A stretch of 52,221 nucleotides of DNA, taken from positions 1-52,221 of the IMG/VR virus record IMGVR_UViG_3300032116_020335; one strand, 5' to 3'. Position numbers and translations under genes: made by a program. How positions within the stretch are numbered: the stretch's first letter is position 1; every line of letters begins with the position of its first letter. The notes beneath the pieces were generated by a model. That model saw nothing but the letters and a program-made list of their open reading frames with translations. It was not told where the DNA came from and searched no databases. Origin of the DNA: a virus. Positions 1 through 52,221 of the stretch are shown here, piece by piece.

Positions 1-152
1 CCTGCTGTATTTATAAATAACACAGATTTATCGCTGAAATCATACCATAATGTTAAACCTGTTCCAAATAATTGTTGGGGTGAATAAATTACAGATGGTA
101 CTGTATTATTTCCTAAACTTGAAAAAATATTTCCTTGACTATCTAATAACAT
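1..152 (-). CDS. Partial structural/adhesin protein, N-terminus only
   Basis: An open frame starts at the ATG at 152 on the minus strand and runs off the left edge of the window, so only about 50 residues are visible. It begins MLLDSQGN and contains LTLWYDFSD. That segment is typical of the start of concanavalin/LamG-like phage adhesins, which often open with a 'Leu-Trp-Tyr-Asp' strand. It starts five bases after the stop of the 728-aa fibre gene, so it is probably the next cistron of the tail-fibre operon. The upstream bases are A/T only, with no Shine-Dalgarno. The function is inferred from position and this motif alone. Confidence 0.55.
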   Translation of the reverse strand, partial: MLLDSQGNIFSSLGNNTVPSVIYSPQQLFGTGLTLWYDFSDKSVLFINTA

Positions 153-157
153 ATATT

Positions 158-2344
158 TTAATTTAAAATTTCTAAAAATGATTCGTTAACTGTTATATCA
201 AAAGTATCAATATACATATCAACCCCCCCACCTGTTAAATAACATGTACAATCAAATATTTGATTTATTGTTGTATCAATTGTTGCATCTTGAGAATATA
301 ATCCGAATATAACAGGGTCTCCAGAACCACCTATACCTGATGGTGGAAATGTTAAAAATATTATTTTTCCACTACCAACAACTAAGCCCGAATTTCTTAT
401 TGTAAATGTAACATCAATTTCAAATTCACTACTATAAACATTTGGACCATCAATATATATTCCATATAAAATTTGGTTTGTAATAATTGTTGTTGACCCA
501 AGTTTTATATTAATGTTTAAATAAGGAGTACCAAAAGAAATACTAGTATCTGCATTAATACTACCTTTTGCTGTATATCTATATTTTCTACCAACCGCTA
601 ATTCAGGATTATAAAGATTTGTTGAAGCTAGTAATGTTGTACTTCCTACTATTGTAGAGGGTATGATTGATTTTTCTATATTTTCTTCCAAACTATAAAA
701 ACTAACAACAGTTGGTGTTGAATCAAATAAACCAAGTGAATTTACATATTTAGGTGTTATAGTACCACCTGTATCAACCGCTAGTATGGATTGGTAACCT
801 GATAAACTATTATTATTATCTTTAAAAATAAAATCAGTAGCTACCGTTCCTTTTTCAAATCTTAATGTATTTCCTGATGTACTAAACCAAATACTTCCAT
901 CAGGTGGATTTGTTGGTTCATTTGAAAAGGCCGTTAAATCTATCTGTGATATTGTTGCTGAACCTGATGCAGCTAATAATCTTGATGTTGTTACAGGTGC
1001 AATACCAATACCCATATTACCTGTTGTAGCACTTGGTAAAATTAAACTAAATGTATTTAAAACAGGTCCTGTTGTTATATTATAAAATCTATCTAATGTT
1101 GTATTTGTTGGTAATGTTCTAACAAGAGTATTTACTCCTCTAGTTGTTGAAGCAATAACTTGTCTACCTAAAGTTGTTTGATATGCTTCAACTATTGTAT
1201 TGAAAGAAGAAATTTCAGAAGCTGTTAAGCCAGAACCAATGGAAGCAAATGCACATTGTTTTGTTGAAAAACTATCTACACCAGCTGCATCATTTCGTGC
1301 GCCTATTGTAATACTTGGAATTGCTCCTAAACTAGTATTATTATAATTGGAGGCAGCAGTTCCTACTGATGCATTTCTATATATATTTCTTGCTGCTGCC
1401 GTTGCTCCATTTTGATTTCCAATAAAAAAACCTGTAGAAAGACTTGATGAGAGAATAGCTAATGTTCCTGCACCTTGATTTCCCCACCAAAATATGGATT
1501 GATTTGTACTTCTTCCAACTGCTAATGCACATATAATAGCAGAAGAATTTATTGAAGCCCCAATTTCAATATTTGCTCCTGATAATGATTGGACTCTTGA
1601 ATAAAAAGATAAATGACCATTTGAAACAGATAATGAGGTTGCTGCTGTTAAAAATGTATCTGCATAAGAAGTAGTACCATTTGGTGTCATTCCACTTGCA
1701 TTATGTGTCCAACCACCACCTAAAAATGATAATCTAAATGCATCATTTAAATCTCTTGGGTCTTTTAAATTATATTTATGACTATTTTCTGTTCCTCCAA
1801 CAATAGGATAAATAGCATTCATTTTATTCCATAAATTAGCTGCTTTTAAATCAAAAACAAGATTACTAATTGCTATTATTTGTGTTGTACTAGTAATACT
1901 TGCTGCTGTTATAAACGCTGTAGCATCAGAATCTGTTATAGCATTAGCAGCATTCCCTAAAGCAGTTGTAAAGCCACTACCTGCACTCTGTATTGTTCTA
2001 GAAGCTAATGTGTTTACTGATATAGCTGAATATATTCTAGCACCAGTTCCCTGATTTGATAAAGTGTTTACAATTTCTTGTCCTCTATCAATTATAATTT
2101 CACCATTATCATTTAGACCAATACTAACTTGATTTCCACCAGATAATGTGTAGTAAACTAATGTATCATTAGTATTATTTGTTGTTGTAAAACCACAAAG
2201 AAAATTTATACCTGTTCCAGCATTTGCACCGCTTATAATACCGCTTGGTGAACCTGATATAGCATAACTATTTCCTGAAGGATATATTGATATATTTGGT
2301 CCTTGATTAAATAAATTTAATAACTGTTTATTACTTATTGACAT
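158..2344 (-). CDS. Modular tail-fibre/adhesin protein with inserted LamG-like domain (728 aa)
   Basis: A Ser/Thr/Gly/Asn-rich protein of tail-fibre composition. The N-terminus (about residues 12-45, GPNISIYPSG onward) and the last ~170 residues (KYRYTAKGSIN to ESFLEILN) match the neighbouring 444-aa protein. Between them, roughly residues 140-395, lies a globular region with LWNKMNAIYP, LKDPRDLNDAF and SFYSRV. I recognise this as a concanavalin/LamG-like module common in phage adhesins. A GSIWFSTSGNTL strand motif follows near residue 490. The likely role is host-surface binding as a distal fibre or its tip. The gene lies 15 bases downstream of the 444-aa gene, and an ACTATTTATA element sits in that gap. 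The exact receptor and oligomeric state cannot be read from sequence. Confidence 0.75.
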   Translation of the reverse strand: MSISNKQLLNLFNQGPNISIYPSGNSYAISGSPSGIISGANAGTGINFLCGFTTTNNTNDTLVYYTLSGGNQVSIGLNDNGEIIIDRGQEIVNTLSNQGTGARIYSAISVNTLASRTIQSAGSGFTTALGNAANAITDSDATAFITAASITSTTQIIAISNLVFDLKAANLWNKMNAIYPIVGGTENSHKYNLKDPRDLNDAFRLSFLGGGWTHNASGMTPNGTTSYADTFLTAATSLSVSNGHLSFYSRVQSLSGANIEIGASINSSAIICALAVGRSTNQSIFWWGNQGAGTLAILSSSLSTGFFIGNQNGATAAARNIYRNASVGTAASNYNNTSLGAIPSITIGARNDAAGVDSFSTKQCAFASIGSGLTASEISSFNTIVEAYQTTLGRQVIASTTRGVNTLVRTLPTNTTLDRFYNITTGPVLNTFSLILPSATTGNMGIGIAPVTTSRLLAASGSATISQIDLTAFSNEPTNPPDGSIWFSTSGNTLRFEKGTVATDFIFKDNNNSLSGYQSILAVDTGGTITPKYVNSLGLFDSTPTVVSFYSLEENIEKSIIPSTIVGSTTLLASTNLYNPELAVGRKYRYTAKGSINADTSISFGTPYLNINIKLGSTTIITNQILYGIYIDGPNVYSSEFEIDVTFTIRNSGLVVGSGKIIFLTFPPSGIGGSGDPVIFGLYSQDATIDTTINQIFDCTCYLTGGGVDMYIDTFDITVNESFLEILN

Positions 2345-2350
2345 CTTAAC

Positions 2351-2360
2351 TATAAATAGT
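2351..2360 (-). promoter_or_regulatory. ACTATTTATA element upstream of the 728-aa fibre gene
   Basis: The minus strand reads ACTATTTATA, ending six bases before the ATG at 2344 and overlapping the stop codon of the upstream gene. The same decamer, or a one-base variant, occurs in the same orientation just before several other genes here. It may be a phage late-promoter core or an intercistronic element. The very short distance to the ATG would imply a nearly leaderless mRNA. Confidence 0.4.
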
Positions 2361-3694
2361 TAATTTAAATACTCTAATGTTGCCTCATTGATAACAAATA
2401 TATTACCTGTATTAGTATTTTGAAGGGTAAAATTAAAAGCTGCATCAACTGTTGTATCAATTGTTACATTACCTAAAGATGTAATAGCTACAACTGGGGA
2501 AGTAAGTGCTTGTAAATATTGCCAATCTGTTAACATTTTTCCACTACCCTGAACTGTTCCTGATGCTCCTTGACTTCTTATTGTAAATGTGCAATCAATT
2601 TCAAAAAAATTACCATTAATGCTACTTGCTAATGATATTACTGAAGTTGCTATGGTAGCAGAACCTAATTTTAATCTAGCTGTTAAATTACCAGGTGTAG
2701 TATCAGTATTTATAGTTCCTCTAGCATTAAATCTATATTTTTTACCTGTTATTAATTGTGGTGCTGTACCGTGAGATGAACTATTTAAAATATATGTACC
2801 TATTAAAACAGTACTACCTGTATTAAATACGCTTAATTCATTTGTTCCTGTTATTGTAGTTGATGTTATAGAATTAAATATACCTAAATTTGTTGGATAA
2901 TAAAATGAAGTTATTGTACCGCCTGTATCTGCTTGAAGTATTCTATTACTAGTTGCACCTGTTAAACTATAATTATTATCTTTAAAAAGAAATGATGTTT
3001 GTAGTGTGGTGGTTTTGTTAAAAAATAATGTGTTACCACTTGTGGAGTTATAAAATATATCACCTGCTGTTGCTGCCGAATATCTTGCTGAAAATGGTGT
3101 TAATCTTATCTGTGATATTGTTGCTGAACCTGGTGCAATTGATAATCTTGATAATATTGGTAATTGGTCACCTTGTGTAATAAACCCAAGTGCCATTGTA
3201 CCATTAGTTGAATCAACTTGATATGCATCACTAGTTGTAATAGCACCTCCTGTTCCTGCAATAAGAAATCTATTTGTTGTTAATGTTGATGATGGTCTAA
3301 TAATAACTAAGTTTCCTGATTCAACAACATCAATACCATTTGCCCCTGATAAAGTTCTTGAAACTAGAGCATTTGCTGTGACTGATGATGCTACTGCTAT
3401 ACCACCACCTACAGTTGTTACAGCTGTTATACCATTTATAGCACCTGTACCTGCTGAAATAACTATATTATTTCCTGATATAGAAACACTTGTATTTAAA
3501 CCACTTCTTAGTGTTCTAAATACCATATTTGTTCCAACAACACCTGAAAAAACAGCAACTCCTGCTCCAACATTTGTACCACTTATAATACCTGCTGCTG
3601 AACCTGAAATTGCATAAGTATTTCCTGAAGGATATATTGATATATTTGGACCTCCGACAAATGTATTACCTGCTTGTCTAAAACTTAATGGCAT
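2360..3694 (-). CDS. Tail-fibre protein, paralogue of the 728-aa protein (444 aa)
   Basis: A fibre-like protein sharing its N-terminal segment (GPNISIYPSGNTYAISG) and C-terminal domain (KYRFNARGTIN to NEATLEYLN) with the 728-aa protein, but without the central LamG-like insertion. In the middle it carries beta-strand repeats of the type GGGIAVASSVTANALVSRTLSG, and a GDIFYNSTSGNTLFF strand motif that recurs in all three fibres of this block. The start is an ATG at 3694 that overlaps the stop of the 1660-aa gene by one base. I infer a tail-fibre segment, with the shared ends acting as attachment and trimerisation parts. No catalytic residues are visible. Confidence 0.72.
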   Translation of the reverse strand: MPLSFRQAGNTFVGGPNISIYPSGNTYAISGSAAGIISGTNVGAGVAVFSGVVGTNMVFRTLRSGLNTSVSISGNNIVISAGTGAINGITAVTTVGGGIAVASSVTANALVSRTLSGANGIDVVESGNLVIIRPSSTLTTNRFLIAGTGGAITTSDAYQVDSTNGTMALGFITQGDQLPILSRLSIAPGSATISQIRLTPFSARYSAATAGDIFYNSTSGNTLFFNKTTTLQTSFLFKDNNYSLTGATSNRILQADTGGTITSFYYPTNLGIFNSITSTTITGTNELSVFNTGSTVLIGTYILNSSSHGTAPQLITGKKYRFNARGTINTDTTPGNLTARLKLGSATIATSVISLASSINGNFFEIDCTFTIRSQGASGTVQGSGKMLTDWQYLQALTSPVVAITSLGNVTIDTTVDAAFNFTLQNTNTGNIFVINEATLEYLN

Positions 3695-6600
3695 TAGATA
3701 TATGTGTTTATGTTTGTTTGGAAATATCTTCCTATTTCATTGTTATATGTAAATGTTATACTATCATAAGTATCACCACTAATTACAGCATCCAATCCAC
3801 CTTCAGTTTTTAATGTTGCACTATTACTAAATGTAACTGTTACACCTGTATTAGCAAAAAACTTAATTGATGGTGTGTATGCACTTATGCTTACATTTGA
3901 TGTAATTGATGTTATGGTAACGGTTGCTGTTGATGAAGTTATGGTTAATTTATCATACAAATAAAGTGTATTAACTTGTGCTGATTGTGATGTAACACCA
4001 ATATTTGATTTTAATAAAGTTTTACTTAATACTTCATTTATACTACTATTTGTCCAAGAAGAATAAGTTACACCATCATATCTTAAAATATTATAATCAC
4101 TTGGGTTTGTAATTCTTACATTATGAAGTTCATCAAGTTCATATCCATTATCTATTTTAATATATATTTTTCCGTTAATAGCATGTGCATATTCAACATA
4201 ACCAATAATAACTGTATGATTTGGTGCTTGAGGTTTAACATTGGTTAATTGTCCTGCTGTTGTTGGTGATAAATATAGAACATCACCATCATTCCAAGTT
4301 TCTCCTTGCAAAGAGCCTGTTGTATTAATTTTTTGTAATAAACCAACAGTAATAATAAATCCTTCTTGGTTTTTTGCTATATCTTCAGCAACAAGACCTA
4401 AAGTACCTGCTGAGTTAGCATCGTTATCACCTTTTGCTAATTTAACTGATAGTCTTCCACCTTGCGCCCCTCCAATAACTACGGCATGATAACTTGAGCC
4501 TGATAAATCTATGAGTGGTGATGTTTTATTTACTACTCTAGTGACTAATCCTTGACCTAATTCAGATTTAACAAAACCACCTTTAAGTCCTAATTCTAAA
4601 GTACCATTTGTATCATTCCAATTTAATCTAGCTAATTGATTAGTAACAGTTGCACCTGTATTAAAATCAATATAATTAGTATATAAACTAGTTGCTGATA
4701 TACCACTTAAAAATAGTGTTTCACCTGATACTGTACCACCTGTTAAAGAAAGATAATCTCCTGAACCTGAACCTGAAAATATTAAATTACCATTTCCATC
4801 ATCAACAATACCAATACCTGTTCCTGCCGATATTGTATTATAGTATATTTTATTATTAGTTATAGAAGAATAAATAACAGAATATGGAGAAGTACCAAAT
4901 GTAAATATATCAGTAACACCTGTAAATGTTGTATTTCCTGATATACCTGTATTTCTTATGACTAATGTTCCATCAGGTGCATATGTAATATCAGTATTTG
5001 TACCTGCGGAAAGTCTTCTATGAACTATATTATTATTTGTTATTGCATGTAAAACTTGATAACTCCCTGAACCAACAGGTGTTAAGCCTGTTACAAGAGT
5101 TGTATTTGCAATAGTCTGATTAATAGTTATTAAACTAGAACTTTCGCTAAGTGCTATTCCTGTACCACCTGATAAATTTTTATAATAGATTTGATATGGT
5201 GCAGGAATATCAAATAATGATGTACCTGATATTGTTAATTCTGAAAAAATTAAATTTTCTAAGGAAGAACCTGTTAATGCACTTAATCCTCTTAATGCTG
5301 TTCCTGCTGAAATTAGAATTAAATCTCCACTTTGTACAACTGAAAGGAATGAAGAATCTGTTGTAGATGATAAACTTCTAAATTGTAAAGTATCACCTAC
5401 TGTTGTTTTATAAACATCAATACCGCCACCAAGACTAGTGCCAATAGACCCACCTGTTATAGATGTTCCTGATGTTAAATTAACTGTTGATGAAGATAAT
5501 CTAAACCTTAAAAATGTTCCATCAAACCACATATCACCAATTCTTGGTGTTGTAGGTGCAGTTCCTCCTGATGAAAAGTTTATCTGTGGTTTTGTTGGTA
5601 ACGCATTACCAATATCAAGCCAAGCACCTCTTGTAACTGATGTTAAAGTTAAACCTGTATTTAATGCTAATGTATCACCAATATATGACCTATCACCTTC
5701 TACAAAAATACCCCAAGGTCTATTAGTATAAACAGTTGCTATTCTTGATATAGGTCTTCCTACAACATCTTCTTCAGTACCACCTGTTATTCTATCTCTT
5801 CTTTCTACAAATATACCAGCATGTGTTGTATATGTCATAGGTGGACTACTTCCAACAGGATTTGGATAACCATTATAGTCACTAGCAAATGTTTTTGGTC
5901 TACTAATATATAAGTCTATACCTTCTCTAATTACTTGAGCATATGCCCATGTTTTATTAATATGACCTAATTGAATTGTTCTTGTTTTATTCCAAGCACC
6001 TGCATCAAATCTAAATGCTATAGGTGATGTCTCAAAGTAATTACTTACTATTGGACTATCTGCTGCGAAAGCTGCTCTTTGATTAGTAAAGGCAAATGTA
6101 TTAAAAATACCTACCGTTTTATTTCTTACATCAGTATCATTTCCTGTAGAAGGATATATACCCACTTTATTTAATATACCAACAGCAGTATCACCAGATT
6201 TTAATAAAATATCACTAGAGTCTATATCAACATGTGTAAGTTTACCAACAGTAAAAGTTATTGATGATATAGTTCTTGCTGTTGCAGAACCTGTTGTTCC
6301 TGAACCGTTATTACCAATATTTGTATCTTGTGTTGTTGAACTAAATTTAGTTCTTGTTAATGGATTTATTGATTTTCTTATATATTCACTTACCCAAGGC
6401 ATCATGAATACTTCATATCCTGCGAAAAGATAAACACTTTCATATGGTACACCACCATATCCTAAAACATATCTATTATTTGGGTCACTAAATAAGCTAT
6501 ATGTATTATATGGTTCTTGATTAGCCCAAAACGGTGTTGTTGGAAAAGAACTAGCCTGTAAAAATACATTAGGTGTTGTAATTGGTGAAGTACCAATCGT

Positions 6601-8676
6601 AAATCCTGAAATAAAATTTTTAATTCCATTAATAGTCTGATTTGCTTCAGTCATTACAAAACTAGCATTTCTTCTAGTATCAGGAATAGTATATGTTCTA
6701 GTATTGTTTGATTGTGCTGTATATGTATATGAAGTATATAATGTAAATCCTGATTCTGTAATAACATCAAAAGATAAAACATTAAATACAGAATCTATAG
6801 AATATGATGCACCACCAAAACAACAATCACCCAAACTAATGTAACTTGCTGAATTATTTGAATTAATAAAAGTTTGAAGACCTGTACCTGTTATATTAAA
6901 ATTAAATCCTGAAATAATGAAACTTGTTCCAGAAAAATATTGAGGTGTAATTTCTTCGTAACTACTAGTTACACCACTATTTGATATACCTGTTCCAAGA
7001 GGTGCAGTATGTGTACCTAATCTTACAGTTATACCTGAAATATTTGCTGATGTAAATGAACTATAAACAACAGGACTAGATGACCTATACATTGCTAAGA
7101 CACCAACATCACCTGTTTGAACTTCTATTGGACTATTAATTGTAATTAAATCTGCTGCTTGAGTAACAACTGCTCTATTTGCGCCAGATATTGCTCTTCC
7201 TATAATATTTCTTCCACTAACATTAGATAAAACACCAACAGTAGTTCCTGTTGCATTTGTTGAACCTGTAATTGGTGGTATTGATGTAAATAATACTAAT
7301 TCATTTAATCCTGCGCTTTCAGCAATTGTTAAATAATTTGATGTTATTGAACTTAATCTTCTAAATCTTAATTCATTTAATGTTTTACCGCTAAATACTG
7401 CTGCTGCTGCTACTGGACCAACATTAGCACCTGTTGTTGATGCTGATGTATCACTATAGATAAGTATTCTATTGTTTGATAAAACAACTTGAGTTCCACC
7501 ACTACCTTGAATTGGATATAAGAAATAAGTTGAGCCTGTTTTTCCGCTAATAATACTTGTTCCACCTGTAAGTGAAACAATTTCAGTAAGACCACTTAAA
7601 CTTGCACCTGATAATTCAACACTTACAAATATAGTACCTCCGCTTTCAAATACTGTTACATTTGAACCACCTGAAAGTGATTTAAGTATTATAGAATTAT
7701 TTGTAATAGATGAAAAAATTGATATTCCACCTGCAATTGAGGTAACACCTGTAACAGTTTCAAGTTGTGGTTTAAATTTAGTACCATCAAATTTTAAAAC
7801 TTGACTATCAGTTGCAGAAGATGTATCAATTTCGATATTTTTTACAAATAAATTATTATTTACATATGTATCACCTGAATTTGTTACACTAAAAGCATTA
7901 CTTCTTGAACCATCTGAAATACCATTACCAATTATAAAATAATCAGTAGTATTTGGTGTATTATATTGACCAACAACGGTTTGCGAATTACCTGATACTA
8001 TTGAATAGTATCCTAATGCAACAGAATCTTGTCCATACGAAATTGAATTTCTTGTCAATGCGAATGAAAAATCGCCAGGTGCTTGTGCATTAGTAGAATT
8101 TGGTAATCTTTGAATACCTGTACCAGCAGGGTAATATTCAAATACGGTTGTTGATGTTGCTTGAATTACTGTACTACCTGTTCCACCTGTAAAATTTGCA
8201 GGTACTAATATAATCCCAATTTCTAATTCACCACCTGATAATGAAGGAACTGATGGATTTATAATTGTAATTCCTGCTCTAACATATGGTGTTTGTGCTG
8301 TTGTTATGTAAACAATATCTAATCTACTTCCACCTGATTGTCCTGATAAAATATTTACACTACCACCTGAATATTCATATACATTTGAGCCAATTTTATA
8401 TTTACCATATGATACATCATAGGTTAATCCACTATTATATGTTAATTGTAAACCTTGTAATATTCCTGAACCAAATGAACCAATAAGTCCAGGTGCAAAT
8501 TTATTATTTATTGCATCGTAAATTAATAAATTACCATCTATTGCGTTTGCAGTATCAATTTCAATACTTTTTATTGAAAATTTTTCAAGAATATTTGTTT
8601 GTCCTGAAAATACTGCTGATGTTCCAGAATATTGTTTGAGTTGCCTTGAATAATCAGGTTTAGTATAGTATGGCAT
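3694..8676 (-). CDS. Very large tail-fibre protein (1660 aa)
   Basis: A Ser/Thr/Gly/Ile-rich, low-Cys fibre protein. The N-terminal part has two copies of a VKNIEIDT..A.D..VLKFDG-like unit (around residues 35-55 and 275-300), likely shaft or anchor elements. Between about residues 310 and 1320, copies of a ~45-residue beta repeat appear (ITNNxI..R.LS.GT followed by a short I/V strand pair), interrupted near 690-1060 by a more complex insert containing aromatic and charged residues. A GTAPTTPRIGDMWF strand motif lies near 1055. A TGGTVSGETLFLSG motif near 1320 is the classic 'LTGGTVSG' fibre repeat. It sits three bases from the 149-aa gene upstream. This is probably a principal host-recognition fibre; the insert may be the receptor-binding region. 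Confidence 0.78.
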   Translation of the reverse strand: MPYYTKPDYSRQLKQYSGTSAVFSGQTNILEKFSIKSIEIDTANAIDGNLLIYDAINNKFAPGLIGSFGSGILQGLQLTYNSGLTYDVSYGKYKIGSNVYEYSGGSVNILSGQSGGSRLDIVYITTAQTPYVRAGITIINPSVPSLSGGELEIGIILVPANFTGGTGSTVIQATSTTVFEYYPAGTGIQRLPNSTNAQAPGDFSFALTRNSISYGQDSVALGYYSIVSGNSQTVVGQYNTPNTTDYFIIGNGISDGSRSNAFSVTNSGDTYVNNNLFVKNIEIDTSSATDSQVLKFDGTKFKPQLETVTGVTSIAGGISIFSSITNNSIILKSLSGGSNVTVFESGGTIFVSVELSGASLSGLTEIVSLTGGTSIISGKTGSTYFLYPIQGSGGTQVVLSNNRILIYSDTSASTTGANVGPVAAAAVFSGKTLNELRFRRLSSITSNYLTIAESAGLNELVLFTSIPPITGSTNATGTTVGVLSNVSGRNIIGRAISGANRAVVTQAADLITINSPIEVQTGDVGVLAMYRSSSPVVYSSFTSANISGITVRLGTHTAPLGTGISNSGVTSSYEEITPQYFSGTSFIISGFNFNITGTGLQTFINSNNSASYISLGDCCFGGASYSIDSVFNVLSFDVITESGFTLYTSYTYTAQSNNTRTYTIPDTRRNASFVMTEANQTINGIKNFISGFTIGTSPITTPNVFLQASSFPTTPFWANQEPYNTYSLFSDPNNRYVLGYGGVPYESVYLFAGYEVFMMPWVSEYIRKSINPLTRTKFSSTTQDTNIGNNGSGTTGSATARTISSITFTVGKLTHVDIDSSDILLKSGDTAVGILNKVGIYPSTGNDTDVRNKTVGIFNTFAFTNQRAAFAADSPIVSNYFETSPIAFRFDAGAWNKTRTIQLGHINKTWAYAQVIREGIDLYISRPKTFASDYNGYPNPVGSSPPMTYTTHAGIFVERRDRITGGTEEDVVGRPISRIATVYTNRPWGIFVEGDRSYIGDTLALNTGLTLTSVTRGAWLDIGNALPTKPQINFSSGGTAPTTPRIGDMWFDGTFLRFRLSSSTVNLTSGTSITGGSIGTSLGGGIDVYKTTVGDTLQFRSLSSTTDSSFLSVVQSGDLILISAGTALRGLSALTGSSLENLIFSELTISGTSLFDIPAPYQIYYKNLSGGTGIALSESSSLITINQTIANTTLVTGLTPVGSGSYQVLHAITNNNIVHRRLSAGTNTDITYAPDGTLVIRNTGISGNTTFTGVTDIFTFGTSPYSVIYSSITNNKIYYNTISAGTGIGIVDDGNGNLIFSGSGSGDYLSLTGGTVSGETLFLSGISATSLYTNYIDFNTGATVTNQLARLNWNDTNGTLELGLKGGFVKSELGQGLVTRVVNKTSPLIDLSGSSYHAVVIGGAQGGRLSVKLAKGDNDANSAGTLGLVAEDIAKNQEGFIITVGLLQKINTTGSLQGETWNDGDVLYLSPTTAGQLTNVKPQAPNHTVIIGYVEYAHAINGKIYIKIDNGYELDELHNVRITNPSDYNILRYDGVTYSSWTNSSINEVLSKTLLKSNIGVTSQSAQVNTLYLYDKLTITSSTATVTITSITSNVSISAYTPSIKFFANTGVTVTFSNSATLKTEGGLDAVISGDTYDSITFTYNNEIGRYFQTNINTYI

Positions 8677-8679
8677 ATA

Positions 8680-9129
8680 TTAACAATTTACAGAGGGTGT
8701 AATAATTATATTTAGTTTATTGTTGATAGGTACAATTAATGTTTTTTCCTCACCATCTTTTGAAAATACAATCTTAAACTCACCAATATAAAATCCTGCT
8801 CTTGATGTATTCTTCTTTTTAAATTTATATTGGATTGTAAAATCTAGAAATTCTCTACAATCATTTTCTTGATTTAAGATATTATTGCTTAATGTATCTA
8901 AATTTACATGAGCAATGTCATTTAAAATATAGTATTTGTCACTTGTATCAAACATTGAAAATGTAACTGTCGCATTTTGAATTAATTCTAATAATTCTTT
9001 AAAATTTGGTGTCACAATTGGTTTGATTTCTAAAATAGGTAAATCAGTATTTTGTTTAATTACAAAATCTAATCTTTTTTCTGTTGTAAAATCAAAATAT
9101 GACGAATTATCTAATTCAAACTCAAACAT
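8680..9129 (-). CDS. Conserved tail-locus protein, paralogue of the 175-aa protein (149 aa)
   Basis: A compact beta-rich protein that aligns along most of its length with the 175-aa protein encoded at 16239-16766. Shared features are IKQNxxLPILE near the start, IQNATVxFSM, CRExxDFTIQYKF, and GEFKIxF followed by a pattern of Thr/Ile strands. Each copy is encoded immediately upstream of a set of fibre genes, so it may be a small baseplate/fibre adaptor. The layout (a polynomial-like strand pattern after 'IKQxxxLP') recalls the N-terminal domain of phage BppU-type baseplate proteins, but that is only a resemblance. It starts with ATG at 9129 and is followed three bases later by the 1660-aa fibre. 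Confidence 0.65.
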   Translation of the reverse strand: MFEFELDNSSYFDFTTEKRLDFVIKQNTDLPILEIKPIVTPNFKELLELIQNATVTFSMFDTSDKYYILNDIAHVNLDTLSNNILNQENDCREFLDFTIQYKFKKKNTSRAGFYIGEFKIVFSKDGEEKTLIVPINNKLNIIITPSVNC

Positions 9130-9137
9130 TACTTTTA

Positions 9138-9146
9138 TATAAGTAG
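9138..9146 (-). promoter_or_regulatory. CTACTTATA element before the 149-aa gene
   Basis: The minus strand reads CTACTTATA followed by TAAAAGTA and the ATG at 9129. It is a one-base variant of the CTATTTATA element before other genes in the window. It lies in the 21-base gap after the 65-aa gene. A role as a late-promoter core is inferred only from recurrence and position. Confidence 0.35.
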
Positions 9147-9150
9147 ATAA

Positions 9151-9348
9151 TTATGATGCTTTATTTTTCCAAGCGTTAGTATATTGTAAAAGGTCTTCCC
9201 TACTATATGTTTTAAGTAATTCATCCATAGCCTCAATTACTTCTTTTTGTGTAAATTCACATGCATCTTTAATATCATCAACCCAAGTGTTATTTTCAAG
9301 TGATGAAAGATATTTTTTATCGGATTTTCTCTGTATTTTCTTTACCAT
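9151..9348 (-). CDS. Small hypothetical protein (65 aa)
   Basis: A short basic and acidic, soluble-looking protein with no membrane segment. The middle reads NNTWVDDIKDACEFTQKE, a pattern (Trp-Val-x-Asp-Ile...Ala...Phe-Thr) seen in many small phage proteins of unknown role. The rest is predicted helical by composition. It is the first gene after the terminator at 9392-9422 and is preceded by an AACTACTTATA element, so it begins a new transcription unit that continues into the 149-aa and 1660-aa genes. It is odd among giant fibre genes and may be a regulatory or chaperone-like accessory. No function can be assigned. Confidence 0.6.
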   Translation of the reverse strand: MVKKIQRKSDKKYLSSLENNTWVDDIKDACEFTQKEVIEAMDELLKTYSREDLLQYTNAWKNKAS

Positions 9349-9368
9349 AATTGTAAATATTTATTTAC

Positions 9369-9379
9369 TATAAGTAGTT
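9369..9379 (-). promoter_or_regulatory. AACTACTTATA element, candidate late promoter
   Basis: The minus strand reads AACTACTTATA, followed by GTAAATAAATA and the ATG at 9348. It lies just downstream of a factor-independent terminator, exactly where a new promoter is needed. The AATAAATA that follows also resembles the T4/cyanophage late box, so either element could be the true core. Confidence 0.45.
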
Positions 9380-9391
9380 TATAAATAATAA

Positions 9392-9422
9392 ACCCATCCA
9401 AATTTTTAATATTCGGATGGGT
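9392..9422 (-). terminator. Rho-independent terminator after the 1385-aa gene
   Basis: ACCCATCC at 9392-9399 pairs perfectly with GGATGGGT at 9415-9422. The A/T-rich loop can extend the stem by further pairs. On the minus strand the hairpin is followed by TTATTATTTATA, a T-rich tail. It lies 22 bases after the stop of the 1385-aa gene and before the 65-aa gene. The GC-rich stem stands out strongly in this AT-rich sequence. Confidence 0.75.
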
Positions 9423-9443
9423 CATTATATATGTTAAAATAGT

Positions 9444-12400
9444 TTAGTCGTTTGGTATGAATGTTATTTGATTAACTTCATGGTATGTTACACCTGCTCT
9501 ATTTATTGCATATGCTCTAGCATAGATATAATTACCAAGTTCATTATTAAAATCAACATTATACATATCACTACCTATTATATTACCAAATATATTACCA
9601 AAATTTAGTTTATTATCAGCAATTGTTGGATTTGGTGTCAATGACCAAACAATACCAAACTCTGTAACTTTTGAACTACCTGAACTTGCTAATGTAACAT
9701 AAAAATCAACTGTACCGTTTCCATTTACCGTATAATCATCTAAATAGACAGTTGGTTTAAATCCAACATAACTTTTTATTTCTATTGTTGTATTAAATAA
9801 TAAACCATCATAATTATAATTATTTACCCCATCATATGCACTAGCCGAAAGATAAACAAAATCATCAATTTTACTTTCTGAATAAATAGCTGAAAAAAGT
9901 GATAGAGATACAAACGGATAAAAATCATAAGGTGTTAATTGTGAAGTAACAATAGATGTTTTTTCTCTTGGGAATGTTTGATTTCCATTACTAAAATATG
10001 CACCATATGCACCTTCTCCACCAAATGGATTAAGAACCCAAACAATTTCATCATCAAAACTATTTTCTAAAACATTAACAACTAATGTTGGTGTTTCTAC
10101 TGTCAATTGAGAACCATTTGACCAATTTGTTGGATATCTTCCTGTTGCTACAAAATCAGTATTTGAATTTGTAGTTGCTCCAACATTTAAGAAATCATCA
10201 CCTGCTACATAATTTAGTATCTTATAAGTTTCTCCAACGATTAATCCATTAAGTTGGTTAGATGTTATATCTTGTGGTGGTATATGTGTTAGTAATGCTC
10301 TATATGTTCTATAACCATTATCAAATCTGCTTTCTACATTTACACTATTTTCATTAATGTAGAAAATATCACTTCTATTTTCATATGTACCATTACCAAC
10401 AACCATTAATGATTCAGTATTTGCTGATTTATTAAATTTACCTGATGCATGTTGATAGTCCTTTGTTGTTATTGTTCCATAACCTTCAGCATGTGAATAA
10501 TTACCCAATGCTAGTGTACCACTACCTTCTGTATGTGAACCTGTACCAAGAGCCTGTGTTGCTATACCTTCAGCATGTGATGCATCACCAATTGAGTAAG
10601 TAGCACCTCTTGGATTAATATTGTATGGTAAATAAATATAACAAGAACCATTCAATGTTAAATTATCAAATACTACGGTTGTATATCCTGCCTCAAATGT
10701 TGATGCTGATATTGTAGCTATAACTCCACCATAAGTATTACTATCCTGTCTATCATCAAATATGATTGGACTACTAGCTACGAAAACATCTGTTAAGTCT
10801 TGCGTTTCATTTTCATTTAATACTGCAATACCATTTACTACATTTGTACTTCTATATCCTCTAGCACCTGCTAAGTTCATTATACCTTCTGTATGTGATG
10901 CCATACCAGCTGCAATAGCACCACCCATACCTGTAGAACCTTCAGAGTGTGAATAATCACCAATTGCTTGTGTATTATAACCTTCTGAATGTGACCCTGT
11001 ACCAATTGCTCCTGTACTATCGCCTTCAGCATGTGAATTTGAACCAAATGTTGTTGTTCTATATCCTTCAGCATGTGAATTTGAACCAAATGTTTGTGTT
11101 TCACTACCTTCAGCGTGTGATGCAAATCCAAATCTTTCATAATTATTTCCATCAGGCCATGTTTGCTCATTTTCTATTCTAGAAAATCTTGGATTATAAA
11201 TATAAATATCTTGACCAATTAAATATGATGAAAATGCTGAACCTGCTGTTATGTAGGTATATGTACCATCAAAACCTAGTGTTGTTGACCCTAAATTATT
11301 ATATTCAATAGTTGTTTGAGTTTTATAATAGTATTTTAAATCACCAGGATTAAGATTGTAAAAAGATATTGAATTTGTTAAATCACCAAAACCACTATCT
11401 AATCTTAAAGTTGTTGCATCAACTACATTCGCAGGAATTGCATTTATACCTGCTTTTGTATTTTCACCTTCAGCATGTGAATTATCATGATTAGCTTGTG
11501 TTTCAGAACCTTCAGCATGTGATGCAGTACCTGCTGCTTGTGTTATTACACCTTCAGCATGTGAATGATTACCTAATGCAGCAGTTTTTCTACCTTCAGA
11601 ATGTGATGATGTTCCGATTGCAACTGTAAAAGAACCTTCTGAATGACTGTAATAATAATTACTAGTATCTAATCTAAAAAGTACTCCAATATCGCTTAAA
11701 CCACCATTTAAACCACAAAATACATTATTACTAATATTTGGTGCATATTGTAATGTCATTGTTTTAGCGGTATAATCTATAGATTTAATGTATGTTCTTG
11801 CCAATTGATTATAATTACCACCTGCACTTCTAACATAAGCAACAAGATTACCTACATTAAAGTTTGCAGTATTTGTAACTGTAATAGTTTCAGTATTTTC
11901 ATCAACTGCTGTTATATAAGTATAGTAAGTTGGTGTAAATGTTGCACTACCTTCAGCATGTGAACCTTCACCTAAAGCAAATGTGTCATAACCTTCGGCA
12001 TGTGATGCATAACCATGTGCCTCTGAATAATATCCTTCAGAATGTGATGCATAATTATATGCTTTTGTGTTACCACCTTCAGAATGTGTTGCAAATCCAT
12101 CTGAAAATGTTGAATCACCTTCAGCATGTGAAAATCCTCCTAATGCCATCGTTCCTATACCTTCAACATGTGAACCTTCACCTAAAGAAATTGTATAATT
12201 ACCTTCAGAATGTGAACTCTCACCTCCTGCAATAGTAAAGTATCCTTCAGAATGTTGATAACTCTTGTATGGAATTATATGAGTTGATTCAAGTGAAACG
12301 CAAGCAATTAATGCTTCACTTGTATTTATACCAGTATTTTGAAGATATATTGTATATGTCTGTGCTGATGGAATGTATGTTGTTGATGAAATAGAAAAAT

Positions 12401-13601
12401 AATCATATCCGTAATTATCTTGATACTGTGAATCATCAAATATAATATAATTTCTATTATCTTTTTCTATAATCAGAAACTCATTTTGTTGATTTAGTCC
12501 AATATTTTCTATGGTGATTACACCATCAATAATGCTTGAACTATAAAATGCTCTTAAACCTGTTTGAGTATATCCACCTTCAGCATGTGAATAATCACTA
12601 AGTGCATTTACACTTACTCCTTCAGCAGTAGAATATGCACCTACTGTGCTTGAACCAAAACCTTCAGTAAAATAATAAGTTGCTTCTAAAGATGGTGAAA
12701 AAACAAATGTTGTTTTATCAGCATCAATATCATAAGTTATATCCGTTATAGTTGGTAAATCATAATAGTATTTATTTAAGTTAAAAGAATCAGGTCCATC
12801 TCCAATATAAAAACTAGTTGTTTGAATTGGTAATTCAAATATTAAACTTGAATAATCACCATTTACTGTAATTGTTGATGTTGTAGATGAAAATACATTT
12901 GAAGTTAAAGATTGATTATTATCTGTATAATCAATATAAAAAAATTGAAAATAATTAACAGACCCTGAGCCTGTAATATTTACTGCTCTATCTGTATATA
13001 CTGCAAAGTCAGAAGATTGATTAAAACTATTACCTGTAAATGTACTTGTTCCACCGCTTGATGGTCCAAATGACCAATTAAGATAATGTCTTTCATAAAC
13101 AGGTAATGTTTGTCCTGATGGTGGACCTGCAATAACTTTACCATTAATTTGCCAACCATTTCCAATACCAAACATTTCAGAAATCTGAATTGTTGCACTA
13201 TTTGATGCATTACCTGCATATGTTATTTGTAATAAACCATTTTTAGGGGTTTGTTGTAATGCAGCCCACCAAACATCTCTACTTGTAGATGATGTATCAC
13301 CATTATTTACTTTAATTTTTAATAAGTTATTTGGATTTAATGGGTTATTAGTTAATCCTGAAAATAGTTCAATATTAAAATAATTATCAGTAGGTGAAGG
13401 TTTATTACCAGGTGATATTGGTTCTGATAATAGCCAAATATAACCTTGATTTGAACTTGTTCCACCACTATTTATTACTGTAGTATCGCCTACATAAATT
13501 GTTGTTGCACAAAGTACACCAATAAATTTTACATCACTATTAATTTCTAGACTTTTTTCGGGTACGGTTGATTCAATTGCATCTACTTTTATTAAACTCA
13601 T
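9444..13601 (-). CDS. Large adhesin with SHAEG head repeats (1385 aa)
   Basis: The N-terminus (LIKVDAIEST..KSLEINSD) matches that of the 764-aa protein and is probably a common virion-attachment segment. Residues ~30-330 are a beta-rich globular region. From about 337 to 1050 come clusters of 14-residue SHAEG repeats (G-x-x-S-H-A/S-E-G-x-x-T-x-A-x), the left-handed beta-roll found in YadA/Hep_Hag-type trimeric adhesin heads. The clusters are separated by non-repeat islands of 50-120 residues, at roughly 350-440, 560-650, 720-800 and 930-1000. The last ~330 residues (after HASGKFNKS) are a distinct domain ending PND. It is probably trimeric and receptor-binding. The downstream terminator and a 35-base upstream gap with an AACTATTTAAA element suggest its own or joint transcription with the 764-aa gene. 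Confidence 0.82.
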   Translation of the reverse strand: MSLIKVDAIESTVPEKSLEINSDVKFIGVLCATTIYVGDTTVINSGGTSSNQGYIWLLSEPISPGNKPSPTDNYFNIELFSGLTNNPLNPNNLLKIKVNNGDTSSTSRDVWWAALQQTPKNGLLQITYAGNASNSATIQISEMFGIGNGWQINGKVIAGPPSGQTLPVYERHYLNWSFGPSSGGTSTFTGNSFNQSSDFAVYTDRAVNITGSGSVNYFQFFYIDYTDNNQSLTSNVFSSTTSTITVNGDYSSLIFELPIQTTSFYIGDGPDSFNLNKYYYDLPTITDITYDIDADKTTFVFSPSLEATYYFTEGFGSSTVGAYSTAEGVSVNALSDYSHAEGGYTQTGLRAFYSSSIIDGVITIENIGLNQQNEFLIIEKDNRNYIIFDDSQYQDNYGYDYFSISSTTYIPSAQTYTIYLQNTGINTSEALIACVSLESTHIIPYKSYQHSEGYFTIAGGESSHSEGNYTISLGEGSHVEGIGTMALGGFSHAEGDSTFSDGFATHSEGGNTKAYNYASHSEGYYSEAHGYASHAEGYDTFALGEGSHAEGSATFTPTYYTYITAVDENTETITVTNTANFNVGNLVAYVRSAGGNYNQLARTYIKSIDYTAKTMTLQYAPNISNNVFCGLNGGLSDIGVLFRLDTSNYYYSHSEGSFTVAIGTSSHSEGRKTAALGNHSHAEGVITQAAGTASHAEGSETQANHDNSHAEGENTKAGINAIPANVVDATTLRLDSGFGDLTNSISFYNLNPGDLKYYYKTQTTIEYNNLGSTTLGFDGTYTYITAGSAFSSYLIGQDIYIYNPRFSRIENEQTWPDGNNYERFGFASHAEGSETQTFGSNSHAEGYRTTTFGSNSHAEGDSTGAIGTGSHSEGYNTQAIGDYSHSEGSTGMGGAIAAGMASHTEGIMNLAGARGYRSTNVVNGIAVLNENETQDLTDVFVASSPIIFDDRQDSNTYGGVIATISASTFEAGYTTVVFDNLTLNGSCYIYLPYNINPRGATYSIGDASHAEGIATQALGTGSHTEGSGTLALGNYSHAEGYGTITTKDYQHASGKFNKSANTESLMVVGNGTYENRSDIFYINENSVNVESRFDNGYRTYRALLTHIPPQDITSNQLNGLIVGETYKILNYVAGDDFLNVGATTNSNTDFVATGRYPTNWSNGSQLTVETPTLVVNVLENSFDDEIVWVLNPFGGEGAYGAYFSNGNQTFPREKTSIVTSQLTPYDFYPFVSLSLFSAIYSESKIDDFVYLSASAYDGVNNYNYDGLLFNTTIEIKSYVGFKPTVYLDDYTVNGNGTVDFYVTLASSGSSKVTEFGIVWSLTPNPTIADNKLNFGNIFGNIIGSDMYNVDFNNELGNYIYARAYAINRAGVTYHEVNQITFIPND

Positions 13602-13610
13602 CTTTTTTTC

Positions 13611-13621
13611 TTTAAATAGTT
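13611..13621 (-). promoter_or_regulatory. AACTATTTAAA element before the 1385-aa adhesin gene
   Basis: The minus strand reads AACTATTTAAAG, then a run of A and the ATG at 13601. It differs from the AACTATTTATA element seen elsewhere by one base and has the same orientation relative to its gene. It lies in the 35-base gap between the two SHAEG-repeat genes. Confidence 0.35.
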
Positions 13622-13636
13622 ATCGTATTGTTAAAA

Positions 13637-15931
13637 TTATGAATAAACTCTAATTTCTACAGGTACTCTTATTAGACCGCTAACACCACCACTATTAACA
13701 TCAGGTACTGGTGGATTTTCTATTATCAATCTACCTAAATCATATTTTGCAAACGTAACAGCACTAGTGTTAGTAATCCAACCTTTAGTCATATAAAACC
13801 CATCTTCTACATAACTTGTTTGCTGTTGTGTTTCTTCACCATTACCAACAAAAAATAAGGTTTTACCAACTGTTAAAATAGGTGAGCTAAATGAACCACG
13901 AATATAATATGGATTAGACATAATACTTGTAGTTGACCAAGTTGGTTCAATACCTAATTCATTTTGTAATACATTTACTGTTACAGCTGATGTTGTACTT
14001 GTATATGAAATTAAAGCCGTATATGAACTATATAATTTATTTGAAGTAACAACATTGCCTTGACTATCAACAGCCAATGGGTATAAGGTTGTTCCTGTTG
14101 GTACTGTTTTAATATTTAATTTATCAACATATACCGTATTTGCTGAATATCCAGTTATTGATGAACCTAGTACTATGGTATTTGTATCATATGCAGTACT
14201 ACCACTACCATGTACGAAACTATAATTTCCTAATGCAATACTATTAATTCCACCTGCATGTGAACTTGTGCCACTAGCTATTGTTGACCAACCTTCAGCA
14301 TGTGAATAATCACCATATGTTATTGTTCCAAATCCTTCAGCATGTGATGATTGACCAAATGCTTGAGAATATTCACCTTCGGCATGTGATACTATACCAT
14401 TTGCTATTGTTAAATAACCTTCAGCATGTGAATAATTACCATTTGTTTTTGTTTGAAATCCTTCAGCGTGTGAACCATAACCATTTGCTCTTGTTAAATG
14501 TCCTTCAGCATGTGAAGTATTACCACTTGCTATTGTTAAATTACCTTCAGCATGTGAACTTTGACCAAATGTAACACAACCTTCACCTTCTGCATGTGAA
14601 GAAGTACCACTTACTATTGTTTTAAAACCTTCAGAATGTGAATATTGTGTTACTGCTGTTGTTTGATAACCTTCAGCATGTGAATAATCACCATATGTTA
14701 TTGTTTGATAACCTTCAGCATGTGAACTTGTGCCACTAGCTATTGTTGACCAACCTTCAGCATGTGAATAATTACCATATGTTATTGCACTTAAACCTTC
14801 AGTATGTGACCAATTACCAACCGATAATGTATCATAACCTTCAGCATGTGAATTAATACCATTTGCTGTTGACTCATACCCTTCGGCATGTGAACCTGAA
14901 CCATTTGCTGTTGACTTATATCCCTCGGCATGTGATGCTATACCTACTGCTGTTGTTTGATAACCTTCGGCATGTGATACTATATCATTTGCTGTTGTTT
15001 GATAACCTTCGGCATGTGAATAATTACCACTTGCTATTGTTCCTGTACCTTCAGCGTGTGAATAATTACCACTTGCTATTGTTCCTATACCTTCAGCGTG
15101 TGAATATAGCCCTGTTGTTAACGTATAATAACCTTCAGCATGTGAAGAAGTACCTGATGCTATTGTAAATTCACCTTCAGAATGTGAGTATTGTGTTACT
15201 GCTGTTGTTTGATAACCTTCAGCATGTGAATAATCACCATATGTTCTTGTTTGATAACCTTCAGCATGTGATGCTTCCCCATTTGCTATTGTTAAATAAC
15301 CTTCAGAATGTGAATATGGACTATTTGTTTGTGTACCCAAACCTTCAGCATGTGATGAATAACCAAGAGAAATTGTATTAAATCCTTCAGCATGTGAAGA
15401 ATTACCTAATGATTGAGAATATTGACCTTCGGCATGGGAATATTGTCCATTTGCTTGTGTGCGTATTCCTTCGGAGTGTGAATATGATGTTGATGCTGTT
15501 GTTAACCATCCTTCTGCGTGTGATGCATAACCAATTGCTTTTGTACTTTCACCTTCGGCATGTGCATAATATGTTGTTGCCGATGTTCTGTAACCTTCAG
15601 AATGTGAAGCAAGACCACTTGCTATTGTTTCTTGACCTTCAGCATGTGAATAATTACCACTTGCTATTGTTCTATAACCTTCAGCATGTGAATAATTACC
15701 ATTAGTTGTTGCTGTTGTCTGTAAACCTTCAGCATGTGAACCTTCACCACAGGCTTTTGTTTGGTAACCAATTTCTACACCACTTGGATTACAGGGTGGA
15801 CCTGCTGTTGTGCTATAAATACCTGTTTCACCGATTGTTACTCCTGATGCTCCACCTAATTGTAGATTGCTGTCAATTTGTATTTGATTTGTTGAAAATG
15901 ATTCTATTGAATTTACTCTTATAGTACCCAT
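13637..15931 (-). CDS. Trimeric-adhesin-type fibre made of tandem SHAEG repeats (764 aa)
   Basis: After an N-terminal segment like that of the 1385-aa protein (TIRVNSIESF..QIQIDSN), residues ~60-590 consist almost wholly of about 35 tandem 14-residue repeats of the form GxYSHAEGxxTxAS, plus two degenerate copies at the end (HAGG, FVHG). This is the Hep_Hag/YadA-head pattern, known to form trimeric left-handed beta-rolls. The tail (590-764) includes VLGSSITGYSANTVYVDKL, a shaft-like link, and a final globular domain. The role is probably a rigid trimeric receptor-binding fibre. The repeats are close to identical at the DNA level, so copy number may vary between isolates. The start at 15931 is three bases after the 100-aa gene. 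Confidence 0.85.
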   Translation of the reverse strand: MGTIRVNSIESFSTNQIQIDSNLQLGGASGVTIGETGIYSTTAGPPCNPSGVEIGYQTKACGEGSHAEGLQTTATTNGNYSHAEGYRTIASGNYSHAEGQETIASGLASHSEGYRTSATTYYAHAEGESTKAIGYASHAEGWLTTASTSYSHSEGIRTQANGQYSHAEGQYSQSLGNSSHAEGFNTISLGYSSHAEGLGTQTNSPYSHSEGYLTIANGEASHAEGYQTRTYGDYSHAEGYQTTAVTQYSHSEGEFTIASGTSSHAEGYYTLTTGLYSHAEGIGTIASGNYSHAEGTGTIASGNYSHAEGYQTTANDIVSHAEGYQTTAVGIASHAEGYKSTANGSGSHAEGYESTANGINSHAEGYDTLSVGNWSHTEGLSAITYGNYSHAEGWSTIASGTSSHAEGYQTITYGDYSHAEGYQTTAVTQYSHSEGFKTIVSGTSSHAEGEGCVTFGQSSHAEGNLTIASGNTSHAEGHLTRANGYGSHAEGFQTKTNGNYSHAEGYLTIANGIVSHAEGEYSQAFGQSSHAEGFGTITYGDYSHAEGWSTIASGTSSHAGGINSIALGNYSFVHGSGSTAYDTNTIVLGSSITGYSANTVYVDKLNIKTVPTGTTLYPLAVDSQGNVVTSNKLYSSYTALISYTSTTSAVTVNVLQNELGIEPTWSTTSIMSNPYYIRGSFSSPILTVGKTLFFVGNGEETQQQTSYVEDGFYMTKGWITNTSAVTFAKYDLGRLIIENPPVPDVNSGGVSGLIRVPVEIRVYS
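14225..15745 (-). repeat. Tandem ~42-bp repeats encoding SHAEG units, with segmental duplications
   Basis: About 36 repeats of roughly 42 bases, each with the core CTTCAGCATGTGAA on the plus strand. Larger perfect copies exist: 14643-14699 equals 15189-15245 over 57 bases, and 14256-14310 equals 14718-14772 over 55 bases. Multi-unit blocks have therefore been duplicated recently inside the array. Confidence 0.88.
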
Positions 15932-15934
15932 ATT

Positions 15935-16237
15935 TTATAGTATAGTTAAAACTGAATTTTCAGGTATACTTATTGTGAAACCTGAAGGTAATGTTATTAT
16001 TGGTCCAATCATTATTGCATTTGAATTTTGTGGTATTTGAATGTTTTCTGAAATAGTTTGAGGATTACTATAAAAATTAGCTGAGACATTCATAAATGGT
16101 TCAGCAGTTGCTAAAGTATTTGCTAAATTATCAACTGTAACATTATATGTAGAATTACCTTCTTGTGCAGGTAATGCTGTATTTAATGTTGGTGTAATTA
16201 AATTGGGTAATTGTGTAATGGTTTTTCCTGTTATCAT
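15935..16237 (-). CDS. Small tail-fibre-associated protein (100 aa)
   Basis: The N-terminal half (KTITQLPNLITP..LPAQEGNSTYNVTVDNLA) has the layout of short segments found at the start of many phage tail proteins. The C-terminal half (NPQTISENIQIPQNSNAIMIGPI..LPSGFTISIPENSVLTIL) matches a common phage tail C-terminal motif, in which 'GPI' and 'G-x-T-I-x-I-P-x-x-S' strands form a small beta domain. It lies between the 175-aa gene (one base away) and the 764-aa adhesin (three bases away), so it is in the same operon. It is likely a fibre tip or linker. The general class is fairly certain, the precise role unknown. Confidence 0.65.
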   Translation of the reverse strand: MITGKTITQLPNLITPTLNTALPAQEGNSTYNVTVDNLANTLATAEPFMNVSANFYSNPQTISENIQIPQNSNAIMIGPIITLPSGFTISIPENSVLTIL

Positions 16238-16238
16238 T

Positions 16239-16766
16239 TTATGTAAATTTTAAGTATTGATTTTCACCAAGTTTTATATATCCATTAGATAATCCTGTTA
16301 GGATTGCATCGTAAATATCTACTTCAATTGGTGGAAGTGGTGGTTGTGGTGCATTTGATTGAATCATTGTTGTTGTTTTTGTAAAAGATGGTAAGATTTC
16401 AATATCAAGTTTATAATTTAATGGAACAACGATAGTCTTTTGTTCTCCATATTTTTCAAAAATAATTTTAAACTCACCTCTAAACTTTCCAGCTTTAGCT
16501 GTATCTTTTTTACTAAATTTATATTGAATTGTAAAGTCAATAATTTCTCTACAAGTATCTTCTTGATTTAATTGTAGATTATTTTTTGTTTCGATATTTA
16601 CAAAACCACTTTTATCATGTATTTTATAATAACCTCTTTCATCAGTCATTGAAAACAATACAGTAGCATTTTGAATAATATTAATTAATTCAGAAAAATT
16701 CCTACCTTTATAGGGTCTTAACTCTAATATTGGTAGTTCGCTATTTTGTTTTATTGAAAAATCCAT
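16239..16766 (-). CDS. Conserved tail-locus protein, paralogue of the 149-aa protein (175 aa)
   Basis: Aligns with the 149-aa protein encoded at 8680-9129: IKQNSELPILE at the N-terminus, IQNATVLFSM, CREIIDFTIQYKF and GEFKIIFEKYGE. It has an extra C-terminal tail of ~45 residues including a Pro-rich stretch (QPPLPPIEVD) and ending LGENQYLKF. The start codon overlaps the stop of the 2149-aa gene by one base. Its position just ahead of a fibre set mirrors its paralogue, supporting a role as adaptor or baseplate-side partner of the fibres. Not matched to a named family with confidence. Confidence 0.65.
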   Translation of the reverse strand: MDFSIKQNSELPILELRPYKGRNFSELINIIQNATVLFSMTDERGYYKIHDKSGFVNIETKNNLQLNQEDTCREIIDFTIQYKFSKKDTAKAGKFRGEFKIIFEKYGEQKTIVVPLNYKLDIEILPSFTKTTTMIQSNAPQPPLPPIEVDIYDAILTGLSNGYIKLGENQYLKFT

Positions 16767-19700
16767 TATTTTAATTTTCTAAAACCGTATCTATCAGAGA
16801 AGTAATTATAGTTCTTTTTGATTTCAGGGAAACCTAAATCAATATCATACATTCTAAGCCTTTGTATCTTTCCATAGAATGAACCATCAAAATTATCTTC
16901 AATAACAGATTTAATTCCTCTATTATATAATATTTCAGTACTAATTGTATATGAAGTTGTTCCTGTAAGGTAAACTACATCATATTCACGGAATGTAATA
17001 TCGTCAAAGTAGAAATTATAATAAGATGTTATATTTTCCGCATTTTCAAATTTAACAACAGGTGTATAAGATGTATATCCACTTATTTCATTTGGTGTTA
17101 CAAAATCAATTGATAAATAAGTCCATGTATTTGCAGAACTATTTGTATTATATGTAGTAGTAGTTAATACTTCAATTTCAGAACTTAATGGATTTATAAA
17201 ATCAAAATAAATTCCTTTTTCAGTATTTGAATAATATCCATTATCATCATAAAAATATCCCTCTAAAACATATTTCTTATTTGGTTTTACTTCTAATGCA
17301 TTTTCAAAAATTAATAAATTATTTGTTAATGAACTAAATGTTGTAGCTGTAGAAGATGAAATTGTATCTGGTATCAGATTATACTCACTAAAACTATAAT
17401 TATCAATAAAAAATTTATAATTTTCTGTTATTGCAGTAATGTTACCTGCTTTTATTACAGGTGTATAAATTGTATATGAAGATATAACTTCAGGAGTGGT
17501 AAACTCTATACTTAAATCTAACCAAGTATTTGATGAAACACTATCATTATATGTGATAGATGTTATGATAAGATTTTCACCTGATAATGAAGGTTCAAAA
17601 TCAAAATAAATACTCTTTGATTCACCACTTAAATAACTATTATCATCATAGAATTTTGTTGATAATGTATATTTTTTAGCAGGGTTAATATTTATATCTT
17701 CAAATTTAAAGATATTATCTGTAACTGATGAATATGTTAAGCCTGTGACAATATCTTGTTCATATAATTTGAAATCATCAAACCTAAAGCTATAAACTGA
17801 AGGGAAACAGTCACCAAAGTCAACTGTAGCACCTAATGTGTAGGCTGTTGAGCCTGTGATTATTGAAGGTGTTTTAATTTCAGTTCTTAATGTATACCAA
17901 GTATTAAAAGAGTCTGAAGATGTATATGCTGTTTTACCAAGAACTTCATTTTCACTATCTAAATTTAAAAAGTTTATTTCAACATATTTATATGTACCTA
18001 CAAAACTAAAGAAATCATTAAATCTTGATTCAATTATATAAACTTTACTTGGGTTTATTGGTTTAGGGTCTGTAAGTGTAAAGATTGTATTAGTTGGTGA
18101 GTTAAATGTATTACCTGTAAAATCATTATTCCTAATATTTAAAATAAATGCAGATGGATTACCAACTTCACTAAATGGTATTGCTTCTAATGTTCCATCA
18201 ACTAAATCAATGGTTATGCCTGTTGTGATACCAATTGTATGACCACTATCTTCAAATTCACCAAAATTACCATCATTTATAGTTAATGTATTAGATGTAT
18301 ATTGAGTTATCACAAGTGATGGTAAAGCAAGTCTAAGTGAACTATTTCCTGAGAAATATTGTTCTGTTGATACTTCTAATAATGCATTTATTGTTTCACT
18401 TGATACATTTTCAATTGAGGATTCAAATGTTTTTGTAATTGCACTTGAGAATACATAACTAAATCCTGTTAATGCAAGTACAGGTAGTAAATTATAATCT
18501 TCAGTATAAATTTCATCAAAATAAAACTTATAATTTTGATTTATACCTGTTGGATTATCAATAAACACATATGGTGTATAAGATGTAACACCTGTTATTT
18601 GAGTTGGTGTATTAAATTCAATCTTTAAATCATTCCAAACACCTGATGATGTTGTAGTTGTATAAGTTAAAGATGATACTACTGTATGTTCAGAATCCAA
18701 TGATGGTAAGAATCCAATATAAACACCTTTAGTTTCTCCTGTATTATAACTATTATCATCAAAGAACTTAGCACTAATAATATATTTTTTATTAACTTCA
18801 GGAGTTAAAGCTGATAATGTTAATAGTGAATTTGTTAGTGAACTGAATGTAAATGATGTAAATGGTGTTAAAGGATAATTTGTTATTGAAAAATTATCAA
18901 AATAGAATTTATAACTTGAACTTATTCCACTTTTATTATATAATTTTGCAATAGGAATATAACTTGTAGAGCCTGTTAATGCACTAGGTGTGGTAAATGA
19001 TAATGATAAATCAACCCAAGTCTGAGAAGATGTAGTTGTTGTATATGTTAATGAAGATATAATTATATTTTCAGAATCTAAACCCCCCGATAATTCTAAA
19101 ATTACACCCTTATCTTGACCAGTTAAATAACTATTATCATCATAAAACTGAGTATTTAAGAAATATTTAGTATCTGTTGTAATTGTAAATGAACTAAATT
19201 TAACTAAAACATCTGTTGTTGATGATAATGTAAATGAACTGTATGTATCAATAGTTTCATATGATAAATAATAATTATCAAAGAAGAAATTATATCCTAT
19301 ATTATTAATAGTTAATGATGTAACACTTTCGCCACTTGTTCCACCTGTAAATATAAAATTAGTTACTGATGGTTCAGTCAAATCATTTTCATAATCAATA
19401 CTAGTTGAAAATTTATATGTTGTATTACCTGTCATTGCTGATGGTGTTTTGAAAACATATGTTAATTTTGTCCAAGTATTTGCGGATGTTGTAGATGTAT
19501 AAGTTTCAGCAGATAAAATAAGAATTTCAGGGTCTAATGCAGGGATTGTATCTAAATAAACACCTCTATTTGAACCTGTCCAAGTTTGTGCAATATTTTG
19601 TGTATATGCAGAAATATTAATTACATTACCACTAGCATTTGTTCCTGTATAAGCAGTTACAAAAGTAGTTTCACTTGTAGCAGTATAATTATAAAAATAT

Positions 19701-22700
19701 CCCTCATAATAATAATATGTATTTGGTATTAATGTAACATCATTTACAAAATAGAATAAATTTTTATCAATACTAAAGAATGGTGCGTAACTATTTGGTT
19801 GTGGATATGGTGCAACTCTAAGACTTGATGAACCACTTAATACAATACCAGCATCAAAATAATATGCTGCTGTATTATTTGTGTCCATTCCATAATCTGA
19901 AAGGTAATCAAATGTACCACTATTACCATTTGTAATAACATTTCCTGTATAAACGGTAAGACCTGTTGTGTATGTAATTCCTGATGAATCACCAAATAAT
20001 TTTAATGATGTTGTACTTGAATATTGGTTGGAATATTGTTCAGTACTTGATGTTAATATTGCAGCATCAATTTCTGTTGTAAATGGTGTTATATCACCCT
20101 CAAAATCATATAATACCGTACCACCTGAAATATATTCATATATTGTTTTAGTAGATGATGTTGATGCTGTTAAAACTAAAGAACTTAAACCTGAAAAAGT
20201 TTGTGCAGTTGTTGATGTTATTACTACATCTAGAATATCTGTTGTTATACCACTAATAGAACTTTCAAAATCAATATTACTTGAACTATTAAAGAAATAA
20301 GTATAACTTGTTGAATAACCTGTTAAATATGTAACTGAAAATAGTGGTTCAAGTGGTCTTAGTTGTAAAGAATAACTACCTGAATGTGTAAATGATGTAG
20401 TTGATGTAATAATTATATCATAAACATCACTTGTAACACCTGTTATTGTATTTTCAAATGTACCATTATCGCCATTTAAAAAATAATTTGTATTTCCTGA
20501 AACTTTGTATTGTTCAAATACAAAATCATCAAAAGTAAATTTATAGTCAATTGAAATTCCTGTTGGATTTACAAATTTAATTAATGGTAAATAACTTGTA
20601 TTACCTGTTATTGCTGATGGACTTAAAAACTCTAATCTTAAATCAGTCCAAGTTTGAGTAGGTGTTGTTGTTGTATATGTTAATGAAGATATAATTATAT
20701 TTTCAGAATCTAAACCACCTGAAAATGTTAAATAAACACCTTTAGTCTCTCCTGAATTATAACTATTATCATCATAAAATTTACCTTTATATACATATTT
20801 TCTATCAGGGATAATATTTACAGGATTAAAAATTAATAAATTATCACCTGTTGCGCTAAATGTAAAACCTGATGTGGAAACAATATTTTCAATAATTGCA
20901 GGTGAATATTCAATTATTGATATATCATCAAAATAAAACTTATAGTCATTAACTAAATCAAAAATATAGTCTACTTTAATTGATGGAATATAATTTGTAA
21001 TACCTGTAAATGCTGATGGAGTTGTAAACTCTAAATATAAATCAACCCATTTTCTTTTTTCAATTGTATTATTGTATGTAATTGATGTTAATTCTGTATT
21101 TTCAGGGTCTAAACCACCTTGGAAACTTAAAAATACTGATTTGTTAGTGCCTGAAAAACTATTATCATCATAAAACTTAGCAGTATATACATATCTACAA
21201 TTTGGATTAACTGTTATACCTGTTGTACCAAATATTGGTGTTGGTAAAGTATTAATTAATAGTAAATTGTTAGTATCGGATGTATATGATATTGTGGATG
21301 CACTAGAATTACTTAATTTTAAAGTTGTTGAACATTGATAAGGATGGTCAGCACTTATTTCAACTAAACCATTAATAACTTCAGTAGTAACATTTCCAGC
21401 TTGGTAAATATCATTAATTAAATTTGTGCTTGCGCTAAAAGTTGTTGAACTAATTACCGTTGTCGGTTTAACATTCATTAATAATTTTGAATTATCCTGG
21501 GATAAAACTGTAGTAAACAAATTATAAAGAACATCAGTAGTAATACCTGTTATAGATGCTTGTAGATTATTTGTATCTCCATACTCTATTTGGCTAGTTC
21601 CACCTGTTAATTGAACATCATATTCATCAAATATAAAGTTGTCAAAATATAATTCGTAAAATCTTGTTGCTGCTGTAATATCTTCTACTTTTACAACAGG
21701 TGTATAAGCTGTTAGCCCTGTAATAACTTGTGGAGTTTGAAATTCTAAACTCAAATCAATCCAAGTTTGTGGTAAATCTTCTGTTGTTAAATATGTAGAT
21801 GCTGTTATTACGGTAATTTCAGAATCTAACCCTTCTAAAAATCCAAGATAAATGTCATTAATATAACAATTAAAACTATCATGGTCATATATTTTAGCAG
21901 AATATATATATCTTTTATTTGGTTGTATTGAAATTGGTTGTGTAAACTTCAATAAATTATTAGTTATTGAACTAAATGTTGATGCTGTGTAGTCATTGTA
22001 AGTTAATAACAATGAACCACTTCCTGAATAAACTTCTGTTGAACTGCTTAATAATAAGCTATTTACGACATCTGTACTTACATTATTAATAGCTGTTTCA
22101 AAAGTACCAAAATCACCATCGTTGAATAGTGTTTGTCCTGTTACTAATGTATAACTATATCCGCTTAAATTTTCAATACTATAACCACTTTGATAAATAA
22201 ATTCTCTACCTGTAATAATATTTTCGGTTACAGTTGCTGATGAAAATGCATCAACATAAGAGTGTTTTAATCCCCAAGTTCCACCACCCCAATTTATTGT
22301 GAATGGTATACCTATTTGTTTATCTGCGTCAATACTTAAAGGTCTTAACCAAAAGAATTCTTCAGTATTATCAACTTCATGAAATAATTTACCGTTTACA
22401 AAGATTTTAAAGAAACCATCTCTTCTTGGAACACAATCAATTAAATTATCACCTTCATAATCTTTGATTTTTCTACAATATCTAAATGTTGTAACAATAT
22501 TTGTCCAACCTGTAGTTTCTATTGGATTATCAGTTTTATATTCAGCAGTAAAGCCAGATGTAATTAAATATCTTAATGATATTGTCTTATCATTATTAAA
22601 TTTTAAACCTGCTGCATTATATTCAACATCGTTAAAATAATTATTTATATCATAACTAATTTTTGATGTATCATCATTTGCACCTGAAAATGCAATGTTA

Positions 22701-23215
22701 AACTTATTTTCAGATTTAGCACCTAAATATAAAAAGAAGCCATCTGTAAATGATTGTATATTATCAAATGTATCTTGGTCAATATATAACCAAGTATCTA
22801 TTGTAAAACCATTATCAGTTCTATATTTTGAAAGTTGGTAGTATTTATCATGTAATTTAAAATATGTACTTAAATAACCACCCGATAAAGCAAAAGAATT
22901 TCCTTCATCGCCTGTATTTAATGACACTTGTGGAAATGTTGTATTCCCTTCCGAATCATTATAACCTAATCTTTGAAGGATTAAGTTTCTATCTCTTTTT
23001 GTAAAAGTTTTTGTTTGTGTTAAAGATGTTGCAAGACCAAAATCGTACATTGTTTGACCATATCCTGTTAAAGTCAGGTCGGACAAAATATAATTTTCCC
23101 AAAATGTTAAACTAGTTACAGAAAATCCTGCATTATTGTCAAATGACTTTATATTTGAAATATCAAAATCAAATATAATGTTATCTTTGGTAAGTCCTGT
23201 ATTATTGAATATCAT
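16766..23215 (-). CDS. Giant modular adhesin with nine carbohydrate-binding-like repeats (2149 aa)
   Basis: The first ~330 residues look like a LamG/concanavalin-type domain (NGFTIDTWLYIDQ, GWTNIVTTFRY, GFFKIFVNGKLFHEVDN). After that come nine copies of a beta-sandwich-like module ending in F-x-F-D-D/N-x-x-x-x-E/N-Y, at about residues 527, 765, 895, 1313, 1443, 1568, 1815, 1940 and 2072. Each copy contains Y-x-x-x-x-K-F-Y-D-D-N-S, LDxE, a TYTTTTSxxTWxDL strand and a TPSxITGxTSY turn. This resembles a carbohydrate-binding-module fold. The end (IQRLRMYDIDLGFPEI) resembles the closing strand of the LamG domain, suggesting the repeats are inserted into one sandwich. A large surface adhesin is the likely role. 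The sequence shows no catalytic motif. Confidence 0.8.
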   Translation of the reverse strand: MIFNNTGLTKDNIIFDFDISNIKSFDNNAGFSVTSLTFWENYILSDLTLTGYGQTMYDFGLATSLTQTKTFTKRDRNLILQRLGYNDSEGNTTFPQVSLNTGDEGNSFALSGGYLSTYFKLHDKYYQLSKYRTDNGFTIDTWLYIDQDTFDNIQSFTDGFFLYLGAKSENKFNIAFSGANDDTSKISYDINNYFNDVEYNAAGLKFNNDKTISLRYLITSGFTAEYKTDNPIETTGWTNIVTTFRYCRKIKDYEGDNLIDCVPRRDGFFKIFVNGKLFHEVDNTEEFFWLRPLSIDADKQIGIPFTINWGGGTWGLKHSYVDAFSSATVTENIITGREFIYQSGYSIENLSGYSYTLVTGQTLFNDGDFGTFETAINNVSTDVVNSLLLSSSTEVYSGSGSLLLTYNDYTASTFSSITNNLLKFTQPISIQPNKRYIYSAKIYDHDSFNCYINDIYLGFLEGLDSEITVITASTYLTTEDLPQTWIDLSLEFQTPQVITGLTAYTPVVKVEDITAATRFYELYFDNFIFDEYDVQLTGGTSQIEYGDTNNLQASITGITTDVLYNLFTTVLSQDNSKLLMNVKPTTVISSTTFSASTNLINDIYQAGNVTTEVINGLVEISADHPYQCSTTLKLSNSSASTISYTSDTNNLLLINTLPTPIFGTTGITVNPNCRYVYTAKFYDDNSFSGTNKSVFLSFQGGLDPENTELTSITYNNTIEKRKWVDLYLEFTTPSAFTGITNYIPSIKVDYIFDLVNDYKFYFDDISIIEYSPAIIENIVSTSGFTFSATGDNLLIFNPVNIIPDRKYVYKGKFYDDNSYNSGETKGVYLTFSGGLDSENIIISSLTYTTTTPTQTWTDLRLEFLSPSAITGNTSYLPLIKFVNPTGISIDYKFTFDDFVFEQYKVSGNTNYFLNGDNGTFENTITGVTSDVYDIIITSTTSFTHSGSYSLQLRPLEPLFSVTYLTGYSTSYTYFFNSSSNIDFESSISGITTDILDVVITSTTAQTFSGLSSLVLTASTSSTKTIYEYISGGTVLYDFEGDITPFTTEIDAAILTSSTEQYSNQYSSTTSLKLFGDSSGITYTTGLTVYTGNVITNGNSGTFDYLSDYGMDTNNTAAYYFDAGIVLSGSSSLRVAPYPQPNSYAPFFSIDKNLFYFVNDVTLIPNTYYYYEGYFYNYTATSETTFVTAYTGTNASGNVINISAYTQNIAQTWTGSNRGVYLDTIPALDPEILILSAETYTSTTSANTWTKLTYVFKTPSAMTGNTTYKFSTSIDYENDLTEPSVTNFIFTGGTSGESVTSLTINNIGYNFFFDNYYLSYETIDTYSSFTLSSTTDVLVKFSSFTITTDTKYFLNTQFYDDNSYLTGQDKGVILELSGGLDSENIIISSLTYTTTTSSQTWVDLSLSFTTPSALTGSTSYIPIAKLYNKSGISSSYKFYFDNFSITNYPLTPFTSFTFSSLTNSLLTLSALTPEVNKKYIISAKFFDDNSYNTGETKGVYIGFLPSLDSEHTVVSSLTYTTTTSSGVWNDLKIEFNTPTQITGVTSYTPYVFIDNPTGINQNYKFYFDEIYTEDYNLLPVLALTGFSYVFSSAITKTFESSIENVSSETINALLEVSTEQYFSGNSSLRLALPSLVITQYTSNTLTINDGNFGEFEDSGHTIGITTGITIDLVDGTLEAIPFSEVGNPSAFILNIRNNDFTGNTFNSPTNTIFTLTDPKPINPSKVYIIESRFNDFFSFVGTYKYVEINFLNLDSENEVLGKTAYTSSDSFNTWYTLRTEIKTPSIITGSTAYTLGATVDFGDCFPSVYSFRFDDFKLYEQDIVTGLTYSSVTDNIFKFEDININPAKKYTLSTKFYDDNSYLSGESKSIYFDFEPSLSGENLIITSITYNDSVSSNTWLDLSIEFTTPEVISSYTIYTPVIKAGNITAITENYKFFIDNYSFSEYNLIPDTISSSTATTFSSLTNNLLIFENALEVKPNKKYVLEGYFYDDNGYYSNTEKGIYFDFINPLSSEIEVLTTTTYNTNSSANTWTYLSIDFVTPNEISGYTSYTPVVKFENAENITSYYNFYFDDITFREYDVVYLTGTTSYTISTEILYNRGIKSVIEDNFDGSFYGKIQRLRMYDIDLGFPEIKKNYNYFSDRYGFRKLK
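16980..22160 (-). repeat. Nine divergent ~125-250-residue module repeats in the giant adhesin
   Basis: The repeated segments are marked by the F-x-F-D-D/N motif (coding copies near 16990, 17395, 17770, 18510, 18890, 19275, 20530, 20920 and 21630). A tenth copy is present in the separate 662-aa protein near 49215-49740. Divergence differs between pairs: those near 18510, 18890, 20530 and 20920 look closest. Expansion by unequal recombination is inferred. Confidence 0.75.
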
Positions 23216-23226
23216 TCTATTTTATA

Positions 23227-23235
23227 TATAAATAG
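23227..23235 (-). promoter_or_regulatory. CTATTTATA element before the 2149-aa adhesin gene
   Basis: In the 53-base gap after gp46 the minus strand reads TTCTATTTATATATAAAATAGA and then ATG. The CTATTTATA core recurs before other genes here. This copy also has partial dyad symmetry (TCTATTT/AAATAGA). It is a good candidate late promoter because it starts the run of adhesin genes. Confidence 0.45.
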
Positions 23236-23268
23236 AAAAATATTCAAAAAATGACGTAAGTATTTTAT

Positions 23269-25839
23269 TTAATTTTTTAATTCTATGAAAGAATTTCCAT
23301 TTTCATCTTTATCAACCATAATAAGATAATCTGGATTAATTATATCACCATATGCATGCTCAATAATTAAGATTTTATCAATATCTTGTTTAACTTTATT
23401 CATAAGATTTATAAAGTTAATTGCATTTCTTTCAGAGAGTTTACCAAACAGTTCATCAAGTAAAAGAATGTTCGGTCTTGACCTATTATTCATAAATCTT
23501 AATGCAAGTCTAAGGCAAATACAAGCAAATACTCTTTCCATTCCTGAACCTGAAATAACATTCTGAATAATTTCAGGAGTATCTTTTTTTGACATTTGAA
23601 AAAAGAGTTCGTTATCAAAGAATACATTAAAATCAATATCTTCAGTATATCCTTGAAGATACATATTTACTTTTGGAATTAATTTTTTTAATAATGTGCT
23701 TGGAATACCTTCTCTGTGAATACAATTCTGATATTCTTCTCTGATTAACTCTTGTCTTTGTTGTTCTAAATATTTTGTAATTGTATCTTTATAGTTTTTG
23801 ATTTCATTTTCAGCAAATTCAATTTTATATTTAAAATCATTTACTTCTTTTTTTAATGATTCTTTATCATCTTTAAATTCATTTACCTTTGTTTTGTATG
23901 TATCAATTTTTGATTGAATCTTTTTATTTTCTTCAATATAAACTATATTGATATCATATCTTTTTAAGATATCATTTTTTTGAGAGATTTTTAAGTCAAT
24001 ATTTTCAATATGCATTGGAATATTATCATATTCCTGTTTGAATTTATTTCTTTTTTCAATCTCTTTAATAATTAATTCAATTTTTGTAATCTTTTCCTTT
24101 ACTTTCGTAATTGAAACACTTTCTTTTTTAATATCATCCTCAAAATTCTTTATTAATGATTTTTTACTTTCAATCATTAATTCTTTATCTTTGTTTTCTT
24201 CTTTATATTTATCAATATTTTTATTGATTGACTTAATATCTAATTCATATTTCTTTTTGAAAGTTTCTTTTTTAATATCATTCTGAATTTTTTGAATGTC
24301 TTCTTTTAATTTATCAACCTTTACCCTAATTGATGCAATTGCATCTTTATCTTTTAAACGATTACAACTTGGACAAACTTTACTGTCTTCTAATAAAGAA
24401 ATTTCTCTTTCAATTAAATCAATTTGTCTTTCTAAGGCAAGTCTATCATTATCAATTTGAGAATCAATTTTTGATAATGCTATATTATCTTTATGTATAT
24501 ACCCATTTATAACGGCAATATCATTTGTTATAATATTAATTTCTTTATTTAAGTCTTTTATTTGGTCATTTTTAGAAATTAACCAACCATTAAATGAATT
24601 TGATTTTTCCTTTAAAGAGTTATAAAGTTCTTCATCCAAAACAAACTTATTAAGTTCTTCAATTTGTTTTAAAAGGTCTTTCTGTGACCTTTTCTTTTCT
24701 TCTTTATCATCAATAAGTTTATTAATTTCAGATTTAACATTATTAATGTTAAGATTGATTAATTGGTTATCAATTGATTTTAATGTTTTAATCGTATTTT
24801 CAACATGTGTTTCCCCATTTGAAATTCTTTCATTTAGAACATTAATTTTATCTTCTCTATCAATTATATTATTTTCCCAATCTTCAATATAGACTTTTGC
24901 ATCCTCAATAAGTTGATTATATCTATCAACAGAAATATTTAAAAGACTTTCTTTTTTATATTCATTTTTCTTATATATTTTGAATACTTCAAGTTTCTTT
25001 TCAAATATATCAAGACCTGTATCTCTTAGAATTGAGTCTAAGAATTTTGCATGGTCAGTTGTAAGAATATCATTTAAAGTATCAGCATTAATTAAGGATT
25101 TTGTGATAAATTCATCAAAATCCCCAATTGAATGTTCAATTAATCTTTGAGTATTAGTTTTATCTTGTTCTGAAAGATTATTTTCATCAATAATCTCACC
25201 ATTTGAGTCTAATTTATTGAAATAAGTCTTTGTTGAACAAGAAGTGATGTCTGTATGTGTTTTATCCCATTTTCTTTCAGTCCTTCTTCTAATTGCATAG
25301 TCTTCACCATTAATTTCAATGATTAACTGAACTTCTGAATAATCTTTTTTGTTATTGTTGTTGATAAATTTATTATCTCTGTTCTTCTCTTTTTTGAGAG
25401 TATCAAAGGTAGTACCATAAAGACCATATGTAATAGAGTTTAAAATATTTGAATTATGAACTGCAATATTGTTAGCATAATATTCACCAATACCTTCAAC
25501 TTGAATATCTACTAGGTCAATAGTTGTATGTGGGCATGTTGAAATTCTAAAAATATTTTCAATTCCATCTTTAGTTTTGACTTTAATGAAAGGACATTCT
25601 TTTCCAATTTCATCAAATGATTTAAAAAGACCTAAATCTGTTCTAATAAGATGGTCTTTAGATATTGATAATCGTTTTCCTTTTTCCGTTTCTAGTGTCC
25701 AAAATTGAGAATCCTTTGATGTGATATCATAGGCAAGAATTTTTGAATACCCACATGGGGTTTCAACCTCAATATTTAATTCAGGAAGTAAATCCTTTAA
25801 AAATCTAAGATTTTCAATCTTTATTTGTTTCTCTGTCAT
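23269..25839 (-). CDS. 46: Intein C-fragment fused to gp46 (Rad50-like) C-terminal part
   Basis: Residues 1-129 are an intein C-fragment; residue 130 (Ser) starts the gp46 extein. The extein lacks the first ~38 residues of an SbcC/Rad50 protein. It opens with NILNSITYGLYG, which normally follows the Walker A Ser. It has a long coiled coil, a CPSC zinc hook (near 24365-24376), the ISGSGMERVF signature and a Walker B, NILLLDELFGKL (near 23460). In T4 the gp46/gp47 complex resects DNA ends for recombination-dependent replication. A start at ATG 25839 is preferred to an upstream TTG at 25863. It overlaps the HAD-like gene by 26 bases. Alone this protein cannot bind ATP, because its P-loop is completed only by trans-splicing with the gp47 reading frame. 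Confidence 0.92.
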   Translation of the reverse strand: MTEKQIKIENLRFLKDLLPELNIEVETPCGYSKILAYDITSKDSQFWTLETEKGKRLSISKDHLIRTDLGLFKSFDEIGKECPFIKVKTKDGIENIFRISTCPHTTIDLVDIQVEGIGEYYANNIAVHNSNILNSITYGLYGTTFDTLKKEKNRDNKFINNNNKKDYSEVQLIIEINGEDYAIRRRTERKWDKTHTDITSCSTKTYFNKLDSNGEIIDENNLSEQDKTNTQRLIEHSIGDFDEFITKSLINADTLNDILTTDHAKFLDSILRDTGLDIFEKKLEVFKIYKKNEYKKESLLNISVDRYNQLIEDAKVYIEDWENNIIDREDKINVLNERISNGETHVENTIKTLKSIDNQLINLNINNVKSEINKLIDDKEEKKRSQKDLLKQIEELNKFVLDEELYNSLKEKSNSFNGWLISKNDQIKDLNKEINIITNDIAVINGYIHKDNIALSKIDSQIDNDRLALERQIDLIEREISLLEDSKVCPSCNRLKDKDAIASIRVKVDKLKEDIQKIQNDIKKETFKKKYELDIKSINKNIDKYKEENKDKELMIESKKSLIKNFEDDIKKESVSITKVKEKITKIELIIKEIEKRNKFKQEYDNIPMHIENIDLKISQKNDILKRYDINIVYIEENKKIQSKIDTYKTKVNEFKDDKESLKKEVNDFKYKIEFAENEIKNYKDTITKYLEQQRQELIREEYQNCIHREGIPSTLLKKLIPKVNMYLQGYTEDIDFNVFFDNELFFQMSKKDTPEIIQNVISGSGMERVFACICLRLALRFMNNRSRPNILLLDELFGKLSERNAINFINLMNKVKQDIDKILIIEHAYGDIINPDYLIMVDKDENGNSFIELKN
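25453..25839 (-). other. Split-intein C-fragment (129 residues)
   Basis: The fragment contains a VETPCGYSKI strand, a block B-like LSISKDHL (Ser-x-x-Asp-His), a block F-like TIDLVDIQVEGIGEYYANN, and block G AVHN followed by Ser+1. Asn129 and the Ser at 25450-25452 provide the splicing residues. There is no homing-endonuclease domain. Long C-fragments with short N-fragments are the 'atypical' split-intein architecture known from environmental phage genes. Confidence 0.92.
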
Positions 25840-26389
25840 TTTCAAGTAAAGGAAAAATTTCAATAATATTTGTCACCCTATTGTTATAATTCTCATGTTT
25901 CTTTTCAGGGTCAAAAAGAATAATTTTAGTATTTTTAAACTCTAATTCAGATAATTTTGGATTAGCAGTTAATATATAATCAAAGTTTTCATTAACATAC
26001 TCATCAAATTTATTATAAAATCTTATTTGGTCAAAATAAAAACCTGCTGAAAAGTTTGATATATAAAAAGCTGTAAGATTTCTAAATTTGTGTCCTTCTC
26101 TTGATATCATTACTGTTTTATATCCATTTTCGGATAATTCGGGATAGATTTGATTTAAATGTGCAATCAATTCTTTTGATGGTAGTGTTGATTTAGCAAA
26201 TAACTCATAGGAGTATTGAAATAAAAAATCTTCTAATTCATCATTTTCAAAATGGAATGAAAGTAGAGGGTTAAAGGGGTCTATTGGATAACCTATAGAC
26301 CTATCAGCGTATTCAATCTGATAATATTGTTCAAATTTCTTTATGAAATCTCTTAAAATCCCATTCACTTCTATTGCAAAAGTCTTCAT
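25814..26389 (-). CDS. HAD-like protein with altered nucleophile motif (191 aa)
   Basis: The N-terminus FAIEVNGILRDF has the shape of the HAD/5'-nucleotidase motif I (hhhDxDGhhR), but both catalytic Asp positions are changed (Glu7, Asn9). Later, YKTVMISREGHKFRN resembles motif II (Ser/Thr after a strand), and KIILFDPEKKHENYNN resembles the motif III-IV region ('h-h-F-D-D/P'). The length fits a small HAD phosphatase (NT5C-like). It may be catalytically dead or use a different residue. The frame ends inside the start of the intein-gp46 gene (26-base overlap), so the two are co-transcribed from the divergent region at 26390-26449. The family assignment is tentative. Confidence 0.6.
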   Translation of the reverse strand: MKTFAIEVNGILRDFIKKFEQYYQIEYADRSIGYPIDPFNPLLSFHFENDELEDFLFQYSYELFAKSTLPSKELIAHLNQIYPELSENGYKTVMISREGHKFRNLTAFYISNFSAGFYFDQIRFYNKFDEYVNENFDYILTANPKLSELEFKNTKIILFDPEKKHENYNNRVTNIIEIFPLLENDRETNKD

Positions 26390-26405
26390 TTGTCTAAGTT
26401 TTGTA

Positions 26406-26413
26406 CAAATATA
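26406..26413 (-). promoter_or_regulatory. TATATTTG element, candidate Bacteroidota-type promoter (HAD-gp46 unit)
   Basis: In the 60-base divergent region, the minus strand carries TATATTTG, 16 bases before the ATG at 26389. It matches the Bacteroidota sigma-ABfr -7 box TAnnTTTG. I see no clear -33 TTTG box. The same octamer precedes the ssDNA-binding protein gene and the 317-aa glycosyltransferase gene. Confidence 0.45.
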
Positions 26414-26449
26414 TAAAAAATTATCGTATTTTAATTAAAATTTTTAAAA

Positions 26450-27535
26450 ATGAACAGACTAGAAAAATTAAAAGAATTATTTTCTAATATTGAAAGCAAT
26501 AACTTCAATATTTATCTGTATGTTCCTTCAATTCCTGAGAATGTTTATTCAATGGCAGTTGAAGAGATATACAACATTTGTTATCTATTAAGAAAAAATA
26601 GTTACAATGCGTTTCTCATTACAGGTGAAGATGAAAAAGAACCTGAATTTAAAATTCCAACTTATTTAAGGGAGGAATTAAGGTCATTACCACATCTTTC
26701 ACCAAAAAAAGATAATATTAATGTTACACCAAATGATATGATGATTGTTCCTGAGTTTTTTGTTAATGTAATGCACCAAATTTCAGAAGCAAAAATTCAA
26801 TGTGAAAAAATTGTTCTTTGTCAATCTCAAACATATATGCTTGATTCTCTTCCACCAAATCACACTTGGGCTGCATGGGGATTCAATACAATTCTAACAA
26901 CATCTGAGCAACTTAAAGAATTTATTCAAAGAAATTCAAGAGTTAATTACAATATTCAATCATATGAGATTGGGATTCCCGATTTTTTTAAACCTAAAAA
27001 AATTAAGAAACCAATTATTATGTATTTCTCAAGAGAAGATAATAATATTAAAAGATTATCTAAGATTTTCTTTATGAAATATCCTGAACTTTCTTGGGTA
27101 TTATTTGAAAGAGTTCAAGGTGCTGAACCATTTATTACGAGAGAACAACTTGCTGAAAAAATGGGTGAAATTCCTGTTCTGCTTTGGCTTGATAGAGATG
27201 CAGGATTTGGTACACTTCCACTTGAAGCTATGAAAAGTGGTGCTGTGGTTGTTGGTTTGATTCCTGAAATTGAAAAAGATTATACAAAAGTTGATGATAC
27301 ATCTGTTTGGTCAAATTCACTTGAAGTTCTTGCTGAACAACTTGGTGTTGTTATTAAAGAATGGATGGTTGATAATATACCAGATAATGTTTATCAAAAC
27401 ATGAAAAATGTTTCTGAAAAATATAGTCTTGAAAACAATGAAAAAACATTAATTTCTGCTTTTTCAAATATTATTGAAACCAGAAAAACCTTAATTAAAA
27501 ATGCAATAGAAAATACAAATGAAGATGAGCAATAA
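26450..27535 (+). CDS. GT-B-type glycosyltransferase (361 aa)
   Basis: The C-terminal half carries AGFGTLPLEAMKSGAVVVG (around residues 246-264), the donor-binding E-x-x-A-x-x-x-G region of GT4-like GT-B enzymes. The N-terminal half is Rossmann-like (NDMMIVPEFFVNV, KIVLCQSQTYML). The protein is partly homologous to the 317-aa glycosyltransferase at 40730-41683, sharing the IPE.F..., VLxQSxxY and FGTLPLEAM segments. It is the first gene of a plus-strand unit and overlaps the next glycosyltransferase by 17 bases. Substrate is unknown; it may act with the minus-strand sugar cassette. The start ATG is preceded by an A/T-only leader. Confidence 0.75.
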   Translation: MNRLEKLKELFSNIESNNFNIYLYVPSIPENVYSMAVEEIYNICYLLRKNSYNAFLITGEDEKEPEFKIPTYLREELRSLPHLSPKKDNINVTPNDMMIVPEFFVNVMHQISEAKIQCEKIVLCQSQTYMLDSLPPNHTWAAWGFNTILTTSEQLKEFIQRNSRVNYNIQSYEIGIPDFFKPKKIKKPIIMYFSREDNNIKRLSKIFFMKYPELSWVLFERVQGAEPFITREQLAEKMGEIPVLLWLDRDAGFGTLPLEAMKSGAVVVGLIPEIEKDYTKVDDTSVWSNSLEVLAEQLGVVIKEWMVDNIPDNVYQNMKNVSEKYSLENNEKTLISAFSNIIETRKTLIKNAIENTNEDEQ

Positions 27536-28331
27536 ATTAGATTTAACAGTAATTATTCCAGTTAATAAATTGGAAAATGATTTAGACAAAGAATTGTTTG
27601 GTGTAACAATTGATTCTATTTTTAACCAAAATGCTAAAATTACACCAAAGGAAGTTATTTTGATTACTAATACAGAAACAAATAAATTGATTGACTTATC
27701 AAAATATAGTGATATCAATGTAATAATTAATGATGAAACATCAAATAACTATCAAAGTCAAATTAATAAAGCGGTAAATGAAGTTAAAACAACATTTTTC
27801 ATGATTTTAGATGGAGATGATGAATTAACACCACTTTATTTTAAAAATCTATCAGACCATATGGATGAAATGCCAAATGTTGATATGTTTTTACCAATTA
27901 TTGCTGATGTTACATTAGATAAAAAAATTCATCGCTATATTAATGAAATTAATTGGGCAAAAGATGTAACAAATGATAGGCATGGTTATTTGGTTATGGA
28001 AACATTGATGAATTACAATCTTGTTTCAATTAATGGTGCTGTAATTAAAAAAGAGAAATTTGAAGAAGCAGGTGGACTGAAAGAATCAATGAGATTAAGT
28101 TTTGTTTATGAATTCTTAATGCGTTTTACAAACATTGATGGTATTACTTACACTATTCCTAAAATTGGTTATTTAAGAAAAATTGGTAGAGAAAATAGTT
28201 ATCTAACTGAAATTAGTCAAATGGATGGTGATGAGGTAGCTTTTTGGTGGAACTTAGCCAAGAAAGAATATGTTTGGCCTCATGATAGAAATAAAACTTA
28301 TGTAAAGAAGCAAGAAGCACCTATTATTTAA
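27519..28331 (+). CDS. GT2-like glycosyltransferase (270 aa)
   Basis: The N-terminus LTVIIPVNK resembles the start of GT-A family 2 enzymes. An ILDGDDEL motif (about residues 97-103) gives the metal-binding DxD. A later GGLKESMRLSFVYEFLMRF segment corresponds to the 'G-G-F-x-E/D-x-x-x-x-x-E-D' acceptor region of GT2. An alternative start two codons downstream (27525) would shorten the overlap with the upstream gene from 17 to 11 bases. It ends two bases before the sigma-factor gene, so it is co-transcribed with it. Donor and acceptor sugars cannot be told from sequence. Confidence 0.75.
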   Translation: MKMSNKLDLTVIIPVNKLENDLDKELFGVTIDSIFNQNAKITPKEVILITNTETNKLIDLSKYSDINVIINDETSNNYQSQINKAVNEVKTTFFMILDGDDELTPLYFKNLSDHMDEMPNVDMFLPIIADVTLDKKIHRYINEINWAKDVTNDRHGYLVMETLMNYNLVSINGAVIKKEKFEEAGGLKESMRLSFVYEFLMRFTNIDGITYTIPKIGYLRKIGRENSYLTEISQMDGDEVAFWWNLAKKEYVWPHDRNKTYVKKQEAPII

Positions 28332-28333
28332 TA

Positions 28334-29122
28334 ATGGCTGAAAAAGGTAGACGAGGGAGAAAGGCTAAACCAGGGTCTGTAAAAGAATATTTTACTGATG
28401 CAACAGAAAGGGCTATTATAAGATATAATAGCCCCGACTGTTCATTAGATGAAAAGAATGAAATCTATGAAAAAGAAATTCATAGAGCATTAAAAAAACT
28501 TGCTTATTTTACAGCAAAATCTTATTTTCTTTATTTTTCAAGACGCTATACTATAGAGGATATGGAAAATGACCTTTTAATTTTTGCATTTAATAATCTT
28601 CATATGTTTAATCCTGAAAAGATTAATAAACATGGTGTTAAATCAAAAGCATTTTCCTATTTCTCTACAATTTGTAAGAATGAAGCAAAACACATTTCAG
28701 AAAGAAATTTTAATCAAGATAAATCTAGTGATGATGTAATTGAAAATCTTGATTTATTTGAAAGGGATATAACATTATCATATTGTATTGATGAAAATTT
28801 TGAGGAAAATACAGACATTAATTATATTAAGATTGTATTCTTGGGAATGTGTAATGAAATAAAGAATAAAATTGAAACAGATAAAGTATTAAAAGAGATT
28901 GATGTTAATGTTGGTTATTCTCTCATTTCAATTATTGAGAATTTTAGATATATTAATGAACCAACAGAATCAAAAATGAGTTTATTTTTTATAAATAATA
29001 GAGTAATTGATATGATTTGTGAAATTACAGATAATAGATATAAAAAACAAGATATTAAAAAATCTCTAAAAACATTTAAATGTTTGTATAGTAAGCTAAA
29101 AGATGATTATATGAATAATTGA
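28334..29122 (+). CDS. 55: gp55-like sigma factor for late transcription (262 aa)
   Basis: A basic N-terminus (EKGRRGRKAKPG) is followed by a helical region with the sigma-70 region 2-like pattern, including TIEDMENDLLIFAFNNLHMFNPEK and KAFSYFSTICKNEAKHISER. The latter matches the 'A-x-x-Y-F-x-T-I-x-x-N' segment characteristic of T4 gp55 and its relatives. In T4, gp55 replaces host sigma and with gp33 and the gp45 clamp directs RNA polymerase to late promoters. At 262 residues it is longer than T4 gp55 (185), with an extra C-terminal part of unknown role. It lies between the glycosyltransferases and gp53. The repeated CTAYTTATA elements in this window are candidates for its promoter. Confidence 0.75.
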   Translation: MAEKGRRGRKAKPGSVKEYFTDATERAIIRYNSPDCSLDEKNEIYEKEIHRALKKLAYFTAKSYFLYFSRRYTIEDMENDLLIFAFNNLHMFNPEKINKHGVKSKAFSYFSTICKNEAKHISERNFNQDKSSDDVIENLDLFERDITLSYCIDENFEENTDINYIKIVFLGMCNEIKNKIETDKVLKEIDVNVGYSLISIIENFRYINEPTESKMSLFFINNRVIDMICEITDNRYKKQDIKKSLKTFKCLYSKLKDDYMNN

Positions 29123-29131
29123 CTATTTATG
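29122..29131 (+). promoter_or_regulatory. ACTATTTATG element before gp53
   Basis: The plus strand reads GACTATTTATGAGTAAATAACCC and then the gp53 ATG at 29144. This is the plus-strand counterpart of the element found before minus-strand genes, oriented the same way relative to its gene. That supports a directional role. gp53 is a late structural gene in T4. Confidence 0.4.
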
Positions 29132-29143
29132 AGTAAATAACCC

Positions 29144-29449
29144 ATGATGGATGAATTTAATTTATATAATGGTTTCATAGATGATAATACTTTCGCAACA
29201 TTACCATTTTTTAAAATTGACGAAAGTGATGAGGATATTTATATTGAATGGAATATAGGGAATAGACTAGATGTACTAGCCTATAAATATTATCAAAATG
29301 CTGCATTATGGAAATTCATTTTACTAGCAAATCCTCAATACCTATGTGAAGGTGATATAAATATTGGTGACATTCTAAGAATACCAATGCCAAAAGAAAA
29401 TATGTTTTCTATTATAAATAGAAGAGTTGATATATCAAAAAGATTTTAA
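29144..29449 (+). CDS. 53: Baseplate wedge protein gp53-like (101 aa)
   Basis: A small protein with a LysM-like segment: NRLDVLAYKYYQNAALWKFILLANPQYL, then GDINIGDILRIP. This pattern (D-x-L-A-x-x-Y-Y...W-x-x-I-x-x-A-N...G-x-x-L-R-I-P) is the hallmark of gp53 baseplate wedge subunits and related LysM-containing tail proteins. In T4 it joins the wedges around the hub. T4 gp53 is longer, so this is a compact version. The gene is the last of the plus-strand unit and overlaps the convergent 64-aa reading frame by four bases. Confidence 0.75.
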   Translation: MMDEFNLYNGFIDDNTFATLPFFKIDESDEDIYIEWNIGNRLDVLAYKYYQNAALWKFILLANPQYLCEGDINIGDILRIPMPKENMFSIINRRVDISKRF

Positions 29450-29640
29450 ACATATACTATAGAAGTATTGTTATCCATTTTTTCCTCAACAAATTTATAA
29501 AATTTATTATCCATAATAATATTACCCAATTCTTTGGGTATATATATTATTTTTATTTTACCATCAATAATTACCTTTGATTTCTTTTTTTCATCCAATG
29601 ATGAAAAGATTAACATCTCTTTGTGTTTAAGGTAAACCAT
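29446..29640 (-). CDS. Small hypothetical protein (64 aa)
   Basis: A short Lys/Ile-rich protein (contains KSKVIIDGKIKIIYIPKELG) with no recognisable domain, signal peptide or membrane helix. Its start overlaps the end of the KTSC-domain gene by 14 bases, so it is likely co-translated with it. The stop overlaps the convergent gp53 gene. A hairpin at 29523-29540 lies within the frame. Reality is supported only by tight spacing in the operon. Confidence 0.5.
   Translation of the reverse strand: MVYLKHKEMLIFSSLDEKKKSKVIIDGKIKIIYIPKELGNIIMDNKFYKFVEEKMDNNTSIVYV
29523..29540 (+). terminator. Possible terminator for the plus-strand unit
   Basis: TACCCAA at 29523-29529 and TTGGGTA at 29534-29540 form a perfect 7-bp stem with a 4-base loop, followed on the plus strand by TATATATTATTTTTATTTTA. 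It lies ~75 bases after the gp53 stop, inside the convergent 64-aa frame. It fits an overlapping convergent terminator but may be a chance inverted repeat. Confidence 0.45.
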
Positions 29641-29887
29641 CTACCTCTAACTTAACCCCAAGATATCTGTTCTTGATAAATTCTATAAATGCTTTTCCTG
29701 TTGAGTCTGAATCTTGTAGTTTAAAGTAATCTTCAGGTTTAACATTATCATATTGATATGTCATATTACCTTTTACAAAAGTTACATATAAAGTATTATT
29801 GGTTGTATCATAAGTTGATGATACGATGTTTGATGAATCGTATGTTGCTTTAACGATTCCATCTTCTTGTTTTACATTTGTTGTCAT
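29627..29887 (-). CDS. KTSC-domain-like small protein (86 aa)
   Basis: The protein reads YDSSNIVSSTYDTTNNTLYVTFVKG then MTYQYDNVKPEDYFKLQDSDS and GKAFIEFIKNRY. This is the layout of the KTSC domain (S-S-x-I...Y-D...L-x-V-x-F-x-x-G-x-x-Y-x-Y-x-x-V...S-x-G-x-x-F-x-x-x-I), a ~60-residue domain found in many phage and bacterial proteins and often attached to lysyl-tRNA synthetase or nucleases. Its function is undefined. The gene overlaps the BCS1-like ATPase stop by 4 bases and the 64-aa gene by 14, suggesting tight co-expression. Confidence 0.7.
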   Translation of the reverse strand: MTTNVKQEDGIVKATYDSSNIVSSTYDTTNNTLYVTFVKGNMTYQYDNVKPEDYFKLQDSDSTGKAFIEFIKNRYLGVKLEVDGLP

Positions 29888-30990
29888 AAATTTAGTAATT
29901 CTTCGTGAAGTTCTGATATATTATCAAAAGTTTTATTGTTTTCTATATTAAATTTTATTTTTAATTCATCAATTAATGTTTCGCTTGGTTTTTTGATTTC
30001 CATTAAAACATCGGTCCTACCTTTTCTTTTAATTGCATCATCAATTTTATCAAGTTCATTAGTTGTTATGATAAATATAACATCATTTGGTGTATATATA
30101 CCATCTAATACGTTTAAAATACAAGAAAGTGAAATCTTAATATCAGATTCTTTCTTTTCTTCCTTTTTTCTATTAATATCATCCAATAAACAATCAATAT
30201 CTTCAAATAAAACTATTGATTTTTTTGGTCTATCTGAAATTAATGCAATAAGGTTTGCATCTGTCATATCTTTAGAAAGATTAATTGATAATATATCTCT
30301 TTTTGTATAATTAGATATACCTAATGACAATGATGATTTTCCTGTTCCTGGAGAACCATAGAAAAGATATGTTCTTTTATATCTGATACCATATTTATCA
30401 TATTTTTCTTTTGATAAATTAAATCTATCTAAATCATTTTTAAGAAATTCTGATACATTATTATCAAGATAAATATTATCAAAAGTCTTATTTATTACTC
30501 TACCTGCACATTTTATTTCACCATTAAAATTATAAAAGTATTTTATATATTTATTACCATATGTTACATCAACATAATCTAATAATTCTTTTAAAATAAT
30601 CTTATTTCTACAAAAAATCATAAACATATGTTTACTATTCTTATAGGGTGTCATGCTATTTTGTATATTTTCAGCATTCTTTAAAACTAAAAATCTATTA
30701 CCTTTAAATTTAAAATAAACAAATCCTGAATTATAAAACATATTTACATTATTATTATCTTCTCCTGCAATCCAACCATCAAAAAATGTTCTGTAATAAA
30801 GATTTTTAACTGAGTTTTGTTTTTCTGATAGAATAAAATTTTGAAATGAATAAAAGAAAAAAGAACTTTCTTCAATCTTCATTGAACAGATAATTCTATC
30901 TCTTAATGTTGTTAAGACAAAAAGAAAAAATTGTTTGAAGTAAACTAATGTACCTCCAAGAATGAGTGTTAATAATACAGTTTTATCCAT
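29884..30990 (-). CDS. Membrane-anchored BCS1-like AAA ATPase (368 aa)
   Basis: An N-terminal hydrophobic helix (about residues 4-28, VLLTLILGGTLVYFKQFF) is followed by a ~160-residue domain and an AAA module. The AAA module has Walker A YGSPGTGKSS (211-220), Walker B LFEDIDCLL (261-269), a sensor-1 region VIFIITTNELDKIDDA, and an arginine-finger-like KRKGRTD. This order (TM helix, BCS1-type N-domain, AAA) is that of BCS1 proteins, which translocate folded proteins across the mitochondrial inner membrane. Bacterial and phage homologues are less well understood. It overlaps the FkbM-like gene by eight bases. It may remodel or extract a protein at the host membrane. The role in phage is not known. 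Confidence 0.78.
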   Translation of the reverse strand: MDKTVLLTLILGGTLVYFKQFFLFVLTTLRDRIICSMKIEESSFFFYSFQNFILSEKQNSVKNLYYRTFFDGWIAGEDNNNVNMFYNSGFVYFKFKGNRFLVLKNAENIQNSMTPYKNSKHMFMIFCRNKIILKELLDYVDVTYGNKYIKYFYNFNGEIKCAGRVINKTFDNIYLDNNVSEFLKNDLDRFNLSKEKYDKYGIRYKRTYLFYGSPGTGKSSLSLGISNYTKRDILSINLSKDMTDANLIALISDRPKKSIVLFEDIDCLLDDINRKKEEKKESDIKISLSCILNVLDGIYTPNDVIFIITTNELDKIDDAIKRKGRTDVLMEIKKPSETLIDELKIKFNIENNKTFDNISELHEELLNL

Positions 30991-31591
30991 TTATTTTAAA
31001 TAAGTAATCGTTATGTGTGCCATCCCAATGTGGGTTATCTTTATGATTAAAATTAGTTAAATTTTCGATTAATTTATAATTTTTTTCTCCCATAAAATCC
31101 ATAATTTTTTCTAAATCTTTTGTATAGATTTCTATAACAATCCATGTTGGACTACAATAATCAAAATCTAAACCATTTAATACTTCATATTCATGTCCTT
31201 CAACATCTAAAGAAAAAAAATCAACTTTATTAATATTATTACTTTTTAATATTGTTGTTAATGTTTTAGATAGAACTTTATAATTACTATTTCTTGTTAA
31301 TCTTTCACCGTTAATACTACTCATTAAACTACCATCAAAATCACCATCTATTTCTTTATTTTCATTTTCAAAAGATGATAATAAACAATTTTCAAAAATA
31401 TTTAAATTGCCCCTGTTTAATTTACATGCTTCAAAAGCATTAATGGATGGTTCTATCAAAATACCATTCCAATTTTTTTCATTCTCCAAGCGAAGGGTAT
31501 TGCTTTGTTTTACACCATCATTTGCACCGCATTCAATATAAAACCCATCATTAAAGTTTAATAATTGAAATATCTTATCATTAAGTTCCAT
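30983..31591 (-). CDS. FkbM-like methyltransferase (202 aa)
   Basis: The SAM-binding motif YIECGANDG (residues 18-26) and the downstream FFSLDVEGHEYEVLNGLDF segment are characteristic of the FkbM methyltransferase family, which often methylates sugar hydroxyls. A conserved LTTILKSN-like stretch precedes the D-V-E-G motif. The gene starts two bases after the gp47 reading frame and overlaps the AAA ATPase gene, so it is part of the gp47 operon. It may extend the nearby sugar cassette, though it is separated from it by gp47. It now occupies the place where the rest of gp46 would be expected. Confidence 0.78.
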   Translation of the reverse strand: MELNDKIFQLLNFNDGFYIECGANDGVKQSNTLRLENEKNWNGILIEPSINAFEACKLNRGNLNIFENCLLSSFENENKEIDGDFDGSLMSSINGERLTRNSNYKVLSKTLTTILKSNNINKVDFFSLDVEGHEYEVLNGLDFDYCSPTWIVIEIYTKDLEKIMDFMGEKNYKLIENLTNFNHKDNPHWDGTHNDYLFKING

Positions 31592-31593
31592 AA

Positions 31594-32931
31594 TTAATTT
31601 AAAAATTCAGGTAAATATCCAAGTTTATTTATTATTTCTTCTTTGTTATATTTAATATTAATCTTTGTTTGAGGATGAACACATTTTCCAACTTGATTTT
31701 CCCCATAAATTTGGATAATTCCATTTTTGTCTACTAAATCAAGTTCATATCTTTCACCATGTGATTTAAAGTTATCTAGTACAATCTTTTTAACTTTCCA
31801 ATCATAAAATTGATTTTCTACATCCTTTTCAATTAATGATGTTATTTCATTATCAAGTGATAAAACATCTTTTATAAAGTCTTCTTGATGATTTTTAGCT
31901 TTCAAAAAGTTTATAAACTCTTGTCTTACACTATCATCATTGTTTAAATCAATAGTTTCATCAAATTCTTTAATCTTTAAAGATTTATTGAGAATCTTTG
32001 ATTTATCAAATTTAATGGTGGCGAATTCGCCATATTTAGATTCTAAATATTTCTTAATCTTTTGTTTATTTTCAACATTAAATGTTGAATATTGGTCCAT
32101 CCAATGGATTTTAAGATAATTATGTTTTCCAACATTTTTAAGTTCAATGTTTAGATTTTCATAATCATAATCTTCATTGATATAGATATTAAAGTATTTA
32201 TAATCTGAGATTATTTCTTTCTTTTCAAAAGTTTTTGCTTCAATATCCCATAAAAGATAACCATGAAAAGCATTATCACCTTCACCATAATTGGTACAAT
32301 ATAATGATGATGGGTAAGCAAAAAACTCTTTTCCATTTTTTTGATATGATTGTTGGAGATGTATATCTCCTGCCATTACAATATCACCTTTAAAATCAGC
32401 AAGAGAAACAAGATTACTATCGGTATGGAGTTGTCCATTTTGAAGGTAGCATCCATTAATTGGGTCATGGAAAAGGTCAATATAATGCTTATTATTATTG
32501 CGCTCTTCTTCATTGAATTCAAGCCAAGGGGATTTTCTATCAGGGTGATACCAAACAGCGAAAACAATATTATCAAGTTCAAAAAAACCTGTTGAATCAT
32601 AGTAGTGTATATTAGGATTGTTAATAATCTCAACAAGCATCTTAATTGATGACATTCTGTTAAGATTTGATTTCATTATATCGTGATTACCATCAATAAT
32701 AACCACAGGTGCTATCATAGCACAAGAGTTTAAGAAATCACCTGCAAGTACATTGATTTCATTAAATGGTTTTACATAATTATGAAAAAGGTCACCTGCA
32801 ATTACAATTAAATCAGGTCTGTCCTTAATTAAGGATTTAATTGTGAGACTTGAAATATGTTTTTGTTCTGATAGTCTATCCAAATTATTTTGAAAATGGA
32901 TATCAGCAAGGTGTGCAATTTTTTTAATCAT
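31594..32931 (-). CDS. 47: gp47 (Mre11-like nuclease) fused to gp46 N-terminus and intein N-fragment
   Basis: Residues 1-~375 are the gp47/SbcD/Mre11 phosphoesterase: ADIHF (9-13), GDLFH (46-50), GNHD (81-84) and AGDIH (187-191). T4 gp47 has 339 residues. From about 378 the chain continues as the start of gp46/SbcC (VKKIVLDNFKSHGERYEL) and reaches the Walker A at YGENQVGK (409-416). There it is cut by Cys417, the first residue of a 29-residue intein N-fragment. The frame then stops. Alone it would make Mre11 plus an incomplete Rad50 N-lobe. The start overlaps the GT8-like gene in an ATGA junction. The rest of gp46 is at 23269-25839. Confidence 0.93.
   Translation of the reverse strand: MIKKIAHLADIHFQNNLDRLSEQKHISSLTIKSLIKDRPDLIVIAGDLFHNYVKPFNEINVLAGDFLNSCAMIAPVVIIDGNHDIMKSNLNRMSSIKMLVEIINNPNIHYYDSTGFFELDNIVFAVWYHPDRKSPWLEFNEEERNNNKHYIDLFHDPINGCYLQNGQLHTDSNLVSLADFKGDIVMAGDIHLQQSYQKNGKEFFAYPSSLYCTNYGEGDNAFHGYLLWDIEAKTFEKKEIISDYKYFNIYINEDYDYENLNIELKNVGKHNYLKIHWMDQYSTFNVENKQKIKKYLESKYGEFATIKFDKSKILNKSLKIKEFDETIDLNNDDSVRQEFINFLKAKNHQEDFIKDVLSLDNEITSLIEKDVENQFYDWKVKKIVLDNFKSHGERYELDLVDKNGIIQIYGENQVGKCVHPQTKINIKYNKEEIINKLGYLPEFLN
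31597..31683 (-). other. Split-intein N-fragment (29 residues)
   Basis: Block A reads CVHPQTKINIKY, with Cys1 directly after the Walker A Lys of the gp46 N-extein. A short helix-like tail EEIINKLGYLPEFLN leads to the stop codon. The small size is typical of atypically split inteins such as those in phage TerL and UvsX genes, where the N-fragment is about 25-35 residues. Its partner is at 25453-25839. Confidence 0.92.
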
Positions 32932-33716
32932 ATTTTAGATAAAGAAACTGTAGTATTAAATTTAATAATATTTTCCAAATATTTTTCCTTGAATGTTTTA
33001 TTATATCTCTCACAAAATGAATCATTAAGCCAAGGCTTATGAAATAAATGAACACAAATTGTTTTATCGTTTATATTAGGATGACCAATAAATTTATCAT
33101 TTTGTATCGATATTGTATTTTTATTAAAATACAAATTTAAAATTGCTTGGTCTGTTCCTTCTTCAGATAAATGATTATTAATATGTTTGTATTTTTTAGT
33201 TAAAAAAATTATCTCAGATAATGTTTCTTTTTTAATAAGATTACTATTAAAATATAAAAAACCAGCATTAAAACCAAATTTATGTATATCATAAATATTT
33301 TCTAATTCTTTTAATTTTATTTCTCTATCGTATTTACTCATTCTTTGGCAAAAATATTCGCTAATAGCCCAAGGTTCAAGCAAAACTAATATGTCATTTT
33401 TTGAATCTTTTAAATCAATAGTAATTTTTTCTAAGTTATCAAAAATTATAATGTCTAAATCTAGATACATTACATAATCCCATTTTTTAAAAAAATAATC
33501 AAAAATATAAATTGTTGGCATAAATTTATTAGTTTCATTTATATGAAATAAATAAACACCTAATTTTTTAAAATCAATTAAATCAATTTCATCTATATTA
33601 TTAGCTATTAAACAAAAATCATAACACCATTTACCTTCTTGCTTGCAATTTATAATAATTGATTTAACATGTTCTAAATAATTTTTATCTGCTGCTAAAA
33701 CTATAACTTTTTTCAT
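32928..33716 (-). CDS. GT8-like glycosyltransferase (262 aa)
   Basis: A GT-A fold protein. The N-terminus KKVIVLAADKNYLEHVKSII matches GT8 start strands. The metal-binding motif is YLDLDIIIF (Asp86 and Asp88), and the late segment CVHLFHKPW resembles the H-x-x-G/x-x-K-P-W motif of GT8 enzymes. FNAGFLYFNSNL is the usual 'N-x-G-h-h-h-F-N' GT8 block. It overlaps gp47 by four bases (ATGA) and is the last gene of the sugar cassette before the recombination nuclease. It probably transfers a hexose to a glycan. Donor and target are unknown. Confidence 0.78.
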   Translation of the reverse strand: MKKVIVLAADKNYLEHVKSIIINCKQEGKWCYDFCLIANNIDEIDLIDFKKLGVYLFHINETNKFMPTIYIFDYFFKKWDYVMYLDLDIIIFDNLEKITIDLKDSKNDILVLLEPWAISEYFCQRMSKYDREIKLKELENIYDIHKFGFNAGFLYFNSNLIKKETLSEIIFLTKKYKHINNHLSEEGTDQAILNLYFNKNTISIQNDKFIGHPNINDKTICVHLFHKPWLNDSFCERYNKTFKEKYLENIIKFNTTVSLSKI

Positions 33717-33718
33717 TT

Positions 33719-34471
33719 TTATGTAAAACTTTTTACTGTTAATTTATTTGTATCAAAATTATTCCAAATTTTATAATAATTTTCTATTGTAAAAAAAGAT
33801 GGATTAAAATTTGACCAATCATCAATTACAAATATAGGATAATTTTTATAAAAATCAATATTTATTGATTTTGTCACTATTGGTATGGTTTTTAAATATA
33901 AACCCTCCCAAGTCTTGTGGCAGTCAATTCCATTTCCATTTGGAGAAACAACAAAATAACTTTTAGATAGTTCTATTAAATAATCTTTAAATGGTAATTT
34001 ATTTTCCATTTTAAAGTCATGTTTATTTAATTCATTTATACAATAACTTCTTTCGTTTATGTTTGTGTTTATATCAAAATTTAAATATATTAGTTTTTCT
34101 TTTTTATTATTTTGTGATATTATTTCATTTAAAATATTTTCATCACCATGAGGCCATATTTCATTTGCTATTCCAATTGGTATTGATTTTAATTTAGGAT
34201 GAGATATGTTTATATTTTGTCCATACCATTCAATTAAATTTTTATCATTTAAATACTGAATATGTGATTCATTTATTGATAAATCACCATTATGTGTAAA
34301 TAAAATATATGGTATGTCTTTTTTAATTTGAAAAAAATGATGTATAAAATCAATTTTAACAAAAATTTTAATTATTTCATTTTCTTTTGGTTCTAAATTT
34401 TTAACAAATCCATGTTCATCATATGAATAATGGCAATTTTTTTTAAATTTATTTCCTGTTATGAAATTCAT
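33719..34471 (-). CDS. Exostosin-like glycosyltransferase (250 aa)
   Basis: The C-terminal portion contains YFVVSPNGNGIDCHKTWEG then LKTIPIVTKS, the nucleotide-sugar-binding signature of exostosin/GT47-like proteins (F-x-x-x-P-x-G-x-x-x-D-x-x-R/K-x-W-E). The N-terminal half is a Rossmann-like lobe, with IPYILFTHNGDLS around residue 75-85. It is shorter than eukaryotic exostosins, as expected for phage versions. It ends three bases before the GT8-like gene and its start overlaps the previous gene by one base. Family-level assignment is fair; the reaction is unknown. Confidence 0.65.
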   Translation of the reverse strand: MNFITGNKFKKNCHYSYDEHGFVKNLEPKENEIIKIFVKIDFIHHFFQIKKDIPYILFTHNGDLSINESHIQYLNDKNLIEWYGQNINISHPKLKSIPIGIANEIWPHGDENILNEIISQNNKKEKLIYLNFDINTNINERSYCINELNKHDFKMENKLPFKDYLIELSKSYFVVSPNGNGIDCHKTWEGLYLKTIPIVTKSINIDFYKNYPIFVIDDWSNFNPSFFTIENYYKIWNNFDTNKLTVKSFT

Positions 34472-35196
34472 TAACTTAATAAATTTACTAACTTGTCTAC
34501 TTCTTCTTTATGTTGTTTATATGGTCTTAAAAGATGTGAGTCAATGTAATAGTCAAAATTTACCAAACTAGGATTGTAATTCCAATATAGTCTATCAATT
34601 CGGTGATTTGCAGGTCCATATGTCCAACCTCTTGAAAGCAAGACTATTTCTTCTTTATTATTGTATTGTTGAATTTTTTCAAATAAATATTTTTGGTCGG
34701 TTGACCAGCCTTGATTTCTATTGTTAAGTCTATTAACAAATTCACTCCATTCGCAATTTAAGTCTAATATTTCTATAAATTTTGAAGGATTTGCGATGTT
34801 ATAACACATAGGATATTCCTTATTATTTAAACATTCATAATTATCTGAACTCATTACATAGAGTTTATTATCATCAAAAAAATCTACTTGATTTATAAAA
34901 TATTTTCTAGATAATGGTATCATATCTATATCAGATATAACACAATTATCATCTAAAAATTTAGTTATATAAAATCTTACAATTTGTGATTGTAATCCTG
35001 TATCAATATTATCAATTGATTTGAATTTTTTTATTAACCCATATTCATCTTCAATAAAATCTGAATCTTCATCACAAATTAAAGCTAAAACAGGTGTTAT
35101 ATTAAATATTGTTTTCCATACTTTTGAAACAACAGGCCAAAAATCTATATATAATGGATTTAAGTTAGACCCGACAATTGCATACTTAATTTTCAT
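34471..35196 (-). CDS. GT-A-type glycosyltransferase-like protein (241 aa)
   Basis: A GT-A-like layout: an N-terminal strand KYAIVGSNL, a central CVISDIDMIPL with Asp89/Asp91 as a DxD metal site, and a C-terminal region RGWTYGPANHRIDRLYW followed by DSHLLRPY that could bind the acceptor. I do not recognise a numbered GT family. Overlaps of four bases upstream and one base downstream tie it to the cassette. A sugar-nucleotide transferase is inferred from the DxD motif and neighbours. Confidence 0.6.
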   Translation of the reverse strand: MKIKYAIVGSNLNPLYIDFWPVVSKVWKTIFNITPVLALICDEDSDFIEDEYGLIKKFKSIDNIDTGLQSQIVRFYITKFLDDNCVISDIDMIPLSRKYFINQVDFFDDNKLYVMSSDNYECLNNKEYPMCYNIANPSKFIEILDLNCEWSEFVNRLNNRNQGWSTDQKYLFEKIQQYNNKEEIVLLSRGWTYGPANHRIDRLYWNYNPSLVNFDYYIDSHLLRPYKQHKEEVDKLVNLLS

Positions 35197-35894
35197 ATTT
35201 TATTTTTTTTATTGTAAATTTCTATTATTGGTGTTCTTTGGTCACCTGCTGGTTCATCATCACCCTGAATTGCTTCACCTATAAAAGCAAAATTATTTGA
35301 TTTTCTATCATGATTTATTGGTTTAGCATATGATTCATGATTATAATACTCATCATGAACTAAGCAATTATTTATAGTATATGGATAAACGATATCTCTT
35401 AAAAAATGTTGGTCAATAGCTTTATCATGCGTTCTAAAATTTACTCTTAGATAATCATTAATAATGTCTCTAAAATTTAGTATTGTATTTCCTTTTGCAC
35501 CCCACATACCTGCATTCATAGCCCACCAATGTCCAATAGGATGGTCTCTAATAATATGGAAATTTTTTCCTGATTCTATCCATTCTGTTACTGCTATTAC
35601 ATCTCTTTCTGATATTCTAGAATCACAATCTCTACAGATATAATATTCAAGATTTTCTTCATTCATAGGTAGAAATCTCCACATTGAATTTATATATCCA
35701 TGATTGGTATCTTTTTTTATTAATTTTACATCAAGATTTATTAATTGTTCAATTATTTCTTGAGGAACTGTATCATTATAATAAACCCACATTTCCCAAT
35801 CAGGGAAGTGTATTTTTTTTAATTCAGCATTTCTAATGCAACCAATAGTATACATTGGATTTGAACCATATAAAGAAAAAGATATAACTTTCAT
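35193..35894 (-). CDS. GT-A-type glycosyltransferase-like protein (233 aa)
   Basis: The segment EYYICRDCDSRISERD (around residues 83-98) gives a DxD-type motif (Asp89, Asp91), and the preceding GYINSMWRFLPM with the R-x-x-D-x-D-S-R arrangement is typical of a GT-A family common in phage and bacterial polysaccharide loci. A conserved block HPIGHWWAMNAGMWGAKG follows, then QHFLRDIVYP. The stop overlaps the downstream start by four bases. Probable sugar transferase of unknown specificity. Confidence 0.68.
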   Translation of the reverse strand: MKVISFSLYGSNPMYTIGCIRNAELKKIHFPDWEMWVYYNDTVPQEIIEQLINLDVKLIKKDTNHGYINSMWRFLPMNEENLEYYICRDCDSRISERDVIAVTEWIESGKNFHIIRDHPIGHWWAMNAGMWGAKGNTILNFRDIINDYLRVNFRTHDKAIDQHFLRDIVYPYTINNCLVHDEYYNHESYAKPINHDRKSNNFAFIGEAIQGDDEPAGDQRTPIIEIYNKKNKI

Positions 35895-35897
35895 AAA

Positions 35898-36242
35898 TTA
35901 ATTATTATAATGTTTAACCGAATCTTCAATTAATGTTTTATTTTCTCTTATTGATTTATCAATAAGTCTATTAATTGCTTCTACTAATTTCGGTCTTTTA
36001 TGTTTAAAACAAATATCTAATTTTCTTTTAACATCTGCTAAAACTTCATCATTATCTGTAGTTTTATATGAATCTTCTAAATACCACATTCTACAATGAA
36101 GAATACATAATTTTTCAATTATTTCACCAAAATTATCTGTTTCAATTAAATCAGATGGTACACCTGTATCTTTATTAATGTTTAGTAATTCTTTAATTTT
36201 AATGTTAATAAAATTATCAATTGTATTTCCTATATTATCCAT
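35898..36242 (-). CDS. DUF4254-like small helical protein (114 aa)
   Basis: An all-helical sequence with ILHCRMWYLEDSYKT near residues 48-62 and KRKLDICFKHKRPKLVEAINRLID. This layout resembles DUF4254 proteins, small proteins found beside glycosyltransferases in Bacteroidota and some phages. It is spaced three bases from the downstream glycosyltransferase gene. It may be an accessory of the glycan machinery. The resemblance is by eye and moderate. Confidence 0.55.
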   Translation of the reverse strand: MDNIGNTIDNFINIKIKELLNINKDTGVPSDLIETDNFGEIIEKLCILHCRMWYLEDSYKTTDNDEVLADVKRKLDICFKHKRPKLVEAINRLIDKSIRENKTLIEDSVKHYNN

Positions 36243-36243
36243 A

Positions 36244-37038
36244 TTAATTTAAATTCTCTAAAACTTGATTAATGTTATTATAATTTATTATTTCAGCACC
36301 AATAAAATTGCTTGCATCACCATGATATAAAATATTATCATTCAAATTTGAACGACTGAAATCTAATATATGATGTTTTCCTTTATGACTTAATAGTGCA
36401 ATCATTGAACCACCACTTAAAGGTCCAATAAAACCAATACATTTATCTGATGATAAATATGTATTTGCTTGTGATAATGTTAATTCATTTTTACCATACT
36501 TTTCACCAATTGAATTTGCATTTTTACCATAAATAAAAAAGTCATAACCCATATTTATAATTTTTTCAATTATTGCAAAATAATCATCAATTGAAACATT
36601 TCTATTACCACCCCAGGGTCTTTCTCTATAATGAATTATAAAAAAATTATTTTCTGCATTGGGTATGATTTCTTTTTCTGTATCTAATATCTTTTCAATA
36701 AGATTTTTATCTAACATATCAACACTATTATCATTATTTATGATAAAATTATAATCACTTGGATAAGTAATAATTTCCATATCTGAATGATTCATATTTA
36801 TAAAATCTTCATATGCAATAACATTTTTAAAAATGCTTTCATAAAAAAACATTCTATCTCTTAATGTAACAATTGTTGTATCTTCATTAGAAATTTCATT
36901 GCTCAAAAGTTTTTTTATAATAATAATTCTACTAGTACCAATTTCCCAACCTAATTCCCAATATTTTTCCAAAAGATTACTATCGCTATTTCTAGTAGCT
37001 GTAAAATTTTCTGATTTTCCTAAAATATAATATTTCAT
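36244..37038 (-). CDS. GT-B-like glycosyltransferase-like protein (264 aa)
   Basis: Looks like a GT-B fold protein. The segment CIGFIGPLSGGSMIALLSHKGKHHILDFSR (about residues 200-229) is of the kind that binds a nucleotide-sugar in ADP-heptose/GT9-like enzymes ('G-x-x-S-G-x-x-x-A/I-A...G'). The earlier NNFFIIHYRERPW region could be an acceptor-side loop. The family cannot be fixed. It lies two bases upstream of the DUF4254-like gene and two bases after the GT10-like gene. A role in glycan assembly is inferred. Confidence 0.55.
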   Translation of the reverse strand: MKYYILGKSENFTATRNSDSNLLEKYWELGWEIGTSRIIIIKKLLSNEISNEDTTIVTLRDRMFFYESIFKNVIAYEDFINMNHSDMEIITYPSDYNFIINNDNSVDMLDKNLIEKILDTEKEIIPNAENNFFIIHYRERPWGGNRNVSIDDYFAIIEKIINMGYDFFIYGKNANSIGEKYGKNELTLSQANTYLSSDKCIGFIGPLSGGSMIALLSHKGKHHILDFSRSNLNDNILYHGDASNFIGAEIINYNNINQVLENLN

Positions 37039-37040
37039 AT

Positions 37041-37820
37041 TTATTTAAATAAAAAATTATAATTTTCAAAAAAATAATTTTCTGGCATTGTTAATTTTAG
37101 TGCTAAATTATAATTTTCTTCAATATTATAATTTGATACACCATTATTAATAATTTCTTCTAGTTCATTAATATTAGAAAATATTGGTATGTTTTTAAAA
37201 TAATTATTAATATTTTTAGTACCCCAATATAATGGTATTGTTCCTGTCAAAATTGTATCAATTAATTTTTCAGTAAAATAATCATCTTGAATTGAGTTTT
37301 CAATAACTATAGAATATTTGTAATCTTTAAGACCTTCTATTTTATTATCAATTTGTTTATAACCAAAACCAAAAACATCTATTTTATTAGTAAAATGATT
37401 AATTACCTCATGTCTAAGTTTATGACCTTCTGTTTGTCTTTTTCCAGATGCAATAATTGAACAAAATTTTGTTTTATCGTGTATTTTTTTATCTTCATCT
37501 TTTAACCAACAACCACAATGAGGATAAAATAAAAATTTATCTGATAAATTTAATAATTCTTTATCGTATGTCAATATATAATCAAATAAATTATAATTAT
37601 TTTTTATAAATTCATATGTTTGACTATTAATTGCTCTAGGTTCAATTAACCATGCAACTTTTATTTCATCATTTGATTGATAAACATTTGATAAACATGT
37701 ATCCGTAAAAAAACACACATTTGATGGTTCATTTTTTCTTACCCATTTAAAATATTGACATTTTTGTAATGTAGAGTAATCTGTATGTGCAAATGCAAAA
37801 TCTTTGATTTTTATTTCCAT
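37041..37820 (-). CDS. GT10-like fucosyltransferase (259 aa)
   Basis: Residues ~167-200 read YKYSIVIENSIQDDYFTEKL then TGTIPLYWG. This matches the GT10 fucosyltransferase signature Y-K-F-x-I-x-x-E-N-S-x-x-x-D-Y-h-T-E-K-h...G-x-x-P-h-Y-x-G. An upstream KFCSIIASGKRQTEGHKLR segment matches the 'h-x-x-S-N-C-x-x-x-x-x-R' GDP-binding region. GT10 enzymes transfer L-fucose from GDP-fucose in alpha-1,3/1,4 linkage. The start overlaps the sugar O-methyltransferase gene by 10 bases. No GDP-fucose synthesis genes are in the window, so the donor may come from the host. Confidence 0.72.
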   Translation of the reverse strand: MEIKIKDFAFAHTDYSTLQKCQYFKWVRKNEPSNVCFFTDTCLSNVYQSNDEIKVAWLIEPRAINSQTYEFIKNNYNLFDYILTYDKELLNLSDKFLFYPHCGCWLKDEDKKIHDKTKFCSIIASGKRQTEGHKLRHEVINHFTNKIDVFGFGYKQIDNKIEGLKDYKYSIVIENSIQDDYFTEKLIDTILTGTIPLYWGTKNINNYFKNIPIFSNINELEEIINNGVSNYNIEENYNLALKLTMPENYFFENYNFLFK

Positions 37821-38572
37821 AATAATATAAAATTGTTTGGGTGTGTTATGGGTTCTTCATCTTTTATATAATAATTTTTAATCATAGATAAAAGTTCATC
37901 TTTTGTCAAATAATCTATATTAAAAATGTCACTTATAAAATTAGCAGTTATATATCCCATTTTTGATTTGTTAATTACTTTATCAAAATAAGTTAACTGA
38001 ATTGATTTTACACACTCTGTAAAGGCATAATTACTAATTATTAAATCGTAATTTTCATTATTTGTTAATTGTGTTATATCTTTAAATATAACTTTGCTCA
38101 TATCAACATTAGTTGATTCTAAAAATCTTTTGGTTAATTTTAAAACCTGTGGCAAATCAATAAATGTATATGATTTTATATTAAATGTATCCATAATGAT
38201 TTTTGATTGTCCACCATAACCACAACCTATTTCAACAATATCTAAATTGTCTAAATTACCAAATTCATTTATTAAATCACCTAGAACTTTAATATATCTA
38301 ATTGTAGTTGGTGAAAAATGTCCAATATCGTACATTAATTTCATTGGTGAACCTACTGAATCATTAGTAGAATACTTATATATATTTTTTAATAATTCTG
38401 GATTTCTTTTTTTAATTAAATCTAAATAAACTAATCCTTGTTGAAAAGTAACATGTTCTAGAATTCCTGTGTATTTATTGTTGATTCTGAATGTATTAAA
38501 TATCATTGTATCTTGTGATGCTTGTTCACAAAAATTAGGATAAATATTATCGTCTGATATACTTGTTCTCAT
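37811..38572 (-). CDS. Sugar O-methyltransferase-like protein (253 aa)
   Basis: The SAM-binding motif is VEIGCGYGGQSKI (residues 113-125). It is followed by SYTFIDLPQVLKLTKRFLE, characteristic of the putative sugar O-methyltransferase family, and by NYDLIISNYAFTECVK, the catalytic-side strand. The N-terminal ~80 residues include the TFQQGLVYLDLIKKRNPELL segment of that family. The gene lies between the class I methyltransferase and the GT10-like gene. It probably caps a transferred sugar. Methyl position is unknown. Confidence 0.7.
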   Translation of the reverse strand: MRTSISDDNIYPNFCEQASQDTMIFNTFRINNKYTGILEHVTFQQGLVYLDLIKKRNPELLKNIYKYSTNDSVGSPMKLMYDIGHFSPTTIRYIKVLGDLINEFGNLDNLDIVEIGCGYGGQSKIIMDTFNIKSYTFIDLPQVLKLTKRFLESTNVDMSKVIFKDITQLTNNENYDLIISNYAFTECVKSIQLTYFDKVINKSKMGYITANFISDIFNIDYLTKDELLSMIKNYYIKDEEPITHPNNFILLWK

Positions 38573-38583
38573 ATTTTTTATAA

Positions 38584-39174
38584 TTACTCGTTATGGTTGA
38601 ATATTAAATTACCACCAATTGGTTTTTTTGGTTGATAATTATCTATAGGATTAAAATCGTATTTTCTAGAGAAAAATATTGTTGTTGTCCATGCGTATTT
38701 ATTAAGTGGACCCATTCCGTGAAAATCAATTTGAATAAAATTATTATTTCTTAATAAAGAGCATGAATCAACATACCAATTAGAATTATCAAAAATAATT
38801 ATCCCTGTTTTATTTAAAAACTTAGCTGCTAATAACGCACAATCTTGTCTAAAATCGCCATCAATTAATATTATGTCAAATTTATCAAAGTTTTTTATAT
38901 AATTTATATATTCTTCTTTATTATTTGCAAAAAATAATTCTTGATTTTCTCTTTTATTATTAATACCAATATTATACCATTCTACATTATTTTCTACACT
39001 TATAACTTTTTTACAATTCCTAGAAAAATAAGAACTTGAATTACCTGAACCCCATTCAAAAACTGTTTTGTCAGATAAATCTAATTGTGCTAGATATTCA
39101 ATTGTTGGGTAGGTAAACCAAGGTAAGGTATTATTATTTTCATCTGTTATTTGATGAGTGTATACACTATTCAT
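38584..39174 (-). CDS. Class I SAM-dependent methyltransferase (196 aa)
   Basis: The SAM motif FEWGSGNSSSYFSR (about residues 39-52) is followed by KKVISVENN, with an acidic residue that would bind ribose, and by FDIILIDGDFRQDC, motif-II-like. The latter (D-G-D/D-F-R-x-D-C) is typical of a methyltransferase family found in glycan and natural-product clusters. The stop is 11 bases from the next gene and the start overlaps the GT2 gene by 4 bases. Substrate unknown, probably a sugar. Confidence 0.68.
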   Translation of the reverse strand: MNSVYTHQITDENNNTLPWFTYPTIEYLAQLDLSDKTVFEWGSGNSSSYFSRNCKKVISVENNVEWYNIGINNKRENQELFFANNKEEYINYIKNFDKFDIILIDGDFRQDCALLAAKFLNKTGIIIFDNSNWYVDSCSLLRNNNFIQIDFHGMGPLNKYAWTTTIFFSRKYDFNPIDNYQPKKPIGGNLIFNHNE

Positions 39175-39899
39175 ATTTGTTTAAAAGATTTTTTATTTGA
39201 TATAATTGAATGACAATCCCATTGTAATTGTTGATGAACATTATGTTCTGATAATGGATTATGAAAATTATAAAGATGTAAAATTTTATCAATATATTTT
39301 ACTCTTTCAAATCCTGCAATTTCCATTACAGGAAACATTATTGCAACATCAGGTGCTGCTTTTAAAAAATTACCATTATCATCTTTAAAACAATTAAGGT
39401 CAGGGTCTTGGTTATATATTTCTTTAAAGCATTCATATTTAAATGTTCTTAAATGAGATGCAATAAATTGTGTTTTTCTAAGATTTGAAAATTCTAATTC
39501 TGTATATGGTCTTGCAAATCCTTTTCTTCCATCTGTCCAAAGTGATTGACCATATGTAACCATACAGTCATGTTCATTATAAAAATCATTTAAATAACTA
39601 AGAGATTTATTACCATGTAATGCATCATCACCATCTACAACAACAATTATATCATTTTCATTTGCATACATAGGTACATATGTTGAATAATTATGTAATA
39701 AACCTTTGTTTTCTGTATTCTTAATTTTTATAAATTTATCATATTCATCAATTAATTCAAAACTGTCATCTGTTGAGGCATCATCAATAAAAAGAACACG
39801 ATAATTATCATAATCTTGAGATACGATTGAACCAACACATCTCTCTATAAAAGATGATGCGTTATAAAATGCACTTACTATTAAAAAACTATTTTGCAT
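39171..39899 (-). CDS. GT2 family glycosyltransferase (242 aa)
   Basis: Standard GT2 elements: FLIVSAFYNASSFIERCVGSI at the N-terminus, VLFIDDASTDDSFELI (Asp39/Asp40) for nucleotide binding, and IIVVVDGDDAL (Asp89-Asp92) for the metal-binding DxD region. The C-terminal acceptor region includes FKDDNGNFLKAAPDVAIMFP. Overlaps of four bases downstream and 11 bases upstream show co-translation in the cassette. It probably adds a hexose. Sugar and linkage are unknown. Confidence 0.83.
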   Translation of the reverse strand: MQNSFLIVSAFYNASSFIERCVGSIVSQDYDNYRVLFIDDASTDDSFELIDEYDKFIKIKNTENKGLLHNYSTYVPMYANENDIIVVVDGDDALHGNKSLSYLNDFYNEHDCMVTYGQSLWTDGRKGFARPYTELEFSNLRKTQFIASHLRTFKYECFKEIYNQDPDLNCFKDDNGNFLKAAPDVAIMFPVMEIAGFERVKYIDKILHLYNFHNPLSEHNVHQQLQWDCHSIISNKKSFKQI

Positions 39900-40728
39900 T
39901 TATTTTAAAAATTGGTCTTATTTCTTGATGACAACCATTAATTTCATTAAAATTCATTTTTTTTAAATCAATTAAAACACCATCTAAATACATTTCATTT
40001 AAATCTTCAGCAGAATAACTGTATTGTCTTCCAGATATATTTTCAAATGTTTGTTGAACTCTATTAATTGGTGAATTAACAAGTTTACTATTTTCATATG
40101 ATGAAATAATCATCTCAGGTCTACTAAAATTTGATAAAAATGCTTCAAATAAATTTGGATTGCTATATTCTAATGTTTCACAAAGATATTTAATAAAATC
40201 TGTTTTAAAAATATGTCCATCAACTGACATTGGATATGCATAATCATTAGTTCCATCACTAACTTTCCAAGATATTACAGGTTCAATTAAATCAATATCA
40301 AAATAAAAATTATGTGTTTTATAATTATTTATTTTATTTAATCTTTGCATTGTATAACAATTAAGAGTGTTTAAACCCAAACGTAATGAAAAACAATTTG
40401 CATTTGTTATCATAAAAATATTATGTAACTCATCATTATTAAATTTAAAAGATTGATATATTATATCATCATCAGTTAGAAATACTGTATATATAGAATC
40501 TTGAAATAATGATAATAAATCTTGTTTAAATGATTCTTCTTTTTTGAAATTGAATTGTAGGTATTTTTTAATTAACAAATCATATCCTTTTTGAAAATCA
40601 TCATTTGATGCTTTGTAAAGAATATTTAATTTGTAATCTTCAACATTAAAATTTAATAAGATTGATTCAAGCAATAAATCAAGTTGCATTGGTCTATCTT
40701 TTGAAAAAACTATTCCGTTTAAAAGCAT
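39889..40728 (-). CDS. GT-A-like glycosyltransferase-like protein (279 aa)
   Basis: The N-terminal GIVFSKDRPMQLDLLLESIL is a typical GT-A start strand and helix. TVFLTDDDIIY supplies a DxD-like metal site. I prefer the ATG at 40728, which lies one base after the stop of the upstream gene, over the ATG at 40746, which would add six residues and overlap by 17 bases. The rest (ISWKVSDGTNDYAYPMSVDGHIF, EYSNPNLFEAFLSN) may form the acceptor site. Family unknown; glycosyltransferase by motif and neighbourhood. Confidence 0.6.
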   Translation of the reverse strand: MLLNGIVFSKDRPMQLDLLLESILLNFNVEDYKLNILYKASNDDFQKGYDLLIKKYLQFNFKKEESFKQDLLSLFQDSIYTVFLTDDDIIYQSFKFNNDELHNIFMITNANCFSLRLGLNTLNCYTMQRLNKINNYKTHNFYFDIDLIEPVISWKVSDGTNDYAYPMSVDGHIFKTDFIKYLCETLEYSNPNLFEAFLSNFSRPEMIISSYENSKLVNSPINRVQQTFENISGRQYSYSAEDLNEMYLDGVLIDLKKMNFNEINGCHQEIRPIFKINAK

Positions 40729-40729
40729 G

Positions 40730-41683
40730 TTATTTAAAAGTTTCAAATATATCTAAAATACGTTCTTTTTCCTGTGGTTCATTATACTGTGAAGCAGTAT
40801 TTATTTCGTTAAGACACAAATCATCATACCCATATCCAGTAAGAAAAATATTTAATTGTAGGGTAAGATTGTCTGCAAGAGTATGATAATCACCATTTTG
40901 ACACCAAAATCCGTTATTATTTTTTACATATTCTTTATTACCGATGTTTGAAAACCCAACAACATGGGTATTGCAAGCCATAGCTTCTAATGGAAGAGTT
41001 CCAAACCCTGCAATTTCATCTGTATAAAGACAAAAAGCACAATCAGCAAGTTCATTTGCAAATTGTTGTTTTGACATACCCTTTAATTCAACAAATTGAG
41101 TATTTCTTAATCTCTTATCACTTGATTTAACAATATTAATAAGATTATGTGTGTTCATCTGTTGTGTATTTGACCTTGATGAAGAAAAACAAACCCTAAA
41201 TGCTTTATCTAGATTAGATTTGAATATTGGACTTATAGATTGTTTATATTGGTCAACCTCAATCCCTGGCATATATTTTTGGATATATTCGGTAATACCT
41301 TGAGATACACTTATTACTCTTTCAATACCCGATTCTTTCCAAGATTTTGGTTGTGGCATTGAGGTATAAATGTAAATCCAACTCTGTGCAAGGACTGTCC
41401 TTTTGCACTTCATATTCTTCGTAGAATCAATCAAATTACCAAAACCTTCAGGTATTACCAACAAATCATTTGAGTCGATTCTGAGGCTTCCTAGACCATT
41501 AATTCGGACTTTTGGAATATGGGCAATGCTAAATTCCATCCAAGTTGGATTGAACATACCATCTCCTTCATATAAAAGAGTAACATCATACCCATTATCT
41601 GCAAGAATTTTTGCTTGTTTAAATAAAACACCCATCCCACCTGATGGGGTATTCATATTTGGACAATAATAAAAAACTTTCAT
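40730..41683 (-). CDS. GT-B (GT4-like) glycosyltransferase (317 aa)
   Basis: A GT-B enzyme. It opens FYYCPNMNTPSGGMGVLFKQAKILADNGYDVTLL, the acceptor-side Rossmann strand with a Gly-rich loop. IAGFGTLPLEAMACNTHVVGFSN (~residues 230-252) is the GT4-like donor site (E-A-M-A-C-x-x-x-V-V). It is partly homologous to the 361-aa glycosyltransferase on the plus strand at 26450. First gene of the minus-strand sugar cassette, it is preceded by a TATATTTG element 5 bases from the ATG. It likely starts the cassette's transcript. Confidence 0.8.
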   Translation of the reverse strand: MKVFYYCPNMNTPSGGMGVLFKQAKILADNGYDVTLLYEGDGMFNPTWMEFSIAHIPKVRINGLGSLRIDSNDLLVIPEGFGNLIDSTKNMKCKRTVLAQSWIYIYTSMPQPKSWKESGIERVISVSQGITEYIQKYMPGIEVDQYKQSISPIFKSNLDKAFRVCFSSSRSNTQQMNTHNLINIVKSSDKRLRNTQFVELKGMSKQQFANELADCAFCLYTDEIAGFGTLPLEAMACNTHVVGFSNIGNKEYVKNNNGFWCQNGDYHTLADNLTLQLNIFLTGYGYDDLCLNEINTASQYNEPQEKERILDIFETFK

Positions 41684-41688
41684 ATTGT

Positions 41689-41696
41689 CAAATATA
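41689..41696 (-). promoter_or_regulatory. TATATTTG element before the sugar cassette
   Basis: The minus strand reads CGTATATTTGACAAT and then the ATG at 41683, so the box is five bases from the start codon and any mRNA would be nearly leaderless. It matches the Bacteroidota -7 consensus TAnnTTTG. It lies in the 23-base gap between the replication block and the glycosyltransferase cassette. Confidence 0.35.
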
Positions 41697-41706
41697 CGAC
41701 AATATT

Positions 41707-42384
41707 TTAATTAAACCTTGGATTCTGTACTTCTTTATCTGATGCTTCAACACCCCATGCGCTAACAATTAAATAACCTTCTTTTACAGGTTGTAGTACG
41801 ATTGGGTCTTCTTTTACAATGTCAACCAATTTATGACCTTGAACTCTTGCATTTTTCATGTTTAATTGGTCTTTTGTTGCAATAATTAGAAGACCTGTAC
41901 CCATTGTGTATTCAGATTCTTTATTGTATGAACGAGATAGGTCGATTTTATCAACTTTAAAGTTAATTATTTCTTTTTGATTCTTTTCTGGAATACCTCC
42001 AATAAATCTATCAACATTAGTTAAGAGTAGTCCATACTTATCACAAATTCTAATTACTGAATCTTCATTGATAAATTTATTAAATGGATATTTGAATGAA
42101 TAATATTCAATGTTTGATTTAATTTTCTTTGATTCTTCAATCTTTTTAACTTCTTCCTTATAATTTGAGATATTTTTCTCATTGTTAAAACCTAAATTGA
42201 TTAGTTTTTGATAATCTTCAACTTTTGATTCATCAATAGGTGTATCTAGCACAGCTTTGGCTTCATTAAGTAATAAATCATGTGCAGAATAAACTTCATT
42301 GTGAATATCTTCAATTAATTCTACATTTGATTTTTCATCAAACATTGGGTCTAATTTAACATTTTTAGGAAGAATGGTTCTCAT
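41707..42384 (-). CDS. Hypothetical protein of the replication block (225 aa)
   Basis: A soluble, charged protein. Residues ~20-95 are helical with heptad-like spacing (HDLLLNEAKAVLD, NYKEEVKKIEESKK). A C-terminal part (TGLLIIATKDQLNMKNARVQGHKLVDI...GYLIVSAWGVEASDKEV) looks alpha/beta. I do not recognise a family. It is transcribed behind an AACTATTTATA element, 27 bases after the 123-aa gene, and lies beside helicase, exonuclease and recombinase genes. The context could suit a replication accessory or a late protein, given the late-like element. Low certainty about function. Confidence 0.6.
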   Translation of the reverse strand: MRTILPKNVKLDPMFDEKSNVELIEDIHNEVYSAHDLLLNEAKAVLDTPIDESKVEDYQKLINLGFNNEKNISNYKEEVKKIEESKKIKSNIEYYSFKYPFNKFINEDSVIRICDKYGLLLTNVDRFIGGIPEKNQKEIINFKVDKIDLSRSYNKESEYTMGTGLLIIATKDQLNMKNARVQGHKLVDIVKEDPIVLQPVKEGYLIVSAWGVEASDKEVQNPRFN

Positions 42385-42395
42385 AACTATTTTAG

Positions 42396-42406
42396 TATAA
42401 ATAGTT
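42396..42406 (-). promoter_or_regulatory. AACTATTTATA element before the 225-aa gene
   Basis: The minus strand reads AAAACTATTTATACTAAAATAGTT directly ahead of the ATG at 42384. The 11-base core equals the one before the 728-aa fibre gene. The flanking AACTATTT...AAATAGTT forms an inverted repeat over the element. Confidence 0.42.
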
Positions 42407-42411
42407 TTAAA

Positions 42412-42783
42412 CTAAAAAGTTTCAATAAAAATATTTAAATATAGTATAATCATTTCTTCATCATATGAATAAAAAATACGTTTATGTTCAGATATAAATC
42501 TATCAAAATATTTAACTAAATATATTTCATTTACATAGTTATTTCTACCATAAATTTCAAAGAATAAATCATAAATAAAGTTTATTACTCTTTTTATATT
42601 TTTAAATACTGCTCTATTGTAGAAATTATCATAGATAAATTGATGCATTGATTGAAGTTTCAATGCAACATGTTGGTTTGGTAAATCAAGCAGTAAGTCT
42701 TCTTTCCATTTTTTTAAAGCAAGAACACCCTCTTTTGTGGAGGGTGTCTTTGCTCTATAAAAGTATAGATTACTATCTATCAT
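42412..42783 (-). CDS. Hypothetical helical protein downstream of the helicase gene (123 aa)
   Basis: A small protein rich in aromatic residues and predicted helices (QFIYDNFYNRAVFKNIKRVINFIYDLFFEIYG). It overlaps the gp41-like gene stop by four bases, so it is probably co-translated with the helicase. T4 has a helicase loader (gp59, 217 aa) and primase (gp61) as helicase partners. I see no loader or primase signature, so this is only positional. A strong hairpin at 42718-42751 lies ~30 bases into the coding sequence. Confidence 0.6.
   Translation of the reverse strand: MIDSNLYFYRAKTPSTKEGVLALKKWKEDLLLDLPNQHVALKLQSMHQFIYDNFYNRAVFKNIKRVINFIYDLFFEIYGRNNYVNEIYLVKYFDRFISEHKRIFYSYDEEMIILYLNIFIETF
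42718..42751 (-). other. Strong hairpin at the start of the 123-aa gene
   Basis: ACACCCTC at 42725-42732 pairs with GAGGGTGT at 42740-42747 around a 7-base loop, and flanking AGCAAG/CTTTGCT extend the stem to about 13 of 15 pairs. It lies inside the coding region, shortly after the helicase stop. On the minus strand the downstream run is TTCTTGCTTTAAA, so termination would be weak. It could attenuate, protect the 3' end of the helicase message or control translation. Confidence 0.5.
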
Positions 42784-44234
42784 AATGATTTTAACAAATC
42801 TAACTCTGATTTTTGTGTCATATTTTCAACAAGAAGTTGTCTTGTATCTTTAACTTCATCATAATCAGTATCAATAATTTCATCATCATCAAATTGCTCA
42901 ATAATAGAACCTGTTGGAGGTGTTAATTCAAACCTCATATGGGCAGTATCAAAGGTTGAATCTTCAAATACATGACCTGATGGTGAAATATTTGATTTAA
43001 CAAGGTGAAAAGTAGCACGATTATGATTTCTATCATCAGAATCACGACCAATTGTAATAACTACTTGTGCCTTTTTAACTTTAGCAACAGAACCACCTGA
43101 ATCATTCAAATCAAGAAGTTTCTTATTGTTAGATTCTTTCTTAGCTTGTGTGGCAGTCCATCCACAAATATCAAACTCAACAAGCATATCAAGAATAGCA
43201 CCAACAACTTCTTTCTCACCTTGATATGGATTATTTTGATTTGAAAGATGTGATATCATTTCATCAACATAGTCAATATTAATTTGGTCAAATTTATATC
43301 CAACTTTTTGTTGATACTTAATAATCCAATTTTTTAATTGAGGTACTGTCATTTCGCTAGATGGGAATCTTTTGATTTTAATTAAACCAAGATTTTTTGA
43401 TTTAATCTTTTCAATTTCCTCATTTGCTCTTTGCGCTGCTTTTTCAGGGTTCTTTTGAGCATCTTTAAATGATATACCTGTTAATGCAGTTGATACTAAT
43501 AGTTTAATATCTCTTGTTTCGTTCTCACCAAAGATTATGTGAAGAACTTTCTTACCTTGTTTGAAAGCATTTATAGAAAAATTGGATAGGATAGTTGATT
43601 TACCAACACCTTGTCCTGCTATAATCATTCCAAGTTTACCTTTTGGTAGACCAACAATGATTTTATCAATTTCTGAAAGACCTGTTTTAATAAAATCTCT
43701 ATAACGCTGAGTAAATAAGGTTTCATCAATATTATCAATATCATCAGGGTCTTCATCTTCAGTACCAATATTGATGATTTTACGCATTTTTTCTAAAATC
43801 TTATCAAGAGATTCTAAATCATTTGATTCAACAATATTTTTAATTTCACCCTCTGAAAGATTTTTTAATTCCTGGACTTGAATGAATGAATTTGTTGTTT
43901 TTTTAACAAACTCAAAATCATTTCTTTCTTTACCATCAAGAAGATTTTTATAATCTTTATGCATGATTAATAGTTCATTAATCCAAGCATCTTTTTGTTC
44001 TTTAGTGTGTGTTTTATTTGATTTAATAATTTCACCAATATTTCTTTCTGTTGGTAAACCATTGTACTCTTGTACATATTGTTTAACCAATGAAAAAATT
44101 ATTTTGTGTTTTTCCTCTGTAAAATGTTGTGATTCTAATTTTAGAATAACATCCTTTGGGAAATCACTATGAAAAATATGAAATAAGATTCTTCTCTGAT
44201 GTCTATCAGAGCCTAAAGATAAAGTATTACGCAT
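42780..44234 (-). CDS. 41: Replicative DNA helicase, gp41/DnaB-like (484 aa)
   Basis: A RecA-fold helicase of the DnaB family. Residues ~205-220 hold Walker A AGQGVGKSTILS. Walker B lies in QINIDYVDEM, and the GWTATQAKKESNNKKLLDLNDSGGSVAK segment is the DnaB H3/H4 region with the 'T-x-Q...D-x-x-x-S' sensor. The N-terminal ~180 residues form the primase-interacting domain (HFTEEKHKIIFSLVKQYVQE). A 14-base gap follows the upstream 258-aa gene. It drives the replication fork as a hexamer on the lagging strand. Length is close to T4 gp41 (475). The start is the ATG at 44234 with an A/T-only leader. Confidence 0.93.
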   Translation of the reverse strand: MRNTLSLGSDRHQRRILFHIFHSDFPKDVILKLESQHFTEEKHKIIFSLVKQYVQEYNGLPTERNIGEIIKSNKTHTKEQKDAWINELLIMHKDYKNLLDGKERNDFEFVKKTTNSFIQVQELKNLSEGEIKNIVESNDLESLDKILEKMRKIINIGTEDEDPDDIDNIDETLFTQRYRDFIKTGLSEIDKIIVGLPKGKLGMIIAGQGVGKSTILSNFSINAFKQGKKVLHIIFGENETRDIKLLVSTALTGISFKDAQKNPEKAAQRANEEIEKIKSKNLGLIKIKRFPSSEMTVPQLKNWIIKYQQKVGYKFDQINIDYVDEMISHLSNQNNPYQGEKEVVGAILDMLVEFDICGWTATQAKKESNNKKLLDLNDSGGSVAKVKKAQVVITIGRDSDDRNHNRATFHLVKSNISPSGHVFEDSTFDTAHMRFELTPPTGSIIEQFDDDEIIDTDYDEVKDTRQLLVENMTQKSELDLLKSL

Positions 44235-44247
44235 TTATTGTTAAAAA

Positions 44248-45024
44248 TTAATTGTATGAATAATCCATTTTGAGAAGTTTTTTCTTCTCTTCTTGAGATA
44301 ATACTTTTAAATCATTAAAAGACATTTCATGTTTAGACATTATCTCAAAATCAAGGTATTGTGTATCAATATCTGTCTTTTTAATGTGATTTTTTATAGC
44401 ATGACAAATCTCACCAACAGATTTAATAAATTCTTCTGAAAAGATTGAATTTGGATTAAAGTTAAATACCGTGAACTTTCTTTGAATAATATAATTATCA
44501 TTCAAATGTAATGAAAAATCAAATAAAAGTTCTTCAACAAATTCAATTTGTTTGATATTATCAAAAGATGTTTTTGATTTTGCTTGAATATCAAATATAC
44601 CATCTTCATTAACAGAAATATTCTTTTTATAAAAGAGTTCATTTGAATTATCTTTCAATGAAACCACAATCATAAATTTATCTGTGATATTTTTTAATGC
44701 CCTATCCAACCCTTCTTTACTAATATTTTTATCTTTTAAATAAAAATTATTAGAATTGTATGCTTCCTTCAAGGGAAATCTTTTTGGAAACAAATCAACA
44801 AATGTTTCTTCATTTTCATGATTTACACCAACATATACTTCTTTTGTTAGTCTTTGATTTGGTAATGAAAGAATTTTTTGTAGTACTTTACGAATTTCAG
44901 GAACTAAATCCTTAATATTTACCATTTGTCTAACAATTGGGTTATAACAATCGGCATCAAAAATTCGTTCTGCGACAAGATTGTTTCTATATGAAATAGA
45001 AAACTTGAAATGATTTTTGCTCAT
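44248..45024 (-). CDS. Hypothetical protein between exonuclease and helicase genes (258 aa)
   Basis: An alpha/beta protein with no clear catalytic motif. It contains VRQMVNIKDLVPEIRKVLQKILSL and QRKFTVFNFNPNSIFSEEFIKSVGEICHAI. The C-terminal tail is charged (LSQEEKKKLLKMDYSYN). It sits between the RNase H-like exonuclease (21 bases) and the helicase (14 bases), so it is likely part of the replication operon. I considered primase and loader but see neither a Toprim nor a zinc motif. An unnamed replication-block protein. Confidence 0.62.
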   Translation of the reverse strand: MSKNHFKFSISYRNNLVAERIFDADCYNPIVRQMVNIKDLVPEIRKVLQKILSLPNQRLTKEVYVGVNHENEETFVDLFPKRFPLKEAYNSNNFYLKDKNISKEGLDRALKNITDKFMIVVSLKDNSNELFYKKNISVNEDGIFDIQAKSKTSFDNIKQIEFVEELLFDFSLHLNDNYIIQRKFTVFNFNPNSIFSEEFIKSVGEICHAIKNHIKKTDIDTQYLDFEIMSKHEMSFNDLKVLSQEEKKKLLKMDYSYN

Positions 45025-45045
45025 TTTAAATGATGTTTATTTTTA

Positions 45046-46125
45046 TCAAATATGCACGTTTTTTTTGAAAAAATCTTTTTCTCTGATAATAACAGGATAA
45101 AAAGGTTCATGAAATTTTATAAAATCAGAATTATAATTTTCAAGATACGCATCTTCTGTCATCATCTTTAATAAATTCTCTTCACCTCTTCCATTTGGGT
45201 CTAATGGTTCTTCCGCTACAAGTGCTAATTCTGCCATTGCTTCCTTTGTAAGGAAAGGTTCAAGTAAATTAATTATTTTATAATTTAGTTTGTATTGGTC
45301 TAAACCTACTTTACCAAATGTTTTGAAAATACCTTCAGTAATATTTTCAAGAACTTTAAGAGGTTTCTTTTTATTGGTGATTCTATCTTCATTTATTTGT
45401 CTAGCCTCCTTAATAATCGTTGCTGCTTTAACTTTTTCAGTTTGGATTTTCGGAAAATGTTTGAGAAGAGTACTTTCACCCAAACCATCAATCCCACTAA
45501 TATTATCAGAGTCATCCCCACACATAGTTTTAATAATTGTAAGATTAGAGTAGTGATGTTTGAAAAGAAGGTAGTAATTTTTTTTGGTAACATTCTGTTT
45601 TAAATTAGCAATATAAACAGAGACGTTATCATATTCTAAAAGTTGACAAATATCCCTATCGTTAGTATAAATAGTAATATTCTCTTTATCGTGATACTTT
45701 TGACAATAGTACGCAATCATATCATCTGATTCAATTTGGTCAACTTGTACTTGACGAATAAATAACTCCTCAAGATAGTTTTTAACCCTAATCATTTGCC
45801 AAAGATATGATTCTTTCTCTTGTTGTTGTTTTTTAATTTCAGCAGGAGTTAAATCAATCTTTTTATACCATTCTTTTCCTTCACGATTAGCTTTATATTC
45901 TCTGTAAATATCATATCTAAGTTTTCCCCCATTCTCACCATCCCAAAATACAATAACTTTATTAATATTTTGAGAACGGATGAGACTTCGGGTTTGCATT
46001 ATAAACTGATAAAGACCACCTATATGTCTGCTTCCATTAAATGTATGCTTTGCACCATTAAATGAACGCTTCATCAAATAGTTTCCATCAATTAATAATG
46101 TATTTACAGAAAATTTATATACCAT
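45046..46125 (-). CDS. rnh: 5'-3' exonuclease of the T4 RNase H/FEN1 family (359 aa)
   Basis: The PIN-like active site is built from LIDGNYLMKRS (Asp13), VIVFWDGENGGKLR, QIESDDMIAYYCQK and IYTNDRDICQLL. A helix-3-turn-helix DNA-binding segment, MCGDDSDNISGIDGLGESTLLKHFP, lies around residues 205-230. This order is that of T4 RNase H, which removes RNA primers and is ssDNA-binding-protein-stimulated. T4 RNase H has 305 residues, so this one has a longer C-terminus. It overlaps the recombinase gene stop by one base, implying co-translation. The enzyme is metal-dependent. The assignment is strong. Confidence 0.9.
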   Translation of the reverse strand: MVYKFSVNTLLIDGNYLMKRSFNGAKHTFNGSRHIGGLYQFIMQTRSLIRSQNINKVIVFWDGENGGKLRYDIYREYKANREGKEWYKKIDLTPAEIKKQQQEKESYLWQMIRVKNYLEELFIRQVQVDQIESDDMIAYYCQKYHDKENITIYTNDRDICQLLEYDNVSVYIANLKQNVTKKNYYLLFKHHYSNLTIIKTMCGDDSDNISGIDGLGESTLLKHFPKIQTEKVKAATIIKEARQINEDRITNKKKPLKVLENITEGIFKTFGKVGLDQYKLNYKIINLLEPFLTKEAMAELALVAEEPLDPNGRGEENLLKMMTEDAYLENYNSDFIKFHEPFYPVIIREKDFFKKNVHI

Positions 46126-47189
46126 TATTCATCATTATCTTTCGTATTATCCTGAATACGAACCACCTGCACATCATCAGCACCTTCTTCTCCTATTTCG
46201 GATAACAATTCAGATAAATGATTCTTTTTAAATTCTTCAAGTTCTGATTCTAGTACAAGACCATAACTTGTTGAAAGAATTTTACCTTCAAAAGAAATAT
46301 TTGAAACGTGATTTTTAACAATTTTAATTGGTGAAAGGATTCCAAGAGCAGTTGTTTTCTTATTCTTGGTAATATTAATCTTTTCAACACCTCTTGCTTT
46401 AGTACCACCCATATGAATGATAAGTCTGCTCATTGAATATACCGCCTCACCGCCTTTATGTCTAAGTACACCTTGTCCACCTGCTTGTGAATCAAACCAT
46501 ACTTTTTGAACAGCTACAGCAGCAGCTACATATTTTTTACTTACTTTTCTTGTAGATGGAATCCTATGGTGAAAAATACCTTTGAATGCTTGTTCCATTG
46601 CACCTGCATTCCACATATTATTACTCTCTTTATCTTTCTCTCTTGCAGTAAGAGTTTTACGGCAATCAACAGAACCAAAACTATCAATACAAAAGATTAC
46701 ATCCATTTGAAGTTCATCTTTTTCTTGTGCATCAAGAATATTATTTATGAACTCTGCAATATCTTCAATTGAAGGTGCTGAAAAGTTTTTATCGTATTTC
46801 TTACCATAATTCTGAACTAAATAATCAGAATCAACATAAAGATAGTCACCATTAAAATCAAAACCCATCTTTGTAAGGTGGTCTTTCTTCATTGCATTTT
46901 CAGTATCAATGATTACAGGTAGGAAACCATTCTGTTGTGCTGATACTGCTGCTTCATAAACAACAGTAGACTTACCTGTATCGGAATAACCTCTAACAAG
47001 TGTAAGTTCACACAATGGAATACCTTCCAAACCTGTAATTTCTTGATATCCTTTGCTAAGTGGAAGCCATTGCAAAGGTTTTTGTTCTTCATCATTAATT
47101 TTAAATTTTTCTTTAAAATCAGACAAAGAAAAAGACTTTTTCTTTATTGGTTTTTTTTCTTCGGAGTCGTTTACTAATGTTCTACCCAT
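46125..47189 (-). CDS. uvsX: UvsX/RecA-like recombinase (354 aa)
   Basis: A RecA-fold ATPase: Walker A RGYSDTGKST (66-75), and a Walker B-type strand VIFCIDSFGSVDCRK. The later GGQGVLRHKGGEAVYSMSRLIIHMGG segment resembles loop 2 and the region after it in UvsX. The C-terminus is charged. In T4, UvsX forms filaments on ssDNA and invades duplexes for recombination-dependent replication. It lies 102 bases from the ssDNA-binding protein gene, with a terminator between, and overlaps the exonuclease by one base. Length is close to T4 UvsX (391). Confidence 0.88.
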   Translation of the reverse strand: MGRTLVNDSEEKKPIKKKSFSLSDFKEKFKINDEEQKPLQWLPLSKGYQEITGLEGIPLCELTLVRGYSDTGKSTVVYEAAVSAQQNGFLPVIIDTENAMKKDHLTKMGFDFNGDYLYVDSDYLVQNYGKKYDKNFSAPSIEDIAEFINNILDAQEKDELQMDVIFCIDSFGSVDCRKTLTAREKDKESNNMWNAGAMEQAFKGIFHHRIPSTRKVSKKYVAAAVAVQKVWFDSQAGGQGVLRHKGGEAVYSMSRLIIHMGGTKARGVEKINITKNKKTTALGILSPIKIVKNHVSNISFEGKILSTSYGLVLESELEEFKKNHLSELLSEIGEEGADDVQVVRIQDNTKDNDE

Positions 47190-47226
47190 GATATATAATT
47201 ATTTTAATAATAAATTGTAATAAAAA

Positions 47227-47280
47227 AGGTACAACAACAGTAAATACAGAGGGGAGTAATGTAAATACTGTGTTGTACCT
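47227..47280 (-). terminator. Rho-independent terminator between ssDNA-binding protein and uvsX genes
   Basis: AGGTACAACAACAGTA (47227-47242) pairs with TACTGTGTTGTACCT (47266-47280), a ~15-bp stem with one bulged base. On the minus strand it is followed by TTTTTTATT. It sits 12 bases after the stop of the ssDNA-binding protein gene. It would end that gene's abundant transcript while leaving the recombination operon under separate or read-through control. Confidence 0.85.
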
Positions 47281-47291
47281 TAAACCCTTAA

Positions 47292-48170
47292 CTAGAAGGG
47301 CAAGTCATCATCCTCATCATCAACTGTAGAAACTACAGGTGATTTAGCAGTTGCTTTTGCTGTTGGTTTTTGCTCTTCAACAGGAGAAGATGACATTTCA
47401 AAGTCTGCCTCAGTATCATCTTCATCAACAAAGATTTGAGACTGATTTAATGAATTATTCATAGATGCAGACTTATTTTCTCCAATATCATATGTAGCAT
47501 TATTAATTGCTTCATTGATAAGTTCCATTTCTTTCAAAAAGAAATCTTGTTGTTTTTTTCTGTTGTCAATGGTTACCATTTCACCATCAACTTTTTTGGT
47601 TACTTCAAAAGAAGGAATATCTTTTGCATTATATTTCCAATCAACTTTTGTTGAATCTTCCATATAAATACCAAAGTTTTTACTTCCTGCAACCCAATTT
47701 TTTGCACATCTTATAGCAAGATTAAACCTTTTGGTTTCTGTTTTATCAACAGACTGTGAAATATAAAGTTTTACATAACCAAGTCTATTGTTAGCAGCCA
47801 ACCAAGCAAGAGAATTTACAAATCCGAAGATGTATGTACTCACTCTTTTATCTTGTGATGTGAATGGTAGGTCAAGTACAAAGATTTCACCACTATCATC
47901 GGTAAACTCAAAGTTTACTTTTGGATTAGGAATTTTTGTACCATCAGTTCTTGTAATTACATTATCAAGAATTGGTGTTACCTTGGTCAAAAACCCATAA
48001 AAAGGTTTCGGATAGTTGTTTTGGTCAACCATCGGAAGCTTTTCATACTGACCATCATTGTTTTTCTTGTTTACAACGAAGAATTTCGCTGTGATTTTGT
48101 TGTCATTTGACTTTGTTGAACCCAATGACATGTAGGTTCTGGACTTTCTGTTAATCGTTTCAAATCCCAT
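47292..48170 (-). CDS. Single-stranded DNA-binding protein (292 aa)
   Basis: The body (residues ~1-210) is beta-rich and fits an OB-fold-like protein (PKVNFEFTDDSGEIFVLDLPF, LGYVKLYISQ). It is followed by a Ser/Ala/Pro/acidic linker and an acidic C-terminus DDEDDDLPF. That tail has the shape of the bacterial SSB tip, which recruits partner proteins. T4 gp32 also has an acidic tail but no LPF ending, and a Cys/His zinc site, which is absent here. Position just upstream of uvsX supports the role. The gene is likely expressed alone, with a TATATTTG box upstream and a strong terminator downstream. Confidence 0.72.
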   Translation of the reverse strand: MGFETINRKSRTYMSLGSTKSNDNKITAKFFVVNKKNNDGQYEKLPMVDQNNYPKPFYGFLTKVTPILDNVITRTDGTKIPNPKVNFEFTDDSGEIFVLDLPFTSQDKRVSTYIFGFVNSLAWLAANNRLGYVKLYISQSVDKTETKRFNLAIRCAKNWVAGSKNFGIYMEDSTKVDWKYNAKDIPSFEVTKKVDGEMVTIDNRKKQQDFFLKEMELINEAINNATYDIGENKSASMNNSLNQSQIFVDEDDTEADFEMSSSPVEEQKPTAKATAKSPVVSTVDDEDDDLPF

Positions 48171-48213
48171 AATGTTAAAAATTTAAATTGTTAAAAATTA
48201 ATTATTGTTTAAA

Positions 48214-48221
48214 CAAATATA
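48214..48221 (-). promoter_or_regulatory. TATATTTG element upstream of the ssDNA-binding protein gene
   Basis: The minus strand carries TATATTTG 43 bases before the ATG at 48170, leaving room for a leader. It fits TAnnTTTG, the Bacteroidota -7 box. Together with the terminator at 47227-47280 it would define a monocistronic early/middle transcript. Confidence 0.45.
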
Positions 48222-48231
48222 TATGTTTTTT

Positions 48232-48241
48232 TATAAATAGT
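48232..48241 (-). promoter_or_regulatory. ACTATTTATA element upstream of the ssDNA-binding protein gene
   Basis: The minus strand reads GTACTATTTATAAAAAAAC ten bases before the TATATTTG box. It is an exact copy of the decamer before the 728-aa fibre gene. Two promoter-like elements stacked here would allow expression in more than one phase of infection. Confidence 0.4.
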
Positions 48242-48269
48242 ACGTTTTTAGTGAAAAAAAATAAAAATT

Positions 48270-50258
48270 TTAATTTGTCACCCTGAACCTCACATAGTTA
48301 GAGTTCGGATACTGAATTCCATTTTTATCCAATCCCCTCATTTCAATTGTGTAGTCATGTGAAATAAACCATGAAAAATCAATTTCAGCAAAATATTCAT
48401 CATTAACTTTTGAAGCCTTTGTAAATGGAATTACATCAATTTGATTCTTACCTTGATTAACATAAATTCTGAATTCAATATCACCAATTATACTTTTTAG
48501 TATTTTTGTCTGAATTAATCTTTTTGCTTTAAAAATTAATCTCTTTAAACCTGCTTTTTTAGATACTACTTCATTTTGTTTGATACCTAATACATTAATA
48601 AATACATCAGTTCCATATGTTAAAGTAGTACCATCATTTAAATCAAGTTTAGAAATATTGAATTCCTTTTCTAATACTTTATTTTTTCCATTTTGTGTAT
48701 AATGCCATCTATTATAAAATATTTCTTGGTCTTGATAATTATCGGAATCAATAAAATATGATATCTTATAATTGTAATAATTTAATTTAGTAAATGCTGT
48801 GGTTTCTGTTGTTGAAAATATTATTTCATCGTTTGAATCAATAATTTCAAATTTATTAATTGATGTAACAGGTGCTTGTGAAACAAAGAAGAAATCATTT
48901 GACTCATCAAATCTTAAACAATAGTTTTCATCTACAACCCTATCATCATATGTTGTTTCTAAGAATGGTTCAAAGAATGTTTGTGTATATTTTGAAAAAA
49001 ATGTAACAACATTTCTAGTTTCTGCTGTTAATGATTCTGTATTTGCAGAATATGCAATACATATACCATTATTGGGATTACCTGAAAATAATATTCCATT
49101 AACATAATCTGTAATATCAATATCAATATCTTCATTTCCAATCTCAAATCTTTGAGTTGTTATTATTGATAAATTAGTTGCTGCGGTTGTAAATGTATAT
49201 GCTGTTTCAACTTTGGTTGAAAAATAAAAATCATCAAAGAAAAAGTTGTAATTATCTGTAATTCCACTAGTTCCATCAATTTTTACAGATAAAGTATATG
49301 ATGTATTACCTGTAAAACCACTTGGAACAGTAAATTTGTATTCTAAATCGTTCCAAACACCTGCATTAAATGCTGATGTATATTCAATTGTTGAATTTAG
49401 TGTAATTTCAGGGTCTAAACTAGGTGATACATCAAGATAAATTCTTTTATAATCACAAGTATAGCTGCTTAAATCTAAAACTTTACCTGTAGCATAATAA
49501 ACTGTGCTTGATGTTGTATTTGCAGAAACAGTTATAGGTGTACTAAAGTTAAAAAGTGTATTAGTTGGGGAGTAAAATGAATAATTTAATGGGTCGTTAT
49601 TTTTTAATAATAACGAATTAGAACCACTATATGTATATAATGTTGATGATGTTAAAATACTATTTGTTGTATCACTTGTAATACCTGAAATGCCTAACTC
49701 AAATGTTCCAAAATCCCCATCAATAATTTGATTTGTTGTATTTGCTGTTGTAAGACCTGTTGCTAAAATAATATCATCAATATAGTCTGTATCTTTTAAA
49801 AAGACACCTTGTTGTGTCCAATTAATTTGTGGATTTTTTCTATTATACCAATTTGCTGCTGATTTATTTAATTCAACTTCTCTGAATAATCTATCATTAT
49901 AGATATAGTCATATCCTGTACCTTCATCAAATGATTCTTCAAGTTTAATAAAGGCTAAATCAAAACCACTTGCTCTTTTGGATGTTAAAAAATCAACACC
50001 AATATAACCATCATTCAATGCAATACAATTTTTTATTTTTAAAACATGAGATTGAATTGTATTTTTGTTTATAGTATTACTTGATATTTTATGTTGTAAT
50101 ATATCTAGGTCTATATTAAAAACATAGCGACTTACTTCTGTAGTTGCAGTATTAGAACCATTACCATATGATAATTCAATAATTGGATTTCTTGAACTAT
50201 TTGTGTAAGAATTCCTTATTAAGGTAGCCTGTTTTTTAAAATATGACCTGAATATCAT
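48270..50258 (-). CDS. Virion structural/adhesin protein with one adhesin module (662 aa)
   Basis: The N-terminal ~170 residues (FRSYFKKQATLIRNSY, IQSHVLKIKNCIAL) form a domain I do not recognise. Residues ~175-350 contain one copy of the module that makes up the 2149-aa adhesin (DGDFGTFELGISGITSD, LDPEITLNSTIEYTS, GNTSYTLSVKIDG, YNFFFDDFYF). The rest includes LRFDESNDFFFVSQAP and a beta-rich C-terminus ending VRFRVTN. It may be a baseplate or head-decoration protein, or an adhesin, linked to the fibre arm by the shared module. It overlaps the 229-aa gene by one base. Confidence 0.7.
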   Translation of the reverse strand: MIFRSYFKKQATLIRNSYTNSSRNPIIELSYGNGSNTATTEVSRYVFNIDLDILQHKISSNTINKNTIQSHVLKIKNCIALNDGYIGVDFLTSKRASGFDLAFIKLEESFDEGTGYDYIYNDRLFREVELNKSAANWYNRKNPQINWTQQGVFLKDTDYIDDIILATGLTTANTTNQIIDGDFGTFELGISGITSDTTNSILTSSTLYTYSGSNSLLLKNNDPLNYSFYSPTNTLFNFSTPITVSANTTSSTVYYATGKVLDLSSYTCDYKRIYLDVSPSLDPEITLNSTIEYTSAFNAGVWNDLEYKFTVPSGFTGNTSYTLSVKIDGTSGITDNYNFFFDDFYFSTKVETAYTFTTAATNLSIITTQRFEIGNEDIDIDITDYVNGILFSGNPNNGICIAYSANTESLTAETRNVVTFFSKYTQTFFEPFLETTYDDRVVDENYCLRFDESNDFFFVSQAPVTSINKFEIIDSNDEIIFSTTETTAFTKLNYYNYKISYFIDSDNYQDQEIFYNRWHYTQNGKNKVLEKEFNISKLDLNDGTTLTYGTDVFINVLGIKQNEVVSKKAGLKRLIFKAKRLIQTKILKSIIGDIEFRIYVNQGKNQIDVIPFTKASKVNDEYFAEIDFSWFISHDYTIEMRGLDKNGIQYPNSNYVRFRVTN

Positions 50259-50947
50259 TAACTATTTTTGATTATGTCTTTAATTTGGGTATCACTAATT
50301 TCAGGAGTTTTGTAAACACCTGAAGTCATACCTTTTTCATTTTCATTGTATTGTTTATTACCATAATATAATGAACCATTTACTAAATCAGTTCTACCAT
50401 GTTTAGCAAAATATTCATTCCAGTAGTCTTCAATTGATTGCGCTCCTGTAGTAGTTTTCACCATTTGATTTAATGATTCAAGTGGTGTTGGTGGTGTTAA
50501 TTTATCAACCCTTTGAGAAAGTTCACCAACTTTATTATTCATTTGGTCAACATTGGTTGTAATTTCATCTGTTTTTTGATTTAATACTTGAAGTATTTTA
50601 ACAGAATCATTAATATATTGTGTTAGATTATCAATTTTTGATGAATGAATTTTTAATAAATCGGATGCTGTGTCTTCAAATCCTTGATTATCTGATGTAT
50701 CAACATCAATATCTGTTTTATTTTCAATAGGTTCTTGAGTTTGTTCAACACCTTGTTCTTCAGGTTTATTACCATCAAGTACATCACCTATACCACCAAA
50801 AACATCACCCGATGTTTCATCTTCAGCAGGAATTTCATCTTGTTCTTCAAGATTTTCTGGACCGCTTTTTACATGATATTCAAGTAAATACCTAAAACGG
50901 TCATATGTTTGGTTTTTTTTATCTCTAATCCTCATATTACTGTTCAA
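50258..50947 (-). CDS. Hypothetical acidic coiled-coil protein (229 aa)
   Basis: A basic N-terminus (RIRDKKNQTYDRFRYLLEYH) is followed by an acidic, low-complexity linker (residues ~30-95, rich in Glu, Asp, Gln, Pro). A coiled coil occupies residues ~100-155 (IDNLTQYINDSVKILQVLNQKTDEITTNVDQM...), then the C-terminus has DYWNEYFAKHG. This is a common layout of phage internal or scaffolding-like proteins, but no known family is recognised. It overlaps the 662-aa gene by one base and the 65-aa gene by 11. A virion role is only inferred from the company it keeps. Confidence 0.62.
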   Translation of the reverse strand: MNSNMRIRDKKNQTYDRFRYLLEYHVKSGPENLEEQDEIPAEDETSGDVFGGIGDVLDGNKPEEQGVEQTQEPIENKTDIDVDTSDNQGFEDTASDLLKIHSSKIDNLTQYINDSVKILQVLNQKTDEITTNVDQMNNKVGELSQRVDKLTPPTPLESLNQMVKTTTGAQSIEDYWNEYFAKHGRTDLVNGSLYYGNKQYNENEKGMTSGVYKTPEISDTQIKDIIKNS

Positions 50948-51134
50948 ATCTAACTTCTTTTAATAGTTGTCTACCATCACTAGTAACAAACTTTTTATTT
51001 ATCATTTCGGTATGCTCAAATAAACCATCAAGTACTTTAAGACTAACTTGATTTTCATTTGTTTCTTCTTTTTGAATTTTATCATCAGAAGTAATAATTT
51101 CGGAAAGTTTTTTATTGAAATCTGTGTTTTCCAT
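50937..51134 (-). CDS. Small hypothetical protein (65 aa)
   Basis: A short acidic protein (MENTDFNKKLSEIITSDDKIQKEETNENQ...) ending LLKEVRFEQ. There is no membrane helix, zinc motif or recognisable fold. It overlaps the 229-aa gene by 11 bases, so translation is coupled. The upstream 29-base gap carries AAATAAATACTAATTATAAG, an A/T-rich promoter-like stretch. Function unknown. Confidence 0.58.
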   Translation of the reverse strand: MENTDFNKKLSEIITSDDKIQKEETNENQVSLKVLDGLFEHTEMINKKFVTSDGRQLLKEVRFEQ

Positions 51135-51163
51135 AATTCTTTTCTTATAATTAGTATTTATTT

Positions 51164-51796
51164 TTACTTACTTGAAAAAATAAAATATGGAATTGTCTTC
51201 TCTATAAAGAAGGTATCTTGATTAGTAAACAAATTTAAAAAGTAATTATATATTTTATTATCAATGTCATTATAAAACTTTTTAGTAGAAAAATATTCTT
51301 CTAAATTTTTAACCTTTAATAGGTCAAACCAAATGAATTCATTAACATTAATAATATAAATTTTTTTATTTATACTTGAATAACCATAAATCATTTTATT
51401 AAGTTGATAATATATGTCAACTTCTGATTTATCCAAATAATCTAATAATTGACCAAACTCATTAATTTTTTTAAAAAATGGGTCAATAATTTCAAAATTT
51501 AATAAGTTTAAATATGAATTGTGTATATTAAGTATAAAATCTTCATATTTTTTTAAAAATTCTGATAAATATTCTTCTGGTGAATAACACCAATATACAT
51601 TTTTCTCAATATGATTATTTTCTAAATCAATTTGATTTGGATATAATTCCCTTGCTTTTTTAATCCCAACAATAAGCAATGGCTTATCATCAAAAATCTC
51701 ATTAACAAATTCAAATTTCTTTGTTAAAGGATAATGTGAATAAGTTGAAAAATATGGATTTTGGGAATCAATTCCGTATAAATAAGCCAATTTCAT
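51164..51796 (-). CDS. Hypothetical protein (210 aa)
   Basis: It starts MKLAYLYGIDSQNPYFSTYSHYPLTKKFEF. I chose the ATG at 51796 rather than a TTG three codons upstream (51805), because the ATG has the usual A/T leader and a normal N-terminus. The protein is rich in Tyr, Phe, Asn and Ile, with predicted alternating helices and strands (PLLIVGIKKARELYP). The N-terminal part GIKKARELYPNQ may be Rossmann-like. No family recognised. It lies 50 bases downstream of the M23-like peptidase gene. Confidence 0.58.
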   Translation of the reverse strand: MKLAYLYGIDSQNPYFSTYSHYPLTKKFEFVNEIFDDKPLLIVGIKKARELYPNQIDLENNHIEKNVYWCYSPEEYLSEFLKKYEDFILNIHNSYLNLLNFEIIDPFFKKINEFGQLLDYLDKSEVDIYYQLNKMIYGYSSINKKIYIINVNEFIWFDLLKVKNLEEYFSTKKFYNDIDNKIYNYFLNLFTNQDTFFIEKTIPYFIFSSK

Positions 51797-51802
51797 ACCG
51801 CA

Positions 51803-51810
51803 CAAAACTA
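51803..51810 (-). promoter_or_regulatory. TAGTTTTG element, weak candidate promoter
   Basis: The minus strand reads CTGTAGTTTTGTGCGGT and the ATG at 51796. TAGTTTTG fits TAnnTTTG. It sits in the 50-base gap after the M23-like gene, downstream of an A/T-rich inverted repeat. Low certainty because the distance to the ATG is only six bases. Confidence 0.25.
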
Positions 51811-51846
51811 CAGAAAAAATTTTTAATTTTTGTAATTTTCTGAAAA

Positions 51847-52221
51847 TTAAGTTAAAACGGAGTTACCATTGTAATTTGTTGAAACACTTAAAATGAAATT
51901 AATGTAATCAATGTAATCTTCTAATTTCATCATCTCAAGATGTAGGTGAACACCTTCACTTTGACCTACATTACCCTGTATTGCTAATGTTTGACCTTTT
52001 TTAAATGTATCAAGTTTTTTAACTTTTGCATTCTCAAAATGTAATATAACCATTGTCTTATTATTATCATCACTTAGTAAACACATTACTGAATTGTTAC
52101 CACCATCCTTAAATAAATCAACAACTTTACCATTAAAAGGTGCAGGTATTCCTGCAATAGAACCACCTTTTTTAATAACCATATCTGCAACAACATAATT
52201 ACCTGCATTATTTGTGTTTTC
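51847..52221 (-). CDS. M23-like metallopeptidase domain, C-terminal part (5' end outside window)
   Basis: The frame is open to the right edge of the window and ends at 51847. It carries KGGSIAGIPAPFNGKVVDL, VILHFENAKV, FKKGQTLAIQGNVGQSEGVHLHLEM, in the order of an M23/LytM beta-sandwich ('G-x-x-I-x-A...G-x-V', strand, 'G-x-x-L/I...G-x-x-G-x-S-x-G-x-H-L-H-x-E'). The H-L-H motif supplies a zinc ligand. The first motif (H-x-G/A-x-D) would map near YVVAD at the edge, where His appears replaced by Tyr. Such domains occur in tail-associated lysins and baseplate proteins. The full protein lies to the right and may have other domains. Confidence 0.7.
   Translation of the reverse strand, partial: ENTNNAGNYVVADMVIKKGGSIAGIPAPFNGKVVDLFKDGGNNSVMCLLSDDNNKTMVILHFENAKVKKLDTFKKGQTLAIQGNVGQSEGVHLHLEMMKLEDYIDYINFILSVSTNYNGNSVLT

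What the first reader, a model, noticed from the sequence alone, without database searches (positions are those of the whole stretch)
25453..31683. Atypically split intein fractures gp46 inside its Walker A P-loop, with the halves 5.76 kb apart
Seen: the gp47 frame ends with the gp46 N-terminus up to GENQVGK, then Cys and 28 more residues to a stop (31597-31683). The gp46 frame starts with 129 residues of intein type, ending GEYYANNIAVHN, then Ser and NILNSITYGLYG (25453-25839). Joining K to S restores a perfect P-loop GENQVGKS. Established: split inteins use Cys1, a block B His, a terminal HN and a Cys/Ser/Thr +1. Atypical ones have an N-fragment of ~25-35 residues and a long C-fragment, and 'fractured' phage genes with such inteins are known from environmental sequence. 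Inference: this pair splices in trans, and ATPase activity of gp46 depends on it. I know of no described intein at this GK|S site of a phage gp46 with this arrangement, but could not search.
Basis: partly seen in the sequence, partly recalled or inferred. Interest (0 to 1): 0.96.

Follow-up and report, generated by a model that had tools for sequence, protein, structure and literature searches.

The report
Split intein divides phage Mre11–Rad50 enzyme
In a group of uncultured phages the gene for a DNA-break-repair enzyme is broken in two inside its ATP-binding loop, and each piece carries half of a self-splicing protein element that is predicted to stitch the two protein pieces back together.

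Summary
A 445-aa frame (31594-32931, minus) ends with gp47, the gp46 N-terminus to GENQVGK, then a 29-aa intein N-fragment. A second frame (23269-25839, minus) starts with a 129-aa intein C-fragment ending HN, then Ser+1 and the rest of gp46. Six other phage contigs keep both halves 4.0-5.8 kb apart; one has only 55% extein identity. Catalytic residues are invariant, dN/dS is 0.14 (N-fragment) and 0.21 (C-fragment), and none of the six contigs tested for it holds an intact gp46. An AlphaFold model of the C-fragment alone (pLDDT 82) matches the VidaL atypically split intein (TM 0.84, 1.9 A). More distant phages carry gp47-gp46 as one uninterrupted ORF with no intein at the site, so splicing would restore a 1143-aa Mre11-Rad50 fusion. 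The halves lie in separate transcription units with no homing endonuclease found between them. Trans-splicing itself is inferred, not shown. I rate it a new variant of a known kind (naturally, atypically split phage inteins), in a host gene and site I found nowhere described.

The parts
31807..32931 (-). gp47 (Mre11/SbcD-like nuclease) part of the N-half ORF, residues 1-375
   Evidence: Pfam Metallophos 1.2e-11; TIGR00619 sbcd 4e-12; phrog_35725, a 1376-aa family, matched at 6-481
31684..31806 (-). gp46 (Rad50/SbcC-like) N-terminus, residues 376-416, ending GENQVGK (first part of Walker A)
   Evidence: aligns without a gap through the junction to intact fused relatives
31597..31683 (-). intein N-fragment, 29 aa: CVHPQTKINIKY core plus NKEEIINKLGYLPEFLN tail
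   Evidence: conserved in 8 contigs; dN/dS 0.14, core 0.06 and tail 0.24
25453..25839 (-). intein C-fragment, 129 aa, block B S60xxH63, block F D111, terminal H128 N129
   Evidence: alignments A3 and A8; AlphaFold pLDDT 81.7, pTM 0.73; Foldseek VidaL TM 0.84, gp41-1 E 8.7e-7
23272..25452 (-). gp46 (Rad50/SbcC-like) remainder from Ser+1 of the P-loop: zinc hook CPSC, Walker B ILLLDE, H-loop IEH
   Evidence: phrog_77 SbcC-like 3e-28; Pfam SbcC_Walker_B 1.1e-4; motifs
25814..26389 (-). 191-aa ORF of unknown function whose 3' end overlaps the start of the C-half (possible translational coupling)
   Evidence: overlap also in L002, L003, L004
26450..29449 (+). four opposite-strand genes between the halves (361 aa glycosyltransferase-like, GT2 270 aa, 262 aa of unknown function, baseplate-wedge-like 101 aa), conserved between the halves in all relatives
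   Evidence: 61-90% identity in close relatives, 34-42% in L044
29446..31591 (-). genes downstream of the N-half: FkbM methyltransferase, BCS1-like AAA ATPase, KTSC protein, 64-aa ORF; no homing endonuclease
29523..29540 (.). terminator-like hairpin on both strands at the end of the convergent units
   Evidence: no such site found in L002, L003 or L044:

Best explanation
An ancestral gp47-gp46 (Mre11-Rad50) fusion gene was broken at the lysine|serine of its Walker A loop by an intein that is itself split near its N-terminus. The two halves are transcribed and translated separately. The 29-aa N-fragment (strands beta1-beta2 plus a tail) docks onto the 129-aa C-fragment, which already holds the rest of the HINT fold, helix alpha1 included. 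Class 1 trans-splicing then follows: N-S acyl shift at Cys1, transfer to the P-loop Ser+1, Asn129 cyclisation with His128, and acyl shift to a peptide bond. This joins GENQVGK to SNILN and makes the 1143-aa Mre11-Rad50 protein. Neither half holds a whole P-loop, so the Rad50 ATPase can exist only after splicing. Shown here: the sequence anatomy, its conservation and selection, the predicted fold of the C-fragment, the empty site in relatives, and the absence of a second gp46 in the relatives' records searched. Inferred: that splicing happens, its speed, and its requirement for gp46 function.
For: Frames and junctions. Same two halves in seven contigs counting the window, with L006 identical to it and not counted, and N-halves at the ends of two more contigs. 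All have Cys1 after GENQxGK, block B S-x-x-H, block F D, terminal HN and Ser+1, including L044/L058 at 55% extein identity. dN/dS 0.14 for the N-fragment and 0.21 for the C-fragment. The joined N+C profile hits the gp41-1 intein in PDB at 3.8e-7. AlphaFold model of the C-fragment pLDDT 81.7; the Foldseek rows shown are inteins or hedgehog/BIL HINT domains, VidaL TM 0.84 at rmsd 1.9. hhalign against the annotated split intein of Aeromonas phage PX29 gp17, probability 95.9. Intact single-ORF gp47-gp46 without insert at the site in L012, L024, L034, L035, L036. Spliced length is 1143 aa in both fractured lineages. Each of six relatives' records holds only the two halves. Fractured contigs form one clade, 100/100.
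Against: No biochemical evidence. The joined intein is below the curated cut-offs of Pfam PF14890 and NCBIfam TIGR01445. The complex of both fragments could not be modelled, because only unchanged single window or locus proteins were accepted. No record is known to be a complete genome (IMG/VR gives no end repeats; CheckV completeness not given), so an intact gp46 elsewhere in these genomes is not fully excluded (largest record 170 kb). The middle of the C-fragment (71-105) is weakly constrained, dN/dS 0.43.
Confidence: 0.93

Rival explanations
1. The two halves work as separate proteins that assemble non-covalently. The intein remnants no longer splice and serve only as a docking pair, with gp47 acting alone as the nuclease.
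For: The N-half keeps the Mre11 motifs. One fractured lineage has an N-fragment of only 17 residues. The middle of the C-fragment evolves fast.
Against: A P-loop cut between Lys and Ser, with 29 and 129 extra residues left at the cut, is unlikely to bind ATP. A docking pair would not need Cys1, block B His, terminal His-Asn and Ser+1, yet all are invariant across lineages whose C-fragments share only 38-39% identity.
Confidence: 0.05
2. The fracture is a degenerate or mis-assembled gene: a pseudogene pair or an assembly rearrangement.
For: The window and its relatives are metagenome contigs; the window has no second copy to compare.
Against: Seven contigs with both halves, the six besides the window all from different metagenome datasets by their names, have the same order and orientations with partly different intergenic content. 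Both exteins are under strong purifying selection, dN/dS 0.065-0.09. The nuclease and ATPase motifs looked for are intact, apart from an ABC signature that my pattern did not match in any sequence.
Confidence: 0.01
3. The halves are joined at the RNA or DNA level (trans-splicing intron or programmed rearrangement) and not at the protein level.
For: The halves lie in separate transcription units by gene orientation.
Against: The extra sequence at the cut is open reading frame with intein blocks, protein-level selection and a HINT fold. No intron search (Rfam) was run on the junctions.
Confidence: 0.01

Closest known systems
VidaL atypically split intein (PDB 6vgv)
   Same: Best structural match by TM-score, 0.84 at 1.9 A. 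Cysteine-dependent. Break after beta2 (S1; PMC13014065), which leaves alpha1 in the C-fragment as here.
   Different: Only 20% identity. The VidaL N-fragment is 16 aa against 29 aa here (17 in L044). Host gene and site could not be compared, as the VidaL paper looked up was not held.
AceL-TerL, GOS-TerL and consensus Cat inteins
   Same: Natural (Cat: consensus) short N-fragment (25-37 aa) and long C-fragment; phage-type host protein.
   Different: Break after alpha1 (S2), TerL host. Cat matches less well, TM 0.53.
Fractured gene 17 of Aeromonas phage PX29 (17A/17B)
   Same: A phage gene split by an intein with a short N-fragment (33 aa by my reading); C-fragments align with hhalign probability 95.9.
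   Different: The two ORFs overlap in the genome, and a GIY-YIG endonuclease is fused to the C-half. Host is terminase.
gp41-1 split intein
   Same: Best sequence match in PDB, E 3.8e-7.
   Different: Canonical break (88-aa N-fragment, from my own knowledge). Host is the gp41 helicase.
P-loop inteins (M. smegmatis DnaBi1, P. horikoshii RadA)
   Same: Insertion in the P-loop; in DnaBi1 the P-loop Ser is also the +1 nucleophile (PMC6195587).
   Different: Contiguous, cis-splicing; DnaBi1 is class 3; other host proteins.
Fused gp47-gp46 proteins (phrog_35725, 1376 aa)
   Same: Window halves match its two ends, 6-481 and 1020-1356.
   Different: No intein at this site in the intact relatives examined.

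Membership tests
Class 1 intein (HINT fold) | Cys/Ser at position 1 | tested here: met
   Cys1 in all contigs with an N-half
Class 1 intein (HINT fold) | Block B T/SxxH | tested here: met
   S60xxH63 invariant in A8 and A9
Class 1 intein (HINT fold) | Terminal His-Asn and Cys/Ser/Thr +1 | tested here: met
   H128 N129 and Ser+1 invariant
Class 1 intein (HINT fold) | HINT fold | tested here: met
   C-fragment model pLDDT 81.7; inteins and HINT domains fill the Foldseek PDB list shown. The fragment complex was not modelled.
Class 1 intein (HINT fold) | Curated intein HMM above cut-off | tested here: not met
   TIGR01445 17.8 against 24.5 bits; PF14890 13.4 against 35.8. This is a detection threshold, not a defining chemical feature.
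Class 1 intein (HINT fold) | Splicing activity | not testable with these tools
   needs expression
Naturally atypically split intein | N-fragment 15-37 aa, long C-fragment, separate ORFs | tested here: met
   29+129 aa (17+130 in L044); range from PMC13014065
Naturally atypically split intein | S1 or S2 break position | tested here: met
   a helix (residues 8-17), read as alpha1, lies in the C-fragment: S1; the L044 N-fragment is too short to hold it
Fractured gene with split intein (PX29 gp17, AceL NrdHF type) | Homing endonuclease gene between the halves or fused to one | tested here: not met
   No endonuclease among the intervening ORFs by Pfam or PHROGs
Fractured gene with split intein (PX29 gp17, AceL NrdHF type) | Two ORFs that each carry one extein and one intein part | tested here: met
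Mre11-Rad50 (gp47-gp46, SbcDC) | Mre11 phosphoesterase motifs; Rad50 Walker A/B, zinc hook, H-loop | tested here: met
   GDIH, GNHD, GENQVGKS (after joining), CPSC, ILLLDE, IEH; families. The ABC signature was not matched by my pattern in any of the four sequences checked.

The most novel reading that the evidence does not exclude
The fracture has been kept for its own sake. With no homing endonuclease, and with the same four opposite-strand genes between the halves, it acts as a post-translational AND-gate: an N-half from the replication module and a C-half from a separate unit must both be made before a covalent Mre11-Rad50 fusion with a working P-loop can form, which sets the timing of recombination in the phage cycle.
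Probability: 0.25. Interest if true: 0.85.

Novelty: new variant of a known kind. Interest (0 to 1): 0.7.

Why it matters
It appears to add a new host protein (phage Rad50, gp46) and insertion site (its P-loop) to natural split inteins, and a natural short-N-fragment intein family with 17-aa and 29-aa versions that could be useful for protein labelling. It also gives a clean test of whether a split intein can be a stable regulatory device and not only a mobile-element relic: no homing endonuclease was found, the halves sit in separate transcription units, one origin is consistent with the tree, and both catalytic ends are under purifying selection. It also exposes a family of phage proteins in which Mre11 and Rad50 are one polypeptide.

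Tried and rejected
Homing endonuclease between the halves: none by Pfam or PHROGs. Intact gp46 copy: none in six relatives' records or in the 52-kb window record. Relatives in bacterial and archaeal genome contigs with the P-loop alignment: none confirmed. Promoter evidence for timing: sigma-70, TATAAATA and TAnnTTTG patterns are not clearly more frequent than in shuffles of this AT-rich DNA, so the separate-transcript argument rests on gene orientation only. The bidirectional terminator of the window was not found in L002, L003 or L044. The first AlphaFold model of the C-fragment, with six close sequences, was poor (pLDDT 64); adding the diverged L044 sequence raised it to 82. A phage-record search with the joined intein gave only weak hits, E 0.7-3, to TerL and DnaB inteins, used as leads. 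Literature: no paper in the held library pairs a split intein with phage gp46/Rad50; Dassa 2009 and a VidaL paper were not held.
Full report
OBSERVATION. On the minus strand, 31594-32931 encodes 445 aa: an Mre11/SbcD-like phosphoesterase (Pfam Metallophos 1.2e-11; TIGR00619 4e-12), then YDWKVKKIVLDNFKSHGERYELDLVDKNGIIQIYGENQVGK, then CVHPQTKINIKYNKEEIINKLGYLPEFLN and a stop. On the same strand, 23269-25839 encodes 129 aa ending YYANNIAVHN, then SNILNSITYGLYG and a Rad50/SbcC-like protein (phrog_77 3e-28). The halves are 5754 bases apart. The intein-like C-terminus with a +1 nucleophile is found once in the window and never in 300 codon-shuffled windows.

RELATIVES WITH THE SAME FRACTURE. Scans of viral contigs found the pair in L002 (91 kb contig), L003 (129 kb), L004 (37 kb, N-half cut by the contig end), L005 (170 kb, C-half cut), L007 (61 kb, C-half cut) and L006, identical to the window over both halves. 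N-halves near contig ends are in L018 and L019. A diverged member, contig 3300017917_004390 (L044, L047, L058; 55% identity in the P-loop part of the extein), ends its N-half with GENQAGK|CLHPSTRVKIRYGLSER, an N-fragment of only 17 aa, and starts its C-half with a 130-aa C-fragment ending NDEIISHN|SNILNSITYGLQG. In every case the halves are 4.0-5.8 kb apart, and the same four opposite-strand genes lie between them, at 61-90% identity in close relatives and 34-42% in L044. The arrangement is therefore old and not an assembly artefact.

EMPTY SITE. More distant phages carry gp47 and gp46 as one uninterrupted frame: L012 (LR756501, 1202 aa), L024 (1164 aa), L034 (1146), L035 (1248), L036 (1243), and the more distant L046 and L059. 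At the site they read GENQSGK|SNIYNAITYLLYG, GENQQGK|STILDAITYILYG and similar, with no insert; L024 and L012 align with the joined window sequence at 43-44% identity without a gap at the junction. The joined product is 1143 aa both in the window lineage and in L058. The fractured contigs form one clade with support 100/100, so one origin is not ruled out. So the protein that splicing would restore is an Mre11-Rad50 fusion. PHROGs holds such a fusion, by my reading, as the 1376-aa family phrog_35725: the two window halves match its two ends.

NO INTACT COPY. A search of the six relatives' records with the joined P-loop region finds only the two halves in each. The window record has only its own C-half. 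None is known to be a complete genome, so a copy outside them is not excluded.

IS IT AN INTEIN? Cys1, block B S-x-x-H, block F D, terminal His-Asn and Ser+1 are invariant, including L044, although only 29 of 129 C-fragment positions are invariant across the set. Selection: dN/dS 0.14 for the N-fragment, 0.21 for the C-fragment (ends 0.11-0.13, residues 71-105 0.43), against 0.09 for gp47 and 0.065 for the start of gp46C. The joined-fragment profile finds the gp41-1 intein in PDB at 3.8e-7. Curated HMMs give only sub-threshold matches. AlphaFold of the C-fragment with seven sequences gives pLDDT 81.7 and pTM 0.73. Foldseek against PDB returns inteins and related HINT domains; the best TM-score is VidaL, 0.84 at 1.9 A over 128 columns. 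Against viral models the named matches include phage DnaB helicases, terminases and other intein-type proteins.

BREAK POSITION. PMC13014065 places natural short-N-fragment breaks either after strand beta2 (S1: VidaL, PolB16) or after helix alpha1 (S2: AceL, GOS TerL). The C-fragment model has a helix at residues 8-17, which I read as alpha1, and the 17-aa L044 N-fragment is too short to hold that helix. The break is therefore S1-type. The extra NKEEIINKLGYLPEFLN tail of the window N-fragment is specific to its lineage and conserved there (dN/dS 0.24 against 0.06 for the core, few sites); its role is unknown, and help in docking is a guess.

MECHANISM. Class 1 trans-splicing as in the Best explanation section; the chemistry is established for class 1 inteins and is inferred here. 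The P-loop Ser would serve both as the +1 nucleophile and as the Walker A serine, as described for M. smegmatis DnaBi1 (PMC6195587). Because Walker A is divided between the halves, no Rad50 ATPase should exist before splicing; this is inference from the motif.

GENOME CONTEXT. The N-half follows a replication module (DnaB-like helicase 42780-44234, 5'-3' exonuclease 45046-46125, weakly RecA-like 46125-47189) and runs into a convergent unit. The C-half starts from the far, divergent side of that unit, overlapping the end of a 191-aa ORF. By orientation alone the halves should be on different transcripts. No homing endonuclease was found between them, unlike PX29 gp17 or AceL NrdHF.

NOVELTY. 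Natural atypically split inteins, fractured phage genes and P-loop inteins are each known. I found no description of a split intein in gp46/Rad50 in the held library, which lacks some key papers. The combination of new host protein and site, an endonuclease-free fracture held across opposite-strand genes, and a fused Mre11-Rad50 product makes it a new variant of a known kind.

Noticed in passing
window 30983-31591 (-): A 202-aa FkbM-type methyltransferase ORF sits directly after the N-half only in the window lineage; it is absent at this place from L002-L005, L007 and L044, so it looks like a recent insertion.
   Followed up: partly
L012, L024, L034, L035, L036, L046, L059: gp47 and gp46 (Mre11 and Rad50) are one continuous polypeptide in several large phages (compare phrog_35725, 1376 aa, labelled only metallo-phosphoesterase).
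   Followed up: partly
window 25453-25839 and relatives: Synonymous divergence in the intein C-fragment (mean dS about 1.15) is about twice that of the flanking exteins (about 0.5), which may hint at exchange of C-fragments between lineages.
   Followed up: no
window 31597-31647 (-); L044 531-550: The 17-residue tail of the N-fragment is conserved in one lineage and absent in L044, where the N-half stop overlaps the start of the next gene.
   Followed up: partly
window 27519-28331, 32928-42384: Several glycosyltransferase and methyltransferase genes lie around the finding, together with a BCS1-like AAA ATPase at 29884-30990; possibly a surface- or DNA-modification module.
   Followed up: no
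window 9444-15931 (-): Two neighbouring large ORFs (1385 and 764 aa) both match phrog_25468 repeatedly (5 and 7 stretches), so they seem to share a repeated domain.
   Followed up: no
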